Origin: Roseinatronobacter domitianus
GTDB taxonomy: Bacteria > Pseudomonadota > Alphaproteobacteria > Rhodobacterales > Rhodobacteraceae
Assembly (NCBI RefSeq): GCF_023336755.1
Contig: NZ_JALZWP010000008.1
Coordinates: 1 to 64,000, forward strand
Direction of reading: 5' to 3'
Length of the DNA: 64,000 bases
Shown: positions 1 to 64,000 of the stretch, piece after piece
How the letters are laid out: every line of letters begins with the position of its first letter
Numbering within the stretch: the first letter of the stretch is position 1
The notes under the pieces: model-generated
What the model was told of the DNA's origin: nothing
Database searches by the model: none
The model's input: only the letters and a program-made list of their open reading frames with translations
Translations under genes and position numbers: made by a program

Positions 1-111
1 GCAGCCCCAACCTATAATGACCTTTGGCAAGCCGCCGGTCATGTGTGCAACCTCTTCACCGAGGAGGAATGCTACAACTTCTTCAAGGCCGCAGGATACA
101 GAACCGATTAA
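1..111 (+). CDS. IS630-family transposase, C-terminal end (cut by window edge)
   Basis: The first 36 codons read in frame to a TAA stop and end with ECYNFFKAAGY, the usual C-terminus of IS630/Tc1-mariner-type DDE transposases, which move DNA by cut and paste at TA dinucleotides. The N-terminal part, including the catalytic acidic residues, lies outside the window, so I cannot say whether the element is intact. It has inserted into a serine recombinase gene fragment that follows on the other strand. Confidence 0.75.
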   Translation, partial: AAPTYNDLWQAAGHVCNLFTEEECYNFFKAAGYRTD

Positions 112-126
112 ACGCGACACGCTCTA
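112..126. repeat. Probable terminal end of the IS630 element and TA target
   Basis: Directly after the transposase stop the sequence CGCGACACGCTC runs into a TA dinucleotide at 125-126, after which serine recombinase coding sequence begins on the minus strand. IS630 elements duplicate a TA target, so this is the likely right inverted repeat and target. The partner end is outside the window. Confidence 0.45.
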
Positions 127-505
127 GGTCCGTGACTTTGCGCGCGTAGATATCCGCGAGCCCCGGGTGCAGCACAATCGGGGCAGGGGCGGGCAGGGCG
201 CTGATGCGGGTTTCCAGATCCTTGCGTTCTGCCTCCAGCCTGTCCATCCGCGCCTTCATGCTATCATGGAACATGCCTTTCGCGATGGCGTCCACCATAT
301 TGTCGATCTCTTTGCGCACGGCATCGAGCCGCCGCATATGGGTTTTGCGTGCCATGGCGTCCTGCGTGTTGGCTTCGCGCAGCGCACGTTGATATTCCGT
401 GATGAAGGCCCGCACCAGATCCGGGTGCATCAGTTTGTCCTTCAGGCCCTGCAAGGTGCGCCGTTCCATGTCCTTGCGCTCGATTGTCTTGCGGTTCGTG
501 CATAG
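119..505 (-). pseudogene. Large serine recombinase, C-terminal fragment
   Basis: Translation from about 505 leftwards gives CTNRKTIERKDMERRTLQG followed by a Lys/Arg/Glu-rich stretch (around ALREANTQDAM and MDRLEAERKDLETRIS). This is the end of the zinc ribbon and the coiled coil of large serine recombinases, site-specific recombinases carried by mobile elements. The resolvase catalytic domain is absent. The reading frame is cut on one side by the IS630 end and on the other by an IS21 fragment, so this is a relic. The last in-frame residues (ERVAFNRFCILRP) are read from IS630 sequence and are not recombinase. Confidence 0.75.
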
Positions 506-958
506 TTCGTCTGCATCACCGTACCCGCCTCATGACGGTTGCGATAGCGCGGGCTGATCCGGTTCTCGAATGCACGGTAATGTCGCAGAACCAAGTATAG
601 CCGTAGCCGTCAGGATGCGCGGCCCGGTATTCCTCCCAGAGAAGCAGCAACGTCACGCCCTTGCGCGTCATCTCGGCAGCCATCTTTGGCCAGCCGGGTT
701 CCCTCAGGTCGCAAGAGGGCCGACCAACGCGCTGAAACACGACCCGCTTCAGCGTCGTATCGTCATCGCGCCCCTGGGAAGAGGCCAGCAGTTCAGCCCA
801 GCCTCCCGGGCCCGGTTCAGGTATGTCGCCACAGTCGTCTTGCTGAGCTTCAAACATGCTGCAACCTCACGCGCCGAAAGACCGTGCTCATGCGTCAGTC
901 GCAGTATGGATCGAATGTCTTGCACAGTCGTGCGCCTCGCTTGCTTCTGTCTCGGCAT
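503..958 (-). pseudogene. IS21-family transposase IstA, N-terminal fragment with frameshifts
   Basis: Starting at 958 the frame encodes an IstA helix-turn-helix (LSAREVAACLKLSKTTVATY, then AREAGLNCWPLP). It shifts frame near 770, continuing as RVGRPSCDLREPGWPKMAAE and RKGVTLLLLWEEYRAAHPDG, and shifts again near 585 to HYRAFENRISPRYRNRHEAG. That order matches IS21 IstA, which binds element ends and carries the DDE nuclease domain. The DDE domain and IstB are missing. Two frameshifts and truncation into the recombinase fragment make it non-functional. Confidence 0.8.
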
Positions 959-1149
959 GGTCCCTCCCGGCCTTGTCCGAGACCGGCAGAATGCCGTGAC
1001 ATCTCAGGCGATGATCAACCGTGTCACAGCCCTCCCGCAACTGTCCGGGGATTACCGAAATCCCGGTCCGGGATTTACCAAAACCCGCTATAGGCCGATT
1101 GACGCTACCTTTCGCGCCATAGCCCGGCATGCGGCGGGGCGGCTTCAAG

Positions 1150-1695
1150 CTACGCCGCGCCCTTCCAGATTTCGGGCGTGACATAGGCAACGCTCTCACC
1201 CACGCTGACCATCACATCGCCGTCCTGGATATTTACCTGAAGCTTCATCGCGCGGCTGGCCAGATTGGCCAACGCAGCCGTGTCCGCCTCAGAGAAATGG
1301 ATAATCTGGAGATTGTCGAAACGGCTCGTGGCGCTCTTGGTCTTGTCCCACCAGACCTCGGCAACCCGTCCGCCATAGGGGTAAACAATCACCTTCGCGG
1401 CTTTGTTGCAGGACTGACGCAGCACCTTTTCGCTTGGAAGCCCAAGGGCCACCCAGACATCAATTTCGCCGCTCAGGCTCTTTTGCCAGATGTCGGGCTC
1501 GCTATCCGTCGACAGTCCTTTGGTCATTTCCAAATGCTCATGGGCATTCAGGGCAAATGTGACGATACGCACCATAAGCCGCTCATCCGTCTCCGAGGGA
1601 TGCTTTGCAACCGTCAGTTTGTGGGTCTCGTAATACTGACGATCCATGTCAGAGACCGACAGCTCGATTTTATAAATGGTGGCATTTTGCGCCAT
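1150..1695 (-). CDS. yaeQ: YaeQ family protein
   Basis: The 181-residue product has the length and motifs of YaeQ: HPSETDERLMVRIVTFAL near residue 33, then EPDIWQ, IDVWVALG and AKVIVYPYG. The family has a PD-(D/E)XK nuclease-like fold, and the Glu/Pro-Asp, Asp and Lys positions seen here fit its putative active site. Its cellular role is not firmly established; a link to transcription elongation or RfaH suppression was proposed for the E. coli protein. A GGAGG lies about 13 bases before the ATG. It stands alone, between IS debris and a secreted protein gene. Confidence 0.88.
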   Translation of the reverse strand: MAQNATIYKIELSVSDMDRQYYETHKLTVAKHPSETDERLMVRIVTFALNAHEHLEMTKGLSTDSEPDIWQKSLSGEIDVWVALGLPSEKVLRQSCNKAAKVIVYPYGGRVAEVWWDKTKSATSRFDNLQIIHFSEADTAALANLASRAMKLQVNIQDGDVMVSVGESVAYVTPEIWKGAA

Positions 1696-1888
1696 GATCG
1701 GTTCCCAACCTCCAAGGATCGGGCTGTCTACCCCGTCCAGCTATCCTTGGGAAGCAGGCTGTCGGAGATTGGCGACCTTTTACAGCTGTTGGGGCGCGCT
1801 GCGGCGGCAGATTTTGACCTCCTCGACCGAAAAGTCATGCTTGCTAAAGCATTCTGGTTAGAAGAATTTGTCCGCGGACCAAACGTCC

Positions 1889-3121
1889 TCAAGGCTTATA
1901 GACCCGAGCAGTCATGAGCGGTCGATCCGCCCCGATCAGAACCAGCGCCCCGGTCGCGTCGATATCAAAGCGGTCCACCTGCGCCAGCGCTTCGAAGACC
2001 CGCCGCTCTTGCGCCATCAACGCTTCGGGACAGGCCATCATCGTGGCACCAGCGGAATCTACCTGTAGCCCTTCACCCGTCAGATCATAGCTTGCACGGA
2101 ATCGGTTGCACCCACCCGTGCCATAGACACGCCCTTCACGGTCGAAAGCTACCTCTATCCGGCTGGAGTCGATCACCCCGCCGCCGCCCACATCCTCGAC
2201 CACCCAATTTCGGCCAACCAATAGATCCAGCGGATCACCCCCACAGCCGGCAACAACATTGTCACCCATCGCAATATCCACCGCCTCTGGATAGGGCATC
2301 CCGGTCATCGCGTCCCGGCAGCGACGGTCAAACCGGGTCATCACGGCCCGCAGCGCCCGCTCTGGATCGGACGCAAAGATCAAGATGTCCCCTGCATCTG
2401 TCATCCGGGTCTCGGCCACACGCAAGCGCAGGGGCTCCATCCCCAGCCGGTCCAGCACCATCTCGCCCTGATCGATCACGGCAGACCAGAAGGGCTCTGT
2501 CCCGCGGGCCGTCACCGGCGCGCCATCCATTGGAAAGCTGACATGGCATTCGGGGAGATCGACACCCGACAGGGTCACAACCGCCGCAGCGCCGCGCTCC
2601 CAGAACACGAAACCAAGGTCGCCCTCGGCCTCATATTTCGTGCCAGAGGCTGCCGGAACCTGATCCATCACCATGCGCCCTGCGCCCGTATCCATCACCA
2701 ACCTGTTGTCGGAATAGCCCAACCGGATCTGCCTGTCCCCGCAACGGAAGGCCGATTCAAAGCCTATGGGCTGGAACCGTCGCAACAGGACGGTTTCAAG
2801 CGCATCGGGCGTGTCGGGCGCGATCCGAAGCCCCTCGCTGACCCAGAGCATCTCGGCACCCAACGCGAACCCGGCCTGCAAGCGCAGCACCGTGCCGACC
2901 GGGGCTTCTATCGCGAACGGGAACGGCACCGCATCTGCATCCATCCGCGCTTCCGCGACGATCGCATCCATCGCATCGCGGATCTCGATCACCGCCTGCG
3001 CCCCTTCGGGCAGGGCGATCCGCTCCGGATAAGTCATCTCGCCGGTCAGCATCCGGCCCTCCTGGGCCGAAGCCGCAAACCCTGCCAGACAGCAGACCGA
3101 TACGAGCAGTGCACGCAGCAT
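1889..3121 (-). CDS. Secreted multidomain protein: YbaY, MliC-like and META (HslJ) domains
   Basis: I start at the ATG at 3121 because it opens a signal peptide (MLRALLVSVCCLAGFAASAQ); an upstream in-frame ATG gives an unlikely 35-residue extension. The 410-residue protein then shows a YbaY-like beta domain (about residues 24-130), and an MliC-type lysozyme-inhibitor-like segment with FRCGDRQIRLGY and the ASGTKYE core. Next comes a COG3650-like stretch (ARGTEPFWSAVI), and last a META/HslJ domain with GGCNRFRASYD and MMACPEALMAQE. Such proteins are periplasmic or envelope proteins linked to stress tolerance. Whether it inhibits lysozyme is an inference from the middle domain. Confidence 0.8.
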   Translation of the reverse strand: MLRALLVSVCCLAGFAASAQEGRMLTGEMTYPERIALPEGAQAVIEIRDAMDAIVAEARMDADAVPFPFAIEAPVGTVLRLQAGFALGAEMLWVSEGLRIAPDTPDALETVLLRRFQPIGFESAFRCGDRQIRLGYSDNRLVMDTGAGRMVMDQVPAASGTKYEAEGDLGFVFWERGAAAVVTLSGVDLPECHVSFPMDGAPVTARGTEPFWSAVIDQGEMVLDRLGMEPLRLRVAETRMTDAGDILIFASDPERALRAVMTRFDRRCRDAMTGMPYPEAVDIAMGDNVVAGCGGDPLDLLVGRNWVVEDVGGGGVIDSSRIEVAFDREGRVYGTGGCNRFRASYDLTGEGLQVDSAGATMMACPEALMAQERRVFEALAQVDRFDIDATGALVLIGADRPLMTARVYKP

Positions 3122-3371
3122 TGTCAAATCCCCCCAGTGCTGTGCGCATAAGGATACCCCACCGCCACTGTGGTACAAGCACGCAGCGCGTGACATCCTC
3201 CCTGTCGGCGACTTCTTACATCCCACAGCGAAACGGACCCTGCGGCAGGCGCTGCAATGCGACCGTCCGGCGTAAATTGGTTGGCGCTCCAGAAACCTGC
3301 GGTGCTGTCGGAATGCCGAGCCAAGCCCTTTGGACTGAACCCGCCATCCTGCTCACCTCTTGTGGCGGAGG

Positions 3372-4145
3372 TCAGATGATCTCGTTTTCGGGTAAGAATC
3401 GCTGGGTCAAAACTGTTTCCTGCATGAGCATCAGACGATGTGCGTTTTTCATATGCTCTGACAGGATTTCCCGTGCCGCGACGGCATCACCCTCGCGTAG
3501 CGCGGCGATCAGACGCAACTGATAATCAAAACCGGACGACCAAAGGTCGCGATTGGGCTGGGCATACAGGCGGCGGGACACAGTTATCTCGGCCAGCATG
3601 TTGGCCGTGAAACGTATCAGAAAGCGCAAAAGCGCATTTCCCGACATTTCTGCCAACAGGGCATGGAAGCGAAGGGAAGCAACATGTTGCTCGCGTTCTT
3701 CCTCGGCGCTGCGAGCTGGCTCGCAATAACGGGTCATGACCTCTTCCAGCGCTGCAAGCTGGGCTTCGCTCAGGCTACCAGCTAGCGAAGCAGCGAGTTC
3801 GGGCTCCAGTGCCTGCCGGATCTGATAGATGTCGTCGATAGTAAGATGTTCGAAATAAAAATAATTCCCCAACAACGCCGTGGCCCGTTCTTCGGACACT
3901 TGGTGCACAAAGACACCACCCCCCGGACCTGTTCGAGATTTCACCAACCCTTGCGCTTCAAGAATGCGGATCGCCTCGCGGATCGTGCCCTTGGACATGC
4001 CGAAGCGTTCGATCAACTCGCTTTCAGATGGCAGGCGCACGCCTGGCCCCCACCCATTTTCCATGACCCAGGACTTTATTGCCTCGGCCACCTGTTGCGG
4101 ACGCGACAGGCGTTCAGGGGTCGAGCGGATGGTGGCAGGCGACAA
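3372..4145 (-). CDS. GntR family (FadR/FCD subfamily) transcriptional regulator
   Basis: The winged helix (RLPSESELIERFGMSKGTIR) is followed by an FCD ligand-binding domain, whose EPELAA and histidine positions fit its metal or acid-binding pocket. I choose a TTG start at 4145. A full AAGGAG lies at 4152-4157 with a 6-base spacer, whereas the upstream ATG at 4223 would put about 110 bases inside the ATPase gene and lacks such a site. The gene overlaps the end of the upstream ABC ATPase by 32 bases, so it is the last gene of the peptide-transporter operon and probably its regulator. The product is 257 residues. Confidence 0.85.
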   Translation of the reverse strand: MSPATIRSTPERLSRPQQVAEAIKSWVMENGWGPGVRLPSESELIERFGMSKGTIREAIRILEAQGLVKSRTGPGGGVFVHQVSEERATALLGNYFYFEHLTIDDIYQIRQALEPELAASLAGSLSEAQLAALEEVMTRYCEPARSAEEEREQHVASLRFHALLAEMSGNALLRFLIRFTANMLAEITVSRRLYAQPNRDLWSSGFDYQLRLIAALREGDAVAAREILSEHMKNAHRLMLMQETVLTQRFLPENEII

Positions 4146-5067
4146 ATTGATCTCCTTCAACGGCGCGCAATTCAGGCACTTTGGCGCGGCACACATCTGA
4201 CGCACGTGGGCAGCGCCCTGCAAAGGCGCAACCCGGCGGCGGATTTAGCGGGTCAGGCAATTCACCTGACTGTGCGCCCCCCAATGGGCGGCCCACAACT
4301 GGCGCCGAGTCCGCCAAAAGGCTCGTATAGGGATGGCGCGGTGCTGCAAAGACCTTTTCTGCGGGGCCAGTTTCCACGATCGAACCAAAATAGAGCACCG
4401 CGATGCGGTCGCTGACAGCCTCGACCACGGCCAGATCATGGCTGATGAACAGATAAGTCAGGTTGAATTCGGCTTTCAGATCAGCCAGCAGATTCAGAAC
4501 TTGCGCCTGCACCGACACATCCAGCGCCGAGACTGGCTCATCAAGGATCACGATACGCGGGCTGGCCGCGAGTGCACGCGCAATCCCGATGCGCTGCGCC
4601 TGCCCGCCAGAAAATTCATGCGGATAGCGGCTGAGGAATTCGGGCCGCAGATTGACAGCGTCGAAGAGCTCGGCGATGCGGTCGTCCAGGGCTTTGCCGC
4701 GCAGGCCATGCAGCAGGCGCAGCGGCACTTCGATAATCTGCCGGATCGTTTTGCGCGGGTTCAGGCTGGAAACCGGGTCTTGAAACACATATTGGATCAG
4801 CCGTCCGAAAGCGGCAGGGTCAGCGCGGTCCAGCGCACGGCCTTCGATTTCAATACTACCAGATGTCGGTGGCAACAGACCCACCAGCATCCGCGCCAAT
4901 GTCGATTTTCCACAGCCGGATTCGCCGACGACGCCAAGCGTTTCGCCCGTCTGCACCTCGAATGACACCGGATGAACCGCGTGCACCTGCGCACGCGGCG
5001 GGCCGATCAGTCGTTTGCCGATGTCAAATGTCTTGGCCAGATCGGTGGCTTTCAGGGCAATCGTCAT
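4114..5067 (-). CDS. dppF: Oligopeptide/dipeptide ABC transporter, ATPase (DppF/OppF type)
   Basis: This 317-residue cytoplasmic ATPase powers a peptide-type importer. It has Walker A GESGCGKST near residue 50, signature FSGGQAQRIGIARAL, Walker B IVILDEP and the switch histidine in FISHDL. The C-terminus carries the oligopeptide-transporter extension with the cysteine cluster GCAFAGRCPRASDVC, which fits DppF/OppF rather than sugar ATPases. ATGA overlap with the fused permease-ATPase upstream indicates translational coupling. The actual ligand is unknown. The neighbouring DUF1028 and M20 amidohydrolase genes point to a peptide or N-carbamoyl/amide compound. Confidence 0.92.
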   Translation of the reverse strand: MTIALKATDLAKTFDIGKRLIGPPRAQVHAVHPVSFEVQTGETLGVVGESGCGKSTLARMLVGLLPPTSGSIEIEGRALDRADPAAFGRLIQYVFQDPVSSLNPRKTIRQIIEVPLRLLHGLRGKALDDRIAELFDAVNLRPEFLSRYPHEFSGGQAQRIGIARALAASPRIVILDEPVSALDVSVQAQVLNLLADLKAEFNLTYLFISHDLAVVEAVSDRIAVLYFGSIVETGPAEKVFAAPRHPYTSLLADSAPVVGRPLGGAQSGELPDPLNPPPGCAFAGRCPRASDVCRAKVPELRAVEGDQFVACHHPLDP

Positions 5068-6926
5068 GATGCTCCCTCCGGATACAGGCAGCGTACCTTG
5101 TGTGTATCACCTGTCAGGTCAATTTCGTCCGCACGGCAAGCGGTTTGCGCCTTGTCGCAGCGCGGCGCGAAAGCGCAGCCTGCGGGGAGATCATCAACCG
5201 CCGGTGGCAGGCCCGGAATGGCGGCCAGTTCACGCCGCCCCCCGCCCAATTCCGGCACGCAGGCAATCAGACGCTTGGTGTAGGGGTGGGCAGGCGCAGC
5301 GAGCACCTCGGCAGTGTCACCTGCCTCGACAATGCGCCCGCCATACATGACCGCCACGCGGTCGCAAAGCTGACCCACAACGCCGAAATCATGGGTGATG
5401 AACAGGATCGCCAGCCCCCGATCACGCCGCAGGTCTGACAGCAGTGCCAGAATTTGTGCCTGCACGGTCACGTCCAGCGCGGTGGTCGGTTCATCCGCGA
5501 TAATGATATCAGGATCATTCGCCAGAGCCATCGCAATGCCGACGCGCTGGCGCATACCCCCCGACAGTTCATGCGGGTAGGCCTTCGCGCGTGCGCCCGC
5601 ATTGGGGATGCGCACATCTTCCAGAAGTTTGACCGCGCGCTCATGCGCTTGCGCATGGGTCACGTGTTCATGCACGCGGATCGCCTCGATCAACTGGTCG
5701 CCAATGTGATACAACGGGTGCAGGGTCGAAAGTGGGTCTTGAAAGATATAGGCAACTTTGCGCCCCCGCAGGCTGCGCAGCACCTCATAGGGCGCGCCAA
5801 TCAGATCCCGCCCTTCCAGCCGCACAGCGCCCCCGGTGATAACCCCGGGCGGTGAGGCGACAAGCCCCATCACCGACAGCGCCGTGACCGATTTGCCGGA
5901 GCCGGATTCGCCAATCAATCCCAGACATTCGCCCGGTTTCAGATCAAGCGACACCTTGTTGACGGCCTTGTAGATGCGTGACCCAACATGAAACTGCGTT
6001 TCCAGATCGTCAATGCGCAGCAATCCTTCGCCCTTGGGCGCAGGTGCTTCCGCGCGTTCTACCCGCGTCGTGGCCATGGGCCGTGCCAATGCCCCCGAAC
6101 GCAAGCGCGGGTCCAGCGCGTCGCGGATGCCGTCACCCAGCAGATTGACGGACATCACGATCAGCAGGATCATCACACCCGGCACAATGGATGTATGCGG
6201 TGCCGTAATCAGCGCCGAGCGGGCCTCGCCCAGCATGGAACCCAAATCAGCCTGCGGTGGCTGACTGCCAAGGCCGAGGAAAGACAGACCCGCAGTTTCC
6301 AGGATCATCCAGCCGATGGTCGTGGACATGGCGATCACCACCACAGGCACGATATTCGGCACAACTTCGGTCAGCAGAATTCGCGTATGACCCATGCCTG
6401 CCAGTTTCGCCGCGTCAATGAATTCCCGATGCGCAATCCCTACAGTCACCCCGCGAATGTTGCGCGCGAAAAACGGGATGTTCACGACCGCGACCGCAAT
6501 CAGGGCATTCAGCAGGCCCGGCCCCAGCACCGCGACAATCGCAAGCGCAAGCAAGATATAGGGAAACGCCATCAGCATATCGACACCGCGCATGGTCACA
6601 TTATCGGTGCGCCCGCCGAAATAGCCCGCCATTACCCCGATGGCCGCGCCCAGCAGCCCCGCCACAAGTGCAGCCGCAAAGCCCACCGCCAATGACAGCC
6701 GCGTGCCCCACATCAGGCGCGACAGCAGATCGCGCCCCAGATGATCCGTGCCCAGCAGGTGCCCCTCCGACATGGGGCGCAGGAAACGATTGGCCGTGTT
6801 GGTTTCATTCGGAAGGTGCAAAGGCAGAATGGGTGTGAGCAGGGCTAGCAGCACAATCACACCAAGCACCACGGCCCCAAACCCCGCGAGCTTGTTGCGG
6901 AACAGAAGTCTTAAAAACAGGCTCAT
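5064..6926 (-). CDS. Peptide-type ABC transporter permease-ATPase fusion (DppC-DppD)
   Basis: One 620-residue frame joins two normally separate subunits. Residues 1 to about 275 are a DppC-type inner-membrane permease with the EAA loop around [20 protein letters not shown]. Residues from about 295 are a DppD-type ATPase with [23 protein letters not shown], Walker B IIIADEP and a C-terminal cysteine motif ([16 protein letters not shown]). The linker is Ala/Glu/Pro-rich. No frameshift or internal stop is needed. The fusion architecture is known for some peptide importers. It pairs with the separate DppB and DppF genes and overlaps both by 4 bases. Confidence 0.92.
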
Positions 6927-7870
6927 GTTTTGATCCTTGGGTCCAGCCAGGCCTGCGCCACATCCACGATGATATTGAAGCCCACATAACAGGCCGCAAT
7001 GAAGACCACCCCGCCCTGCACCAGCAGAATGTCACGTTTCAGAATGCCGTCGACCAGCATCCGGCCCACGCCGGGCCATTGGAACACCATTTCAATGTAA
7101 ACCGCGCCCGACAGCACGAAGCCCGCCTGAATACCCAGAACAGGAATGATGCCAACCATCGCCGCACGCAGCGCATGGCCCCAGATCACGCGGCGCTCAT
7201 GCACGCCCTTGGCGCGCGCCGTGCGGACGAAATCCTGCCGTAGCACTTCCAGCATGGCACCGCGCGACAGCCTTGCGATTACGCCCGTGGCCACCACAGA
7301 CAGCGCCAGCGCTGGCATGGTCAGATGCCGGATCAGGTCCGGCAGATCGCCGCCGCCCCAGATGGAATACATGCCCGACACCGGAAACCACCGCAACTGC
7401 ACGGCGAAAAAAAGGATCATCATCATGCCAAGGAAAAAGGATGGCACGGAAATGCCTAGGATCACAACAAAGGTGATCGCCTTGTCCGCCAGCCCGTATT
7501 GACGCGCCGCCGAGACAACGCCCGCCACAATCCCCAGAAGTGAACACAACACGAAAGCCGTGCCAGCAAGAACAAGCGTGGCTGAAAACCGATCCAGGAT
7601 TTCATCCAGAACAGGCCGGTTCAACGCGAAGGAGCGTCCGAAATCGCCCTGCACCAGATTGCCCAGCCAGATGAAATACTGCCGCCATAGCGGTTCATCC
7701 AAACCAAGATGCCGATTCAGCCGCTCGACATTCTCTGGCGTTGCATAACTGCCCAGAATCGCCGTCGCGGGATCGCCGGGGATCATTGCCATGATCAAAA
7801 ACACGATCACCGTGATACCCAGCAACACCGGAATGGCCGACAAAAGCCGCTTCAGGATATAGCCACCCAT
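6923..7870 (-). CDS. dppB: Peptide-type ABC transporter permease (DppB)
   Basis: The 315-residue product has the usual six membrane spans of DppB/OppB, starting MGGYILKRLLSAIPVLLGIT. It carries the N-terminal VIFLIMAMIPGDPA region and a cytoplasmic EAA-like loop (RQDFVRTARAKGVHERRVIW). It forms the inner-membrane channel with the DppC half of the fusion protein. The gene follows the binding-protein gene after about 70 bases that contain a GC-rich hairpin, and overlaps the next gene by 4 bases. Confidence 0.93.
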   Translation of the reverse strand: MGGYILKRLLSAIPVLLGITVIVFLIMAMIPGDPATAILGSYATPENVERLNRHLGLDEPLWRQYFIWLGNLVQGDFGRSFALNRPVLDEILDRFSATLVLAGTAFVLCSLLGIVAGVVSAARQYGLADKAITFVVILGISVPSFFLGMMMILFFAVQLRWFPVSGMYSIWGGGDLPDLIRHLTMPALALSVVATGVIARLSRGAMLEVLRQDFVRTARAKGVHERRVIWGHALRAAMVGIIPVLGIQAGFVLSGAVYIEMVFQWPGVGRMLVDGILKRDILLVQGGVVFIAACYVGFNIIVDVAQAWLDPRIKT

Positions 7871-7909
7871 TCCTGCCCCTGTTCTTCATCTTGCCTTAAA
7901 TACTCAAAA

Positions 7910-7933
7910 CAGGGCGCGCGACAGCGCGCCCTG
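7910..7933 (-). terminator. GC-rich hairpin between binding protein and permease genes
   Basis: Perfect 10-bp arms CAGGGCGCGC and GCGCGCCCTG enclose a 4-base loop, followed on the minus strand by TTTTG. It lies 9 bases after the stop of the binding-protein gene. In this position it may act as a partial terminator or as a 3' stabiliser that raises binding-protein mRNA over permease mRNA. Confidence 0.7.
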
Positions 7934-7942
7934 CCTGTGGCG

Positions 7943-9520
7943 TTAGTTTTTCACCACATCCTTCAAGAGCAGGAAGAAGGACGGCTCAAGCTGGAAACCC
8001 TCGACCGCCTCCGATGTCACGGCATTCTGCTTCCAGTTCGCCACGAACACCCAAGGCGCGTCTTCCTGCACGATCACCTGCATCTCGCGATAAAGCCGCG
8101 CACGCTCGGTTTGATCGGTTTCCACTCGGGCGGCTTCCAGCAGCGCATCCACTGCGGGGTTGGAATAATAGCCAGAATTGAACCCGCCCGCGTCCGGCCA
8201 TGCATCAGTCCGCAATGCAAGGAAAGGCAGCGTGTCGGGATCGTTTGTCATCCAGGCCATTTGCGCCATATCGGCTTTGCCCTCCAAGCCTGGGTTCACA
8301 TTGCCAAGGAAGGTGTTCCATTCATAGGTCTCGATTTTAACGTCAAACCCTACGGCCGCCAGATCGGCCTGAATGGCCGTGCCCATTGGAATCGGATCCA
8401 ACATGCCCGAGCCGCCCTCGGCGACATAGAAGGTCAGACTGGCACCTTCGGCACCGGCCTCTGCGATCAGTTCACGGGCGCGATCCGGGTTGTAGGGATA
8501 TGGCTCCAGTTCGTCATTATAGGCCCATGCGAAGGCGGGTGGGGTGGGGCCAGCCGCAATGGTGGCAGTTCCTTCGAGCACGTCATTGACCAATGCGGCC
8601 TTGTTGATCGCATAATTGGCCGCCTGTCGCACGCGCTTATCTGCGAATGGCCCCTCCTTGGCGTTCAGGATCAGGAACCAGACATGCGGGCCTGCCTGTT
8701 CATGCACGGTATGCGCGTCGCTCTGGAATTGCGAAATGGCCACGGGCGGGACTTCCACCATCACGTCAATGCCACCTGCCAGCATCTCGGCCACACGGGT
8801 ATTGGCGTCGGTGATGGGTCGGAAGATTACGGCTTCGGTACCTGCCACGCCATCCCAGTAAGTGTCATTGCGGGTCACAACTACGCGCTCATTGGAGCGC
8901 CATTCGGCAAATTGGAACGGCCCTGTGCCCGACGGGTTACGGCCGAAATCCGCGCCATGTTCCATCACGGCCGCGGGCGAGACGATAAGGCCCGTGGGAT
9001 AGGCAAGGTTTGACAGAAACGGCGCATAGGGTTCGTTCAAGGTGAACTGCACGGTGTTTGCGTCCAACGCCTCTACGCCCTCGATCGCACCAAAGAAGAA
9101 CGATAGTGGGAAAGGGCCGGTGTCATGATAGGGGTGATCTTCGTTCAGCATCCGCTCGAAATTCCAGACCACGGCCTCGGCATCAAAGGCGCTGCCATCA
9201 TGGAAACTGACCCCTTCGCGCAAGGTGAAGGTGTAGACAGTGCCATCCTCGGAGATTTCCCACGCTTCGGCCAGCGCCGGTTCCACCTCGAGCGTGCCCG
9301 ATGCGTAGCGCACCAGCCCGTCATAGATATTCATCAAAATACGGAAATCATTGACCGCTGTAACAGCATGCGGATCAAGCGCCTGCGGCTCAGCTATCTG
9401 GCCGACGACAAGGACGCCTGGAGGGGTCTGGGCTGCGGCCGGCGCAACCAGCGCCGAACTCGCCAGAAGTGCGGCTGTCAGTACCCCAAAGCCACGGCGG
9501 GTCAATGATGAAAAGGCCAT
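7943..9520 (-). CDS. Peptide-type ABC transporter, periplasmic substrate-binding protein
   Basis: I start at the ATG at 9520. It is preceded by GGGAG and opens a twin-arginine-like signal peptide (TRRGFGVLTAALLASSALV, cleaved near AAAQT). Longer in-frame extensions run through the divergent genes and are rejected. The 525-residue mature-type protein belongs to the SBP_bac_5 family (EPQALDPHAVTAVND, YTFTLREGVSFHDG, DPDTLPFLALRTD), which delivers peptides, nickel, opines or glutathione-like ligands to Dpp-type permeases. It is the first gene of the leftward operon and is probably the most highly expressed. Confidence 0.92.
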   Translation of the reverse strand: MAFSSLTRRGFGVLTAALLASSALVAPAAAQTPPGVLVVGQIAEPQALDPHAVTAVNDFRILMNIYDGLVRYASGTLEVEPALAEAWEISEDGTVYTFTLREGVSFHDGSAFDAEAVVWNFERMLNEDHPYHDTGPFPLSFFFGAIEGVEALDANTVQFTLNEPYAPFLSNLAYPTGLIVSPAAVMEHGADFGRNPSGTGPFQFAEWRSNERVVVTRNDTYWDGVAGTEAVIFRPITDANTRVAEMLAGGIDVMVEVPPVAISQFQSDAHTVHEQAGPHVWFLILNAKEGPFADKRVRQAANYAINKAALVNDVLEGTATIAAGPTPPAFAWAYNDELEPYPYNPDRARELIAEAGAEGASLTFYVAEGGSGMLDPIPMGTAIQADLAAVGFDVKIETYEWNTFLGNVNPGLEGKADMAQMAWMTNDPDTLPFLALRTDAWPDAGGFNSGYYSNPAVDALLEAARVETDQTERARLYREMQVIVQEDAPWVFVANWKQNAVTSEAVEGFQLEPSFFLLLKDVVKN

Positions 9521-9555
9521 TTTGGCGCTCCCTGTTGGTTTGATTATTCCTCGAT

Positions 9556-9596
9556 AATTATCATGATAATTTGCATTCGTCAAAATTTTCATGATA
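9556..9596. promoter_or_regulatory. Candidate operator in the divergent dpp / DUF1028 promoter region
   Basis: A perfect 16-bp palindrome AATTATCATGATAATT lies at 9556-9571, and its core TCATGATA recurs at 9589-9596. The pair sits in an AT-rich stretch between the divergent starts at 9520 and 9625. GntR-family regulators bind such short palindromes, and the GntR gene at 3372-4145 closes one of the two operons, so it is the natural candidate ligand-responsive repressor. Binding is inferred. Confidence 0.55.
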
Positions 9597-9624
9597 GATT
9601 GGCAACTCAAGGGGAAATAAACAG

Positions 9625-10287
9625 ATGACCTTCTCGATTCTTGCACAAGATTTGAACACGGGCGCTTTCGGCGGTGCTGCGGCGACAGGGTCGTTATGTG
9701 TGGGCGGCTGGGTGCTTCGAGGCGATTCGCGCGCCGGAATGTCGGCCTCGCAAGGGGCCGCACCCTCGACCATCTGGGGCGAAGATGCGCTGCTGCGGAT
9801 GCAGGCTGGCGATACGGCAGAACAGGCGCTTGCCGCCGTGACCGGGCCGGATGCAGGACGTCAATGGCGGCAACTGGCCCTTCTGGATCGCGTGGGCGGC
9901 ACGGCCTGCCACACAGGCGCACAGAACACCGAATGGCGCGGAGCGTTGGTTGCGCCAGGGCTGGTCGTCTCGGGCAATCTGCTGGACGGGCCACAGGTGC
10001 TGCTGGCGCTACGCGACACATTTCTTGCAGCAAAGGGCGATCTGGCAGAACGACTGCTGGCGGCACTTGCGGCGGCCGAGTCCGCAGGCGGCGATACCCG
10101 CGGCTTGCAATCAGCGGCACTGCTTGTCGTTGCTGACAATGCGCCACCGCTTACCCTTCGCGTAGATTGGTCCGAAAACCCGGTTGCCGCCCTGCGCGAT
10201 CTGCACAGGCGTAGCCAGGACGGCACGTACGCGGCATGGTTGCCCAGGGTGCCCACCCGCAACGATCCGGAGCGCGGCCATGACTGA
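9625..10287 (+). CDS. DUF1028 family Ntn-hydrolase-like protein
   Basis: The product begins MTFSILAQDLNTGAFGGAAA and continues with the SLCVGG and SASQGAAPSTIWGEDAL blocks of DUF1028, a family with an N-terminal-nucleophile hydrolase fold and no settled substrate. At 220 residues it matches the family's single-domain length; C-terminal peptidoglycan-binding extensions of some members are absent. AAGGGG precedes the ATG. It overlaps the downstream M20 hydrolase by 8 bases. DUF1028 genes often sit beside peptide-type ABC transporters and amidohydrolases, as here, which suggests processing of the imported compound. Confidence 0.85.
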   Translation: MTFSILAQDLNTGAFGGAAATGSLCVGGWVLRGDSRAGMSASQGAAPSTIWGEDALLRMQAGDTAEQALAAVTGPDAGRQWRQLALLDRVGGTACHTGAQNTEWRGALVAPGLVVSGNLLDGPQVLLALRDTFLAAKGDLAERLLAALAAAESAGGDTRGLQSAALLVVADNAPPLTLRVDWSENPVAALRDLHRRSQDGTYAAWLPRVPTRNDPERGHD

Positions 10288-11506
10288 TACCGACTGGGGC
10301 GCGCTGGCGCAGCACTGGCTGGAGCGGCTGGCTGCCTGTTCCGAACCCGGCCCCGGCGTGACGCGCCTGCCGTTTACTCCCGAACACCGTGCCGCGCTGG
10401 CAGTGCTGGTCGCGTTGATGGAACAGGCGGGACTTGCAGTTCATCTGGATGACGCAGGCACGCTGATCGGCCGGTTGGACGGGCCAACGGGTGCGCCTAC
10501 GCTGATCCTGGGATCGCACCAGGATTCGGTGCGCGAAGGCGGCGGCTATGACGGGATCATGGGGGTGGTCCTGCCAGTATTAACCCTTATGAAGTTACAG
10601 CAAGCCGGGGTGGCGCTGCCCTTCGCGGTTGAGGTCATGGCCTTCGCCGACGAAGAAGGTGTCCGCTTCCCAACTGCACTGATGGGGCCGCGTGCCCTTG
10701 CCGGGACATTCGATATGGCCGCGCTTGACATGCGCGACCGTGACGGGGTCAGCTTGCGCCGCGCGATGGAAGAGTTCGGGCTGAACCCTGACACTCTACC
10801 GGGGTTGCGACGCGACCCGGCACAGGTTCTGGGCTGGGTGGAAATACATCTAGAGCAGGGGCCCATACTGGAAGCTGCGGGGCAAAACATCGGCATCGTC
10901 ACTAGCATTTGCGGGATCGAGCGGCACATGGTCACGTTCACCGGCAAGGCTGCCCATGCAGGCACCGTGCCAATGCATCTGCGCCGTGATGCTCTGGCGG
11001 GCGCCGCAGAACTGACCCTTGCAGCAGAGTCGCAGGCCCGCGAATTCGACGGCCTGCTGGCGACGGTCGGAGCCTTGCAGGTTAGGCCAGGCGTGGTGAA
11101 TGCTGTCCCAGGCGAGGTTGCTATGACCCTCGAAATCCGCGCACCCGATGACACCCAGCGCGAAAAGGCCGGGGTGACGCTGTGCCGAATAGCCCATGGC
11201 ATCGCGAAGCAGCGGGGCCTCGGGCTGGAGATCACGCGCACATATGCCCAGGCAGCGACCCCTTGTTCGCCACAGATCATCGACCGCCTCGTCAAGGCGG
11301 TCGAGGCCGGAAACCGCCCAGCGGCGACGCGCATTGCTTCGGGAGCGACGCATGACACCTCGGCCATGGCCGGACTGTGCTCGGTGGGGATGCTGTTCGT
11401 CGCCTGCCGCGACGGTATAAGCCACCACCCCGACGAACATGTGGAACCAGCAGCAATGGCAGCCGGAATCCTGACCCTAGAGCGGTTCCTTCGGCAACTT
11501 CAGTAA
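10280..11506 (+). CDS. M20-family Zn-dependent hydrolase (N-carbamoyl-L-amino acid hydrolase / allantoate amidohydrolase type)
   Basis: I start at ATG 10280 (MTDTDWG), which overlaps the stop of the DUF1028 gene; an upstream in-frame start would run 100 bases into it. The 408-residue protein has the dinuclear metal-site motifs of HyuC/AllC: GSHQDSV, GGYDGIMG, FADEEGVRF, VEIHLEQGP and a C-terminal DGISHHPDEH. Residues around CGIERHMVTFTGKAAHAGT form the lid/dimerisation domain. Members remove carbamoyl or ureido groups from amino acids or allantoate in the cytosol. The particular substrate is not determined; co-transcription with DUF1028 and the divergent importer suggests it acts on the imported molecule. 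Confidence 0.88.
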   Translation: MTDTDWGALAQHWLERLAACSEPGPGVTRLPFTPEHRAALAVLVALMEQAGLAVHLDDAGTLIGRLDGPTGAPTLILGSHQDSVREGGGYDGIMGVVLPVLTLMKLQQAGVALPFAVEVMAFADEEGVRFPTALMGPRALAGTFDMAALDMRDRDGVSLRRAMEEFGLNPDTLPGLRRDPAQVLGWVEIHLEQGPILEAAGQNIGIVTSICGIERHMVTFTGKAAHAGTVPMHLRRDALAGAAELTLAAESQAREFDGLLATVGALQVRPGVVNAVPGEVAMTLEIRAPDDTQREKAGVTLCRIAHGIAKQRGLGLEITRTYAQAATPCSPQIIDRLVKAVEAGNRPAATRIASGATHDTSAMAGLCSVGMLFVACRDGISHHPDEHVEPAAMAAGILTLERFLRQLQ

Positions 11507-11901
11507 TCTGGTCACCCGGCCCTATGCGGCGGCTTGCATTGCGCGCCATGGAACCGAGGCATGAGTTCAAGCAACGTGCTTGGACGAGGCTGCGTGGAAA
11601 CGCCGGAGCCAAGCGCTGCTTTCGGATTGATAGGTTTTTTAGCAAGCCTCGGCCCAAAGCGGCTAGTCGCGAATTGTGCAGTTCCTGCCAATGCTCTTGG
11701 GTGCTGGAAATGCGCCCATGGACAATGAATGAACGACACCTTTGTGTTGGCAGCGCAGCATCGTTTCTTGCGCCCAAGCGCATGTAGGCTGCTCGGCCAC
11801 AATGAACGATATCGGTTTTCGAACCCATATCAGCCCACCACATGAAATGCAGGAATTGGCGTGGGAAATCAGGTTCCGGCCTGGGTCCAAAAACTTTCCA
11901 A
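11507..11901. other. Gene-free stretch
   Basis: Nearly 400 bases separate the hydrolase from the LacI promoter. Open frames exist on both strands, the longest covering 11292-11843 on the minus strand, but none shows a recognisable domain, a good ribosome-binding site or a conserved start. I see no RNA gene. It may be decayed sequence. Confidence 0.5.
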
Positions 11902-11931
11902 TTGACAGAATCGCCATTTGGAAAATATATG
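11902..11931 (+). promoter_or_regulatory. Predicted sigma-70 promoter of the lacI-sugar ABC operon
   Basis: A perfect TTGACA at 11902-11907 is followed, after 17-18 bases, by ATATAT/TATATG at 11925-11931. The -10 overlaps the upstream operator half-site, so repressor binding would block polymerase. Transcription start would fall near 11938, about 64 bases before the regulator's ATG. Confidence 0.55.
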
Positions 11932-11958
11932 ACACCGATGACATGACACCGGTGTCAT
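11929..11958. promoter_or_regulatory. Tandem LacI-type operator
   Basis: ATGACACCGGTGTCAT at 11943-11958 is a perfect 16-bp palindrome with the central CG typical of LacI-family operators. Immediately upstream, sharing two bases, ATGACACCGATGACAT at 11929-11944 is a degenerate copy. Both overlap or follow the predicted -10, as expected for repression. The LacI-family gene begins 43 bases downstream, so autoregulation together with the sugar operon is likely. Confidence 0.75.
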
Positions 11959-12001
11959 ATGCGAATGACCCGTTTGGGTCGCACTCCGAGGGGGGGAGCG
12001 G

Positions 12002-13051
12002 ATGTCAACAATATATGACGTTGCAGACCGCGCTGGCGTATCTGCGAAGACTGTTTCGCGTGTTCTGAATGGCGATGGCCCTGTTGGCGAGAAAACCCGC
12101 GCACGGGTCAAGCAAGCAATCCACGAGCTTGGCTATGTTCCCTCGCAAGCTGCGCGCATGATGCGTTCCAACAAATCTGGGCTGATCGGGCTTATCACCG
12201 GGGCGATCTCTCGCAACGCCGAACCGACCGAACCCACCGGCTTGCCGGATTTGCACATCGTGCAAGGCATTCAGGCCCATATGGCCGCGCAGGGCATGAC
12301 GCTGATGATCGCCGATACCGGCGGCGCGCAAGACCGGGTGAAACCCCTGATCCAGACGTTTCAGGAACACCGGGTCGAAGGCTTGATCTATGTTGCTGAT
12401 TACCACCGCGAGGTTGACCTGCCAGATGCTGTCGCCAGTTGCCCGGTGCATCTGGTCAATTGCTATGATGCGACCGGGCACCCATGCGTGCTCCCCGATG
12501 ATCGCGGGGGCCAGCACGCATTGACAAAACGGCTTATTGCGCACGGTCATCGCCGTATCGCTTATGTCACCCTTGACCGGGATATGGACGCGACGCGATT
12601 GCGTTCTCAGGGCTACAGAGACGCCCTTGCGGAATCCAAACTCGACTTCGATACGGCGCTGCTGATCGAAGGACACAAGCAGGAGGCACCAGATGCCAAT
12701 GCCTGCCTTGCCCGCGCAATCGACCACCTGCTTGATTTGCCGATGCCGCCCACAGTGATCTGCTGCGGCAATGATGAAATGGCGTTGCGGCTTTATGGGC
12801 ATCTGCGGCGGCGCGGAATGCGCGTGCCCGAAGAGATATCCATTACAGGCTATGACAATTATCGCGCCATTGCTGAAACGCTGTTTCCGCCACTGACCAC
12901 CGTTGAACTGCCCTACCGCGCGATGGGCGAGCGTGTTGCTGAACGCCTTCTGGCACAAATCGCCTCTGGCACGCCACCTGCGGATGATCTGTGCGAACTG
13001 ACCGCGTCACCCGTTGTCTGGCGGGATTCTGTCACAGCTATCCGAACCTGA
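12002..13051 (+). CDS. LacI family transcriptional regulator of the sugar operon
   Basis: The 349-residue protein starts with a classic LacI headpiece (TIYDVADRAGVSAKTVSRVL, then YVPSQAARMMRSNKSG with the hinge helix). A periplasmic-binding-protein-like sensor domain follows, with VNCYDATGHPCVLPDDRGG and ISITGYDNYRAIAETLFPPL. A purine-rich GGGGGGAGCGG precedes the ATG. The stop is 25 bases before the binding-protein gene. It should repress the operon in the absence of the sugar by binding the palindrome at 11943-11958. Confidence 0.93.
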   Translation: MSTIYDVADRAGVSAKTVSRVLNGDGPVGEKTRARVKQAIHELGYVPSQAARMMRSNKSGLIGLITGAISRNAEPTEPTGLPDLHIVQGIQAHMAAQGMTLMIADTGGAQDRVKPLIQTFQEHRVEGLIYVADYHREVDLPDAVASCPVHLVNCYDATGHPCVLPDDRGGQHALTKRLIAHGHRRIAYVTLDRDMDATRLRSQGYRDALAESKLDFDTALLIEGHKQEAPDANACLARAIDHLLDLPMPPTVICCGNDEMALRLYGHLRRRGMRVPEEISITGYDNYRAIAETLFPPLTTVELPYRAMGERVAERLLAQIASGTPPADDLCELTASPVVWRDSVTAIRT

Positions 13052-13076
13052 ATTCAGTCTCAAAAGGGAGGAAACC

Positions 13077-14336
13077 ATGAAACTGAAGTATTTTGTCGCC
13101 TGCACAGTGGCGGCGCAAACTCTCACCCTCGGCGCAGCCATCGCCCAGACACCTTTGACTATCTGGTATCATGGCGCAGGCAACGAAGTTGAGAGCGCGC
13201 TCATCAATCAGATCGTCGCCGATTTCAACGCCAGTCAATCAGACTGGTCCGTCTCGCTCGAAAGCTTCCCGCAAGGGGCTTACAACGACTCCGTCGTCGC
13301 TGCGGCGCTGGCGGGCAACCTGCCCGACATTCTGGATGTGGACGGGCCTGTCATGCCCAACTGGGCCTGGGCGGGATACATGCAGCCCCTGCCGTTGGAC
13401 GAAGCCGTGATCGCGGATTTCCTGCCGGGCACCAAGGGCTATTGGGATGGGCAGCTTTACTCTATCGGGCTGTGGGATGCCGCCGTGGCCTTGGTCACGC
13501 GCCAATCCACGCTGGATGCGCTGGACCTGCGCACCCCCACGCTGGCAGAGCCGTGGAGCGGTGACGAATTCATGGCCGCGCTCGATGCCGCAAAAGTGTC
13601 GGGCGATTGGGAATATGCCTTCGATCCCGGCATGGCCTGGACCGGGGAGTGGTATCCCTATGCGTTCTCGCCCTTCCTGCAAAGCTTTGGCGGCGACATC
13701 GTGGATCGCAGCACCTATCAGAGCGCGGACGGCGTGCTGAACGGTGACGCAGCCGTGGCCTTCGGCGAGTGGTGGCAATCGCTGTTTACGGGCGGCTATG
13801 CGCCGGGCACCAGTCAGGACCCGGCAGCACGCGACAATGGCTTCATCGAGGGGCGCTATGCATTTTCATGGAACGGCAACTGGGCCGCGTTGAACGCGCT
13901 GAATTCCTTTGACGACACGCTGTTTCTGCCCGCACCCGATTTCGGCAACGGCCCGAAAATCGGTGCGGCAAGCTGGCAATTCGGGGTTTCTGGCACATCC
14001 GAACACCCTGACGGGGCTGCTGCCTTCATCGAATTTGCGTTGCAAGACGAATACCTTGCGGCCTTCTCGAATGGGATCGGCCTGATCCCGGCCACGGCCT
14101 CTGCTGCCGCCATGACCGAAAACTACGCCGAAGGTGGTGCGATGGCAGTGTTCTTCGCGTTGAGCGAAGCGCAAGCCCTCGTGCGCCCTGTGACACCGGG
14201 CTATGTCGTTCAGGCCAAGGTGTTTGAAAAAGCTCTGGCCGATATCGCCAATGGGGCCGATGTGGTTGACACACTTGATGCCGCCGTTGATGAAATTGAC
14301 GCCGACATCGCGCGAAACAGCGGCTACGGCCACTAA
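13077..14336 (+). CDS. Sugar ABC transporter, periplasmic binding protein (family 1)
   Basis: I start at ATG 13077, which has GGGAGG five bases upstream and opens a signal peptide (MKLKYFVACTVAAQTLTLGA, cleavage near AIAQT). The 419-residue protein is an SBP_bac_1-type solute-binding protein: LTIWYHGAGNEVESALINQI, the VDGPVMPNWAWAGYMQPL hinge, and NGIGLIPATASAA near the end. It captures a sugar or glycoside in the periplasm for the two permeases that follow. The GH32-like enzyme in the operon suggests a fructoside such as sucrose, but this is inference. Confidence 0.92.
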   Translation: MKLKYFVACTVAAQTLTLGAAIAQTPLTIWYHGAGNEVESALINQIVADFNASQSDWSVSLESFPQGAYNDSVVAAALAGNLPDILDVDGPVMPNWAWAGYMQPLPLDEAVIADFLPGTKGYWDGQLYSIGLWDAAVALVTRQSTLDALDLRTPTLAEPWSGDEFMAALDAAKVSGDWEYAFDPGMAWTGEWYPYAFSPFLQSFGGDIVDRSTYQSADGVLNGDAAVAFGEWWQSLFTGGYAPGTSQDPAARDNGFIEGRYAFSWNGNWAALNALNSFDDTLFLPAPDFGNGPKIGAASWQFGVSGTSEHPDGAAAFIEFALQDEYLAAFSNGIGLIPATASAAAMTENYAEGGAMAVFFALSEAQALVRPVTPGYVVQAKVFEKALADIANGADVVDTLDAAVDEIDADIARNSGYGH

Positions 14337-14343
14337 GACTGCA

Positions 14344-14369
14344 CCTGTGCGCCAAAAAGGGCGCGCAGG
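14344..14369 (+). terminator. Hairpin after the sugar-binding protein gene
   Basis: CCTGTGCGCC and GGCGCGCAGG form a 10-bp stem (one G-T pair) around an AAAAAG loop, 7 bases after the stop codon and about 30 bases before the permease start. No T-run follows. Its place matches stem-loops that protect binding-protein mRNA or attenuate read-through into permease genes. Confidence 0.6.
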
Positions 14370-14400
14370 CCCTTTCCCACCGGCAGGAAAAGGCAATCCC

Positions 14401-15471
14401 ATGTCCTCGAAACTGACCACATCAAACCGCGCAGGCTGGGCATTCGCGGCACCGGGGATCGTGTTGATCGCGACCTTCATCATCGTGCCGTTTTTCTTTG
14501 CCTTCGCGTTGTCGCTGACCAATCAGAGGCTGATCTCGCCCAATCCCACGCAATATGTGGGCTTGCAGAATTATCGCGACATGCTGTCGGTCTCTGTGCT
14601 GCGTCTTGCCCCGGAACATGACGACGCGGGCCTGATCGCGCGCGATGCAGATGGTGCGCCGGTCTATCCGCGCGTGCGGGAGATCACCCGCAACCCCGAT
14701 TTTCCGCAATATCGTGGCATGCGCGAATGGTTCCGCGTCCATACAGGCGACACCGCCCATGTGGTGATCGCGCGCGACGTCGTGTTCATGAAAGCGCTGG
14801 TCAATACGGTCACTTTCGTTCTGGTCGTCGCCCCCCTGCAAGGGGCATTGGCCTTGGGGCTGGCGCTTCTGGTCAATCAGAAACTGCGCGGCATCACAGT
14901 GTTTCGAGCGGTCTATTTCATGCCCGTTGTGGTGTCGATCGTGGTCGTTTCGCTGCTATGGCGGTTCATCTATTCGCCTGATGGTGGCTTGCTGAACAAT
15001 CTTCTGTCGGGGCTGAGTTTCGGGATGTTTCAGCCCGTCAACTGGTTGGGCAACCCCGACACGGCGCTGCCCGCGATCATGGGCATGTCGATCTGGCAAG
15101 CGGTAGGCTTTCATATGGTGATCTGGCTGTCTGGCCTGCAAACCATCAGTCCCACGCTCTATGAGGCCGCCGAAATCGAAGGCGCATCCAAATGGCAGAC
15201 CTTCCGCTATGTGACATGGCCGGGCTTGCGGCATACGGCGGTTCTGGTTCTGATCGTTATCACCATGCAGGCATTCGCGCTGTTTGCGCAGATCGACGTG
15301 ATGACGCGCGGCGGCCCATTGGACAGCACGCAAACGCTGGTCTTTCAGGCGGTCGAGCGCGGCTATGGCAAGCAGGATATTTCCGGCGGAGCCACGATCA
15401 GCGTGGTGCTGTTCCTGATGGTGCTGACCATTTCACTCGTGCAGCGCCGGCTCACCAGAGAAAGGGCATAA
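14401..15471 (+). CDS. Sugar ABC transporter permease (MalF/UgpA type)
   Basis: Starting at ATG 14401 gives 356 residues with six or more membrane spans. An unusually long periplasmic insertion lies between the first and second spans (about residues 60-125, with RLAPEHDDAGLIARDADGAP). The EAA loop YEAAEIEGASKWQTFRYVTW marks the ATPase contact site. It pairs with the next permease to form the membrane channel. A longer in-frame start would overlap the binding-protein gene and lacks a ribosome-binding site. Confidence 0.92.
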   Translation: MSSKLTTSNRAGWAFAAPGIVLIATFIIVPFFFAFALSLTNQRLISPNPTQYVGLQNYRDMLSVSVLRLAPEHDDAGLIARDADGAPVYPRVREITRNPDFPQYRGMREWFRVHTGDTAHVVIARDVVFMKALVNTVTFVLVVAPLQGALALGLALLVNQKLRGITVFRAVYFMPVVVSIVVVSLLWRFIYSPDGGLLNNLLSGLSFGMFQPVNWLGNPDTALPAIMGMSIWQAVGFHMVIWLSGLQTISPTLYEAAEIEGASKWQTFRYVTWPGLRHTAVLVLIVITMQAFALFAQIDVMTRGGPLDSTQTLVFQAVERGYGKQDISGGATISVVLFLMVLTISLVQRRLTRERA

Positions 15472-15472
15472 G

Positions 15473-16351
15473 ATGGCCGCCATTTCCCCCGAAAACCATG
15501 GCCTGCGGCTGGCTGTGCGCTATGCGGTGTTGGTGCTGATTGCGATCATCTTCGTCTTTCCGCTGGTCTTCATGGTCATGTCCAGCCTGAAGCCCGACCA
15601 ACAGCTTCTGGCAGACACGTCCAGCCTGCGGGCCTTCCTGCCAGTGGGCGATGTCAGCCTGAACAATTACACAAAAGCGTTTCAGCGCGCGCCGATTGGG
15701 CTATTTGTGTTGAACTCGGTTCTGGTGACGGGGCTGACAGTGGTGCTATGCCTGCTGATCTGTTCCATGGCAGGGTTCGCCTTTGTCTATCTGAACTGGC
15801 GCGGGCGCGATCTGATCCTGTCGGTTGTTCTTGCCACGCTGATCGTGCCGTTCGAAACCATCGCCATCCCGCTTCTGCTGTTGGTGTCGAAACTGCCCTG
15901 GATTGGCTGGGAGGGCATCACCATTGGCTGGCTCAACAGCTACCGGGTGCAGATCATCCCGTGGATCGCAGATGCACTGACGATCTTTCTGTTCGTTCAA
16001 TACTTCAAGGGCCTGCCGCGCGAGCTGATCGAAGCGGCGCGCGTGGAAGGGGCGACATGGTTCCAGATCTACTGGCGCGTCGTGATGCCCTTGTCCGGCC
16101 CTGTGCTGGCGACGGCTGCGATCTTGAAGTTCCTTGTCATGTATAACCAATACCTGTGGCCGCTGATCGTGGTGCAGCAGGAACAATACCGCCCTGTCAT
16201 GGTCGGGCTGCAATACTTCTTCCAACTCAACATCGCGTGGGGCGAGGTCATGGCCTATCTGACCATGATAACTGTGCCGGTGCTGGCATTCTACCTGGCC
16301 TTGCAGCGCGCCTTCATCGCTTCGATCGCGTCAACTGGTGTGAAAGGATAA
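15473..16351 (+). CDS. Sugar ABC transporter permease (MalG/UgpE type)
   Basis: The 292-residue inner-membrane protein has six predicted spans and the EAA motif LIEAARVEGATWFQIYWRVV, followed by PLSGPVLATAAI. The ATG comes one base after the previous stop, so the two permeases are translationally coupled. The end has the FIASIASTGVKG pattern usual for MalG-type proteins. Confidence 0.93.
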   Translation: MAAISPENHGLRLAVRYAVLVLIAIIFVFPLVFMVMSSLKPDQQLLADTSSLRAFLPVGDVSLNNYTKAFQRAPIGLFVLNSVLVTGLTVVLCLLICSMAGFAFVYLNWRGRDLILSVVLATLIVPFETIAIPLLLLVSKLPWIGWEGITIGWLNSYRVQIIPWIADALTIFLFVQYFKGLPRELIEAARVEGATWFQIYWRVVMPLSGPVLATAAILKFLVMYNQYLWPLIVVQQEQYRPVMVGLQYFFQLNIAWGEVMAYLTMITVPVLAFYLALQRAFIASIASTGVKG

Positions 16352-16356
16352 CCGAT

Positions 16357-17352
16357 ATGGTTCTCGCTCTGGAACAACAATGGATCTGGGATAGCTGGTA
16401 TGCCCATGATGGCGACAAATGGCATGTCTTTTTCCTGAAGGCGGATAAGTCGCTCATCAACCCCGAATTGCGGCATTTCAATGTGACGCAGGGCCACGCC
16501 GTCAGCGACGATCTGGTTGACTGGGATCATCTGGGCACCTGTCTGGCCCCAGCCGGCGGTCCCGCATGGGATGATTTCACCACATGGACAGGGTCAGTGG
16601 TGCGCGACGATGCAGGGCTTTGGCACCTGTTCTACACCGGCACATCCAAGGCGAATGAGGGGCTTTATCAGCGCATCGGGCATGCCACGTCAGAGGATCT
16701 GCACAACTGGAAGCGCGTGGGCAATGGCTTGTGTCTGGACCTGACCGGGCCGACCGCCAGCGCCTACGAGGCTGATCTTGCCAAGGGCTTCTGGCATGAC
16801 CGCGCCATGCGCGACCCTTGGGTCATGCGCGACCCCGATGGCGCGGGCTGGCTGATGTATTTCACGGCCCGCGCGCCGGGGATTGAAGAACCCAATGCAG
16901 GCGGCGCGATCGGCTTTGCGACCTCGGATGACCTGATGACATGGACCCTGCAACCGCCGGTGTTCATTGGCGGCTATGGCCAGTTGGAAGTGCCGCAGGT
17001 CTTTCAGGTGGACGGCCGCTGGTATTGCCTGTTCTGCACGGCCGCCGAGCATTTCTCGAAAGCACAGGCCGCAGCCATCCCCGGCGGACCTGTCACGGGC
17101 TCGCATTATCTGATGGCCGACAGCCCACGCGGGCCGTGGACCATTGCGCCGGGGCCGTTTCTGGACGGCGCATTGCCCTGCCGTCGTTATGCCGCACGAA
17201 TTGTCGAAACAGATGCAGGATTGCGCATCATGGGCTTTGCCGACAAGGGCGCGGATGGGCAGTTCCTAGGTGTGGTCATGGACCCGGACCCGGTCGACGT
17301 GCTGGCGGATGGCCGCCTGATCGTGCGTCCGCAACCTCAAGCTGCGGAGTAG
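16357..17352 (+). CDS. GH32/GH43-like glycoside hydrolase (putative beta-fructosidase)
   Basis: The 331-residue protein has no signal peptide and so acts in the cytosol on imported sugar. It shows the five-bladed beta-propeller hydrolase pattern of clans GH-J/GH-F: an N-terminal Asp in [11 protein letters not shown] (candidate nucleophile), [13 protein letters not shown] (the RDP transition-state motif) and QLEVPQVF (candidate acid/base Glu). The C-terminal beta-sandwich of typical GH32 invertases is missing, so it is shorter than usual. It lies between the second permease and the ATPase gene, 4 bases from the latter. The precise substrate is not determined. Confidence 0.78.
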
Positions 17353-17356
17353 CAAC

Positions 17357-18427
17357 ATGGCTGATGTGATCTTGCAAGACGTCCGCAAATCCTTCGGCGC
17401 GGTCGATGTCATCAAGGGCGTGGATATCGACATCAAGGACGGTGAATTCTGCGTCTTTGTCGGCCCGTCGGGCTGCGGCAAATCTACGCTTTTGCGTATG
17501 ATCGCGGGGCTGGAAGATATCTCTGGCGGTGCGCTGTCCATCGGCGGGCGGGTGGTCAATGACATCACCCCCAAGGAGCGTGGCGTGGGCATGGTGTTCC
17601 AGTCCTATGCCATTTTCCCGCATATGACCGTGCGTGAGAACATCGCCTTTGGCCTGACAATTTCGGGCACCTCGAAAGCCGCGAAGGATGCCAAGGTGCA
17701 AGAGGCCGCGCGCATCCTGCAAATGGAACATCTGCTGGACCGCCGTCCAAGCCAGTTGTCGGGCGGGCAACGCCAGCGCGTCGCCATTGGCCGGGCCATC
17801 GTGCGCAAGCCCAATGTGTTCCTGTTTGACGAACCGCTCTCCAATCTGGACGCTGCGCTGCGCATGGACATGCGCATGGAAATCGGCAAGCTGCACCGCC
17901 AGCTAGGTGCGACGATGATCTATGTCACCCACGATCAGGTCGAAGCGATGACCCTGGCCGACAAGATCGTGGTGCTGAAAGAAGGCCGCGTCATGCAGAT
18001 GGGCGCGCCGATGGATCTGTATCATAACCCCGAAAACCTGTTTGTTGCGGGGTTTCTGGGCGCACCGTCGATGAATTTCCTGACGGTCGATGTGCTGGAT
18101 GTGCAAGGGCAGGAAGCAAAGGTCGCGCATCCTGCTATGGACCCGGTTGTGCTGAACACCAAGGGCCGCGACATCGTCAAAGGCAGCCGTGCCGTGATGG
18201 GGCTACGCCCGCAATACCTGTCGGCAGGTGGCAACGGCGCGGGGCTGGTCGAGGGCAAAGTTGTGGTGGCTGAACGGCTGGGCAGCGAAACCGTGGCCGA
18301 TCTGGTGCTGCGCGACGGCACCAACCTGATGGCGACCTTTTCCGAAGATCGCGTTTTCACCCCCGATCAGGCCGTCGCGCTGCGCTTCGATCCCGCAGAA
18401 GCGCATCTGTTCCCGCCCGAAAGCTAG
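17357..18427 (+). CDS. Sugar ABC transporter ATPase (MsmK/UgpC type)
   Basis: This 356-residue ATPase energises the sugar importer. It has Walker [10 protein letters not shown] near residue 37, Q-loop [12 protein letters not shown], signature [15 protein letters not shown], Walker [17 protein letters not shown] and the H-loop in [14 protein letters not shown]. The C-terminal TOBE-type domain (about residues 240-350) is typical of carbohydrate-uptake transporter ATPases. The stop TAG shares two bases with the stop of the convergent RidA gene, a compact CTAG junction. Confidence 0.94.
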
Positions 18428-18768
18428 GCTTTCAGCGCCGCCGTGACGATGATCTCCACACGCAACTCATCACGCGCCAGCCGCGCTTCACCGCAGGCGC
18501 GAGCAGGCGCATGGCCTTCTGGCACCCATGCGTCCCAGACCGCGTTCATCTCGGCGAAATCGGCCATATCGGCCAGCCAGATGATTGCTTGCAGAATATG
18601 CTCGCGCGACGATCCGGCCTGTTCCAAAAGAGCATCCACACGCGACAGGCAGTCGCGCGTTTGATCGGCGACCGTCGCGCCCGCGCCAACCTGACCGCAC
18701 AGATAGACGGTCTGGCCGTGGATGACGATCTTGCTCATCCGTGTTCCGGTTTCCATGCGGGTGATCAT
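18424..18768 (-). CDS. ridA: RidA family protein (enamine/imine deaminase-like)
   Basis: I start at ATG 18768, preceded by AAGGAA, giving the standard 114-residue length: [30 protein letters not shown], and the conserved Arg region [20 protein letters not shown]. RidA proteins are trimeric cytosolic enzymes that hydrolyse reactive enamines and imines released by amino-acid oxidases or PLP enzymes. Eleven bases upstream lies the C-terminal stub of an FAD amine oxidoreductase, so this gene is the surviving end of an amino-acid oxidation operon. Confidence 0.88.
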
Positions 18769-18778
18769 CAGGATTTCC

Positions 18779-18965
18779 TTATTCTGCGGCATCTTGGGCA
18801 TCCAGCGCGGATAATTCGCCCAGGGTGACGGGTTGCAGGGGCATACGAATGCGGTAAGCCCCGATGTCTGACTGTGCCATATTATGACTGCGCGCAAGAA
18901 TTTCTGCTACAGTCAGTCCACAATAACGCCCCTGACACGGCCCCATTCCGACACGACCGTGGAGT
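18779..18965 (-). pseudogene. FAD/NAD(P)-dependent oxidoreductase (OoxA/HcnB-like), C-terminal remnant
   Basis: From about 18965 leftwards the frame gives [20 protein letters not shown] and later [18 protein letters not shown]. This is the [2Fe-2S]-binding tail of the opine/hydrogen-cyanide-synthase type FAD oxidoreductases, heteromeric amine or imino-acid dehydrogenases. Only about 60 residues remain. The FAD and NAD domains and the first half of the iron-sulphur motif are replaced by transposase debris. RidA follows after 11 bases, the usual partner of such oxidases. Confidence 0.78.
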
Positions 18966-19445
18966 GCCCCCACTGAGTTGGTCCAGCAACTGGGATAGTA
19001 TAGTCCCATTTCAGGAGGGCCAGAGCTGGCTGGAAAGAGAGACAAACCCGAACCAATCGCCTGGAAATTTGACTTGTCTTGACCTTGCAACAGTTCGACC
19101 TGCCGGTGTGTGGAACATTGGCCCAGATGGCGTCCCGCGCACGACATTTTACTGCTGGTATGATTGCTACATCAAGAACGGCCGGAAGGGGCTGGAAGAC
19201 CGCCCATCACGGCCCTTCAGGGTCTGGAACCGCATCCCGGATGCCGTGCGTGAGCAGATTGTAGAGCTTGCGCTCAACGAACCAGACGACCCGACCGAAC
19301 CAGATGTGGCAGACCGACTTCACCTATCTCAAGGTAATCGGTTGGGGCCAGTTCTATACGTCCACGGTGCTTGACGACTTTTCGCGTTACATCGTCGGCG
19401 GCACGTTTTGCATCAACATGGGGCATCCACGCCATCAACAGAGCC
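18966..19445 (+). mobile_element. Degenerate DDE transposase relic (IS3/IS481-like)
   Basis: Fragments in shifting frames read FDLPVCGTLAQM, then GVPRTTFYCWYDCYIKNGRK and GLEDRPSRPFRVWNRIPDAV. After a deletion they continue MWQTDFTYLKVIGWGQFYTS and TVLDDFSRYIV. These are the helix-turn-helix and the first two catalytic Asp motifs of an integrase-type transposase. The middle linker and the last catalytic Glu region are gone, and at least two frameshifts are present, so the element is dead. Its insertion probably removed the upstream part of the FAD oxidoreductase gene. Confidence 0.8.
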
Positions 19446-19470
19446 CGTCTCACTATGGGAAAAGATGTTT

Positions 19471-19490
19471 GATATATTATAATAAATATC
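19471..19490. promoter_or_regulatory. AT-rich inverted repeat before the XRE gene
   Basis: A very AT-rich patch in otherwise GC-rich DNA contains GATAT and ATATC arms around the self-complementary TATTATAATA at 19475-19484, about 35 bases upstream of the small regulator's ATG. It includes TATAAT (19478-19483 region) as a possible -10. It may be the promoter and operator of the XRE-SulP pair; the evidence is composition and symmetry only. Confidence 0.3.
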
Positions 19491-19524
19491 CTAAATTTCA
19501 TTATCCGTGCTCAGGACATGATTT

Positions 19525-19785
19525 ATGATCACCGGCCCTCAGATGCGCGCCGCCCGCGCCTTGCTTGGCATCGACCAAAAGGCCCTGGCTGAACTTGCCG
19601 GACTTTCCGTGCCGACGATTCAGCGTATGGAGGCCAGTAGCGGCACTGTGCGCGGTGTTGTGGGCAGCCTGACCAAGATTGTGGTGGCGCTCGATCTCGC
19701 CGGAGTTGAACTCATCGCAGAAGGCTCTGCCAGCACGGCAGGCGGACGGGGCGTGCGCCTGAAGGCACCGCCACCCAGACATTGA
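19525..19785 (+). CDS. Small XRE-family helix-turn-helix regulator
   Basis: The 86-residue protein is little more than a lambda-repressor-type HTH: QMRAARALLGIDQKALAELA and GLSVPTIQRMEASSGTVRG, followed by a short Ala/Gly-rich tail. It lies 76 bases upstream of the SulP gene in the same direction, an arrangement that suggests it regulates the transporter. It has no sensor domain, so any signal must come through a partner or through its own level. Confidence 0.8.
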   Translation: MITGPQMRAARALLGIDQKALAELAGLSVPTIQRMEASSGTVRGVVGSLTKIVVALDLAGVELIAEGSASTAGGRGVRLKAPPPRH

Positions 19786-19861
19786 TCCCTGAACCCGCGA
19801 CGGCGACCGCCGACGATATGCCGACGATCCCGCTGCTCCCTTCCCAAAGGTGCGGCCACAG

Positions 19862-21830
<1,969 letters not shown>

Positions 21831-21880
21831 GAGCTATCCAAAGAGAGTTTCGCCATTTCCCTTCTCCGGGGTAAGCTCTA

Positions 21881-24343
21881 ATGCTTTTGCAAACGCAAAT
21901 GAAAGACCAGGTCGTGACCCAATCGCCTTCAGGACAGACGCCCTTGCCAGTCGCCAACCTTGAAGGTTCCATTGACCAAGATGTGGATATCTGGGCGCTA
22001 CTCGGTGCGCTGCCTGTGCCTATGGTGGTACACGAGTTGGGCGAGGGGGCTAGGGCGCGCTTCGTCAATCCAAGTTTCACCGCCGCCTTTGGTTACACGC
22101 TGGCCGATGTGCCAAGTGTGACCGCTTGGGCGGAGCAGGCCTATCCGGACCCCGACTATCGCCATAAGGTTATCGCCCGCTGGTGGGAACAGATCGCGAT
22201 GCGGCAGGCGACGGGCATGATTGCGCCGCCGGTGGAGTACCAGATCTTCGACAAGGCGGGACGGCCGCGCGACGTACTGGTCGGTTTTGCGCTTCAGGGC
22301 GATTTGGTGATCGTCACATTCCAGGACCTGACGCCGACGCGGGTGGCCGAAGCAGCGCTGGAGGCGGAGCGCCACGAGAATGAGAAGACGGCCTTCGTGC
22401 TGACCGAGAACATGCCCGCCGGCGCTTATACCATGGTGTTGCGGCCGGGTGCGGAGCTTGCCGAGTTCGCCTTCGTCAGCAAGCATTTCCTGCATATGCT
22501 GGAGCTGACACCCGAGGAGGCCGCGGGCGACCCGATGACCGTTTTTTCGCGCGTGCATCCCGAGGATCGCCCGCACTGGCTGAAGATCAACGCTGAAGCC
22601 TTCGCCAGACGCCAGCCCTTTTCCGGCGAGGCCCGCATCGTAGCAAACGACGAAACGCGGTGGATCCGCGCCGAGTCGGTTCCGCGCGAACTGGACGACG
22701 GGTCGGTGATTTGGGAAGGCATCCTTGTCGATATCGACGATCTGAAGCGCACCGAACAGAAATTGATAACGGTGCTGGAGGCCGCGCGGGGCTATACTTG
22801 GCGGCGCGACATTATCGCACGTCGGTCAGAGTTCGACCTCCACTGGGCCGCGTTCGCCGGTCACAGGCCCAGCGAACGCGACATGCCCAGTGACGAATGG
22901 TTCCTGACGGTTCATCCTGAGGACATGGCGCAGGTGCGGGCAGCGGTGGCCGCGCTGGAGGCAGGCGCGGTGGAACAACAGATCCTGACCTACCGCAGAA
23001 GGCTCCGTGGCGAGGAATGGATCTGGTTGCAAGTGCACGCTGGCGTCAGCGCGCGCGATGCGGACGGCGCACCGACCGCCCTGTCGGGCGTGAGCTTCGA
23101 CATCACCGCCGAGATGACCGCACGGGCGCAGGCCCAAGAGGAGCAGGCGCAGCTGCGCGAGGAGTTGCAGCGCGCACAACAGCGAGACACGGTGGTGCAG
23201 GTCGCCGGGGGCGTGGCGCATGACCTTAACAACCTGATCGCAGTGGTCGCCGGTACGGTTGAGATGCTGGAGCTGCAAGCTGCCGGACAGGCCGGACTGC
23301 TGAGTGGGCTAGAGCGCATCCGCCGCGCCGTCGACATGGCGCGCGACCTGATCGCCAGACTGGACGGGCTGATCCGCCCGGAGCTGCCGCGCGCGGCGCA
23401 GGATCTGGGCAAGCTGCTGCGGAACGCGGTGGATCTGCTGGGCCAGCGGCGGATCGCGCAGCACAACGTGCGCGTCGAACTGTCCAAGGCGGGACCGCCG
23501 GTGTGGGCCAACCCGACCGAGGTCGCCCAAGTGGTCGTAAACCTTGCTATTAGTGCGTGCGATTCGGGCACACCAGACCGACCGGCGACTGTGACGTTGC
23601 ACACGCTGCCGCCCGGAACCTCCCCGCCGCCGCGCCCACCCGATGCCGGCTTCCCACCGCCCGCCGGGGTGCCCATGGCGTTTTTCACCATCAACGACAC
23701 CGGCACAGGCATCTCGGATGAGGTGCGTTCACGGATGTTCTGGGCTAATTTCAGCACCAAGGGCAAGGCGGGCATCGGGCTGGGGTTGCCGATCGTCTCT
23801 ACCGTTCTGCAGACCAACCGCGCGGCGCTTTGGGTCGACAGTAGTCCTAGCCGGGGAACCACGATGACTGTAGCCTGGCCGGCCGCGGCGCGGCCCGACG
23901 CGGGCCAAGGCGCGCAGAACAAAACGGCTCAGCTGGCCGCCTTTGCCCCAGCCGAACTGCTGCGCGGTCTGCACATACTCGTGGTGGACGATCTGGCGGA
24001 TGTGGCGGAAGTTCTGGCAGAAATGCTGGAGGCGGCCGGGGCAGTAGCGGTGGCCATCTCAGACCCCGAGGAGGCGGTCGAGATGCTATCGGATGCGCCC
24101 GGCTTCTGGTCGGCGCTGGTCACCGATCTGCACATGGAGGGCATGGATGGCCGGACGTTGGCCCGCCATGCTGGTACACTGTCGCCGCCGGTCCCGGTGG
24201 TGCTGGTCACCGCCCGGCCCGACACGCTGGGCGACGCCGTGGCTTCGGAATTCGCGGCGGTACTCTCCAAGCCAGTCACAGCCACCCGGCTGGCCCGCAC
24301 CGTCCGCTACGCATCCGCCCGCAGAAACATTGTGGACGGTTGA
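21881..24343 (+). CDS. PAS-domain hybrid sensor histidine kinase/response regulator
   Basis: The 820-residue soluble protein has three PAS-like modules (about 38-160, 170-290 and 295-415; note NPSFTAAFGYTLADV, VHPEDRPHWLKINAEAF and VHPEDMAQVRAAVAAL). A short coiled coil leads to a HisKA-type domain with phospho-acceptor His447 in GGVAHDLNNLIAVV. An ATPase domain follows (DTGTGISDEVRSRMF, GIGLGLPIVSTVL), and then a receiver domain with phospho-acceptor Asp749 in VTDLHMEGMDG. No membrane segments are seen, so it senses a cytosolic cue. No response regulator or output gene is adjacent. The HisKA sequence resembles HWE-free, BlcS/NtrB-like hybrid kinases. The start has no strong ribosome-binding site; 21899 is an alternative. 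Confidence 0.9.
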   Translation: MLLQTQMKDQVVTQSPSGQTPLPVANLEGSIDQDVDIWALLGALPVPMVVHELGEGARARFVNPSFTAAFGYTLADVPSVTAWAEQAYPDPDYRHKVIARWWEQIAMRQATGMIAPPVEYQIFDKAGRPRDVLVGFALQGDLVIVTFQDLTPTRVAEAALEAERHENEKTAFVLTENMPAGAYTMVLRPGAELAEFAFVSKHFLHMLELTPEEAAGDPMTVFSRVHPEDRPHWLKINAEAFARRQPFSGEARIVANDETRWIRAESVPRELDDGSVIWEGILVDIDDLKRTEQKLITVLEAARGYTWRRDIIARRSEFDLHWAAFAGHRPSERDMPSDEWFLTVHPEDMAQVRAAVAALEAGAVEQQILTYRRRLRGEEWIWLQVHAGVSARDADGAPTALSGVSFDITAEMTARAQAQEEQAQLREELQRAQQRDTVVQVAGGVAHDLNNLIAVVAGTVEMLELQAAGQAGLLSGLERIRRAVDMARDLIARLDGLIRPELPRAAQDLGKLLRNAVDLLGQRRIAQHNVRVELSKAGPPVWANPTEVAQVVVNLAISACDSGTPDRPATVTLHTLPPGTSPPPRPPDAGFPPPAGVPMAFFTINDTGTGISDEVRSRMFWANFSTKGKAGIGLGLPIVSTVLQTNRAALWVDSSPSRGTTMTVAWPAAARPDAGQGAQNKTAQLAAFAPAELLRGLHILVVDDLADVAEVLAEMLEAAGAVAVAISDPEEAVEMLSDAPGFWSALVTDLHMEGMDGRTLARHAGTLSPPVPVVLVTARPDTLGDAVASEFAAVLSKPVTATRLARTVRYASARRNIVDG

Positions 24344-24374
24344 GCCGGCGGTGGTAATCCCCCCCGAAATTAAG

Positions 24375-24522
24375 GGGCTGCAAAAGTAGAATTTTCTCGG
24401 CAAGAAGAACGAGGAGATTTCGAATGAAGACAAGCAGATACACAGATCATCGCGATCCTGCGTCAGGCCGAAGGCGGTGTGCAGGTGGCTGAGCTATGCC
24501 GCGAGCAGCATAGCATCAAACA
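24375..24522 (+). mobile_element. IS3-family (IS407-like) left end and orfA relic
   Basis: GGGGCTGCAAAAGTAGAATT and the following purine-rich leader look like an IS3 left terminus. ATG at 24424 then opens MKTSRYTD, and after a small deletion the other frame continues QIIAILRQAEGGVQVAELCR and EQHSI, the helix-turn-helix of OrfA. The homology stops abruptly near 24522. Only about 35 codons survive, so the element is inactive. It marks the right border of the SulP-kinase island. Confidence 0.75.
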
Positions 24523-24651
24523 GAAGAGCCAGAGTCCTCCAGATCAACATCGCGCCGACTGTTCCAAAGCATTCGATGACGGATGCTTGGGGACTTCCAG
24601 CACAGAAGCCGCGGCCCTGGCTGGGACAGGCACTGGGAAGGAGAACACGCA

Positions 24652-24801
24652 GTGTCCACGCTTAAGGTGATCGAAGTCCTCGCCGAATCGGAGATGAGTT
24701 TCGGCGCTGCACAGAATGCCCCCGTAGAGAATGGCACGATCGCCAGCTACCTTGTGAATACAAAGGTGTCTTCTTTGCGCGATGATGACGGCGCGCAGTA
24801 A
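24652..24801 (+). CDS. Shortened dodecin-like protein (internal deletion)
   Basis: A GTG start with AAGGAG eight bases upstream opens a 49-residue frame: VSTLKVIEVLAESEMSFGAA then QNAPVENGTIASYLVNTKVS. The first part matches strand 1 and the start of the helix of dodecins, and the second matches their last two strands (NGxIxxYxVNxKV). About 20 central residues (most of the helix and strand 2) are missing compared with the usual 65-70. Dodecins are dodecameric flavin-storage proteins. The deletion keeps frame but should destroy the fold, so this is probably a pseudogene. Confidence 0.55.
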   Translation: MSTLKVIEVLAESEMSFGAAQNAPVENGTIASYLVNTKVSSLRDDDGAQ

Positions 24802-25170
24802 GGCTGATCTCTTGCTGCGATGCAGGTGCCTTGGGTCAGTTTGAGCGGCGTTCACAGTTTAAGGCATCCCCCTGCGCGCGACCGTGGAGACGCGAGTTTA
24901 TGACGCGGCGGGATAAGCGTTGCTCCACGTCTCAAAGGATTAATCAGCCCACCGACAAGGCTTTCCACTGACACAGAAGCGCAGTCGGAGGATGCGCCGC
25001 ATTTGAAAGAACACGGCGGCACTGGCGAGTAAGGTGCTTTCAGATACCTGGTTGAGAGGGAACAATTTGAACGGAGGGCGATCATGGCCTATGCAGTTGG
25101 GGTCGGCCTCGCCGCAACGACTCCAGCAGCGCCATCGCAACCCACCACGCAAAGGCAAAGGGAGATTGTT
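24802..25170. other. Gene-free stretch between dodecin relic and Grx-MauE gene
   Basis: No plus-strand gene is supported. Minus-strand frames (24852-25085, and one ending with SESTLLASAAVFFQMRRILR) lack ribosome-binding sites and recognisable domains. Given the IS relics to the left, part of this may be mobile-element debris. An upstream in-frame ATG at 25084 for the next gene was not chosen. Confidence 0.45.
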
Positions 25171-25938
25171 ATGCCAGACGATACAAAACAGCAGGCAGAA
25201 CTGCATCGCATGGTGATGCAGGACCATATCTGCCCCTTTGGGCTGAAGACCCTCGATCTGCTCCAGCGCGAAGGATATGAGGTCAAGAATCGCCCCTTGA
25301 AGACACGCGAGGAAGTTGATGAGTTCAAGGCGCGCTACGATGTTGAAACCACGCCGCAAGTGTTTATCGATGGCAAGCGCATTGGCGGTTATGAAGAGGT
25401 GCTCCGCTTCTTCGGCAAAGATGTCGCGGATAAAGATGACGTTACATATGTGCCTGTTATCGCGCTGTTTACCATGGCGGCCGCGATTGCATTGGCCACC
25501 AGTTGGGCCAGCTATGACAGCCTTGTGACCGTTGCCGCGGCGGAATGGTTCATCGCAATTTCCATGTGCCTTCTGTCCCTTCAGAAGCTGAAGGACGTGG
25601 AGAGTTTTGCAACCATGTTCCTGAATTACGACTTATTGGCCCAACGCTGGGTGCGCTATGGCTATGTCTATCCTTTCGGAGAAGGGTTGGCAGGTGTCCT
25701 GATGGTGTCGGGTGCGCTGATGTGGCTGTCGATCCCGGTTGCTCTGTTCATCGGCACTGTGGGCGCGGTTTCGGTGTTCAAGGCTGTCTATATTGACAGA
25801 CGAGAGCTGAAATGCGCCTGCGTGGGCGGTGATAGCAATGTGCCGCTGGGGTTCGTGTCGCTGACAGAGAACCTGATGATGATCGGCATGGCGCTGTGGA
25901 TGCTGACGAAACCCGCAGGTGTCGGTATTGGGTTCTGA
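25171..25938 (+). CDS. Glutaredoxin-MauE/DoxX-like membrane fusion protein
   Basis: I start at ATG 25171 (MPDDTKQQ), preceded by GGGAG. Residues 1-85 form a glutaredoxin domain with a single-cysteine site HICPFGLKTL and the cis-Pro loop TTPQVFIDGKRIGGYEE. Residues 95-255 form a four-span membrane domain of the MauE/redox-associated type, ending with a CAC motif (RELKCACVGGDSNVPLGF) near the membrane. Such fusions are thought to pass electrons from cytosolic thiols toward the membrane or periplasm; the partner is unknown. Replacement of the second active-site Cys by Gly makes it monothiol. Confidence 0.82.
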   Translation: MPDDTKQQAELHRMVMQDHICPFGLKTLDLLQREGYEVKNRPLKTREEVDEFKARYDVETTPQVFIDGKRIGGYEEVLRFFGKDVADKDDVTYVPVIALFTMAAAIALATSWASYDSLVTVAAAEWFIAISMCLLSLQKLKDVESFATMFLNYDLLAQRWVRYGYVYPFGEGLAGVLMVSGALMWLSIPVALFIGTVGAVSVFKAVYIDRRELKCACVGGDSNVPLGFVSLTENLMMIGMALWMLTKPAGVGIGF

Positions 25939-26122
25939 CCTGATGGTGTTTTCCAGTCGCTGGACCGTGAGCAAATCTGCGGCCCGGCAAACCGCACCGG
26001 GCTTTGTCTTTTGCGCCAGATCGGCGACAGCAACAGCGTGTATCGCAACTCCGGACAGGGCCTTGCGTTAATATCCCCTCATTGAGATGTTATCAGCGCT
26101 GGTCGCTTTGGTGGAGTTGTGC

Positions 26123-28039
26123 ATGATGACGCCCCCACAGATGCTTATCTTTGCTGTCATCACGGCGATGCTGCTGCTGTTTTTCTGGGGCAGGTTGCGC
26201 CATGATGTGGTGGCATTCGCGGCGCTGATGGCCTGTGTCGTGGCGGGACTGGTGCCTGCCTCTGATGCGTTTAACGGGTTTTCCCATCCGGCTGTTTTTA
26301 CCGTGGCCTGTGTGCTGATCCTTAGCAAGGGGTTGCAGGATACCGGCGCAGTAGACTGGCTGGCGCGCCGCACAATCCCGCGCGAGGCTGGGCGGTTTAC
26401 CAGCATGGCAGCGCTTTTGGGGCTTGGGGCGGCGCTGTCCGGATTTATGAATAATGTAGGTGCGATGGCGTTGTTGATGCCAATCGCCATACAGGTGTCA
26501 CACCGGCTGAATCTTACGCAAGGGCAGGTGCTGATGCCGCTCGCCTTCGGCACGATCCTTGGCGGCATGACAACGCTGATCGGCACACCGCCAAACCTGA
26601 TCGTATCAAGCTTCCGCAACGACGCAGGTTTGGGGCATTTTTCCATGTTCGACTTTACACCGGTGGGCTTGGCTGTGGCTGCCGTCGGTGTGGTGTTCAT
26701 ATTCGTGATAGGTTGGCGGCTTGTGCCAGCGCGTGAAGCCACCAGCGGTGAAAGCTTTGACCCCGGCGCTTATGTGACCGAAGTGCGCATCCCCGCGAAC
26801 AGCAAGGCAATTGGCCTGACGCTGCGCGGCTTCGAGGATGAAATAGAGGACAGCCACGCTGTCGTGGTCGGTCTGTTGCGCAACGATGTGCGGATGATGG
26901 CCCCGCATGGCGGACGCCGCATCAAGGAAAACGATATTCTGGTGCTGGAGGCCGAAGTCGACGCTTTGGCAGAAGCCCTCGCCGTTTTCGACATCAAGCT
27001 AGAGGAAAAAGGATCGGTGGCAGATCAAGAACCTGACGGCGAAGATGACGCAACACCGCAGAGTGATGCGGACCAAAAACCGGAAGCTGCCAAGAAGTCG
27101 TCGCTGCCCGCAACGCTAGAAAAGCTGCGTCCCGGTCAGCAGAAGGACACACAGGCAGATTCTGACAAGCGCCGCAGCGATGATGATATCGTGCTGCGCG
27201 AGTTGGCCGTATTGCCCGGCTCGACCATCGTTGATCACTCTGCAACGGATATCGCGCTGCGCAGGCGTTTCGGGCTGAACATGCTGGCAGTAGGGCGCGA
27301 GGGGCGGCCACCACACACCCGGCTGCGCCAACTCAAGCTGAAATCTGGCGACTTGTTGCTGATGCACGGCCCGTCAGATGCCTTGTTCGAATTCGTCAAG
27401 GAAACCGGATGTGTGCCGCTTGGCGAGCGCGCGCTGCACATGCCCGATACACGGCTGGCCATACTGTCAGTTGTGATCCTGCTTGGAGCGGTCGTTACCA
27501 CGGCTACGGGGCTTTTACCTGCCGCCGCTGCCTTTGGCTTGGGTGTGCTGGCCACGATGCTGGTGCGCACCGTGCCGCTGCGCCAACTTTATACCAGTAT
27601 AGACTGGCCCGTCATCGTTCTGCTGGCCGCGTTGATCCCGATTGCCGGGGCAATGCAAGACACCGGGGCGGCGGATATTTTAGCCCGGTTTCTGTTGGAC
27701 ACCGTTGCGCAGGGCAACGCGATTGCGGCGCTTGTCGTGTTTATGGTCACAACAATGTTCTTGTCGGATGTGATGAACAATGCGGCGACTGCGGCTGTTC
27801 TGTGCCCGATTGCGCTCGGCATTGCCAACACGTTGGGCGTGAACGCCGACAGTTTCTTTATGGCCGTGGCTATCGGGGCCTCTTGTGCGTTTCTGACGCC
27901 CATTGGCCACCAGAATGCGACCCTTATCCTTGGTCCCGGGGGCTTTAGGTTCGGTGATTACTGGAGGCTGGGCCTGCCGCTTGAAATGCTGGTGGTCGCG
28001 GTCAGCGTTCCGGCCCTACTGGTCGTCTGGCCGCTTTGA
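26123..28039 (+). CDS. SLC13-family (DASS) permease with two RCK_C/TrkA-C domains
   Basis: The 638-residue inner-membrane protein has two sets of membrane spans with the SLC13 motifs GFMNNVGAMALLMPIAIQVS, GGMTTLIGTPPNLIVSSFRN and, in the second half, FLSDVMNNAATAAVLCPIAL and CAFLTPIGHQNATLILGPGG. Between the halves lie two TrkA-C-type regulatory domains (about 220-290 and 380-445), joined by an acidic, low-complexity linker of about 60 residues. Relatives transport dicarboxylates, sulfate or sulfonates with Na+. I start at 26123 because GGTGGAG lies 6 bases upstream; 26087 is an alternative. Confidence 0.87.
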   Translation: MMTPPQMLIFAVITAMLLLFFWGRLRHDVVAFAALMACVVAGLVPASDAFNGFSHPAVFTVACVLILSKGLQDTGAVDWLARRTIPREAGRFTSMAALLGLGAALSGFMNNVGAMALLMPIAIQVSHRLNLTQGQVLMPLAFGTILGGMTTLIGTPPNLIVSSFRNDAGLGHFSMFDFTPVGLAVAAVGVVFIFVIGWRLVPAREATSGESFDPGAYVTEVRIPANSKAIGLTLRGFEDEIEDSHAVVVGLLRNDVRMMAPHGGRRIKENDILVLEAEVDALAEALAVFDIKLEEKGSVADQEPDGEDDATPQSDADQKPEAAKKSSLPATLEKLRPGQQKDTQADSDKRRSDDDIVLRELAVLPGSTIVDHSATDIALRRRFGLNMLAVGREGRPPHTRLRQLKLKSGDLLLMHGPSDALFEFVKETGCVPLGERALHMPDTRLAILSVVILLGAVVTTATGLLPAAAAFGLGVLATMLVRTVPLRQLYTSIDWPVIVLLAALIPIAGAMQDTGAADILARFLLDTVAQGNAIAALVVFMVTTMFLSDVMNNAATAAVLCPIALGIANTLGVNADSFFMAVAIGASCAFLTPIGHQNATLILGPGGFRFGDYWRLGLPLEMLVVAVSVPALLVVWPL

Positions 28040-28132
28040 TAAGGGTCAAGAACGTCCAATGGCATCTGGTCATTAACAGATCAGGCGCAACCGAAATCAC
28101 CGCATCATAGCACCACAATTCGCCTGTGGTCT

Positions 28133-28170
28133 CGCCATTTCCGGCACCGCAACAGGTGCCGGAAATGGCG
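28133..28170. terminator. Bidirectional hairpin between SLC13 and metK genes
   Basis: Perfect 16-bp arms (CGCCATTTCCGGCACC at 28133-28148 and its complement at 28155-28170) enclose a 6-base loop between two convergent genes, 6 bases past the metK stop. No T-run follows on either side, so it may act as an mRNA-stabilising or Rho-assisted terminator for both transcripts. Confidence 0.7.
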
Positions 28171-28175
28171 TTGGC

Positions 28176-29342
28176 TCAGACTTCTTTTTTCAAAGCCTCG
28201 ATCAAGTCGGTCTTTTCCCAAGAAAAGCCACCATCCTCTTCCGGGGGCCGGCCGAAATGCCCATAAGCCGCAGTCCGCGCATAGATCGGACGGTTCAGGC
28301 CAAGATGCTCGCGAATACCGCGTGGAGTGAGGTCCATCGACCGCGCAATCGCGCGCTCGATCGCCTCATCCTCGACCAAGCCTGTGCCTTGGGTGTCCAC
28401 ATATATCGACAGCGGCTTTGCCACCCCGATTGCGTAAGAGAGCTGTAGGCTGCACCGACGCGCAAGCCCTGCTGCGACCACGTTCTTGGCAAGGTAGCGC
28501 GCGGCATAGGCGGCAGAGCGGTCAACCTTGCTGGGGTCTTTCCCAGAAAATGCGCCGCCGCCGTGGCAGGACGCACCGCCATATGTATCGACGATGATCT
28601 TGCGCCCGGTCAGGCCCGCATCGGAATCTGGGCCGCCAATAACGAATGTGCCGGTCGGGTTGACCCACCATTCGGTGTTTTCAGTCAGCCATGCCGAAGG
28701 CAGCACTTCGCGAATATAGGGTTCCACGATAGCGCGAATATCATCAGAGGTCTGATCTTCGCTTTCATGCTGGGTCGACAGGACAAGCTGCGTCACTTCC
28801 ACCGGTTTGCCATTCTCGTAGCGCAGCGACAGCTGGGTTTTCGCGTCTGGGCGCAGGCTTGGCACCTCGCCTGCCTTGCGCGCATCCGCCAGCCGTTTCA
28901 ATATCTGGTGCGAATACTGGATCGGCGCGGGCATAAGTTCTGGCGTTTCATCGACGGCATAGCCGAACATGATCCCCTGGTCCCCGGCGCCGTCCTTGGA
29001 CACGCCCTGCCAGATATGCGCGGATTGCTCATGCAGGAAGTTCAGAACATGGCAAGTGTTCCAATGGAACTTTTCCTGTTCGTAACCGATGTCGCGAATG
29101 CAGTCCCGTGCGATCTGGGGAATGCGCCCCATGTAATCCTTCAGGCGCTCGGGGTCGGACAAGCCCACCTCACCACCGATCACGACCAGAGACGATGTCG
29201 CGAAGGTTTCACATCCCACACGCGCATTTTCTTCTTCGGCGATCAACGCATCAAGCACCGCATCTGAAATCCGGTCGCAGACCTTATCCGGGTGCCCCTC
29301 GGAAACGGACTCGGAGGTAAAGATATAATTCTGTCTTGCCAT
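28176..29342 (-). CDS. metK: S-adenosylmethionine synthase
   Basis: MetK joins ATP and methionine to make S-adenosylmethionine, the cell's main methyl donor. The 388-residue protein has the full family length and motifs: [20 protein letters not shown] at the N-terminus, [14 protein letters not shown], the P-loop [20 protein letters not shown] and [13 protein letters not shown] near the end. It is monocistronic and convergent with the SLC13 gene. The leader has a weak ribosome-binding site (GCGGA) and a possible RNA pseudoknot, listed separately. Confidence 0.97.
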
Positions 29343-29362
29343 GTTTTTTTCCGCATTGAAGT

Positions 29363-29396
29363 GCCGCGCCCAATCGCACAGGACGCAGCCAACCTG
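29363..29396 (-). promoter_or_regulatory. Candidate structured 5' leader of metK (SAM/SAH-riboswitch-like pseudoknot)
   Basis: On the minus strand a short stem CAGG/CCTG (29393-29396 with 29379-29382) holds a loop whose GCTGCG (29384-29389) can pair with CGCGGC at 29363-29368, giving an H-type pseudoknot about 20-50 bases before the metK ATG. Elements CCTG, CGATTGG and a following GC-rich strand recall the SAM/SAH riboswitch found before metK in Rhodobacterales. However, the loop and the ribosome-binding-site strand differ from the consensus I remember, so this is tentative. Confidence 0.28.
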
Positions 29397-29595
29397 ATAT
29401 TACATTCCGCTCGGCGTGGCTGTCCTAACAAGAAAGCAGGATGGTCACAACTCTGCAATATAGACGCATTCGTGGAATTTCGACTCGGCTTGCTAGCTTT
29501 GGCGATGCAATCCGCCCGACAGCCGAAGCTGACGGGCAAAAACCAGACTGCAAGGGCTTGTTCGCCGGGCGCAAGGACCGGGCGCGGCACCCACG

Positions 29596-30177
29596 TTATT
29601 TGTTCAGAAGTGCCCAGGCATTGGGCAGCAGCAAGGCCACCAGAACGCTCTTGAGAAGATCACCCGCCAAGAACGGTGCAACGCCCGCAGCCAAGGCTCC
29701 GCTGACGCCAATGAACGCCGACAGCCATGCCACCCCAACTGCATGAATCAATGCTCCGCCAAGGCAGGCCGCGCAAAAGCTTCTGACATAGCCTGCGGTC
29801 CAGCCCCGATCTGCAAGCCAGCCGACAAGCACCGCCGCGCCCAGGAACCCGACCAGATATCCAGCCGTTGGCCCGGACAGGACCAAGACCCCGCCACCGC
29901 CGGCGAACACTGGCAGCCCCATCGCCCCTTGGGCCAGGTAGACCAGCAAGGTAGCACCCGCCAGCCGGGCACCAAACGCCATGCCAACCAGCAATACCGC
30001 AAAGGTCTGCATGGTCATGGGAACAGGCCACATCGGCACCTGTATGCGGGCGCTGAGCGCGATAAACATTGTGCCTGCCAGAACCAGCAACGCGGAGCGC
30101 AACAGACGCAGGCGCTGGTCTTGCGGCGTAGGCAGCGCCCCGATCAAGGCTGGGCTACGGGAATAGGGGATTGGCAT
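29596..30177 (-). CDS. bioY: Biotin transporter BioY
   Basis: BioY is the substrate-binding membrane subunit for biotin uptake, alone or with an ECF module. The 193-residue protein has six predicted spans and the family's motifs VPMWPVPMTMQTFAVLLVGM, GLPVFAGGGGVLVLSGPTAG and YLVGF. AAAGGAGAGACTC precedes the ATG. It lies 20 bases after the biotin carboxylase gene and co-transcribes with it and the biotin carrier protein. Cofactor uptake therefore appears co-expressed with the enzyme that needs it. No bioM or bioN gene is in the window. Confidence 0.93.
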   Translation of the reverse strand: MPIPYSRSPALIGALPTPQDQRLRLLRSALLVLAGTMFIALSARIQVPMWPVPMTMQTFAVLLVGMAFGARLAGATLLVYLAQGAMGLPVFAGGGGVLVLSGPTAGYLVGFLGAAVLVGWLADRGWTAGYVRSFCAACLGGALIHAVGVAWLSAFIGVSGALAAGVAPFLAGDLLKSVLVALLLPNAWALLNK

Positions 30178-30197
30178 GAGTCTCTCCTTTGTTGTGC

Positions 30198-31559
30198 TCA
30201 GGCCGCAACAAGGCTTTTGCGGTTGGCATCTATGAAGCCGGTATGAACGTCACCGCTCAGGAACTCGGCGCTTTGCAGGCAGGCAATCAGGAAATCGCGA
30301 TTGGTGGCGATCCCGGTCACCTGTAGGGTGTTCAGCGCCTGCACCGCGCGCTGCGCTGCACTGGCTCTGTCAGGCCCGTGGGCAATGATCTTGGCCAGCA
30401 TCGGGTCGTAATAAGGCGTGACGGCATCACCCTCGCGATAGCCCGCATCCACCCGCAGCCCGTCTGCTTCCGACGGCAGAACGAATGTCTGCAACATGCC
30501 CGGTGACGGCATGAACATTTTGGCGGGGTTTTCGGCATAAAGCCGGCACTCTATGGCGTGGCCTGTGCTGGATATCTCTGACTGGTCAAGCGACTGAAGC
30601 CGGCCGCGCGCGAAATCTATCTGCATGCCGACCAGATCGCGGCCTGTTACCATTTCGGACACCGGGTGTTCGACCTGAATACGCGTGTTCATTTCCAGAA
30701 AGAAGAATTCCTGCGTCTGGGTGTCCAGAATGAACTCTACGGTTCCGGCGCCCGCGTAGCTGACCTGACGACACAAGGCTACAGCTGCATCGGCCATGCG
30801 CGCGCGCAGATCATCGGGCAGGCCCGGTGCCGGGCTTTCCTCGATCACTTTCTGATAGCGCCGCTGAAGCGAGCAATCACGCTCGAATAAGTGGATCGCC
30901 GTGCCATCACCAAAGCCGAACACCTGTATTTCCACATGGCGCGCCTTGGGCACCAACCGTTCCAGAAACACCGTGGCATCGCCAAAGGCCTTGCCAGCCA
31001 TGGACTGGGTGTCTTGTATCGTGCGCAGTAGTTTTTCGGCGCTATCGACCCGCCGCATCCCGATACCGCCACCCCCGGCAGAGGCTTTGACCAGCAGGGG
31101 AAAACCCACTCGCGCGGCTTCGGCCAGAAAATCGACGGTGTCATCAGGACCAAAGCGCGGGCTACCGGGCACAATGGGCACGCCCGCCGCCTGCGCCAGC
31201 GCGCGCGCGCGCGCCTTGTCGCCCATGGATCGCAGCGTATCGGGGGCTGGCCCGATCCATGTCAGCCCGGCAGCCATGACCGCTTCGGCAAATTCCGCGC
31301 TTTCCGACAAGAAGCCGTAGCCGGGATGAATGGCATCGGCCCCGCTGTCCTGTGCCGCTTGCAGCACCTTTGCGGCATCCAGATAGCTTTCGCGCGCCGA
31401 TGCGGGCCCGATTGCGATGGCTTCATCGGCATCAGCCACATGAGCGGACGTGGCATCTGCTTCGGAATACACGGCCACCGTGGCGATACCCCGCGCCGCA
31501 GCAGAACGGAAAATGCGCCGCGCAATCTCTCCGCGGTTTGCGACAAGCAGCTTTTTCAT
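30198..31559 (-). CDS. Biotin carboxylase subunit of an acyl-CoA (de)carboxylase
   Basis: The 453-residue enzyme uses ATP and bicarbonate to carboxylate the biotin on the partner carrier protein. It shows the N-terminal KKLLVANRGEIARRIFRSAA, the ATP-grasp glycine loop KASAGGGGIGMRRV, the catalytic EMNTRIQVEHPVSEMVTGRD and a normal AccC-type C-terminus. I start at ATG 31559, after a GAGG, 8 bases beyond the stop of the carrier gene. It stands apart from the fatty-acid accBC pair and its operon includes BioY, so I read it as part of a dedicated catabolic carboxylase with the carboxyltransferase at 35162-36697. Confidence 0.9.
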   Translation of the reverse strand: MKKLLVANRGEIARRIFRSAAARGIATVAVYSEADATSAHVADADEAIAIGPASARESYLDAAKVLQAAQDSGADAIHPGYGFLSESAEFAEAVMAAGLTWIGPAPDTLRSMGDKARARALAQAAGVPIVPGSPRFGPDDTVDFLAEAARVGFPLLVKASAGGGGIGMRRVDSAEKLLRTIQDTQSMAGKAFGDATVFLERLVPKARHVEIQVFGFGDGTAIHLFERDCSLQRRYQKVIEESPAPGLPDDLRARMADAAVALCRQVSYAGAGTVEFILDTQTQEFFFLEMNTRIQVEHPVSEMVTGRDLVGMQIDFARGRLQSLDQSEISSTGHAIECRLYAENPAKMFMPSPGMLQTFVLPSEADGLRVDAGYREGDAVTPYYDPMLAKIIAHGPDRASAAQRAVQALNTLQVTGIATNRDFLIACLQSAEFLSGDVHTGFIDANRKSLVAA

Positions 31560-31567
31560 GGCCTGCC

Positions 31568-31789
31568 TCACGCCTTGATGCGGGCAACGACCGTGCCTTC
31601 GGTGACAATATCACCCTCTGCGACCAATATCTCGATCAGTTCCCCATCTTCCGGGCTGGCAACCGGAATTTCCATTTTCATAGACTCCAGGATCAGGATT
31701 TCCTCATCCTCGGCAAGTTTGTCACCGGGCTGGGCGACAATCTTCCACACGTTTCCGGTTATATCTGTTTTCACATCGACGATTGCCAC
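31568..31789 (-). CDS. Stand-alone biotin carboxyl carrier protein
   Basis: This 73-residue protein is a bare biotinyl domain: VKTDITGNVWKIVAQPGDKL, then ILESMKMEIPV with the biotin-acceptor Lys38 in the Met-Lys-Met motif, and EGDIVTEGTVVARI. It lacks the Ala/Pro-rich N-terminal extension of fatty-acid AccB, as in carriers of catabolic carboxylases or decarboxylases. It is the first gene of the BCCP-carboxylase-BioY operon, and its promoter region carries the 22-bp motif at 31846-31867. Confidence 0.92.
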   Translation of the reverse strand: MAIVDVKTDITGNVWKIVAQPGDKLAEDEEILILESMKMEIPVASPEDGELIEILVAEGDIVTEGTVVARIKA

Positions 31790-31845
31790 AGCGGGATCTC
31801 CTCTTGCCGATACATGCTCGCTGGGGACACCTTAAACACGTCATT

Positions 31846-31867
31846 TAGTAGTTGCAATAACAACTCC
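31846..31867. promoter_or_regulatory. Shared 22-bp motif, copy 1 (candidate TrmB-family operator)
   Basis: The motif starts TAGTAGTTGC and ends AACTCC after a 6-base AT-rich centre. It includes the inverted repeat AGTTG/CAACT (31850-31854 and 31861-31865). It lies between the carrier gene start (31789, leftward) and the regulator start (31992, rightward). Sixteen of 22 positions match the second copy at 37899-37920. A common regulator is inferred. Confidence 0.6.
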
Positions 31868-31991
31868 TTTTATTTTTGCTTTAAAGCGATCATTCGATAT
31901 AGTGAAGCAGCGGCCATGGTTGGCCTCGGTTTAAAAATTATTGTTGTGCATTGAGGGGCGCTGGCCCCGCTGACCTACCAAGGAGGCGAGA

Positions 31992-32867
31992 GTGTCTGCG
32001 AAACTTTCCGGCAAGGTCAGTGAACTGCCCGCGGAAACCTTGGCCAGCCTGAAGCGGCTTGGGTTCAGTGATTATGAAAGCCGTATCTATATTGACCTGC
32101 TGCGTCAGGTTTCGCCCCGCACTGCTTATGAGGTGGCGAAATCTACCGGGGTGCCGCGGCCCAATACCTATAACACGCTTGAGAGCCTGTCGCAGCGCGG
32201 TGCGGTGTTGGCCGTCACAGAGGGGCCAAGCCGTTATGTGGCTGCCCCGCCCCGCGACCTGTTTTCCAGCATCGCCGAAAAAACCGCCGCCCTGTGCAGC
32301 GATATCGGCACGCAACTGGAAGAAATTGCCAAACCGGTGGATGATCAGCATGTCTGGACCTTGTCGGGCGAAATAGAAGTTCATCGCAAGATCGACACCC
32401 TGATCCGTAATTGCCGGGACTCTCTGATGCTGAAGGCGGCATCCGATATCCTGCAAATGCACAAACCCGTTCTGGCAGAGGCCGGCGCGCGGGGCGTGGA
32501 AATGCTGATTATCGTGTTCGGTCCCGACCCAGAGGAATTTACCTTCGGGCCACGCTGCCGCACCTATATTCACGAAGCCAATGGCGTCAGGATGGGCAGC
32601 GCCGACAACCTGTTCACGCTGACCGTGGATCACCACGAAATGGTGACAGCGAAAGTCTCCGACACGCCTGTTGCGGTTCATACCAGCAACACCACGATCG
32701 TTAACCTTGCGGAATCGCTGGTGCGGCATGACTATTACATGGCCGAGATATTTCAGAAATTCGCGCCGGACATTGATGCTACCTACGGGCCTTACCTACG
32801 CGATCTGCGGCTTGGCTGTTTTACCCCGGAACAGGCAGCCAGTTTCCGGACCAAGACGGGCCAGTAA
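31992..32867 (+). CDS. TrmB family transcriptional regulator
   Basis: The 291-residue protein starts at GTG 31992, with AGGAGG five bases upstream. Residues 15-85 are the TrmB winged helix (LKRLGFSDYESRIYIDLLRQ, TAYEVAKSTGVPRPNTYNTL). The rest is the ligand-binding TrmB C-terminal domain of PLD-like fold. TrmB regulators are best known for sugar control in archaea but also occur in bacteria. The gene is divergent from the biotin-carrier operon and convergent with the CoA ligase gene, in the centre of the carboxylase cluster, so it is the natural controller of both motif-bearing promoters. Confidence 0.87.
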   Translation: MSAKLSGKVSELPAETLASLKRLGFSDYESRIYIDLLRQVSPRTAYEVAKSTGVPRPNTYNTLESLSQRGAVLAVTEGPSRYVAAPPRDLFSSIAEKTAALCSDIGTQLEEIAKPVDDQHVWTLSGEIEVHRKIDTLIRNCRDSLMLKAASDILQMHKPVLAEAGARGVEMLIIVFGPDPEEFTFGPRCRTYIHEANGVRMGSADNLFTLTVDHHEMVTAKVSDTPVAVHTSNTTIVNLAESLVRHDYYMAEIFQKFAPDIDATYGPYLRDLRLGCFTPEQAASFRTKTGQ

Positions 32868-32900
32868 CGGGCTGGCGAACGCCCATGACGCATAGGGGAA

Positions 32901-32929
32901 AACGGCGCAAGGGTGTGGCTCGCGCCGTT
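32901..32929. terminator. Hairpin between convergent TrmB and CoA-ligase genes
   Basis: AACGGCGC (32901-32908) and GCGCCGTT (32922-32929) are perfect 8-bp arms with a 13-base loop in the 93-base space between the two converging stops. There is no T-run. A weak bidirectional terminator is likely. Confidence 0.45.
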
Positions 32930-32960
32930 GCTCGGTGGTCCGGGGCTGGCTGTGCCTTGC

Positions 32961-35150
32961 TTATGCCAGCCTGCGCGCCAACTGCCGTTCCAGATGCCCG
33001 ATATGCGCCAGAGCCTGCGCCATTGCCGGGATTTCATCATAGATCGGCACGCCTATGTCAAAGGCACGCATGCGATAGTCCCGCCGTGTCTGGTCCAGTT
33101 CGGCGGACCCGTCGGTCCGCATGGCCAAAGCGAAATGCGCGACGCCGGGCCATTTCTCGCGGGTTTGGCGCACCACCTCGAACAGATTTCCGATCGGGTC
33201 GACAGTGCCCCTGCCCACGAAAGCCGCAAGGTTCAGGTGCATGGCAATGGCGTCGGGTTCCGCATGTTCGAACACATGGCCCAGAATTTCACCCGCGATC
33301 CAGCCTTCCTTTTCTTGCAAGGTTTTGACCGGCGTATCTATAGGGTTTATCACGCTGGTGCCCGGCGGCAGGCCCATGGCATCCAGCGCGGCACGGGCCT
33401 TGCCCTTGAAGGGGGCAACCTTCAGCTTGTACAAAGAGAAGATATCCGCCCCCAGCACGCTGGAGCCGCCGCCATTGCCGAACAGCGTGACCGCATGGGT
33501 GGGCTTTTCCGGCCGCAAGGTGAAATGCTGAAGCGCCAGCAGCGCATCAATGAACTCATCCACCGTAGTGGCCATGCTAAGGGGGAATTGCTGCGCCAGC
33601 GCATCCCATGCCTTGTCATCGCCCGCCAAGGCCCCGGTATGCGACGCAGCGGCCAGCCGCCCGTCATCCGAACGCCCGCCTTTCAACACCACGACGGGCT
33701 TGGGCGTAGGATGATTGCGCAGCACCTCGACAAAGGATTTTCCGTCGCGGATATCCTCTATATACAGGCCAACCGCACGGGTTTCGGGATCGCTGAAATA
33801 GTAATCCAGCAAGTCATGCGGTTTCACATCGGCGCTGTTGCCAATTGTCACCAGCCCGCTGAACCGCAAACCCCGCCATTGCCCACGCTTGATGATGTCG
33901 GTGCTCAGGCCCCCGGATTGTGAGATCACCCCGATAGAGCCCAGCGCCTTGGGCGCCCCGACAGGAAACGTCAGCCCGCCCCGTGGCGAATAAGTGCCCA
34001 GACAGTTGGGACCAAGAACGCGAATGCCCGACGCCCGCGCCCGGCGCACCAGATCATCTTGCAACTCGCGGCCTTCCTCGACCTCGCCAAAGCCCGAACT
34101 GATGACCTGCGCAATGCGCACCCGTCCTGCGCCCGCTTCCAGCGCGTCGGCTATGCGCCCTGCGCCAATGGCAATATAGGCATAATCCACCTCTTGCGGA
34201 GTGTCTGCCAAGGAAGGGTAGGCTTTCAGCCCCTCTATTTCATCGGCCTTGGGGTGAATTGGGTAGATGTCGCCCTCGAAGCCGAAATCCTTCAACCGTC
34301 TGATAAAGGTGTTCGCAATCGCAACATCGCGGGTTGACGCTCCCAAAACCGCAATCGTACGCGGCTGGAAAAGCGGGCGGAACATATCTGCCGCGCTCTG
34401 GCCCGTGGTGTAGGGCGCTACGTCTTGGGTTGACGCCGTGTTCAGCACGAAAGCCGCATCCACCGCAACCGCACCTTCTGGAGAAACGATGACGGGGTTC
34501 AGGTCCGCCTCTGAAATCTCGTCGGCATACTGCATCAGCAGACCATCCGGCCCGCCCAGCGCGATCATCGCGTCCACCAATGTGTCGACATCAACAGGGT
34601 CCTGTCCACGCGCGCCTTGCAACAGCCCATACCCTTTCAGCTCTTGCAGCATGTCATGAGCAGTTGGGCGGTCGATGGGGCAGATGCGAAACGCGACATC
34701 TTTCAACAGTTCCACGAAAATGCCGCCCAGACCCACCATCAGCATGGGGCCGAATTGCGGGTCCCGAAACCCACCCAGCACAACCTCTTGGCCCTTGGGG
34801 GCCATTTCCTCGACCAGCCAGCCGTCGCGCATGCAGTCCTTGATTATGGGCTTTTGCGCCATCTCGGTTATCGCGGCTGCAACGGCCTGCGCGTCGGGCA
34901 GGTTCAGGGCCACCCCCCCGGCATCGGATTTGTGCAATATCTGGCTGGACACCACCTTGACCACGAATGGCGCGCGCATGTCGCGCGCAGCCGCTACTGC
35001 GGCCGCCGCATCGGCGACAACGCAGGATTTGGGCGTGCGTATCCCGAAGGCAGATAACAGCGCCTTGCCTTCGGCTTCGTTCAGGGCTTTGCGCCCCGCT
35101 GCCTTTGCCTGACCGACAATTTCCGCAGGGTTCTGGACAAGTATGTTCAT
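32961..35150 (-). CDS. Acetate--CoA ligase (ADP-forming) family protein, beta-alpha fusion
   Basis: The 729-residue enzyme combines both halves of an NDP-forming acyl-CoA synthetase, making acyl-CoA from acid, CoA and ATP (or ATP in reverse). The ATP-grasp half comes first (residues 10-230: FVVKVVSSQILHKSDAGGVA, MVGLGGIFVELLKDV). It is followed by the CoA-binding Rossmann domain (RTIAVLGASTRDVAIANTF, VLGPNCLGTYSPRGGLTFPV) and the flavodoxin-like ligase domain with the phospho-histidine motif AASHTGALAGDD. Many family members carry the alpha half first. It ends the enolase-carboxyltransferase operon, 11 bases after its neighbour. The acid substrate is unknown. Confidence 0.9.
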   Translation of the reverse strand: MNILVQNPAEIVGQAKAAGRKALNEAEGKALLSAFGIRTPKSCVVADAAAAVAAARDMRAPFVVKVVSSQILHKSDAGGVALNLPDAQAVAAAITEMAQKPIIKDCMRDGWLVEEMAPKGQEVVLGGFRDPQFGPMLMVGLGGIFVELLKDVAFRICPIDRPTAHDMLQELKGYGLLQGARGQDPVDVDTLVDAMIALGGPDGLLMQYADEISEADLNPVIVSPEGAVAVDAAFVLNTASTQDVAPYTTGQSAADMFRPLFQPRTIAVLGASTRDVAIANTFIRRLKDFGFEGDIYPIHPKADEIEGLKAYPSLADTPQEVDYAYIAIGAGRIADALEAGAGRVRIAQVISSGFGEVEEGRELQDDLVRRARASGIRVLGPNCLGTYSPRGGLTFPVGAPKALGSIGVISQSGGLSTDIIKRGQWRGLRFSGLVTIGNSADVKPHDLLDYYFSDPETRAVGLYIEDIRDGKSFVEVLRNHPTPKPVVVLKGGRSDDGRLAAASHTGALAGDDKAWDALAQQFPLSMATTVDEFIDALLALQHFTLRPEKPTHAVTLFGNGGGSSVLGADIFSLYKLKVAPFKGKARAALDAMGLPPGTSVINPIDTPVKTLQEKEGWIAGEILGHVFEHAEPDAIAMHLNLAAFVGRGTVDPIGNLFEVVRQTREKWPGVAHFALAMRTDGSAELDQTRRDYRMRAFDIGVPIYDEIPAMAQALAHIGHLERQLARRLA

Positions 35151-35161
35151 GGCGCTTCCCC

Positions 35162-36697
35162 TTAGTAGCTTGTCGGCCAGCTGCGCATCAGGTGCTGTCC
35201 AAGCCCACCGGACAAGCGGCGTTGGTGAATTTCCAGCAGTCGGATGATGTAATCCCGCGTTTCCTGCGGCTTGATAACGTCATGCGCAGAGAAGATCTGC
35301 GCCATGTCCCACACCTCCAGGTCTTTCTGAATTTCGGCCAGCGCAGCTTCGAACCCGTCGTCACCGGCGGTCAGGTTATGCACGATGCTGGTCGCGAAAA
35401 CCGGGTCCATGAACGAAATCTCGGCATTGGGCCAAGCGATCATGCTGTCGTTATGCGCCCCGCCGCCCATGGCGACATAGGCGCGCCCATAGGCCTTGCG
35501 GCAGATGACTGTTACTTGTGGCACGGTCGTCAAGCAGGTCGCGTTCATGAAGTTCATGATATGCCCGGGTGCGCCCCGGCGCTCGGCATCGGTGCCAACG
35601 ACAAAGCCGGGCGTGTCCATGAACCGCACAATCGGAATGTTGAAACTGTCGCACATGACCGTGAAATCAATGATCTTGCGGCAGGCTTCGGCAGAGAGCG
35701 CGCCGCCCCCGGTCTGCGGGTTGTTGGCGACAATGCCGACCACATTGCCATTCAAACGCGCCAGCGCCACCACGGCAGATTTACCAAACCGTGGTTTTAT
35801 CTCAAAAATCGACCCGGTGTCGAAGATCACATCGAGGATCTTCTTCATGTTATAAACTTGGGTGCGCTTTTCCGGCATGATGTCCAGAATGCGTTCCTGA
35901 TCCGCGCCAGACCCTTCCGGGACCGCAGCAACAGGTGGCAACTCGCGGTTATGGCTTGGCATGTAGGACAGGAACTGGCGAATCATCGCCATCGCGTCCT
36001 CGTCAGTGTCCACGAATTGGTCAATCAGTCCGGTCTGTTCGGCATGCAGGCGCCAGCCGCCAAGCTCTTCCAGATCAACCTTCTCGCCAATGGCCATCGA
36101 CACCAGCCGGGGGCTGGAAACCGACATGATCGAGCCTTTCTTCATGACCGCGAAATCCGCGCAGCAGCACAGCCAGGCCGAAGACCCGAAAGAGGTGTCC
36201 AGCGCCGCCGCAGCCCATGGTGTGTCGCGCAAGCGGCGGAACTGAGTCGTGTCATTGCCCAGCATGGTGCCCATCCCCTTGGACCCCATCGCATCTGGCA
36301 GGCGCGCCCCGGTAGATTCGCCGATATGGACAAAAGGCATCCCGCGTTCCGTGCAGATCTTGCGAATATAGCCCATCTTCTTGCTGTTGATCGCCCCGGT
36401 AGATGCGCCCTTGGTCGTGAAATCATTAATCACAACGCCAACATCACGCCCGTCTATGCGGCCAAAGCCGGTTATCTTGCCGTCGCGCGGGGTCTTTGCG
36501 GCTTCCTTGGCCGAAAAGCTGGAGCGACCCAGAAGGCCGGTTTCAAAAAAGCTGTCCTTGTCGACCAACGCATCCAGACGTTCCTGTGCGTTCAGCTTGC
36601 CCTGCTCGCGGCGTCGGGCCAGCTTGTCCGGGCCGCCCATGGCTTTGGCTTGTGCCCGCATGTGGTCAAGTTTCGAGAGCATGTCTTCATGCGCCAT
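35162..36697 (-). CDS. Acyl-CoA carboxylase, carboxyltransferase (beta) subunit
   Basis: I start at ATG 36697 (MAHEDMLSKL), preceded by GGAAGGAAACC, which gives 511 residues. Both crotonase-fold halves are present: GKLNAQERLDALVDKDSFFE, HIGESTGARLPDAMGSKG, then VGIVANNPQTGGGALSAEAC and RFMDTPGFVVGTDAERRGAP, with the oxyanion-hole region GRAYVAMGGG. Relatives transfer carboxyl groups between biotin and propionyl-, methylcrotonyl-, glutaconyl- or methylmalonyl-CoA. Together with the separate carrier and carboxylase genes, and with the CoA ligase next door, it should carboxylate or decarboxylate a CoA thioester made in this pathway. Confidence 0.9.
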   Translation of the reverse strand: MAHEDMLSKLDHMRAQAKAMGGPDKLARRREQGKLNAQERLDALVDKDSFFETGLLGRSSFSAKEAAKTPRDGKITGFGRIDGRDVGVVINDFTTKGASTGAINSKKMGYIRKICTERGMPFVHIGESTGARLPDAMGSKGMGTMLGNDTTQFRRLRDTPWAAAALDTSFGSSAWLCCCADFAVMKKGSIMSVSSPRLVSMAIGEKVDLEELGGWRLHAEQTGLIDQFVDTDEDAMAMIRQFLSYMPSHNRELPPVAAVPEGSGADQERILDIMPEKRTQVYNMKKILDVIFDTGSIFEIKPRFGKSAVVALARLNGNVVGIVANNPQTGGGALSAEACRKIIDFTVMCDSFNIPIVRFMDTPGFVVGTDAERRGAPGHIMNFMNATCLTTVPQVTVICRKAYGRAYVAMGGGAHNDSMIAWPNAEISFMDPVFATSIVHNLTAGDDGFEAALAEIQKDLEVWDMAQIFSAHDVIKPQETRDYIIRLLEIHQRRLSGGLGQHLMRSWPTSY

Positions 36698-36716
36698 CTG
36701 GTTTCCTTCCGATAGG

Positions 36717-37790
36717 TTATCTGAATGTGACCGACTTTGCGGTGAGCCGTTCAACTGTGGCGAGGTCCAGCTTGGGCGAGTACCCGGCAGGCAAAGTGAT
36801 CGTCCCTTGCGCAAACGGCAGTGGGTTTTCGAACAGGCGGGAATGGGGTTTCAGGAACCCGTTGAATTCCCCGGCATTGTCCAGTGTGTGGCGGGCAACG
36901 CAGGCTTCCAGCCAAGCGTGGGTTTCGCTGCCCAGCCCATCGCCCAAGACCGGCTGCATGCCATGCGCACGCACCGCGTCCATCCCCGCGCGCAGGCGGT
37001 CCAGACCACCAAAGCGCTTCAGCTTCAGCTTGCAATATCCAACGCCCGGCATGTCACCTGCGCGGGTGATATCGTCCAGCGTGCAGATCGGCTCGTCCAG
37101 CATCAGCGGCACCGGAGAGACAGCGGCAACAGCGCCATTTGCTTCCCACTCATCCGCTTCGCAGGGTTGTTCGAACAGTTCTATGCCTTCCGGGTTCAGC
37201 CCCTGCGCGAATGCCAAAGCCTGCGCCCGCGAATAGGCACGATTCGCGTCCAGCCGCAGCGTGGCCTTACCTGCCGTCGCGCGCTGAATGACCGCCACCC
37301 GTGCCAGATCGGCGTCTACATCCTTGCCAACCTTAACCTTGAACGTCTTGAAACCCTCGGCAATGGCCTGTTCAAGTTCCTGTTCAATGTCGCGTGCTTC
37401 CAGACTGTTGACCGGTGTCAGCAACGGGTGCACAGAATCATGGTCCAGAACCAGCATCGGATGCTTTCGCAACACTTCCAGCGCCGTGACAAAACTGGTC
37501 GTTGCGACCTTGCTCTGCTCGAAGTCGCCAAGCAGATCGGCCATTACATCGTCTATATCGCGTCCGATGGCAGCCTGTGCATGGCGCAGCAGAAATGCCC
37601 AGCCACCGTCGCGCGTCTCCAAGCTGGAACCGGGCGAAATATGCGCGTCGGCAAAACCCGACCGCCCGGAATCGTCCTGAACTTCGACCATGAAAGGCTC
37701 GAAAGTTGTGAAAGTCCGGTAAGATAGCCGATATGGACGGATGAGTGGCAAGGCCAGTTTCCGCAGAACAATACTGGTGATGGCTGGCAA
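36717..37790 (-). CDS. Enolase-superfamily enzyme, muconate-lactonising (MLE) subgroup
   Basis: The barrel shows the MLE-subgroup residues: KxK in FKVKVGKD on strand 2, metal ligands in RLDANRAY, ELFEQP and MLDEPICTLDD, and the second KxK in YCKLKLKRFGG. MLE-subgroup enzymes perform cycloisomerisation, racemisation/epimerisation or dehydration through an enolate. I choose a TTG start at 37790, since AAGGGGAG lies 7 bases upstream; the in-frame ATGs at 37808 and 37895 have no such site. The product is 357 residues. It is the first gene of the operon with the carboxyltransferase and CoA ligase, divergent from TctC. Confidence 0.83.
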   Translation of the reverse strand: MPAITSIVLRKLALPLIRPYRLSYRTFTTFEPFMVEVQDDSGRSGFADAHISPGSSLETRDGGWAFLLRHAQAAIGRDIDDVMADLLGDFEQSKVATTSFVTALEVLRKHPMLVLDHDSVHPLLTPVNSLEARDIEQELEQAIAEGFKTFKVKVGKDVDADLARVAVIQRATAGKATLRLDANRAYSRAQALAFAQGLNPEGIELFEQPCEADEWEANGAVAAVSPVPLMLDEPICTLDDITRAGDMPGVGYCKLKLKRFGGLDRLRAGMDAVRAHGMQPVLGDGLGSETHAWLEACVARHTLDNAGEFNGFLKPHSRLFENPLPFAQGTITLPAGYSPKLDLATVERLTAKSVTFR

Positions 37791-37898
37791 CTTGTCTCTC
37801 CCCTTCATGATCTGTTGCGCGGCCATTCGGACCAGCGCCATCCCGCGCCCAGGCGCTGTCGGACCCATCCAAAATTGCACCTGCGCCACTTGCAAAAA

Positions 37899-37920
37899 TA
37901 GTAGTTGCTTATGCTACTCC
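37899..37920. promoter_or_regulatory. Shared 22-bp motif, copy 2 (candidate TrmB-family operator)
   Basis: The motif starts TAGTAGTTGC and ends TACTCC, with inverted arms AGTAG/CTACT (37900-37904 and 37914-37918). It lies in the divergent region between the enolase-superfamily operon (start 37790) and tctC (start 38005), so one site could control both catabolism and uptake. Sixteen of 22 bases agree with copy 1 at 31846-31867. Confidence 0.6.
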
Positions 37921-38004
37921 GTTTTCCTAGTCTTTGCATGCGAAGTTCACGTTTGCAAGCCTGTTTGCAATCAGCGCGGCTTCGAAAAACGGGAGGAGTT
38001 AATT

Positions 38005-38970
38005 ATGAACTGTAAGAAACTGGTAGGTGCCGTGCTTGGCTCTACGCTGCTGATTTCTGCTAGTGCGACGGCTCAAGACTGGCCCAATGGCGACCTGCGC
38101 TTTATTCTACATGTCAGTCCGGGTGGGGCTACCGACGTTCTTGCGCGCCGCCTTGCAGATGGCATGCAACAGATCACGGGCACCAATGTGGTTGTCGAAA
38201 ACCAACCCGGTGGCAGCGGCGCGCGTCAGCTTGCCCTGATGAGCCTGATCGAACCCGATGGCCAGACCATCGGGTCTGTGACAGCGTCGCATCTGGGGAT
38301 GTTGCAGCAAAGCGAAGAATTCGACCTGTCCTCGATCGAATGGTCCTGCGGCATGGTGCTGGACCCTTATCTGCTGGCAGTGCGTGCTGACAGCGACATC
38401 CAGTCGCTGGAAGACATGGTCGCCAAGGCCAAGGCAAACCCCGGCGGGCTGACCATTGGCGGGTTTGGTGAAGCATCGGGCGGCCATGTCGCGTGGGCCA
38501 TGTTCGAGGAAGCATCCGGCATTGTCGGGGACATGAACTGGGTGCCCTATGACAGCGTTGGCGATGCCGTCGTGTCCGCTCTTGGTGGCCATAGCGATGT
38601 GGCAATCGCCTATGTCGGGCTGGTCAAGCAATATGTGGAATCGGGCGACATGCGGGTGATCGGCATTCAGTCCGACACGCGCTCGGAATCGTTGCCGGAT
38701 ACGCCCACCTATGCCGAAGCGGGTTTCGATGTTGACACCACATGGCAGCAATTCCGCGGCGTGATCGCCCCGGCTGGCACCTCTATGGAGCATCAGCAAG
38801 CATTGTGCGACGTGGTCGAACAGACCATGCAAAGCGATGAACTGATGCAATATGTCCGGGATTCCGAATTGACCTACGGGTTCATGGGCCCAGAGCCGTT
38901 CAAAGCCTTTGTTGAAGCACAGAACGAGGCGGCGATCTATTGGGGTGAGCGCCTCGAGTCGATCCAATGA
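38005..38970 (+). CDS. tctC: Tripartite tricarboxylate transporter (TTT), substrate-binding protein TctC
   Basis: A GGGAGGAG lies just upstream of the ATG. The 321-residue protein has a signal peptide (MNCKKLVGAVLGSTLLISAS, cleaved near ATAQD) and the TctC fold markers DLRFILHVSPGGATDVLARR and VVVENQPGGSGARQLALMSL. The carboxylate-pinching loops near QPGGSG and GEASGG are present. TctC-type proteins bind citrate, tricarballylate, terephthalate or related acids in the periplasm and hand them to TctAB. It is the first gene of the rightward run and shares its control region with the enolase/carboxyltransferase operon. Confidence 0.93.
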   Translation: MNCKKLVGAVLGSTLLISASATAQDWPNGDLRFILHVSPGGATDVLARRLADGMQQITGTNVVVENQPGGSGARQLALMSLIEPDGQTIGSVTASHLGMLQQSEEFDLSSIEWSCGMVLDPYLLAVRADSDIQSLEDMVAKAKANPGGLTIGGFGEASGGHVAWAMFEEASGIVGDMNWVPYDSVGDAVVSALGGHSDVAIAYVGLVKQYVESGDMRVIGIQSDTRSESLPDTPTYAEAGFDVDTTWQQFRGVIAPAGTSMEHQQALCDVVEQTMQSDELMQYVRDSELTYGFMGPEPFKAFVEAQNEAAIYWGERLESIQ

Positions 38971-38995
38971 TCCGCGCTCATACCGGAGAAGCCCA

Positions 38996-39496
38996 GTGAC
39001 CAAAGATCACAACGGCAAGGAGTCAGCGGCACCTGCCGCTGGCTTCCTGCGTGCCAGCCTGAATGTGCCCACCGCGCTTGCCGATATCGCCGTCTGTCTT
39101 GCGCTGGGTGCGCTGGGCCTTTGGTTCGTGGTAAACGCCGCAGGCATGCCAGCGGGCCGCACCATGATCGGCATCGGCACCTTTCCCATGATCGTGGGCG
39201 TCATACTGGTCGCCCTGTGCCTCGTGCAAATCGGCCTGTCCCTGCGTAATTTCCGCAACGCTGGTACGATCAGCTTCCACCGCCCTTTGGCGGTGCCCAT
39301 CGGCATGGGGCTTATGCTGCTGTTCCCCTTTGCCATGGACAGCTTCGGGTATTTCCAGACTGCCGCGCTGTGGGTGCCTGCTTTTGCGTGGGTGGCGGGT
39401 GTCGCAGAGCTGCCAACCATCCTCACCCTGACTGCGGTCATATTGGGGCTGGCCTACTTTCTGTTCCAGATGCTGCTGGGAACGCCACTTCCCTGA
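38996..39496 (+). CDS. tctB: TTT transporter small membrane subunit TctB
   Basis: The start is GTG 38996, with GGAGAA upstream, giving 166 residues and four hydrophobic spans (ADIAVCLALGALGLWFVVNA, GIGTFPMIVGVILVALCLVQ and two in the C-terminal half). The GTFPMIVGVIL block is typical of TctB. It has no catalytic role of its own and forms the membrane complex with TctA. Confidence 0.9.
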   Translation: MTKDHNGKESAAPAAGFLRASLNVPTALADIAVCLALGALGLWFVVNAAGMPAGRTMIGIGTFPMIVGVILVALCLVQIGLSLRNFRNAGTISFHRPLAVPIGMGLMLLFPFAMDSFGYFQTAALWVPAFAWVAGVAELPTILTLTAVILGLAYFLFQMLLGTPLP

Positions 39497-39603
39497 AGCC
39501 GGCCCGCGCACCCTGTCGCTGCCACGCGCCTCAGGGGCCTGCACTATGCCCGCTATGAGCAAAAACACCATGCGCTGTCATGCGCCCGCCACAAGAGGCC
39601 AAG

Positions 39604-41076
39604 ATGCTAGAGAATTTCACCAACGCCTTCGAACTTGTTTTCGCAGTGCGGGTCCTTGTTGCACTGATGATCGGGGTCTTGGTCGGATATTGCGTGGGGG
39701 CCATGCCGGGGCTGACATCCTCTATCGGCATGGCGCTGCTGATCCCCTTCACCTTCGAACTGGATGCGATTTCTGCGATTGTCATGCTTGTGGCAATCTA
39801 TATGGCGGCGGATTACGCAGCGGGCATTCCCGCGATTCTGGTCAACGCCCCCGGACAACCCGCCGCCGCAGTCAGCGCCTTCGATGGCTATCCCATGACA
39901 CTGCGCGGCGAGGCAGGAAAAGCGTTGAACCTGTCCATCATGTCCTCTGCCACAGGGGCATTCATAAGCCTGATCCTGCTTGTCATTACCGCACAGGCGA
40001 TGGCGCGGGCCGCGCTGGCCTTCGGTCCGGCGGAGTATTTCGCCTTGGCTGTTCTTGGGCTAAGCCTGATCGCGGTGTTGAGCACCGGCTCAACCTTGAA
40101 GGCCCTGATCGGGCTGTTGTTCGGGCTGGTCATTGTCACGGTCGGCATAGACCCGATACGCGGCTCTTTGCGTTTCGTGGTCACACCCATGCTGATAGAT
40201 GGCATCCCGTTTCTACCCGCGCTGATCGGCCTTTTCGCGCTGTCGGAAGTGTTCATCATGCTGGAGCGTGGCAATGAACGCTCACGCACCGAGCTGGGCG
40301 TCATGCGCGCCAAGCCATCACTGTCCGCCTTGTGGCCGTTTCGGCGCACGGTGTTGCGGTCGTCCTTCATTGGCTATGCCGTCGGAGTTATTCCCGGCGC
40401 CGGTGCGGCAATCGCATCGCTTGTCAGTTATGGGTTTGCCAAGCGCGCTTCCAAACCGGCGGATCGCGACAGCTACGGCAAAGGCAACCCCGACGGCGTG
40501 GTCGCGTCCGAGGTGGCCAATAACGCCGCCGTTTCCGGCGCGCTGGCCCCGCTGCTGGCGCTGGGGGTTCCCGGTTCCGCAAGTGCGGCGGTGCTGATCG
40601 GGGGGCTGACGATCCAGGGCTTGCAGCCCGGTCCCATGCTGTTTGTCAACAACCCGCAGATTCCGTATTCGATCTTCGTGTCCTTGCTGGTCGGCTTGCC
40701 GATCATGACCGCAATCGGGTTGCTTGGGGTGCCACTATGGGTCCGGCTGACCCGCATTCCCCCCGGTGCCATCGCAACGCTTGTGGCCTGCATCTGCGTA
40801 TTGGGGGCGTTTGCCTCTTCCAACAACTCTTTCGAGGTGCTTGTAACCGTGGTCTTCGGGATTATCGGATACTTCCTGCGCAAGGTCGATATTCATCCGG
40901 CCCCGATCGTGCTGGCGCTGGTGCTGGGCTACATGATGGAATCCAACCTGCGGCGCGCCATGATTATCGGCAATGACAACCTGCTGTTCCTGGTGTCGCG
41001 TCCGATTGCGATTGTGCTTCTGCTGGGGGCGGTCCTTGTTATCGCGTCACCGCTTCTGGGCCGACTTCGGCGCTAG
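39604..41076 (+). CDS. tctA: TTT transporter large membrane subunit TctA
   Basis: The ATG at 39604 follows AGAGG. The 490-residue protein has about 12 membrane spans and the two TctA signature regions: GAMPGLTSSIGMALLIPFTF near residue 32, and VGVIPGAGAAIASLVSYGFA near 260, followed by EVANNAAVSGALAPLLALGV and PGSASAAVLIGGL. It forms the translocation channel for the acid bound by TctC, driven by an ion gradient. Confidence 0.94.
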   Translation: MLENFTNAFELVFAVRVLVALMIGVLVGYCVGAMPGLTSSIGMALLIPFTFELDAISAIVMLVAIYMAADYAAGIPAILVNAPGQPAAAVSAFDGYPMTLRGEAGKALNLSIMSSATGAFISLILLVITAQAMARAALAFGPAEYFALAVLGLSLIAVLSTGSTLKALIGLLFGLVIVTVGIDPIRGSLRFVVTPMLIDGIPFLPALIGLFALSEVFIMLERGNERSRTELGVMRAKPSLSALWPFRRTVLRSSFIGYAVGVIPGAGAAIASLVSYGFAKRASKPADRDSYGKGNPDGVVASEVANNAAVSGALAPLLALGVPGSASAAVLIGGLTIQGLQPGPMLFVNNPQIPYSIFVSLLVGLPIMTAIGLLGVPLWVRLTRIPPGAIATLVACICVLGAFASSNNSFEVLVTVVFGIIGYFLRKVDIHPAPIVLALVLGYMMESNLRRAMIIGNDNLLFLVSRPIAIVLLLGAVLVIASPLLGRLRR

Positions 41077-41175
41077 ACTGGTGGCGCGCGCAACCGCGCT
41101 CCCACCCCAACCCGTCTGTCGCTTTGTCGCCGCCACCCCCGCCCCATGCGCCCTGCCGGGCCAGTCTGGACACTT

Positions 41176-42219
41176 ATGCCAATGCAAATGAAAATCCGGT
41201 TTTGCCTTACGGCGCTGCTTGCCGGCGGCGGTGGTTGGCTGGCGCAGCAGGCGAATATACCGTTGGCCTGGCTGATCGGGTCGCTATTGGTGACAATGCT
41301 GCTGGGACTACGCTTTCCGATCACGGTGCCGCGCAAGCTGTATCGCAGCGGGCAGATCATTGTGGGGACAGCGGTTGGCCTAAGCGTTCCGCCAGAGGTG
41401 GTTGACCGTATCGGACCGCATGTGCCGACAATCCTTGCAGGCGCGCTTATCTCGATCGCGGTGGGGCGGCTGTTGGCCCCTGTTGTGGCGCGGGCGGGCA
41501 AGCTGGACCTGCGCACGGCGTTTTTCGCAATGGTCCCTGCCGGGATCTCGGAAATGGCCGATCTAGCCGCCCGTCATGGCGCAGATGCGGGCGCAGTTGC
41601 GCTGTTTCACACGTTGCGGGTTTGCTTCATTGTGCTGTTGCTGCCGACGCTGATTGTCTCGCTTAGCCCTACAACTCTGGACCTGCATTCCACCGATGGC
41701 AGTTGGGATCGCTACTTGCTGATCGCGCTGCTGACCGGGCTGGCTGCGGCCTATGCCGGCAACCGCTTGGGCCTGCCATCTGCTTTCGTGGTCGCGCCCA
41801 TGATTGCTTTGGCGCTGCTATCGGCCAGCGGCGTTCTGGCCGCACGCGAACCCGCTATTCTGCTGGCTGTGGCACAAATCGCGCTCGGCCTAAGTTTGGG
41901 CGCACGGTTCCGCGCCGATACCTTGAAACGGCTTCCGCGCGCGCTGGCAGGGGGAATTCCGATCATCCTGCTGCATGGCGCGCTGATGCTGGGGCTGGCG
42001 GTGCTGGCGGCAGAGATGACCGGGCTGGCGCTGCCGGAACTACTGATGGGCTTTGCAACCGGCGGGACCGCCGAGATGGTGCTGACCGCGCAAATCGTGG
42101 CTGCCGATGCGGCCCTTGTGGCCGCCTATCAGGTCACGCGCGGGTTGCTGGGCAACCTGCTTGCCGGACCGCTTTACCGCTGGACAATCCTGCCCCGCCT
42201 TCCAAAAAACAAAGGATGA
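41176..42219 (+). CDS. AbrB family membrane protein (PF05145 type)
   Basis: About ten hydrophobic spans and the repeats PLAWLIGSLLVTMLLGLRFP and LPSAFVVAPMIALALLSASG identify this family, often mislabelled ammonia monooxygenase; its substrate is unknown. The motif PAGISEMADLAARHGADAGA is typical. Several in-frame starts are possible (41146, 41176, 41182) with no clear ribosome-binding site; I use 41176. The next gene starts 4 bases after its stop. AbrB genes frequently accompany TctABC systems, as here. Confidence 0.82.
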   Translation: MPMQMKIRFCLTALLAGGGGWLAQQANIPLAWLIGSLLVTMLLGLRFPITVPRKLYRSGQIIVGTAVGLSVPPEVVDRIGPHVPTILAGALISIAVGRLLAPVVARAGKLDLRTAFFAMVPAGISEMADLAARHGADAGAVALFHTLRVCFIVLLLPTLIVSLSPTTLDLHSTDGSWDRYLLIALLTGLAAAYAGNRLGLPSAFVVAPMIALALLSASGVLAAREPAILLAVAQIALGLSLGARFRADTLKRLPRALAGGIPIILLHGALMLGLAVLAAEMTGLALPELLMGFATGGTAEMVLTAQIVAADAALVAAYQVTRGLLGNLLAGPLYRWTILPRLPKNKG

Positions 42220-42223
42220 CATC

Positions 42224-43252
42224 GTGAACTATGCCCGCCCGGCATTTGGGGACCATGCGCGCCATGCACAAGGCCGTATTCGCACGCTCGCGCCGGGTGT
42301 GTGCATAGCCTTCGTGATTGCGATGGCGGCGACCTTTCTGGGCAATCATTATGGCGCGCCGGTCATGCTGTTTGCGCTGCTGATCGGGCTGGCGCTGCAT
42401 TTCCTGTCACAGACAGAGCCATGCGCGGCTGGCATAGAATTTTGCGCAAAATCGCTGCTGCGCGTGGGCATAGCCCTGCTTGGTGCCCGAATTACGTTTG
42501 ACCAGCTTGCGGCGCTTGGGGCAGGGCCGCTGATATTGGTGCTGATCTGCATTCTGGCAACCATCGGTTTTGGCCTGCTTGCCGCGCGGTTACTGGGGCG
42601 CGGTTGGCGGCTGGGCATCCTGACCGGCGGGGCTGTGGCCATCTGCGGGGCATCCGCTGCGCTGGCCATTTCAGCGGTGTTGCCGCGTCATAGCAATCTG
42701 GAACGCGATACACTGTTCACGGTGATCGCAGTCACCACATTGTCGACGATTGCAATGGTCGCCTACCCAATCTTGTTTTCCAAGCTGGGGCTAAGTGACC
42801 AACAAATCGGGGTTTTGCTGGGCGCGAGCATTCATGATGTGGCGCAGGTTGTGGGCGCGGGCTATGCCGTTTCCGAAGAGGCGGGCGATACCGCCAGCTA
42901 TGTCAAGCTGCTGCGCGTCGCGATGCTGCCCATTGTCGTGATCGTGCTGGGAGTGGTTCTGCGCGCCAAGGGAAGCGAACGCCAAGGCGCGGTTCCGGTG
43001 CCCCTGTTTACGCTGGGCTTTGCCGGGCTGGTGATCGTCAACAGCTTTGGCCTGGTTCCCGAACCAGCCCGCCTGCTGATGGTTGATAGTTCGCGCTGGC
43101 TGCTGGTTGCTGCCATTGCCGCGCTGGGGGTGAAGACCTCTATGTCCGCGATGTTCCGTCTTGGGCCGCGCCACAGCATTCTGGTCGTCGCGCAGACAGG
43201 TTTTCTGGCCGCGCTGGCAGTCGCGCTGCTGTTTCTTTTGCAAGTGTCATGA
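42224..43252 (+). CDS. YeiH/PSE family putative sulfate exporter-type membrane protein
   Basis: The start is GTG 42224 with AAGGA seven bases upstream; 342 residues follow. About ten spans include the family blocks FCAKSLLRVGIALLGARITF, GGAVAICGASAALAISAVLP and GASIHDVAQVVGAGYAVSEE. The UPF0324/PSE family has been proposed to export sulfate or sulfite, but members occur beside other catabolic genes, and here no sulfur enzyme is adjacent. The role in this operon is open. Confidence 0.83.
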   Translation: MNYARPAFGDHARHAQGRIRTLAPGVCIAFVIAMAATFLGNHYGAPVMLFALLIGLALHFLSQTEPCAAGIEFCAKSLLRVGIALLGARITFDQLAALGAGPLILVLICILATIGFGLLAARLLGRGWRLGILTGGAVAICGASAALAISAVLPRHSNLERDTLFTVIAVTTLSTIAMVAYPILFSKLGLSDQQIGVLLGASIHDVAQVVGAGYAVSEEAGDTASYVKLLRVAMLPIVVIVLGVVLRAKGSERQGAVPVPLFTLGFAGLVIVNSFGLVPEPARLLMVDSSRWLLVAAIAALGVKTSMSAMFRLGPRHSILVVAQTGFLAALAVALLFLLQVS

Positions 43253-43271
43253 CAACCCGACAGGAGGTCCG

Positions 43272-45938
43272 ATGACAGACCCAATTCACCCCGCCAACCC
43301 CGATCTGGTTGCCCCGCTGCCCGGTGCCCCGGAACCGATGAGCTATCTTAGCCTGACGGCGGCAGAGGATGCAGGGTTCGGGGCCATCTCTCGGCTGCCG
43401 CGCACGCTGAAGGTGATGGCCGAAGATATCCTGTTTCGCCTGCCGGCCCCCAAGGCGCACGCACAGATCAGCGCCCTGATTGCGCGGGTGCAATCGCAGC
43501 CTGTCTCCTTCGCGCCCGGTCGCGCCCTGTTGCAGGATTTCATGGGCATTCCTTTGATGACCGACATGGCCTCTATGCGCGATGCGTTGGCCGCCCAAGG
43601 CCATGACCCAATGTTGCTGGACCCGGCCATCCCGGTAGATTTCGTTGTCGACCATTCGCTGAACGTGTTGTTCGCGGGCAATCCCGATGCCTATGCGCGC
43701 AACCAAAAGGCCGAATTTGAACGCAACGCCGAGCGGTTTGCCTTTATCAAGTGGTGCCAGCAAAGCTTCAGCAAGTTTCGCGTCATTCCGCCGGGGCGCG
43801 GGATCATGCATCAGGTGAATCTGGAATGGCTAAGCCATGTCGTAACCCTGAACCCCGACACGCAACTGGCGCGCCCCGATACCATGATCGGGACCGACAG
43901 CCATACCACCATGGTCAATGCCTTGGGCGTGCTGGGCTGGGGCGTTGGCGGCATAGAGGCCGAAACGGCTATGCTGGGAACACCGCTGGAAATGGGTGCG
44001 CCCCGCGTTGTGGGCATTCGACTGACCGGCGTCAGACCCTCAGGAACAACCGCCACAGACCTTGTGCTGCATGTGGCGGAAAAGCTGCGCGCCGTGGGCG
44101 TGGTCGGCGCCTTTCTGGAATTTCACGGCGCGGGTGTAGGGCAATTGCCGCTGGCAGACCGCGCAACCATTGCAAACATGGCCCCCGAATATGGCGCGAC
44201 TTGCGCGTGGTTCCCGATTGATGCGCTGACGCTGGACTATCTGAGCATGACCGGGCGCAGCGCGCAGCATCTGGCCCGCGTTCAGGCCTATGCGCAAGCG
44301 CAGGGCCTGTGGCAAGACCCGGACACGGCGGACACGACCGACCTGAATTTTGACGAAGAGCATGTTTTCGATCTGTCCGAAGTTGTGCCAAGCATGGCCG
44401 GGCCGACCCGCCCTGACCAGCGCGTTAACCTTCGCGATGTGCCTGCCAGCTTTGATGCAAGGCTGAAAGAAGTTGCACCCGGTGCCACCGCCACCGACAG
44501 CGCTGCGCTGGATCATGGTGCTGTGGTCATCGCCGCGATCACCAGTTGCACCAACACCTCTAACCCAGAGGTGATGATTGCCGCAGGGCTGCTGGCACGC
44601 AAGGCTCGCGCGGCGGGGCTGTTGCCGCGCCCATGGGTGAAAACCTCGCTGACACCCGGCTCGCGCGTGGTGACGGATTACCTGACCGATGCGGGGCTGA
44701 TGGCGGATCTGGAGGCGCTGGGCTTTCACAATGTCGGCTATGGATGTGCCACCTGCAACGGCAATTCCGGCCCGCTTGCGCCAGAGATTCAGGCAGCGAT
44801 CGACCGCGACGCCCTGTGCACGGTCGCTGTGTTGTCGGGCAATCGCAACTTTGAGGGGCGCATTCATCCGCAGATCAAGGGCGCGTATCTGGCATCGCCA
44901 CCGTTGGTGATCGCGGCGGCACTGGCTGGAACTGTGACACGCGATCTGGCATCCGCCCCGCTTGGCCTGGACCCGGACGGCAAACCGGTTTTCCTGGCCG
45001 ATATCTGGCCCGACGCGGCGGAAATATCGGCTTTGGTCGCGCAATATGTGACCGCCGACAGGTTCCGCAAATGCTATGCATCCGGCATGGAAACAACCGA
45101 CGCGTGGGATGCGCTGGATGCGCCCCAAGGCGTGCAGTTTCCGTGGGATAATGCCAGCAACTTCATTCGCCCCTCACCCTTTGCGGCCATGAAAGCGGGG
45201 GCAGACAGCGCGCTGGCCCCAGATGGACGGATTGAGGGCATTCGTCCGCTACTGATGCTGGGCGATGCGATCACGACCGATCACATCTCTCCCAATGGGG
45301 CCATTCGTGCAGACAGCCCGGCAGGGCAATATCTGCAAGCGCAGGGCACCGATCCTGCGCGGCTGGGCAATTTCGGCACCCGGCGCGGCAACCCGGAAAT
45401 TTGCCTGCGCGGCATGTTCGACAACCCCTTGCTGAATAACGAATTGGTCGCGGGCATGCGCGGCAATCATGCGCGCCATGCCCCATCCGGGCAGGTTATG
45501 ACCGTGCATGAAGTGTGCGATCTCTACCGTCAGACAGGCACGCCGCTGATTATCATTGCCGGGCGTAATTATGGGCAAGGGTCTTCGCGCGACTGGGCGG
45601 CCAAGGGGCTGGCCCTGATGGGGGTGCGCGCGGTTCTGGCCGAGAGCTTTGAGCGCATTCACCGCACCAACCTTGTGGGCATGGGTATTCTGCCCCTGAC
45701 TTTCCCCGATGGGGTGACGCGCCATGACCTGAACGTGACCGATGATACCGAATTTGCGCTGGAATTGCCGCATGCGGGGCTAGAGGCGCGCTGCAACGTG
45801 ATCTTGCAGCAGCACGGGCCGGGCAGCAGCCCGCGCCAATTTGTCCTGACCGCGCAAATCGCGTCCGAGAGCGAGGCGCAAATTCTGTCACGCAGCGGGC
45901 TGTTGCCGCATATGATGGCCAAACTCGCCTCTGTATGA
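43272..45938 (+). CDS. acnA: Aconitate hydratase (AcnA-type)
   Basis: The ATG at 43272 follows AGGAGG. The 888-residue enzyme has all four aconitase domains: SRLPRTLKVMAEDILFRL, the substrate motif IGTDSHTTMVNALGVLGWGV, the [4Fe-4S] cysteines in ITSCTNTSNP and GCATCNGNSGP, and the C-terminal swivel domain with RNYGQGSSRDWAAKGLAL. It isomerises citrate, cis-aconitate and isocitrate, or a close analogue. Its place in a transporter operon, rather than a lone housekeeping locus, suggests a pathway-specific paralogue working on a tricarboxylic intermediate. Residues such as RNYGQG where EYGTG is more usual may mark altered specificity. Confidence 0.92.
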   Translation: MTDPIHPANPDLVAPLPGAPEPMSYLSLTAAEDAGFGAISRLPRTLKVMAEDILFRLPAPKAHAQISALIARVQSQPVSFAPGRALLQDFMGIPLMTDMASMRDALAAQGHDPMLLDPAIPVDFVVDHSLNVLFAGNPDAYARNQKAEFERNAERFAFIKWCQQSFSKFRVIPPGRGIMHQVNLEWLSHVVTLNPDTQLARPDTMIGTDSHTTMVNALGVLGWGVGGIEAETAMLGTPLEMGAPRVVGIRLTGVRPSGTTATDLVLHVAEKLRAVGVVGAFLEFHGAGVGQLPLADRATIANMAPEYGATCAWFPIDALTLDYLSMTGRSAQHLARVQAYAQAQGLWQDPDTADTTDLNFDEEHVFDLSEVVPSMAGPTRPDQRVNLRDVPASFDARLKEVAPGATATDSAALDHGAVVIAAITSCTNTSNPEVMIAAGLLARKARAAGLLPRPWVKTSLTPGSRVVTDYLTDAGLMADLEALGFHNVGYGCATCNGNSGPLAPEIQAAIDRDALCTVAVLSGNRNFEGRIHPQIKGAYLASPPLVIAAALAGTVTRDLASAPLGLDPDGKPVFLADIWPDAAEISALVAQYVTADRFRKCYASGMETTDAWDALDAPQGVQFPWDNASNFIRPSPFAAMKAGADSALAPDGRIEGIRPLLMLGDAITTDHISPNGAIRADSPAGQYLQAQGTDPARLGNFGTRRGNPEICLRGMFDNPLLNNELVAGMRGNHARHAPSGQVMTVHEVCDLYRQTGTPLIIIAGRNYGQGSSRDWAAKGLALMGVRAVLAESFERIHRTNLVGMGILPLTFPDGVTRHDLNVTDDTEFALELPHAGLEARCNVILQQHGPGSSPRQFVLTAQIASESEAQILSRSGLLPHMMAKLASV

Positions 45939-45987
45939 ACAATCCGGCCCATAGACGCATCTTGAAAGCAGTAGAAGGAGACGACGA

Positions 45988-46983
45988 ATGAGCTTGCCCG
46001 AAACCATGCAGGTGATCGAGATCACGCGCCCCGGCGGGCCAGAGGTGTTGAAACCCGCCACACGCCCCGTGCCAACCCCGGCCGCAGATGAGGTGCTGAT
46101 AAAGCTGTCCCATGCCGGGGTGAACCGGCCCGATGCATTACAGCGCGCGGGCGCCTATGACCCGCCCAAGGGAGCGTCTGACCTGCCCGGTCTGGAAGGG
46201 TCTGGCACAGTGGTTGCCGTTGGCGCACATGTAACACGCTGGAAACCCGGCGACCGCGTCTGCGCCCTGTTCCCCGGTGGCAGCTATGCCGAATATGCCA
46301 CCACGCATCACGGGCAGGTGTTGCCGGTTCCTGGCACAATGTCCTTGCGCGACGCCGCTGGCCTGCCAGAGACGTTCTTTACTGTCTGGTCGAACGTGTT
46401 CATGCGTGGCGCTCTGAAAACGGGCGAGACGTTCCTTATTCACGGCGGTTCCTCGGGCATTGGGACAACCGCCATTCAACTAGCGCGGCTGTTTGGTGCA
46501 TCGGTCTTTGCCACCGCTGGTTCCGCTGAAAAATGCGCCGCCTGTGAAAAGCTTGGCGCGACGCGCGCAATCAACTACCGCGAAGAGGATTTCGTGAAAG
46601 TCGTCAGCGAAGCGGGCGGAGCGGATGTTATCCTCGACATGGTGGGAGGCGACTACATCAAACGAAACCTGCGCGCATTGGCGGAGGATGGACGATTGGT
46701 CCAGATCGCCTTTCTGACGGGTCCCAAAGCCGAAATCAATTTCGCGCCGCTGATGATGCGCAGGCTTACGATTACCGGGTCAACCTTGCGACCGCAATCA
46801 GATCAGGCCAAGCACGACATTGCGCAGCAACTGGAACAGTGCGTCTGGCCGGCGCTTGCAGAGGGCCAGATCGCCCCGGTCATGGATCGCGTCTTTGCGT
46901 TGCAGGATGCGTCGGATGCGCATGAATTGATGGAAAGCTCTGCGCATATTGGCAAGATATTGCTGGAAATCACCGCGCAATAA
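45988..46983 (+). CDS. NAD(P)H-quinone oxidoreductase (zeta-crystallin type)
   Basis: This 331-residue medium-chain reductase/dehydrogenase lacks structural zinc cysteines and shows the quinone-reductase motifs NRPDALQRAGAYDPPKGASD, GLEGSGTVVAVG and the NADPH loop IHGGSSGIGTTAIQLARLFG. AGGAG precedes the ATG. It is the last gene of the rightward run that starts at tctC, and a strong hairpin follows 9 bases after its stop. It may reduce an enone or quinone formed in the pathway; the real substrate is unknown. Confidence 0.9.
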   Translation: MSLPETMQVIEITRPGGPEVLKPATRPVPTPAADEVLIKLSHAGVNRPDALQRAGAYDPPKGASDLPGLEGSGTVVAVGAHVTRWKPGDRVCALFPGGSYAEYATTHHGQVLPVPGTMSLRDAAGLPETFFTVWSNVFMRGALKTGETFLIHGGSSGIGTTAIQLARLFGASVFATAGSAEKCAACEKLGATRAINYREEDFVKVVSEAGGADVILDMVGGDYIKRNLRALAEDGRLVQIAFLTGPKAEINFAPLMMRRLTITGSTLRPQSDQAKHDIAQQLEQCVWPALAEGQIAPVMDRVFALQDASDAHELMESSAHIGKILLEITAQ

Positions 46984-46991
46984 TGGCGCAG

Positions 46992-47035
46992 CCACGCCCA
47001 GCAACCGGGCGGTTTTGCCCGGTTGCCGGGCGTGG
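46992..47035. terminator. Long bidirectional terminator hairpin
   Basis: Outer arms CCACGCCC/GGGCGTGG and inner arms GCAACCGGGC/GCCCGGTTGC, separated by a single A-C mismatch, make an 18-bp stem with a GGTTTT loop. It lies between the convergent quinone reductase and TetR genes and should stop transcription from both sides. It is the strongest hairpin in the window. Confidence 0.85.
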
Positions 47036-47069
47036 TTACGGCTCTGGCTGGCCCGCAGCGCCCTCTGTC

Positions 47070-47735
47070 TTATGTCGCCGCCAGCATTGTATGGTCGAAA
47101 TTCAGCCGAGCGTGGAATCGCGCCAATTCGTGCTCAGAAGGCGTTTGCCCCGAGAATGTCTGAACATATCCCGGAACCCGTGCCATGCGGGTTGACGGAT
47201 CTTCCCTGACTTGCATCGAGATATAGCCAATCTGTGTCAGGTAGACGGTGCGCGCGCGCACATCCGCGTCATGCGGTGCGTAGCCAAATCGTCCGAACAT
47301 TGCGCCAATAGCCGCAAGGCGGACCTCATCGGCAGAGTTAACCCGTGCCATAACGGTATCTGATTGATGCGCCCAACCGCGCACCGCAAAATCCAGTTGT
47401 GGTTCGAATACGTCGCTGTCGTGGAAAACCACGATCAGGTTCAGGACCGCTTCGGTGATTGTCTGGGCATAGGCGGTGCAAGCGGCGATGAACGCCCCGG
47501 TATTCTTGGCCTCCCAATCCTCCAGCAGGGCCTCTAGCAACGCCTGCCGGTCCTTGAAGAACCAGTAGAAACTGGTGCGCGACAGCGCAAGCTGACTGGC
47601 CAGCGGCTGGATCTTCACCGCGTCTAGGCCGGTTTCGACAAAGGCCTGCTTTGCCGCGGCCAGCCAAACTTCGCGCGAGCCGCGCCAGCCTGTTGTTTTG
47701 TCGGTTTGGCCGCCAGTGGGCTCTGTGTTGGTCAT
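47070..47735 (-). CDS. TetR/AcrR family transcriptional regulator
   Basis: The N-terminal TetR helix-turn-helix is clear (EVWLAAAKQAFVETGLDAVK, LASQLALSRTSFYWFFKDRQ), followed by an all-helical ligand domain; total 221 residues. It is divergent from the flavoprotein gene at 47852 with 116 bases between the starts, which contain the inverted repeat GTGAA-ATA-TTCAC. It probably represses that gene and itself. Confidence 0.9.
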   Translation of the reverse strand: MTNTEPTGGQTDKTTGWRGSREVWLAAAKQAFVETGLDAVKIQPLASQLALSRTSFYWFFKDRQALLEALLEDWEAKNTGAFIAACTAYAQTITEAVLNLIVVFHDSDVFEPQLDFAVRGWAHQSDTVMARVNSADEVRLAAIGAMFGRFGYAPHDADVRARTVYLTQIGYISMQVREDPSTRMARVPGYVQTFSGQTPSEHELARFHARLNFDHTMLAAT

Positions 47736-47771
47736 GGGACCACATTATGCGTCTTCTGATCTGCTCGACAA

Positions 47772-47784
47772 GTGAAATATTCAC
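47772..47784. promoter_or_regulatory. Candidate TetR operator and promoter region
   Basis: GTGAA and TTCAC arms with a 3-base spacer lie midway between the divergent starts, and a further GGTGAACA half-site follows near 47807. A TTGACA-like -35 box is seen at 47799-47804. Operator assignment rests on position and symmetry. Confidence 0.45.
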
Positions 47785-47851
47785 CTGTGTTCTTTTTATT
47801 GACATTGGTGAACATTTTGGATGAGTTTCGCAAAAACCTGCGGAGTGAGCC

Positions 47852-49888
47852 ATGTCAAACGATCCTCTTTTCCAGCCCTATCGCCTGAAACACCTGACGC
47901 TGAAAAACCGGCTGATGATTTCGAGCCACGAACCTGCCTACCCAGAGGACGGGATGCCGAAGGATCGCTATCGCGCCTACCATGCGGAACGCGCCCGCGC
48001 CGGGGTGGCGCTGACCATGACCGCCGGGTCTGCCAGTGTCGCGCGCGACAGCCCGCCCGTGTTCAACAACATTCTGGCCTGGAAGGATGAGGTGGTGGGC
48101 TGGATGAAGGCGCTCACCGACGAATGCCACGACTATGGCTGTGCCGTGATGATCCAGCTTACCCATCTGGGCCGCCGCACACGCTGGGACAAGGCGGATT
48201 GGCTCCCCGTCGTTTCTGCCGGGCACGCGCGCGAACCGTCGCATAAGGCATTTCCAAAAAAGGCCGAAGACTGGGACATTTCCCGCATTATCGAAGATTA
48301 CGCTGATGCCGCCGAAAGGATGCAGGCAGCGGGGTTGGACGGGATCGAATTGCAGGCCTACGGGCATTTGATGGACCAGTTCTGGTCGCCCCTGACGAAT
48401 GATCTGGATGGTCCGTATGGCGGCAGCTTGGACAACCGTCTGCGGTTTACCTTTGACACGCTGCGCGCGATCCGTGATCGCTGCGGCCCCGATTTCATTG
48501 TAGGTGTGCGCTACACCGGGGATGAGGACCTGCCCGGCGGCCTGACCCGCGAGGATGGCTTGGAAATTTCGCGCCGTCTGAAAGACAGCGGCATGGTCGA
48601 TTTCCTGAACGTCGTTAAAGGCCATATCGACACCGATGCAGGCCTGACCGATGTGATCCCGGTGCAGGGCATGCGTAGCGCGCCGCATCTGGATTTCGCG
48701 GGCGATATTCGCGCGACCACGCAATTCCCCACCTTCCATGCGGCAAAAATTCAGGACGTGGCCACCGCCCGCCATGCTATTGCCAGCGGCAAGCTGGACA
48801 TGGTCGGAATGACCCGCGCGCATATGGCCGACCCGCATATCGTCGCCAAGATATTGCGCGGAGAGGAAGACCGCATTCGCCCCTGCGTGGGCGCGAATTA
48901 CTGTCTGGACCGTATCTATCAGGGTGGCATGGCTTTGTGCCTGCACAACCCCGCCACCGGGCGCGAGTTGGAACAGCCGCATGTGGTGGGCAAGGCCGAT
49001 ACGCCGCGCCGCGTAGTCATTGTCGGCGCTGGCCCCGCCGGGCTGGAAGCCGCGCGCGTCGCGGCAGAGCGCGGGCATGATGTGGTCGTGCACGAGGCCG
49101 CCAATGACCCTGGCGGACAGGTGCGGCTCACCGCGCAGACGCCGCGGCGGGCAGAGATGATGCAGCTTATTAAATGGCGGTTTGCGGAATGCGAGCGCAT
49201 GGATGTGGAGTTCCGGTTCAACAGCTTTGCCGATGTGGAGAGCGTGCAGGCGAGTAGCCCAGATGTGGTTATCATCGCCACGGGTGGGCTACCGCATACC
49301 GATGTGCTGGAGGCAGGAAATGAGCTTGTTGGATCGGCATGGGATATTCTGTCGGGCGATGTCGCACCGGGCGAAAACGTGCTGATCTATGACGATGCAG
49401 GCGACTATGCGGCGCTGCAAGCCGCCGAGAAGATTGCCGCGACCGGCGCGAGGGTCGAGGTCATGACCCGCGACCGCAGCATCGTGCCCGAAGTCATGGC
49501 CATGTCGCTCACACCATCATTGCGCATTTTGCAAGCGCAGGATGTCACCTTTACCGTGGCTTGGAAGCTGGATTCCGTGGCGCGCGAGGGCAACAAGTTG
49601 GTTGCCACCATCGGCAGCGACTATGGCGGCGCAAGCCGCACTCGAGAGGTCGATCAGGTTATTGTTAACCACGGCACGCGCCCGCTGGATGATCTGTATT
49701 TCGACCTGCGGCCTTCCTCGACCAATCTGGGAGAGGTCGATTACGAAGCCCTCGTCGTGGGCACCCCGCAGCAGGTGCAGCGCAACCCGGACGGCGCCTA
49801 CCAACTGTTCCGCATTGGCGATGCCGTAGCCGCGCGCAACACCCATGCCGCCATTTATGACGCCCTACGCTTGTGCAAGGTTCTATGA
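47852..49888 (+). CDS. NADH:flavin oxidoreductase, N-methylproline demethylase-like
   Basis: The 678-residue protein follows the trimethylamine-dehydrogenase/dienoyl-CoA-reductase layout. Residues 1-350 form an OYE-type FMN barrel (QPYRLKHLTLKNRLMISSHE, DGIELQAYGHLMDQFWSPLT). A [4Fe-4S] cysteine region follows (RPCVGANYCLDRIYQGGMALC), then an FAD/NAD half (VVIVGAGPAGLEAARVAAER). Close relatives are annotated as N-methylproline or dimethylglycine-type demethylases (StcD, HpbA), which oxidise N-methyl groups of betaine breakdown products. No THF-linked or Rieske partner gene is adjacent, so the substrate is an inference. Confidence 0.85.
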   Translation: MSNDPLFQPYRLKHLTLKNRLMISSHEPAYPEDGMPKDRYRAYHAERARAGVALTMTAGSASVARDSPPVFNNILAWKDEVVGWMKALTDECHDYGCAVMIQLTHLGRRTRWDKADWLPVVSAGHAREPSHKAFPKKAEDWDISRIIEDYADAAERMQAAGLDGIELQAYGHLMDQFWSPLTNDLDGPYGGSLDNRLRFTFDTLRAIRDRCGPDFIVGVRYTGDEDLPGGLTREDGLEISRRLKDSGMVDFLNVVKGHIDTDAGLTDVIPVQGMRSAPHLDFAGDIRATTQFPTFHAAKIQDVATARHAIASGKLDMVGMTRAHMADPHIVAKILRGEEDRIRPCVGANYCLDRIYQGGMALCLHNPATGRELEQPHVVGKADTPRRVVIVGAGPAGLEAARVAAERGHDVVVHEAANDPGGQVRLTAQTPRRAEMMQLIKWRFAECERMDVEFRFNSFADVESVQASSPDVVIIATGGLPHTDVLEAGNELVGSAWDILSGDVAPGENVLIYDDAGDYAALQAAEKIAATGARVEVMTRDRSIVPEVMAMSLTPSLRILQAQDVTFTVAWKLDSVAREGNKLVATIGSDYGGASRTREVDQVIVNHGTRPLDDLYFDLRPSSTNLGEVDYEALVVGTPQQVQRNPDGAYQLFRIGDAVAARNTHAAIYDALRLCKVL

Positions 49889-49945
49889 TTGGGGCCGCCG
49901 CAACCGTGCCCAGATTTGCAAAGGCCACGGCGGGGTGTGCGGCTC

Positions 49946-50662
49946 TTAGCCGTTAAAGCTTGGTGGCGTGGTCCCGGCGAGTGTTGCCATATGCCACGCC
50001 AGACATTGATTGGAACTAAGCACCGGCAGCCCGCTTTCGCGCGCAAGCGGTTTCAGAATGCCAAGCGTGCGCAGGTTGGTGCAGGACAGAAACACCCCGT
50101 CAAGCGGTGCTTGGCGGACCAATTCGCGCACCGCATCCGCGATGGACTGCGGCGCGATCCGTGCGACCTTGCTCTCGACTTCCTCACCGAAAGACAAGGT
50201 GGCGGGAACAGTAATTCCTGCGGCTTCAAATGCCGCGCGGATCGGCTCTGCAACCGGTGCGATATAGGGCGACACAATGCCGACACGGCGCAACCCAAGA
50301 TCGTGGCACTGCGCCAAGGCAGCGCTTAGCGGGTCGGTTACAGCGCGCGACGCGACCGCCCCGGCCACAAGGTCACGGACCCGCTCCACACCGATAAGAG
50401 TAGCGCCTGATGTGCAGGCATAGGCCACAACATCCAGCGGGGCGGGCAGCAACCCGGCGGCGGCAGGAAGTGTAGCTTCCATCCGGGCAATACTGTCGGG
50501 CGTCAGTTCTGCACCAGATGGCACGCGGCTGACAAAAAGACTTGCAGCGTCTGGCGCGAATAGTCGGCGGAAATCCTGCTCTATGGTTTCATCAACCTGA
50601 AGAACGACAAGCCCAAGGCGCGGCAGGGTGTCGTCCTGCACCTCATAGGGAAATGGGGTCAT
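49946..50662 (-). CDS. Asp/Glu racemase superfamily protein (EutA / maleate isomerase-like)
   Basis: The 238-residue protein has two candidate catalytic cysteines in AYACTSGATLIG and LSCTNLRTLG, in the pseudo-symmetric arrangement of maleate isomerase, arylmalonate decarboxylase and EutA. DETIEQDFRRLFAP near residue 25 is typical of the EutA/maleate-isomerase branch. It is the last gene of a leftward three-gene operon and overlaps its neighbour by 4 bases. In ectoine-degradation clusters a EutA-type gene accompanies an M24 hydrolase and a PLP dehydratase, as here, but the ectoine-specific EutC and EutE genes are missing. Confidence 0.83.
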   Translation of the reverse strand: MTPFPYEVQDDTLPRLGLVVLQVDETIEQDFRRLFAPDAASLFVSRVPSGAELTPDSIARMEATLPAAAGLLPAPLDVVAYACTSGATLIGVERVRDLVAGAVASRAVTDPLSAALAQCHDLGLRRVGIVSPYIAPVAEPIRAAFEAAGITVPATLSFGEEVESKVARIAPQSIADAVRELVRQAPLDGVFLSCTNLRTLGILKPLARESGLPVLSSNQCLAWHMATLAGTTPPSFNG

Positions 50663-51837
50663 GATAGCACCTCTGGCAGTTCGGCAGGCGCGCGCGGGGA
50701 CAGCAACTCTGCCCCGTCCTCGCGCAGCACTATGTTTTCTTCATGCACCATGATGCGTCCGTTACCAAGAACGCAGCCCGGTTCCAGCGTCAGCACCATG
50801 CCCGCCCGCAGAGGGGTCTTGTCCAGCGGCGTAAAGGAAGGCCATTCCGTCAGGGTTACGCCAAGTCCGTGGCCTAGCCGTCCGCCGGACGCGGGCGCAC
50901 CACGCGCATCCAGACCTTGACACAGCAGCGCATGCACATCGCAAGCGCGCAGGCCGGGGCGCAGGCCGGGGCGCAGGGCGCTCAGCGTGTCCTCGGTTGT
51001 TTGCCACAGCGCATCATACGCAGAACGTGCGGCATCCGATGCGATGCCAATGGCGAAATTCCGGTCGAAATCGCAGAAATACCCGTCTTTGACCGCGCCC
51101 GTATCCAGCATAAGCACGTCACCACGCTGCAAGGGTTGCGCACCGGCAGGTGAAATCACATCGCCGTAGCCGTCCTGCCCTGCGCCACCGGCGACATAGC
51201 TGACCCAATCTGCGCCTTCTTCCAGAAGCGCGATCTGGAAATCGCGGAAGATATCGGCCAGCGAGCGCCCCGCTGCCGCCAAGCTCGGCACCCGCGCGAA
51301 GGCGCGCGCCGCGATGGTGCAACTGCTGCGAATGCGGTCAATCTCGGCTTCGGATTTTACTTCGCGCACGCGCTGAACGATGTCCGTGGCATCCACGAAG
51401 CGGCGTGGCGACAGCCGTAAGCGCAGCGTCTCGAAATCCGCAAGCGGCATGCGCAGATGCGTCTCCAGCCCCATCGGCACACCGATCAGCCCCTGCGTGG
51501 CCAGCGTTTCGGACAAGGCATCGGCCAACAGGCTAATCCCGTCATCGGCAGGGTCTGGCGCTTGCCATGTGCGGATGTCCGTCACCCATGTGCGGCCCAT
51601 CAACTCTGCCCCGATAGACGGGATCACCGCGATCGGGCCACCAACCTGCGGGACGATCACGAACCACGGTCGCGCAGGGCTTTCCCAAAACCGCGTCAGG
51701 AAGCCCGTCGTGTAGAACAGGTCGGCGGGGGATGTCAGCAAAAGCGCGTCCAGCCCTTTCAGGGCCATACCTGCCTGAAGCCGCGCCACCCGGTCGCGAT
51801 ACTCTTGCGCCGGGAAGATCAGCGAGCGGTCAGCCAT
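50659..51837 (-). CDS. M24-family metallohydrolase (Xaa-Pro peptidase / ectoine hydrolase-like)
   Basis: The 392-residue protein has an N-terminal creatinase domain (YRDRVARLQAGMALKGLDAL) and a pita-bread catalytic domain. All metal ligands are visible: MLDTGAVKDGYFCDFDRNFA (two Asp), GRLGHGLGVTLTEWP (His), VLTLEPGC (Glu) and MVHEENIV (Glu). Relatives cleave Xaa-Pro dipeptides, creatine or the ectoine ring. It overlaps the PLP-lyase gene by 8 bases and the racemase gene by 4. The substrate is not certain. Confidence 0.88.
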   Translation of the reverse strand: MADRSLIFPAQEYRDRVARLQAGMALKGLDALLLTSPADLFYTTGFLTRFWESPARPWFVIVPQVGGPIAVIPSIGAELMGRTWVTDIRTWQAPDPADDGISLLADALSETLATQGLIGVPMGLETHLRMPLADFETLRLRLSPRRFVDATDIVQRVREVKSEAEIDRIRSSCTIAARAFARVPSLAAAGRSLADIFRDFQIALLEEGADWVSYVAGGAGQDGYGDVISPAGAQPLQRGDVLMLDTGAVKDGYFCDFDRNFAIGIASDAARSAYDALWQTTEDTLSALRPGLRPGLRACDVHALLCQGLDARGAPASGGRLGHGLGVTLTEWPSFTPLDKTPLRAGMVLTLEPGCVLGNGRIMVHEENIVLREDGAELLSPRAPAELPEVLS

Positions 51838-52873
51838 CTTCCGGGCCTTCGCTCAGAATGGCCATGACGCGCGCATCTTGCGGCAAGTCCAGACCGCCCA
51901 AAAGCGCCGCGATCCCTGCTGCACCGGACGGCGTCGTTGGCAAACCATGCTCTGCCAGCAGCGCCACCGCGCCCAGCGCGTCCGCATCGGAAATCGTGAC
52001 AAACATATCGGCATCGCGCGCCAGACCTGCCAGCGCAATCATAGAGGCCGTTTTGCAGTCAAGCCGCCCCATGCAGGAAACCGGGCCATGCGTATCCTGT
52101 AGCTTGCCCGCCCGCACCGCTTCGATCAGGGCCGGGGCGGCATCGGGTTCCACCACGATGATCTGCGGGCCATCGCCCCAAACAAGCCGCGCATAGGCGG
52201 CCACAGCGGCTGCCAACCCGCCAACACCGGCCTGCACCAGAATATGGGTCGGGGGGTGTTCGATCTGTGCCACCGCTTCGGCGGCCAGTTGCAGGTAGCC
52301 TTCCATCACACGCAGCGGTATTTCGGTGTAACCGGGCCAGGAACTGTCTGACAGAAGCGTCCAGTCATTGGCCTCGGCGGCCTTTGCAGCCGCTTGCATG
52401 CTGGCCTCATAATCGTCGCCTGCGCGCATGACCTCGGCGCCCTTGGCGCGCAAACGGGCGGCAAATGCCTCTGGCACGGTGTCAGACAAGACAATGACGG
52501 CGCGCGCGCCGAAAAGCTGCGCCCCGGCAGCAACAGACATTCCATGATTGCCAGCACTGGCGGTAATATAAACCCGCTCTTGCAGGGCATTGCGCAGATC
52601 GGGCGCCTGTGTCGCCGCCGCCTCGCGGGCGATGACATAGGCCGCCCCAAGCGCCTTGAAACTGCCCAAACCCATTCGGGCACGTTCGTCCTTGATCCAT
52701 AGCTCTGCGACCCCCAGACGGGCCGCCAGATCATGGTCCTTGCGAAGCGGTGTCTGCGCATGAGCGGGGCAGCGTTGCAGCAGGTGGGCCACATCCTGGG
52801 CATCGGATAACGGGAAAGTATCGAACCCCTCAAGCCCGGTGCCGCGCCATGGGTTCTTCAATTGCTGGCTCAT
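51830..52873 (-). CDS. PLP-dependent lyase, diaminopropionate ammonia-lyase-like
   Basis: The 347-residue fold-type II PLP enzyme has the Schiff-base lysine in GLGSFKALGAAYVIA, the phosphate-side loop TASAGNHGMSVAAGAQLFGA and a glycine-rich PLP loop ILVQAGVGGLAAAVAAYAR. The FKALGAAY motif is typical of diaminopropionate ammonia-lyase (DpaL), which eliminates ammonia from 2,3-diaminopropionate. It is about 50 residues shorter than E. coli DpaL. It begins the operon with the M24 hydrolase and EutA-like protein, so it could deaminate the product of M24 cleavage. Confidence 0.82.
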   Translation of the reverse strand: MSQQLKNPWRGTGLEGFDTFPLSDAQDVAHLLQRCPAHAQTPLRKDHDLAARLGVAELWIKDERARMGLGSFKALGAAYVIAREAAATQAPDLRNALQERVYITASAGNHGMSVAAGAQLFGARAVIVLSDTVPEAFAARLRAKGAEVMRAGDDYEASMQAAAKAAEANDWTLLSDSSWPGYTEIPLRVMEGYLQLAAEAVAQIEHPPTHILVQAGVGGLAAAVAAYARLVWGDGPQIIVVEPDAAPALIEAVRAGKLQDTHGPVSCMGRLDCKTASMIALAGLARDADMFVTISDADALGAVALLAEHGLPTTPSGAAGIAALLGGLDLPQDARVMAILSEGPEDG

Positions 52874-53039
52874 GTTGTCTCCACTGTGCTTGCGCGCAGC
52901 CTAACGCAAGGGGGGCGGATACGACGAGAGAAAAGGGCAGCATCAGACCGTTTTCCAAGCTGTTTTTGGCTATGGGCGCGCTATTGCGGCATGGCGTTGC
53001 GGCACCAACAGGCAAGCGCACCAATCCGTCCCCGACAGA

Positions 53040-53672
53040 TCACCACCGCAGCAGGCGCGGCCCCAGCGCGGCTCCAGCCAGCACGACGACGGCGATTGCG
53101 CTTGAATAGGCCGGCAGCACGAACAAGACCATGTCCTTGTTGCAATAAAGGGAATAGACCGACGCTGCGGCACCTCCAGCTACAAGCCCGGCCAGTGCGC
53201 CGGTCAACCGTGGGCTTGTCGTGGCCCCAGAGGACAGCGCCCAAAGCACGCCGCCCAACATTGGAACAGCCAGCACAGGGACAGACAGCAGGCACACCCA
53301 CAGATCGGGAATCGAAAGCGCATGCACCAAAGCGGACTGGCCCTCGCGGGCCAAGAACACGGAAAACACCCCCAACGCCACGGCAATGACCGCGCCCAGA
53401 AGGACACCGGGTATCTTCTGCGACGATGCCGGGTGGACCGTTGCCACAGCCACAGCCATCGCCAAGGCAACCAGCACCACGGGGCCCAACGTCTTTAGCA
53501 CCGCGTAGGACGACATTGCCGCCACGATGTCCGGCCTTGGCCCCCAGAACAAGGCAAACGCACAAAGTGACACCGCAACGGCCAGCGGCAGCGCGCGCCA
53601 CAACAGGGACGATACCTTGGGCTGGGGCAAGGTATCGACGGCCAGTGCAGAGATCAGCTCTTCGGTCTTCAT
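53040..53672 (-). CDS. nrsF: NrsF-type negative regulator of the ECF sigma factor (DUF1109)
   Basis: The 210-residue membrane protein has six hydrophobic spans after a short cytosolic N-terminus (MKTEELISALAVDTLPQPKV), the DUF1109/NrsF plan. NrsF holds SigF inactive at the membrane until oxidative or metal stress, probably through cysteines; here one cysteine lies in SLYCNKD. It overlaps the sigma gene by 4 bases, so the two are translationally coupled. Confidence 0.88.
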   Translation of the reverse strand: MKTEELISALAVDTLPQPKVSSLLWRALPLAVAVSLCAFALFWGPRPDIVAAMSSYAVLKTLGPVVLVALAMAVAVATVHPASSQKIPGVLLGAVIAVALGVFSVFLAREGQSALVHALSIPDLWVCLLSVPVLAVPMLGGVLWALSSGATTSPRLTGALAGLVAGGAAASVYSLYCNKDMVLFVLPAYSSAIAVVVLAGAALGPRLLRW

Positions 53673-54211
53673 TCGATCATCCTTTTCCGCAGTCGGGCCA
53701 CGGATTTCAACGCCCGGTGCAAAGCAACGCGCACCGCGCCTTCGGACATTTTCAGCCGCGCTGCCGTTTCGGCTGTGGTTTCGCCTCTTAGGCCAAACGC
53801 GCGCACCAGGTCAGCTTCGCGTGGTTCCAATGCGCTCAGAACCTTTTCCATATCGCGCCCCATAGTCGGGTCCGGTCCGTCAACGGCAGGCAATCCTTCG
53901 GCAAAATCATCTATCGACATCTCGACGCGCGACCCGCGCGCCCGAAACGCGTCGACAACCTTGTGGCGTGCAATGGCATAAAGCCAAGGGCGCAGGGGCT
54001 GATCCTCGCGCCATGTGTGCCGTTTGCGGTGAATGGCCAGCAGCACATCCTGCAAGACATCCTCGCACCCTTCGGTCCCAAGGCCGGATCCACGCGCCCG
54101 CACCACCTTGCGCAGGATCGGTGTGATCGCAGTCAGAACACGATGGTAGGCGACCGCATCGCCGCGATTGGCCGCGCGCATCAAATCCTCCAGAGGGTCT
54201 GTGTCGTTCAT
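53669..54211 (-). CDS. sigF: ECF sigma factor of the SigF-NrsF type
   Basis: I start at ATG 54211 (MNDTDPLEDL), giving 180 residues. Region 2 reads GCEDVLQDVLLAIHRKRHTW and PLRPWLYAIARHKVVDAFRA; region 4 reads PREADLVRAFGLRGETTAET and RLKMSEGAVRVALHRALKSV. The partner NrsF gene follows with a 4-base overlap. The promoter region carries GTAACT-N16-CGAA, matching the known SigF-type consensus, so the gene should be autoregulated. The divergent neighbour is a bufferin operon, a known SigF target group. Confidence 0.9.
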   Translation of the reverse strand: MNDTDPLEDLMRAANRGDAVAYHRVLTAITPILRKVVRARGSGLGTEGCEDVLQDVLLAIHRKRHTWREDQPLRPWLYAIARHKVVDAFRARGSRVEMSIDDFAEGLPAVDGPDPTMGRDMEKVLSALEPREADLVRAFGLRGETTAETAARLKMSEGAVRVALHRALKSVARLRKRMIE

Positions 54212-54229
54212 TCCCGTTTCAACCCTCTG

Positions 54230-54255
54230 TTCGGAGCGCACCTGTAAGAAGTTAC
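54230..54255 (-). promoter_or_regulatory. Predicted SigF-type promoter of sigF-nrsF
   Basis: Read on the minus strand, GTAACT (54255-54250) is followed by exactly 16 bases and CGAA (54233-54230), 18 bases upstream of the sigF start codon. GTAAC-N16-CGAA is the motif reported for SigF of Caulobacter. Confidence 0.75.
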
Positions 54256-54322
54256 ATCACATGTTCTGCGTATATCTAGAAAGGACTGCGCAGTCACGCG
54301 TGTTCACGTCCGCGTGTCCTGC

Positions 54323-54348
54323 GTAACGGTCGCCCGGACAGGGCCGTA
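54323..54348 (+). promoter_or_regulatory. Predicted SigF-type promoter of the bufferin operon
   Basis: GTAACG at 54323-54328, 16 bases, then CGTA at 54345-54348, 48 bases before the bufA start codon. It matches the minus-strand promoter spacing exactly and differs from the consensus at one -35 base and one -10 base. Confidence 0.65.
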
Positions 54349-54396
54349 ACGCTTCGTGGGATTGCAACAAAGCGCCCTTCAACTGGAGTTTGACAG

Positions 54397-54708
54397 ATGA
54401 CCATGAAAACCCTCGCCCTTCCTTTGGCCGCCTCGCTGGCAACAGCTCTGACTTTGGCCGGTGGCCATGCGCAGGCGCAATCCGCGGACATGGAAAAATG
54501 CTTCGGTATTTCACTCGCTGGCGCGAATGACTGTGCAGCCGGCCCAGGCACAAGCTGCGCCGGCAGTTCGACCGTGGATTATCAGGGCAACGCGTGGACG
54601 CTTGTTGCCGCTGGCACCTGCGCGGATATCGAATTGCCCGCGATGGCGGATGGCTCTGACCGCATGGGTTCGCTTGAAGCATTGGACCGCGACCTGCCAC
54701 CCGCATGA
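54397..54708 (+). CDS. bufA: Bufferin precursor BufA1 (DUF2282)
   Basis: The 103-residue precursor has a signal peptide ([20 protein letters not shown], cleaved near AQAQS) and four cysteines in the DUF2282 arrangement: [24 protein letters not shown] and GTCADIEL. Bufferins are ribosomal, modified peptides whose cysteines are converted by the BufB-BufC enzyme pair, and which bind copper in the periplasm. The core EKCFG motif is conserved. Start 54397 has GGAG upstream; 54403 is possible. A hairpin lies after its stop and the BufB gene follows. Confidence 0.9.
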
Positions 54709-54717
54709 CGCAGGGCA

Positions 54718-54743
54718 TGGGGCAGGGCAACCGTCCTGCCCCA
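54718..54743 (+). terminator. Hairpin between bufA and bufB
   Basis: TGGGGCAGG (54718-54726) pairs with CCTGCCCCA (54735-54743) around an 8-base loop, 10 bases after the bufA stop and 26 before bufB. Without a T-run, it probably lets the peptide precursor accumulate far above its maturation enzymes. Confidence 0.6.
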
Positions 54744-54768
54744 ATTCATCACGAGAAGGGCCAACAGG

Positions 54769-55632
54769 ATGCAGACGTTACCGCATAGCACCGGGCTAGG
54801 GTTCAAACCTGAGCATTTCCATGACCTGATGGGTAGACCCGGCGCAGTCGGGTTTCTGGAAGTTCACGCTGAAAACTACATGGGTGCGGGTGGCGCGCCC
54901 CATGCAATGCTGACGGCCATTCGCGCCGACCATGCGCTTTCGATCCATGGGGTCGGGCTGTCGATTGGCGGCGCCGACGGTTTGAACCGCGAACATCTGG
55001 ACCGGCTGCGCAAACTGCTTGATCGCTACGAACCCGCCAGCTTTTCCGAACATCTGGCATGGTCCAGCCATGGCGCGGAATGGTTGAACGACCTTCTGCC
55101 GCTTCCCTATACCGATGAAACCCTCGCAACGATCTGCAACCATATCGACGAGGTGCAAGAGCACCTTGGGCGCAGGATGCTGCTGGAAAACCCCGCCACC
55201 TATGTGACCTTTGCGCAGTCGACATGGTCGGAAACCGATTTTCTGACCCAGATCGCGCGGCGCACCGGCTGCGGGCTGTTATTGGATGTGAATAATGTCT
55301 TCGTTTCCGCCACCAATCACCGTTTCGACGCGCGCGCCTATCTTGCGGCGTTCCCGCTCGATGCTGTGGGCGAAGTGCATTTGGCCGGGCATGACAGCGA
55401 AGAATTACCGTCTGGTCCGTTGTTGATAGACAGTCACAGCGCGCCTGTCGCCGATCCGGTCTGGGCGCTGTATGCCGAGGTGCTGGACCGCGCCGGGCCG
55501 CTGCCCACGCTGATCGAATGGGATACGGATATCCCTGCGCTGGACGTGCTGTTGTCGGAAGCCGCGCGTGCGGCGGTGCTTCTGGACCAAGCTCGATATC
55601 GGGGTAAGCAAGGCCAAACCGATGCAGCCTGA
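54769..55632 (+). CDS. bufB: Multinuclear non-haem iron oxidase BufB (DUF692/MNIO)
   Basis: The 287-residue TIM-barrel enzyme has the iron-ligand pattern of DUF692: [57 protein letters not shown] and [13 protein letters not shown]. MNIOs use two or three irons and oxygen to modify cysteines; BufB makes thiooxazoles on bufferin cysteines. It overlaps bufC by 11 bases. Confidence 0.93.
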
Positions 55633-56371
55633 GTTGACACATGCCCGGATGCAGCACGAGTTTCGGGCTTCGCTGAACACCGATGGCGCGCCTGACGGGC
55701 TGATCGCCCCCGACCCGTCAGAGGTGGCCGAGCGTTTCAAGGTCTACCGCAACAATGTGCTGCATAGCCTGACATGCGCCTTGGCCGCGCGGTTTCCGGT
55801 GGTCAAACAACTTGTCGGAGCAGATTTCTTTGCCCCTCTGGCGCGGGCTTATATTGCAGCATCGCCACCGCAAAGCCCTGTGCTGTTGCGCTGGGGCGAC
55901 AGCTTTGCCCCGTTCCTTGACGGGTTCCCACCGGTTGCGCATTTGCGTTTCCTTGGGGATGTCGCGCGGCTGGAATTTGCCCGTGGAATGGCGTGCCATG
56001 CGGCGGATGCAGATCCGATCTCTCCAGATGCGCTCTCCGTTGCGAACCTGGAGCAGCTTCGCCTGAAGCTACATCCGGCGGTTACGCTGTTCAAGGCATC
56101 TACTCCGGCCGTGCAAATTTGGCACCGGCATCAGCCCGGAGCGGAGGCAGCTTCGCTTACACCTGGCCCGGACTATGCGGTTATCGCGCGGAGGCCGGAT
56201 TTCACCATCCTTGTAGAACAGGTTGCCCCCGGAACCTTCGCCGTTCTGTCCAGCCTGCGCGGCGGCGCAACCCTTGGTGACGCCGCAGCCGAAGCAGATC
56301 CAACCCCGGCCCTGACGCTATTGTTGCAACATGGCCTGATTTCCGATGCACAGAAAGGACCACCCGCATGA
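55622..56371 (+). CDS. bufC: BufC, DUF2063-type partner protein of the MNIO
   Basis: I start at ATG 55622 ([10 protein letters not shown]), overlapping the bufB stop. The 249-residue protein has an N-terminal DUF2063/HvfC-like domain ([59 protein letters not shown]) and a less conserved C-terminal domain. Such partners bind the precursor peptide and present it to the oxidase. Confidence 0.9.
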
Positions 56372-56859
56372 GCCAGTCCATCGACACGCCTGCACCCCAA
56401 GGGGCGCTGAACCGCAGTAAAGACCTGATCTGCAAGATCAATGCGCTTGGTGGTCATGTCCCCTATGACTTGGTCGCGCTCTTCGCGCGGATCGCGCCTG
56501 CCTTGGTTTTCTGGCAATCCGCGCGGACAAAAGTGGAGGGGTTCACGATCAACGATTCGACCTATTTCCTGTTCGAGCATGTTTATGCCTTGCCGGTGAT
56601 TCCGCCTGCCTTGGCCACGGTGCTGGCCACTGTCGCGGAACATGTGCTGCCGGTTCTGCTGGTGCTGGGGCTGCTCTCGCGCCTGTCGGCTTTGGGGTTG
56701 CTGATTATGACCGCGGTGATCCAGCTTTTCGTGTTCCCCGACGCATGGGTCACGCATGCCCTTTGGGCGACCGCATTGCTTGTGATCCTGATGCGCGGGC
56801 CGGGGCGGCTGTCGCTCGATCATCTGCTTGGGCTTGAGAACCGAACGGCGAAACCCTGA
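56368..56859 (+). CDS. DoxX family membrane protein of the bufferin operon
   Basis: The 163-residue protein has four spans with DoxX features (LFARIAPALVFWQSARTKVE, HVLPVLLVLGLLSRLSALGL). It overlaps bufC by 4 bases. DoxX-like proteins commonly end SigF-controlled bufferin operons; the role is probably in membrane redox or metal stress but is not established. Confidence 0.88.
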   Translation: MSQSIDTPAPQGALNRSKDLICKINALGGHVPYDLVALFARIAPALVFWQSARTKVEGFTINDSTYFLFEHVYALPVIPPALATVLATVAEHVLPVLLVLGLLSRLSALGLLIMTAVIQLFVFPDAWVTHALWATALLVILMRGPGRLSLDHLLGLENRTAKP

Positions 56860-57033
56860 TTGCGACCAAGAGTTTCACGCGCGGGACCCTTGTGTCCGGC
56901 GTAGACCTGTAGTGACGGCTCAGCGGCAAAGCGACCAATCTGCAACGGCGCTGGTTGATGACAAAGCCACGTCCGACCAGCACGAACTTCGTGGCGCGGT
57001 CATGGCAAGCGCGGTCAGCACAACATGGGCGCA

Positions 57034-57789
57034 CTACAGGGTATCAAGAAAATCCTGCACAAGCGCGTTGAACATGTCTGGCTTTTCCATATGCGCGGCA
57101 TGGCTTGCGCCGGGGATGACTGCCAATTCGGCCCTCGGTATGCCCGCCCATAACGCATTCACCTGCGGCCAGCGATAGGATCTGTCCTGATCGCCCCAGA
57201 TGATGCGGCAGGGCATATCAATACGCCAAAGCGCATCGTGTCCATCCCAGTCACGCATGGCAATCAGTGCATTTTCGGCCGCTTGTGGCTTTGCTAGCCG
57301 AGCAATGTCGCGGGTCGTAGGATAGCCCTGCGCGGCGGTTCCATCGCGGAACCACGTCGCGCTTATCCGGTCTGCCGTGGCTTGCACGCCCTCAGACTTT
57401 AGCCGCGCCATAGAGGTTTCAATAGGCTCAAACCGGTCCGGCATCAGCCCCAATGGCCCGGTGCCATAAAGCGCCAGCCCATCAATGCGCCCCGGATGCC
57501 GCGCGGCAATCTCTTGCACGATCATGCCGCCCATGCTGTGGCCCAGAAGCGTAAACGTCTCGATGCCCAGCCGGTCAACGCAGTCCATCACAGCGGCGGC
57601 AAAATCGGCAATGCGGCTTGCGCCGGGCAGAAATGCGGATTGCCCAAAGCCGGGCAGGTCTGGCGCGATCACGTCATGCGTGGCTGAAAACGCAGCCATC
57701 TGGGCGGACCATTGCGCGCTTCCGCCAAGATAGCCATGCACCAGCACCACGGGCGCGCCTGTCCCCGCACGACGGTAAGGCAGGTCCAT
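57034..57789 (-). CDS. Alpha/beta hydrolase
   Basis: I start at ATG 57789 because TGATG overlaps the stop of the upstream TRAP gene, an arrangement for coupled translation; 251 residues follow. The catalytic triad is visible: nucleophile Ser in LLGHSMGGMIVQ, an acid in the WGDQD region, and His in PGASHAAHMEKP. The oxyanion motif HGYLGGSAQ is present. It is the last gene of the TRAP operon, so it may hydrolyse an ester or lactone form of the imported substrate. Confidence 0.87.
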   Translation of the reverse strand: MDLPYRRAGTGAPVVLVHGYLGGSAQWSAQMAAFSATHDVIAPDLPGFGQSAFLPGASRIADFAAAVMDCVDRLGIETFTLLGHSMGGMIVQEIAARHPGRIDGLALYGTGPLGLMPDRFEPIETSMARLKSEGVQATADRISATWFRDGTAAQGYPTTRDIARLAKPQAAENALIAMRDWDGHDALWRIDMPCRIIWGDQDRSYRWPQVNALWAGIPRAELAVIPGASHAAHMEKPDMFNALVQDFLDTL

Positions 57790-59090
57790 CAACGCACCTG
57801 TTCCGGCAGCCACAAGGCGGCCTGCGGGAAGGCGATCATGACACCCACCAGAACCACCAGCGCCGCGATGAAGGGCAGGCTTCCGACGATCACATCCGGC
57901 ACCGAGACCTTGCCCCTGCTGATGCCGGAAATGACATACAGGTTCAGCCCGACCGGTGGTGTCAGAACGGCGATCTCCATGGTGATGGTGTAGATGATTC
58001 CGAACCAGATCAGGTCGAACCCGGCGGCCAAGATAAGCGGGATGATAACCGGCAGCGTGATGAAGGTCATCGACACCGGTTCAAGGAACATGCCCAGAGC
58101 GATGTAGAACAGGATCACCAGCGCCAGCACCATGTAGGGCGACAGCTCGAATGCCAGAAACAGCGATGTGACCTGTTGCGGCACGCGGTAATAATTCAGC
58201 ACAAAGCCGAACAACACCCCCGCCGACAGCAGCAGCCCCAGATAGCCCATGGTGCGCATGGTGGCCATCAGCGCTTCGACAAAGCCTTTCCAGCGCAGCC
58301 CGCCCACGCCTACGGCCAGCGCAACAGTGACAAGTGCCGCAATGGCGGCGGCTTCGGTGGGCGTGGCGATGCCTCCATAGATGGACACCGTAATCACCCC
58401 ACCGATCACGATGATCGGCCCCAGCGACACCGCGATCTGGATCAGCGCCAAGCGCGGGCCGGTGTCGCGGTCTGGCACATGGCTTGGGTGCAACTTCGCC
58501 CAGATCAACACCACGATCACGAACAGCGTGGCCAGCAGCAGGCCCGGAATGACCCCGGCCATGAACAACTGCCCAATGGACTGGTCGGTGACGATCCCGT
58601 AAAACAGCAGGATCAGGCTGGGGGGCAGTAGAACGGACAACGTGCCGCCCGCAGCCAGAACGCCGCTGGCAAGCCGCCGGTCATAGCCCAGCCGCAGCAT
58701 TTCCGGCAGGGCCACACCGCCAATGGTCAGCGACCCCACCATGGACGACCCTGACACCGCGCCAAACCCCGCGCAGGCGCCGATGGACCCATAGGCCGCG
58801 GACCCGCGCACTGGCACACCGCGATGCAGGAACATATACAGGTTTGCCCCGATATTTGACCGGCTTATCAATTCGCCAAGAAACACAAAGAGCGGCACGG
58901 CCAGCAGGATGTAATTGATCCATACCCCCCACAGCTTTAACTGCGCCGATACCAGCGAGGTGTTGAAGGTCTGGATTTGCCACAGGAAGGGCAGGGACGC
59001 GGCGGCCAAAGCGAAGGGTATGGGTAGCCCCAGCCCGATCAGAAGAATCAGCAGGCCAAGCAGGCCAAGCGCGACTTCATACCATTCCAT
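57789..59090 (-). CDS. dctM: TRAP transporter large permease DctM
   Basis: The start at ATG 59090 (MEWYEVALGLLG) gives 433 residues and about 12 membrane spans. DctM motifs are seen: LGELISRSNIGANLYMFLHR, GSAAYGSIGACAGFGAVSGSS and FVLNYYRVPQQVTSLF. DctM carries the substrate through the inner membrane with Na+ or H+. It overlaps the dctQ end by 14 bases. Confidence 0.93.
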   Translation of the reverse strand: MEWYEVALGLLGLLILLIGLGLPIPFALAAASLPFLWQIQTFNTSLVSAQLKLWGVWINYILLAVPLFVFLGELISRSNIGANLYMFLHRGVPVRGSAAYGSIGACAGFGAVSGSSMVGSLTIGGVALPEMLRLGYDRRLASGVLAAGGTLSVLLPPSLILLFYGIVTDQSIGQLFMAGVIPGLLLATLFVIVVLIWAKLHPSHVPDRDTGPRLALIQIAVSLGPIIVIGGVITVSIYGGIATPTEAAAIAALVTVALAVGVGGLRWKGFVEALMATMRTMGYLGLLLSAGVLFGFVLNYYRVPQQVTSLFLAFELSPYMVLALVILFYIALGMFLEPVSMTFITLPVIIPLILAAGFDLIWFGIIYTITMEIAVLTPPVGLNLYVISGISRGKVSVPDVIVGSLPFIAALVVLVGVMIAFPQAALWLPEQVR

Positions 59091-59601
59091 CGGACACGTC
59101 CTTTGAAGGGGGTGGGCGCAGTGCGATCTGCAACAGTCGCAACGTTGCGTATAGGGTAAACACGCACAGCGCGACTGCGGCGACACCCCAGAACAGGTAG
59201 CGCGGCCAGCTCAGGATTTCCGAGGACGAGCCGGAATTGAACGCCCGAATCGTGGCGTTAATCGTGGTGATGGAAAAGAATACTCCGATCAGCGCCATGA
59301 TCGTGCCGTTCATCAGCGCGATCAGCTTTTGAAGGGACGGGCTGAACGCGTCCGTCACCAGCGTCACGCGCGGATAGGAATCCTCGCGCATGGCATAGGC
59401 CAGCCCGACCAGTGCCACCGGGAACAGCAGCAGCGCTGTTGCTTCTGTCACCATGCGGTCAGGCTGGCCGATCACATAGCGCATAAAAACACCGTAGCTG
59501 ATCCAGACCATCTGGATCACGATAATCGCAGACCCAAGCGCGGCCAGCGCGACCACGACCCATTCCACGGCTTTCGTGGCCTTGTCGATCATGTTGAGCA
59601 T
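59077..59601 (-). CDS. dctQ: TRAP transporter small permease DctQ
   Basis: ATG 59601 follows AGAGGG and gives 174 residues with four spans (KAVEWVVVALAALGSAIIVI at the start, LLLFPVALVGLAYAMREDSY in the middle), the DctQ plan. It joins the binding-protein-dependent TRAP complex with DctM. Confidence 0.9.
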   Translation of the reverse strand: MLNMIDKATKAVEWVVVALAALGSAIIVIQMVWISYGVFMRYVIGQPDRMVTEATALLLFPVALVGLAYAMREDSYPRVTLVTDAFSPSLQKLIALMNGTIMALIGVFFSITTINATIRAFNSGSSSEILSWPRYLFWGVAAVALCVFTLYATLRLLQIALRPPPSKDVSDGMV

Positions 59602-59635
59602 GTGACCCTCTTGGTCTGGGCGTAATTGGCACTTT

Positions 59636-59666
59636 GGGCCTGACGCCATGCTCTGGCGTCAGGCCC
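59636..59666 (-). terminator. Hairpin after the TRAP binding-protein gene
   Basis: Perfect 12-bp arms GGGCCTGACGCC and GGCGTCAGGCCC enclose 7 bases, 8 bases past the dctP stop and upstream of dctQ. As with the two ABC operons here, it probably sets the binding protein above its permeases. Confidence 0.7.
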
Positions 59667-59674
59667 GGTTTCGG

Positions 59675-60658
59675 TTATTTCTGATGCGCGGCGAACAGGT
59701 CGCGGATCTGCCCAGCCATCTCTGGCCCGCAGGCGGCATCCACTTCCGGGGTCCATTTCGCGGCGATATCCGCAATCATCGCGTTGCGCTCTTCGGCGGA
59801 AATGGACACGGCTGCGCCGCCACCCTTCATCACGGCATTGCCGACCTGCCCGTCGATCCAATCCTCATAGCGGGGCTGAAGCCAGATTTCGGATTCCGCG
59901 CCTGCTTCCAGCAACGCGGTCTGGTCGGCTTCGGACAGGCTGTTGAAGCGGTCAAGGTTCATCATATACTGGATGTTGCCGTAAAACAGGTTGGCGTTGA
60001 CCATATAGGGCATGACGTTCCACAACTGCCAAGAAGAATAGGTCGCAACGCCCATATTGATGCCGTTGACCACACCACGCTCGGCGGATTGGAACACCTC
60101 ACCCGGCGCGATGAACACGGGCTGGCCACCCCAGCTTTCGATCATCATGCTGACCAGCGGCCCGATGGAACGAACAAGCTTGCCGTCCAGATTGCTCAGG
60201 CTGTCGATCGGTCCTTGGAACCACCATTCCTGGTCGTAGGAATAGTTCGAGTTAATGACCGGGATCAGCCCGACATTCGCCGCTTCGGGCGCGATCATTT
60301 CGGCATAGGCGGCATCCAGCCCGATCTGGTCGGTCAGGTCAATCGCCGCTGGGTAAAGCGAGGTCACGCGGTAGCAGGGCAGGCGGGTATCGGCGGAAAT
60401 CCAGGCAATATCTGCCACGCCGCCCTGAATGGCATCGACCCCATCGGACCAGCCATGCAGGGTAGAGGAGGGGAAGATATCGACCGTCAGCCGACCGTCG
60501 GTTTTCTCGGCCACCAGTTCAGCGAATTTGGCAAAGCCCTGATAGCGGATGTCGGTTTCATTGACATAGGTGGACAGGCGGATGGTTTCGGCCTGCGCGG
60601 TGCTGGCCAGAACGGCACCGCCCAGTGACAGGGCAAGCAATTTGGGGAACATTGTCAT
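59675..60658 (-). CDS. dctP: TRAP transporter periplasmic binding protein DctP
   Basis: GGAGACGATCC precedes the ATG. The 327-residue protein has a signal peptide (MFPKLLALSLGGAVLASTAQ, cleaved after AQA) and DctP-family features: VDIFPSSTLHGWSDGVDAIQ and the RSIGPLVSMMIESWGG region with the carboxylate-binding Arg position. It captures an organic acid in the periplasm. The preceding lyase gene suggests a sulfonated or amino acid such as cysteate, which is not proven. Confidence 0.92.
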   Translation of the reverse strand: MTMFPKLLALSLGGAVLASTAQAETIRLSTYVNETDIRYQGFAKFAELVAEKTDGRLTVDIFPSSTLHGWSDGVDAIQGGVADIAWISADTRLPCYRVTSLYPAAIDLTDQIGLDAAYAEMIAPEAANVGLIPVINSNYSYDQEWWFQGPIDSLSNLDGKLVRSIGPLVSMMIESWGGQPVFIAPGEVFQSAERGVVNGINMGVATYSSWQLWNVMPYMVNANLFYGNIQYMMNLDRFNSLSEADQTALLEAGAESEIWLQPRYEDWIDGQVGNAVMKGGGAAVSISAEERNAMIADIAAKWTPEVDAACGPEMAGQIRDLFAAHQK

Positions 60659-60696
60659 GGATCGTCTCCGTTGTTGAACTTGGGGTGGTGGGCCGC

Positions 60697-61707
60697 TCAG
60701 GCGGCCTTCTGGGTGTTGAAAAGATGGCCATAGGCGAACAGCGCGACAGAACCGCCAGTATGCAGGAACACCACGCGGTCGGTTTTCTTGAACGCCCCGG
60801 CGCGGACCATGGCGACCAGCCCGGCAAAGCCTTTTCCGGAATAGACCGGGTCCAGAAGAATACCCTCTAGCCGCGCCAGCAGCAGCATTGCATCGACCAT
60901 GTCTTGCGTGGGTTGGCCGTAACCGGGACCAACCTGTTCATCGAACGCGACCACCATCTCGCGCGGCAGATCACCCCGCGCGCCGATCAGGTCGGCGGTG
61001 CGCTGCGCCAGCTGATGCACGTTGTCGATTTGCTTTTCGCGCGGCGCGCGCACCGAATAGCCTGTCACGGGAATGGGCGCATTCATCGCAAACAGTCCGG
61101 CCAGAAGCCCCGCCTGCGTGCCCGCGCTGCCCGTGGCGTGGACGATATGATCTATCCGCAAGTCCGCGGCATCGGCTTGGGCCACCAGTTCCTCGGCGCA
61201 GGCGGCGTAGCCCAGCGCACCGACGGGGTTCGACCCCCCACCGGGGATGACATAAGGCTTGCGCCCCTGCGCGCGCAGCGTATCGGCCAGCGCCTCGGCT
61301 TCGGCATTCATGTCCAGACCTTCAGGACGAAACTCGAAGCTGCACTCCATCATCACGTCCAGCAGCACATTGCCGGCATCCTCGTAATCCGCGCCCTGAT
61401 TGGTCACGCGCCGTTCAAGAAGCGCATGGCAGGCCAGCCCGGTGCGGCAGGCGGCTGCGGCGGTCTGGCGGACGTGGTTGGATTGCGTGGCCCCTTGCGT
61501 CACCAGCGTGTCGGCCCCCTGCGCCAGTGCATCAGCGACCAGAAATTCCAGCTTGCGGGTTTTGTTCCCGCCAGAAGCGAGGCCCGTGCAATCATCGCGT
61601 TTGATCCAGATTTCCGGCCCGTCAAGTTCGGCAGTCAACCGGTCGAGCCGCTCCAGAGGGGTTGGGAAATGACCAAGCCGATACCTTGGAAACCGTGCAA
61701 GATGCAT
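60697..61707 (-). CDS. cuyA: PLP-dependent lyase of the CuyA / D-cysteine desulfhydrase family
   Basis: The 336-residue fold-type II PLP enzyme has the family motifs [20 protein letters not shown] (PLP lysine), [35 protein letters not shown] and [20 protein letters not shown]. Homologues are L-cysteate sulfo-lyase (CuyA, giving pyruvate, ammonia and sulfite), D-cysteine desulfhydrase and ACC deaminase; sequence style and a Roseobacter-type host favour CuyA. It is the first gene of the operon with DctPQM and the alpha/beta hydrolase, and divergent from a LysR regulator. No sulfite-handling gene is close by. Confidence 0.75.
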
Positions 61708-61787
61708 TGTGTTTGTCCTGTCCTATTCACATCAATATGTGGATCACGGAATTTACCCTTGTTCAAATGCCAATAAGTGACATAAAT

Positions 61788-61802
61788 ATGCATTATTTGC
61801 AT
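61788..61802. promoter_or_regulatory. Candidate LysR box
   Basis: ATGCA-TTATT-TGCAT at 61788-61802 contains the T-N11-A pattern of LysR targets. It lies between the divergent lyase (61707) and LysR (61816) starts, in an AT-rich stretch. Confidence 0.55.
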
Positions 61803-61815
61803 GTTAGGCGGGTCA

Positions 61816-62733
61816 ATGCGGCTTGAATGGATCGAAGATATTCTGGCGGTGGCTGAGAATGGGTCTTTCCAGACCGCGTGCGAAAAGCGCAACGTCTCAC
61901 AGCCGGCGTTTTCGCGTCGGATACGTCAGATCGAACATGCTTTGGGCACAACGCTGTTCGACCGAAGCACTCGCCCCGCCCGGCTGTCACCGCATATTCA
62001 TGACCAGCTTGACCGAATGCGCGACCTGTCTGCCGGGCTGCGCGATCTGGCCGCAGCATTGCAAGACAGCGAGGGGACAAGGCGACGCCGCATCGTCATC
62101 GCGTCGCAACATGCGATTGCAGCGACATCCACCCCTGAAATCATCGGCAGCTTTGCCGATCTTGACATCGATACACGGCTGAGATCCGCCAATCGCGATG
62201 ATTGCCTTGCACAGATCATGACTCGGCGCGCCGATATCGCCTTCATTCACGACGTGATGGGCGCCGAAGAAATACCCGGTTCGGACTTTCTTGAAATCGC
62301 GACGATTGGCGAAGAAACATTGATCCCCGTCTATGCGGGCGACAAGCTGGACGTTCTGAACGAGGCATATAGCCACGGGGAATTGCCCGTCATCGCCTAC
62401 CCGTCTGACGTGTTTCTGGGGCAGGTGCAAAGGCGCATGATCTTTCCGCGCCTGATGCGCGTGGGCCGGGTCCGTCCCCGGCTTGAAACTGCGCTGACAC
62501 TTGCCGCACTGGAATTTGCGCGCACCGGCTTTGCCATTGCATGGATACCTGAACCCCTTGCCAGAGACGAGATCAGGGACGGACGGTTGGTCGATCTGCG
62601 CGCAACGCTGCCGGCCGTTCCGATGACATTGATCGCCGCCCGACTCAGCGACACGGTAACACCGATTGTCAGCGATGTATGGGAGCGGATCATCGCAAGC
62701 GTCCATTCCCGAACAGCATTGGCGATATCTTGA
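61816..62733 (+). CDS. LysR family transcriptional regulator
   Basis: I start at ATG 61816 (MRLEWIEDIL), with AGGCGGG upstream; 305 residues. The HTH reads GSFQTACEKRNVSQPAFSRR and IRQIEHALGTTLFDRS; a periplasmic-binding-protein-type effector domain follows. It is divergent from the lyase-TRAP operon and very probably activates it in response to the imported compound. Confidence 0.92.
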   Translation: MRLEWIEDILAVAENGSFQTACEKRNVSQPAFSRRIRQIEHALGTTLFDRSTRPARLSPHIHDQLDRMRDLSAGLRDLAAALQDSEGTRRRRIVIASQHAIAATSTPEIIGSFADLDIDTRLRSANRDDCLAQIMTRRADIAFIHDVMGAEEIPGSDFLEIATIGEETLIPVYAGDKLDVLNEAYSHGELPVIAYPSDVFLGQVQRRMIFPRLMRVGRVRPRLETALTLAALEFARTGFAIAWIPEPLARDEIRDGRLVDLRATLPAVPMTLIAARLSDTVTPIVSDVWERIIASVHSRTALAIS

Positions 62734-62990
62734 GGGTTGCGCTGCTTGGCCGGATACCACCCCCAGCAGGCAAAAAAATCAGCGCAACGGACCACGCATG
62801 ATCTGGTTCGGCGCGATTTCTGCACAGGAAATGAGCAGTTTCACGCAAGCGCCAGGATCATGCGCGCGTTGCTCTGACGGCAGGATAACAGGACGAAATC
62901 CGTAGAAAATCGCTATTTCTCAAATTCTTGCGCTTGGAATCCAATGGCAATGCCCAACGCCGCGCTGAAATTTTACGGCCTTCCAAAAAT

Positions 62991-63006
62991 TTTACCATCT
63001 GGTCAG
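62991..63006. promoter_or_regulatory. RutR-like operator upstream of preT
   Basis: TTTACCATCTGGTCAG matches the RutR consensus TTGACCANNTGGTCAA at 12 of its 14 fixed positions. It lies 50 bases before the preT start, where a pyrimidine-responsive TetR-type regulator would act. The rest of the 320-base region from 62734 holds nothing I can identify as a gene. Confidence 0.65.
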
Positions 63007-63055
63007 ATATCGTGAACTGTGTTGGATTGTAGGAAGTAGCCAACGGGAATCAGCC

Positions 63056-64000
63056 ATGACGACACCGCAGCGAAGCGACGGAGTGCAGCCGGGACGGCTG
63101 GCGCGATCCGCCTTAGATGAGAACTTCCGCGATGCTTATCCGCCACTTGATGCTCATGAAGCGATCGTGGCTGCGGACAGATGCTATTTTTGCCATGATG
63201 CCCCTTGCATCACGGCCTGCCCGACCGAAATCGACATTCCGCTTTTTATTCGGCAGATTGCGACGGGCACATCCGAAGCCGCCGCGCGCACGATCCTGAC
63301 CCAGAACATTCTGGGCGGCATGTGCGCCCGCGTCTGCCCTACCGAAACGCTTTGCGAGCAGGCTTGCGTGCGCGAAGCCGCCGAGGGCAAGCCTGTCGAG
63401 ATCGGGCAGTTGCAACGCTATGCGACCGATACGCTGATGGGTGCGGGTGTGCATCCGTTTACACGCGCCACCCCCACCGGCAAGACCGTAGCGATCGTGG
63501 GTGCCGGTCCCGCCGGGCTGGCCTGCGCGCACCGCTTGGCAATGTATGGCCACGACGTTGTTATCTTCGAAGCCCGGTCAAAGGGTGGTGGTCTGAACGA
63601 GTTCGGGATCGCCGCCTATAAATCGACCTTGGATTTCGCCCAGCGCGAATTGGAGTGGTTGTTGCAGATTGGCGGGATCGAGATTCGCCACAACCAGCGG
63701 CTTGGGCATGAGATCAGCTTGCAGGGTCTGCGGGAAGCCCATGACGCGGTTTTCCTTGGTATGGGGCTGGCCGGTGTAAACGCTCTTGGCGTTCCCGGCG
63801 AAGATAAGATTCATGCCGGGGATGCCGTGGATTTCATTGCAGAGCTGCGTCAGGCAGAGGACCTTGCGTCGCTGCCCATTGGCCGGCGGGTGGTGGTTAT
63901 CGGCGGCGGCATGACCGCGATAGATGCAGGCGTTCAGGCCAAACTTCTGGGCGCGGAAGACGTCAGCATTGTCTATCGTCGTGGTCAGGATGCGATGTCC
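63056..64000 (+). CDS. preT: Dihydropyrimidine dehydrogenase subunit PreT (cut by window edge)
   Basis: PreT supplies electrons from NADH to PreA for reduction of uracil and thymine, the first step of reductive pyrimidine catabolism. The first 315 residues are present: two cysteine clusters for [4Fe-4S] centres (RCYFCHDAPCITACPTEIDI and CARVCPTETLCEQACV), the FAD loop VAIVGAGPAGLACAHRLAMY and the NAD loop VVVIGGGMTAIDAGVQAKLL. The gene runs off the window; preA and hydantoinase genes are expected downstream. Confidence 0.93.
   Translation, partial: MTTPQRSDGVQPGRLARSALDENFRDAYPPLDAHEAIVAADRCYFCHDAPCITACPTEIDIPLFIRQIATGTSEAAARTILTQNILGGMCARVCPTETLCEQACVREAAEGKPVEIGQLQRYATDTLMGAGVHPFTRATPTGKTVAIVGAGPAGLACAHRLAMYGHDVVIFEARSKGGGLNEFGIAAYKSTLDFAQRELEWLLQIGGIEIRHNQRLGHEISLQGLREAHDAVFLGMGLAGVNALGVPGEDKIHAGDAVDFIAELRQAEDLASLPIGRRVVVIGGGMTAIDAGVQAKLLGAEDVSIVYRRGQDAMS

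Follow-up and report, generated by a model that had tools for sequence, protein, structure and literature searches.

The window, a stretch of 64,000 nucleotides from Roseinatronobacter domitianus, encodes three operons grouped around a gene for a TrmB-family regulator. Two of the operons lie on the minus strand (MLE-CT-ACD and BCCP-BC-BioY), and the third, TctC-TctB-TctA-AbrB-YeiH-Acn-QOR, occupies positions 38005 to 46983 of the plus strand. The features of the locus, with the evidence used to assign them, are as follows.

28176..29342, minus strand: metK (S-adenosylmethionine synthetase; Pfam), neighbor of the BioY gene, membership uncertain
29596..30177, minus strand: BioY biotin transporter component (PF02632)
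30198..31571, minus strand: stand-alone biotin carboxylase (BC) with three domains (PF00289, PF02786, PF02785)
31568..31789, minus strand: biotin carboxyl carrier (BCCP) of 73 amino acids with an ESMKME motif (PF00364, Biotin_lipoyl)
31846..31865, plus strand: candidate operator TAGTAGTTGCAATAACAACT in the gap between BCCP and trmB (pattern search)
31992..32867, plus strand: TrmB-family regulator (PF01978)
32961..35150, minus strand: ADP-forming acyl-CoA ligase (ACD), ATP-grasp first (Pfam, NCBIfam)
35162..36697, minus strand: carboxyltransferase (CT), a divergent acyl-CoA carboxylase beta subunit (PF01039)
36717..37790, minus strand: enolase-superfamily enzyme of the MLE subgroup (PF13378; structural model, PDB matches, invariant residues)
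37899..37918, plus strand: candidate operator TAGTAGTTGCTTATGCTACT in the gap between MLE and tctC (pattern search)
38005..38970, plus strand: TctC solute receptor (PF03401)
38996..39496, plus strand: TctB, start uncertain (PF07331)
39580..41076, plus strand: TctA permease (PF01970)
41146..42219, plus strand: AbrB-duplication membrane protein (PF05145, TIGR03082)
42224..43252, plus strand: YeiH-family membrane protein, possible sulfite exporter (PF03601)
43272..45938, plus strand: AcnA-family aconitase paralogue (Pfam, NCBIfam, comparison with other AcnA sequences)
45988..46983, plus strand: PIG3-type quinone oxidoreductase (QOR), accessory, shared by few relatives (TIGR02824)

Every gene listed by the first-pass annotation is present, and Pfam and NCBIfam searches of the window proteins recovered all of the families that it named. 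It had passed over the AbrB-duplication and YeiH proteins of the plus-strand operon, and it also missed the operator, the sulfite theme around YeiH, the hydratase and lyase of relatives, and the MetK paralogues found inside some clusters. The interval that it assigned to the system, 31568 to 46983, holds most of the genes and leaves those for BC and BioY outside. The minus-strand operons are tightly spaced, with an overlap of 4 bp between BCCP and BC and gaps of about 19 bp between MLE and CT and about 11 bp between CT and ACD. As read from the sequence, the likely starts are ATG at 36697 for CT, TTG at 37790 for MLE, ATG at 38005 for TctC, and GTG at 42224 for YeiH. The ACD ligase is 729 amino acids long and consists of an ATP-grasp_5 domain (residues 14 to 235) followed by CoA_binding_2 and Succ_CoA_lig domains (Pfam). 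TctC, TctB, and TctA, all identified by Pfam, stand together as a tripartite tricarboxylate transporter (TTT). No tRNA genes, and no Rfam families at the gathering threshold, were found in the whole window. Positions 47070 to 50662, 3' of the cluster, encode a TetR-type regulator, a FadH/OYE-type oxidoreductase, and a protein resembling EutA and arylmalonate decarboxylase (below the EutA cutoff), all apparently unrelated to the cluster.

The BioY gene adjoins metK. We considered whether the window MetK might be a cluster-specific enzyme and rejected this idea, since it is the only MetK match in its genome. MetK paralogues lie inside the cluster in four relatives (L070:17742-18908, L133:4126-5265, L034:1468-2685, and L057, where the gene is beside TctA). 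In L070, the paralogue gene and the MLE gene share 4 bp, and in L133 the paralogue gene abuts the hydratase gene. These paralogues look canonical where the alignment was read, and near them we recognized no SAM-using enzyme in the four relatives.

A search of 394 genomes from the family found 12 with a CT match at an E value of ≤1e-100; in four, the best match was 75 to 100% identical, and in eight, it was 44 to 54% identical. No match came from the only other genome of the same genus within this sample. A scan of GTDB species returned 41 loci, mostly from alpha- and betaproteobacteria, with two from gammaproteobacteria (L046 and L056). PLSDB yielded six records, one of which is a Sulfitobacter plasmid, predicted to be conjugative, with a closely similar copy (78.5%). 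Nothing useful came from L137 and L138. We scored gene presence in 42 loci using tblastn with score and coverage limits; many of the contigs were short, and one extra neighboring stretch was included for each of L017, L038, and L050. The loci are not independent (L021 and L022 are labeled as one species, and L033 and L048 lie within one genome), and two pairs of genomes that returned identical places, G199/G396 and G253/G405, seem to be duplicates.

The first-pass annotation had staked its reading on conservation of the gene neighborhood, and the neighborhood is conserved: MLE, CT, and ACD, which form the core, occur together in 33 of the 42 fetched relatives, among them the Sulfitobacter plasmid. 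Within these 33 core loci, BC and BCCP are retained in 30, TctC in 29, TrmB in 28, and BioY in 10. The quinone reductase and the aconitase, which had been counted as parts of the cluster, are present in the window and do not belong to the core. The reductase was found in 3 of the 42 relatives (a fourth gene lies beside L018, in L134), and the aconitase was found in 10 of the core loci. Nine loci lack the full core. In seven of these (L030, L041, L045, L046, L049, L052, and L053), the genome has an MLE relative elsewhere at 39 to 58% identity. For L030, this relative (in L171) is on a contig as long as the one that carries the CT, and so it probably lies about 12 kb from the CT. In L044, a short contig carries both MLE and CT; for L056, the genome yielded no match. 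In the vicinity of the outlying MLE relatives are TTT genes, SDR genes with a TauD-family dioxygenase (L170), a TauE gene (L169), a LeuC/LeuD-like pair (L171), and a PrpB-like lyase (L172).

The 11 stretches around lower CT matches (L058 to L068) are mostly arranged otherwise, with a second CT-family gene in 8 of the 11 and an ACD-like gene (36 to 48%) in 4 of the 11. CT relatives at 44 to 55% (L058 to L068, L071, and L072), which come from other Rhodobacteraceae and from Variovorax and Cupriavidus plasmids, have as neighbors another CT gene, CoA transferases, or more than one gene for TctC. One relative, L022, is from Paracoccus onubensis strain Merri. The Paracoccus strain Merri from Merri Creek is the subject of PMC12421959, and the sections of that paper that we consulted do not mention this gene set. 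The core recurs in many distantly related bacteria, and the gene set is probably mobile.

The upstream regions of the operons share the word TAGTAGTTGC, four bases, and then an inverted GCAACTACTA-like half, which together form a palindrome. With up to one mismatch, TAGTAGTTGC occurs exactly twice in the window, at 31846 in the BCCP-trmB gap and at 37899 in the MLE-tctC gap. For so short a word, 25 of 100 shuffles also gave two, so the evidence for an operator is where the sites lie and how well they are conserved. The 816 kb of loci contained 29 exact half-sites, whereas equal base frequencies would predict 1.6. Of these 29, 28 were no farther than 500 bp from a cluster gene start, in loci that are related and hence not independent. 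A longer pattern had three exact matches in the R. domitianus genome, the two in the window and one at C29:7733. A still longer pattern matched only the site at 31846, and the pattern with wrong spacing had no match in this genome. When two mismatches were allowed, the same genome gave 5 operator matches versus 52 (29 and 23) for the reversed control; with up to one mismatch, the genomes of 24 relatives gave 38 versus 95. Since the control is commoner than the operator, the number of loose matches means nothing, and only their placement is striking. By our reading, 33 of the 38 fall in the cluster or before an AbrB-Acn-TctC locus, and 5 fall elsewhere. In L032 and L035, an aconitase route is supplied by a locus of this AbrB-Acn-TctC kind, which carries an operator half-site of its own.

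The operator and a TrmB gene co-occur across loci. The two divergent gaps of the window hold the same operator, which also occupies matching positions in relatives. This agrees with the earlier proposal of a single TrmB regulon, and we infer that TrmB controls the operons through TAGTAGTTGC-N4-GCAACTACTA. The regulon is probably inducible. The third exact match, at C29:7733, is upstream of genes for a PuuE-like deacetylase and a member of the PrpD family, which both score below their NCBIfam cutoffs, and for a TRAP-TAXI transporter (L218:4414-8678); beside them, by our reading of the open reading frames, are a truncated PrpD-like gene and a gene resembling those for amidases. At L019:17129-18145, a close relative of fluoroacetate dehalogenase (E of about 1e-82) starts beside an operator copy.

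The BC, the carrier with its MKM motif, and the CT domain together make up a biotin-dependent acyl-CoA carboxylase in the wide sense. The first-pass reading depended on this enzyme being distinct from a housekeeping carboxylase. The genome encodes another carboxyltransferase that is 32% identical to the window CT (a third match spans only 82 residues), and near it, at G000:C1, is a long open reading frame containing a biotin carboxylase part, so we read these two genes as PccB and PccA. With this separate PccB/PccA-like pair, and with BC and carrier unfused in the window, we rejected the housekeeping propionyl-CoA carboxylase as an identity for the cluster enzyme. Like PccAB and MccAB, the enzyme combines the CT fold with a BC and a biotin carrier, and the best PDB matches of the CT are mostly propionyl-CoA carboxylase beta subunits. 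Unlike those systems, it has BC and carrier as separate genes, a CT with low identity to the PccB-like protein of the same genome, and two altered glycine motifs. Compared with that PccB-like protein, GGAR is replaced by TGAR and AYGGAYVVM by AYGRAYVAM, and the changed residues are also found in nine aligned relatives. These conserved glycine motifs have a role in acyl-CoA binding.

The biotin decarboxylases that are known work with a membrane beta subunit, which is their pump. That subunit (OAD_beta, PF03977) was found in 0 of 23 genomes or records, R. domitianus included, and a sodium-pumping biotin decarboxylase was therefore not supported. Because BC and BCCP are kept in nearly all core loci and OAD_beta is absent, the CT complex is likelier to carboxylate than to decarboxylate. 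The first-pass annotation had allowed for both directions; carboxylation is the one that these observations favor.

An AlphaFold model of the MLE enzyme (pLDDT of 94.8) matches muconate lactonizing enzymes, dipeptide epimerases, and N-acyl/N-succinyl amino acid racemases with TM scores of about 0.8 to 0.9. The MLE subgroup is marked by a KxK motif on strand 2, metal-binding D/E/D residues, and a lysine on strand 6. Across 20 sequences, K156, K158, D186, E212, K259, and K261 are invariant and D237 is nearly so, which places the protein in the MLE subgroup of the enolase superfamily. It resembles the branch of muconate lactonizing enzymes and N-succinyl amino acid racemases in its fold, KxK, D/E/D, and second lysine region, and differs from it in being only 18 to 24% identical to the 50 solved chains listed. 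Judging from the model, epimerization and beta-elimination are both possible chemistries.

The aconitase paralogue scores above the NCBIfam cutoff for AcnA (1008.6 versus 945 bits) and contains the signature motifs. A second AcnA-type aconitase, 48% identical, is encoded on contig C6 of the same genome. Ten cluster aconitases, from the window and nine loci, carry the signature motifs of 13 other AcnA-type sequences, a sharing that is partly by choice because the 13 were selected for holding two of the motifs (L031 fell below the 50% limit). At the 85% level, 18 positions separate the cluster aconitases from these 13. The paralogue probably remains a hydratase of the citrate family.

Other downstream enzymes appear in relatives, where 16 of the 33 core loci have a lyase and 15 have a hydratase. 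The two co-occur, since 13 of the 16 loci with a lyase also have a hydratase (Fisher P = 9e-5, without correction for kinship). For locus L070, the best PDB match of the hydratase is itaconyl-CoA hydratase (E of 2e-59), and that of the lyase is malyl/beta-methylmalyl-CoA lyase (E of 2e-43), with further matches to CLYBL (5vxc) and the beta chain of an acyl-CoA lyase (8khl). A plasmid search with the hydratase returned 196 records, which do not enter these counts. We rejected a strict either/or between aconitase and lyase exits, since three loci have both and their mutual exclusion was not significant (Fisher P = 0.26). Neither enzyme was found in the stretch covered for 10 of the 33 core loci, several of which are short contigs. 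In the window, the Pfam scan of proteins encoded at 28176 to 50662 detected neither hydratase nor lyase, and no recognized thioesterase lies in the window's own operons. The R. domitianus genome has one hydratase relative, distant from the cluster and 41% identical.

In the itaconate pathway, itaconyl-CoA is hydrated and cleaved directly, with no carboxylase. Clusters for this degradation (Ict/Ich/Ccl or RipABC) are like the relatives in which an Ich-like hydratase and a lyase of the CitE/Ccl/Mcl kind stand beside a CoA-activating enzyme. The window is unlike them, with an ADP-forming ligase, a complete biotin carboxylase, and an aconitase; the Pfam-scanned genes of the region include no CoA transferase. 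We did not classify the window as an itaconate degradation cluster because it is without the Ich-like hydratase and the Ccl/CitE-like lyase. The hydration and cleavage pathway is named in PMC12290011. Both exits, through aconitase and through hydratase and lyase, would suit a citrate-type or aconityl-type CoA ester, and it is mainly for this reason that we propose a tricarboxylate product.

A YeiH gene is near the core in 11 of 43 loci, namely, the window and 10 of the 42 relatives; none was found in the stretch covered for the remaining 32 relatives. Of the 42 genomes or records, 32 encode the family above its cutoff, most of them once; R. domitianus has two copies. Deletion of yeiH makes Salmonella sulfite sensitive, according to PMC12880088. 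In L038, YeiH adjoins a YeiE-like regulator, so that this YeiH may belong to an unrelated pair. A TauE-family gene is present in three betaproteobacterial loci (L037, L039, and L043); the family is common, with 2 to 12 copies in 41 of 42 genomes or records. Two loci, L027 and L028, run on into genes for a molybdopterin oxidoreductase and a 4Fe-4S protein, joined in L028 by a DmsC-like anchor, an arrangement that we take to resemble SoeABC. Most loci have no sulfite-linked genes in the stretch covered. Because YeiH, TauE-type, and SoeABC-like modules recur, the gene content suggests that sulfite is released during catabolism and, in turn, that the substrate may carry a sulfonate or other sulfur group.

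Gene clusters for sulfolactate, sulfoacetate, and taurine are of the dissimilatory sulfonate type. Like these, the locus places a member of a sulfite/sulfate exporter family beside an acid importer, and L027 and L028 have their SoeABC-like genes. Unlike these, the window encodes no recognized enzyme for cleaving carbon-sulfur bonds: among the scanned window proteins, there was no Pfam or NCBIfam match to Xsc, SuyAB, or a glycyl radical lyase, and no known C-S lyase was recognized. Sulfosuccinate, sulfoacetate, and 3-sulfopropionate were set aside as substrates since none fits every step on paper, and we found no named sulfonate with a carbon skeleton suited to all of the proposed steps. Solved structures similar to TctC offered no informative ligand. 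At L045:3-1904, beside CT and ACD, there are a TauD-family dioxygenase, truncated where the contig ends, and a protein that most resembles the beta subunit of sulfopyruvate decarboxylase (below the cutoff).

The first-pass interpretation is borne out in part. Gene content, the shared operator, conservation, and independence from the housekeeping enzymes can all be read directly from the DNA. From them we tentatively propose, as a reading that falls somewhat short of an even chance, that the locus is a horizontally spread, probably inducible regulon for the catabolism of a small polycarboxylic acid, which is imported and carboxylated as its CoA ester, with export of sulfite. We infer the following order of steps. 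TctCBA would import the acid. The MLE-subgroup enzyme would then take a proton next to a carboxylate, resulting in epimerization or in removal of a beta leaving group, and the ADP-forming ligase would make the CoA thioester. BC, carrier, and CT would spend ATP to add CO2, and BioY would contribute to the biotin supply. In clusters of the window type, a citrate-family CoA ester would next release CoA and be hydrated by the aconitase paralogue; in other clusters, an enzyme like itaconyl-CoA hydratase would hydrate the ester and a CitE/malyl-CoA-lyase-like enzyme would cleave it. Sulfite freed on the route would leave through YeiH.

A sulfur-free substrate deserves the most attention among the alternatives, although we think it unlikely. 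It would be a branched C5 acid (itaconate, mesaconate, citraconate, methylsuccinate, or a lactone) whose CoA ester is carboxylated to aconityl-CoA, with YeiH exporting another anion or hitchhiking. The itaconyl-CoA-hydratase-like and malyl/citramalyl-CoA-lyase-like partners in relatives speak for such an acid, as do the aconitases, the LeuC/LeuD-like proteins, and the members of the PrpD family encoded close to the core or to MLE relatives. However, direct hydration and cleavage of itaconyl-CoA would leave the carboxylase without a role, and the recurrence of three sorts of sulfite-linked modules also speaks against it. A related scheme, to which we give still less credence, reverses itaconate synthesis at the CoA level. 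A branched C5-dicarboxylyl-CoA of the itaconyl, mesaconyl, or citraconyl type would be carboxylated to aconityl-CoA. Hydrolysis would then give aconitate for the dedicated aconitase, or hydration would give citryl-CoA and cleavage acetyl-CoA plus oxaloacetate, and the C5 ester might itself arise after the MLE enzyme removes sulfite from a sulfonated precursor.

The TTT family can transport tricarboxylates and acyl-CoA carboxylases are reversible, so an imported tricarboxylate could in principle be activated and decarboxylated, with BC running backwards to yield ATP. With no OAD_beta in the genomes or records searched and BC and BCCP so widely retained, we regard this as improbable. Each gene family of the cluster is common on its own, and a transporter operon might have come to lie beside a copy of propionyl-CoA carboxylase by coincidence. 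Conservation across classes and on a plasmid already contradicts chance, and the operons have a common operator while the genome keeps a separate PccB/PccA-like pair; coincidence is thus very improbable.

We conclude that the locus is a real, jointly controlled catabolic regulon built from known families and undescribed within the literature searched. Among the papers listed from that literature, which left most subscription papers and preprints outside its scope, none was seen to describe this gene set, in line with the first-pass statement that no such pathway was known. If our proposed regulon is correct, a carboxylating route would join those known for organic acids, and a function could be assigned to a gene set that is widespread, in part carried on plasmids, and in what we have seen annotated only one gene at a time. 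The clear operator would help in finding the inducer. The regulon would also represent what is possibly a new bacterial way of breaking carbon-sulfur bonds in polycarboxylates.
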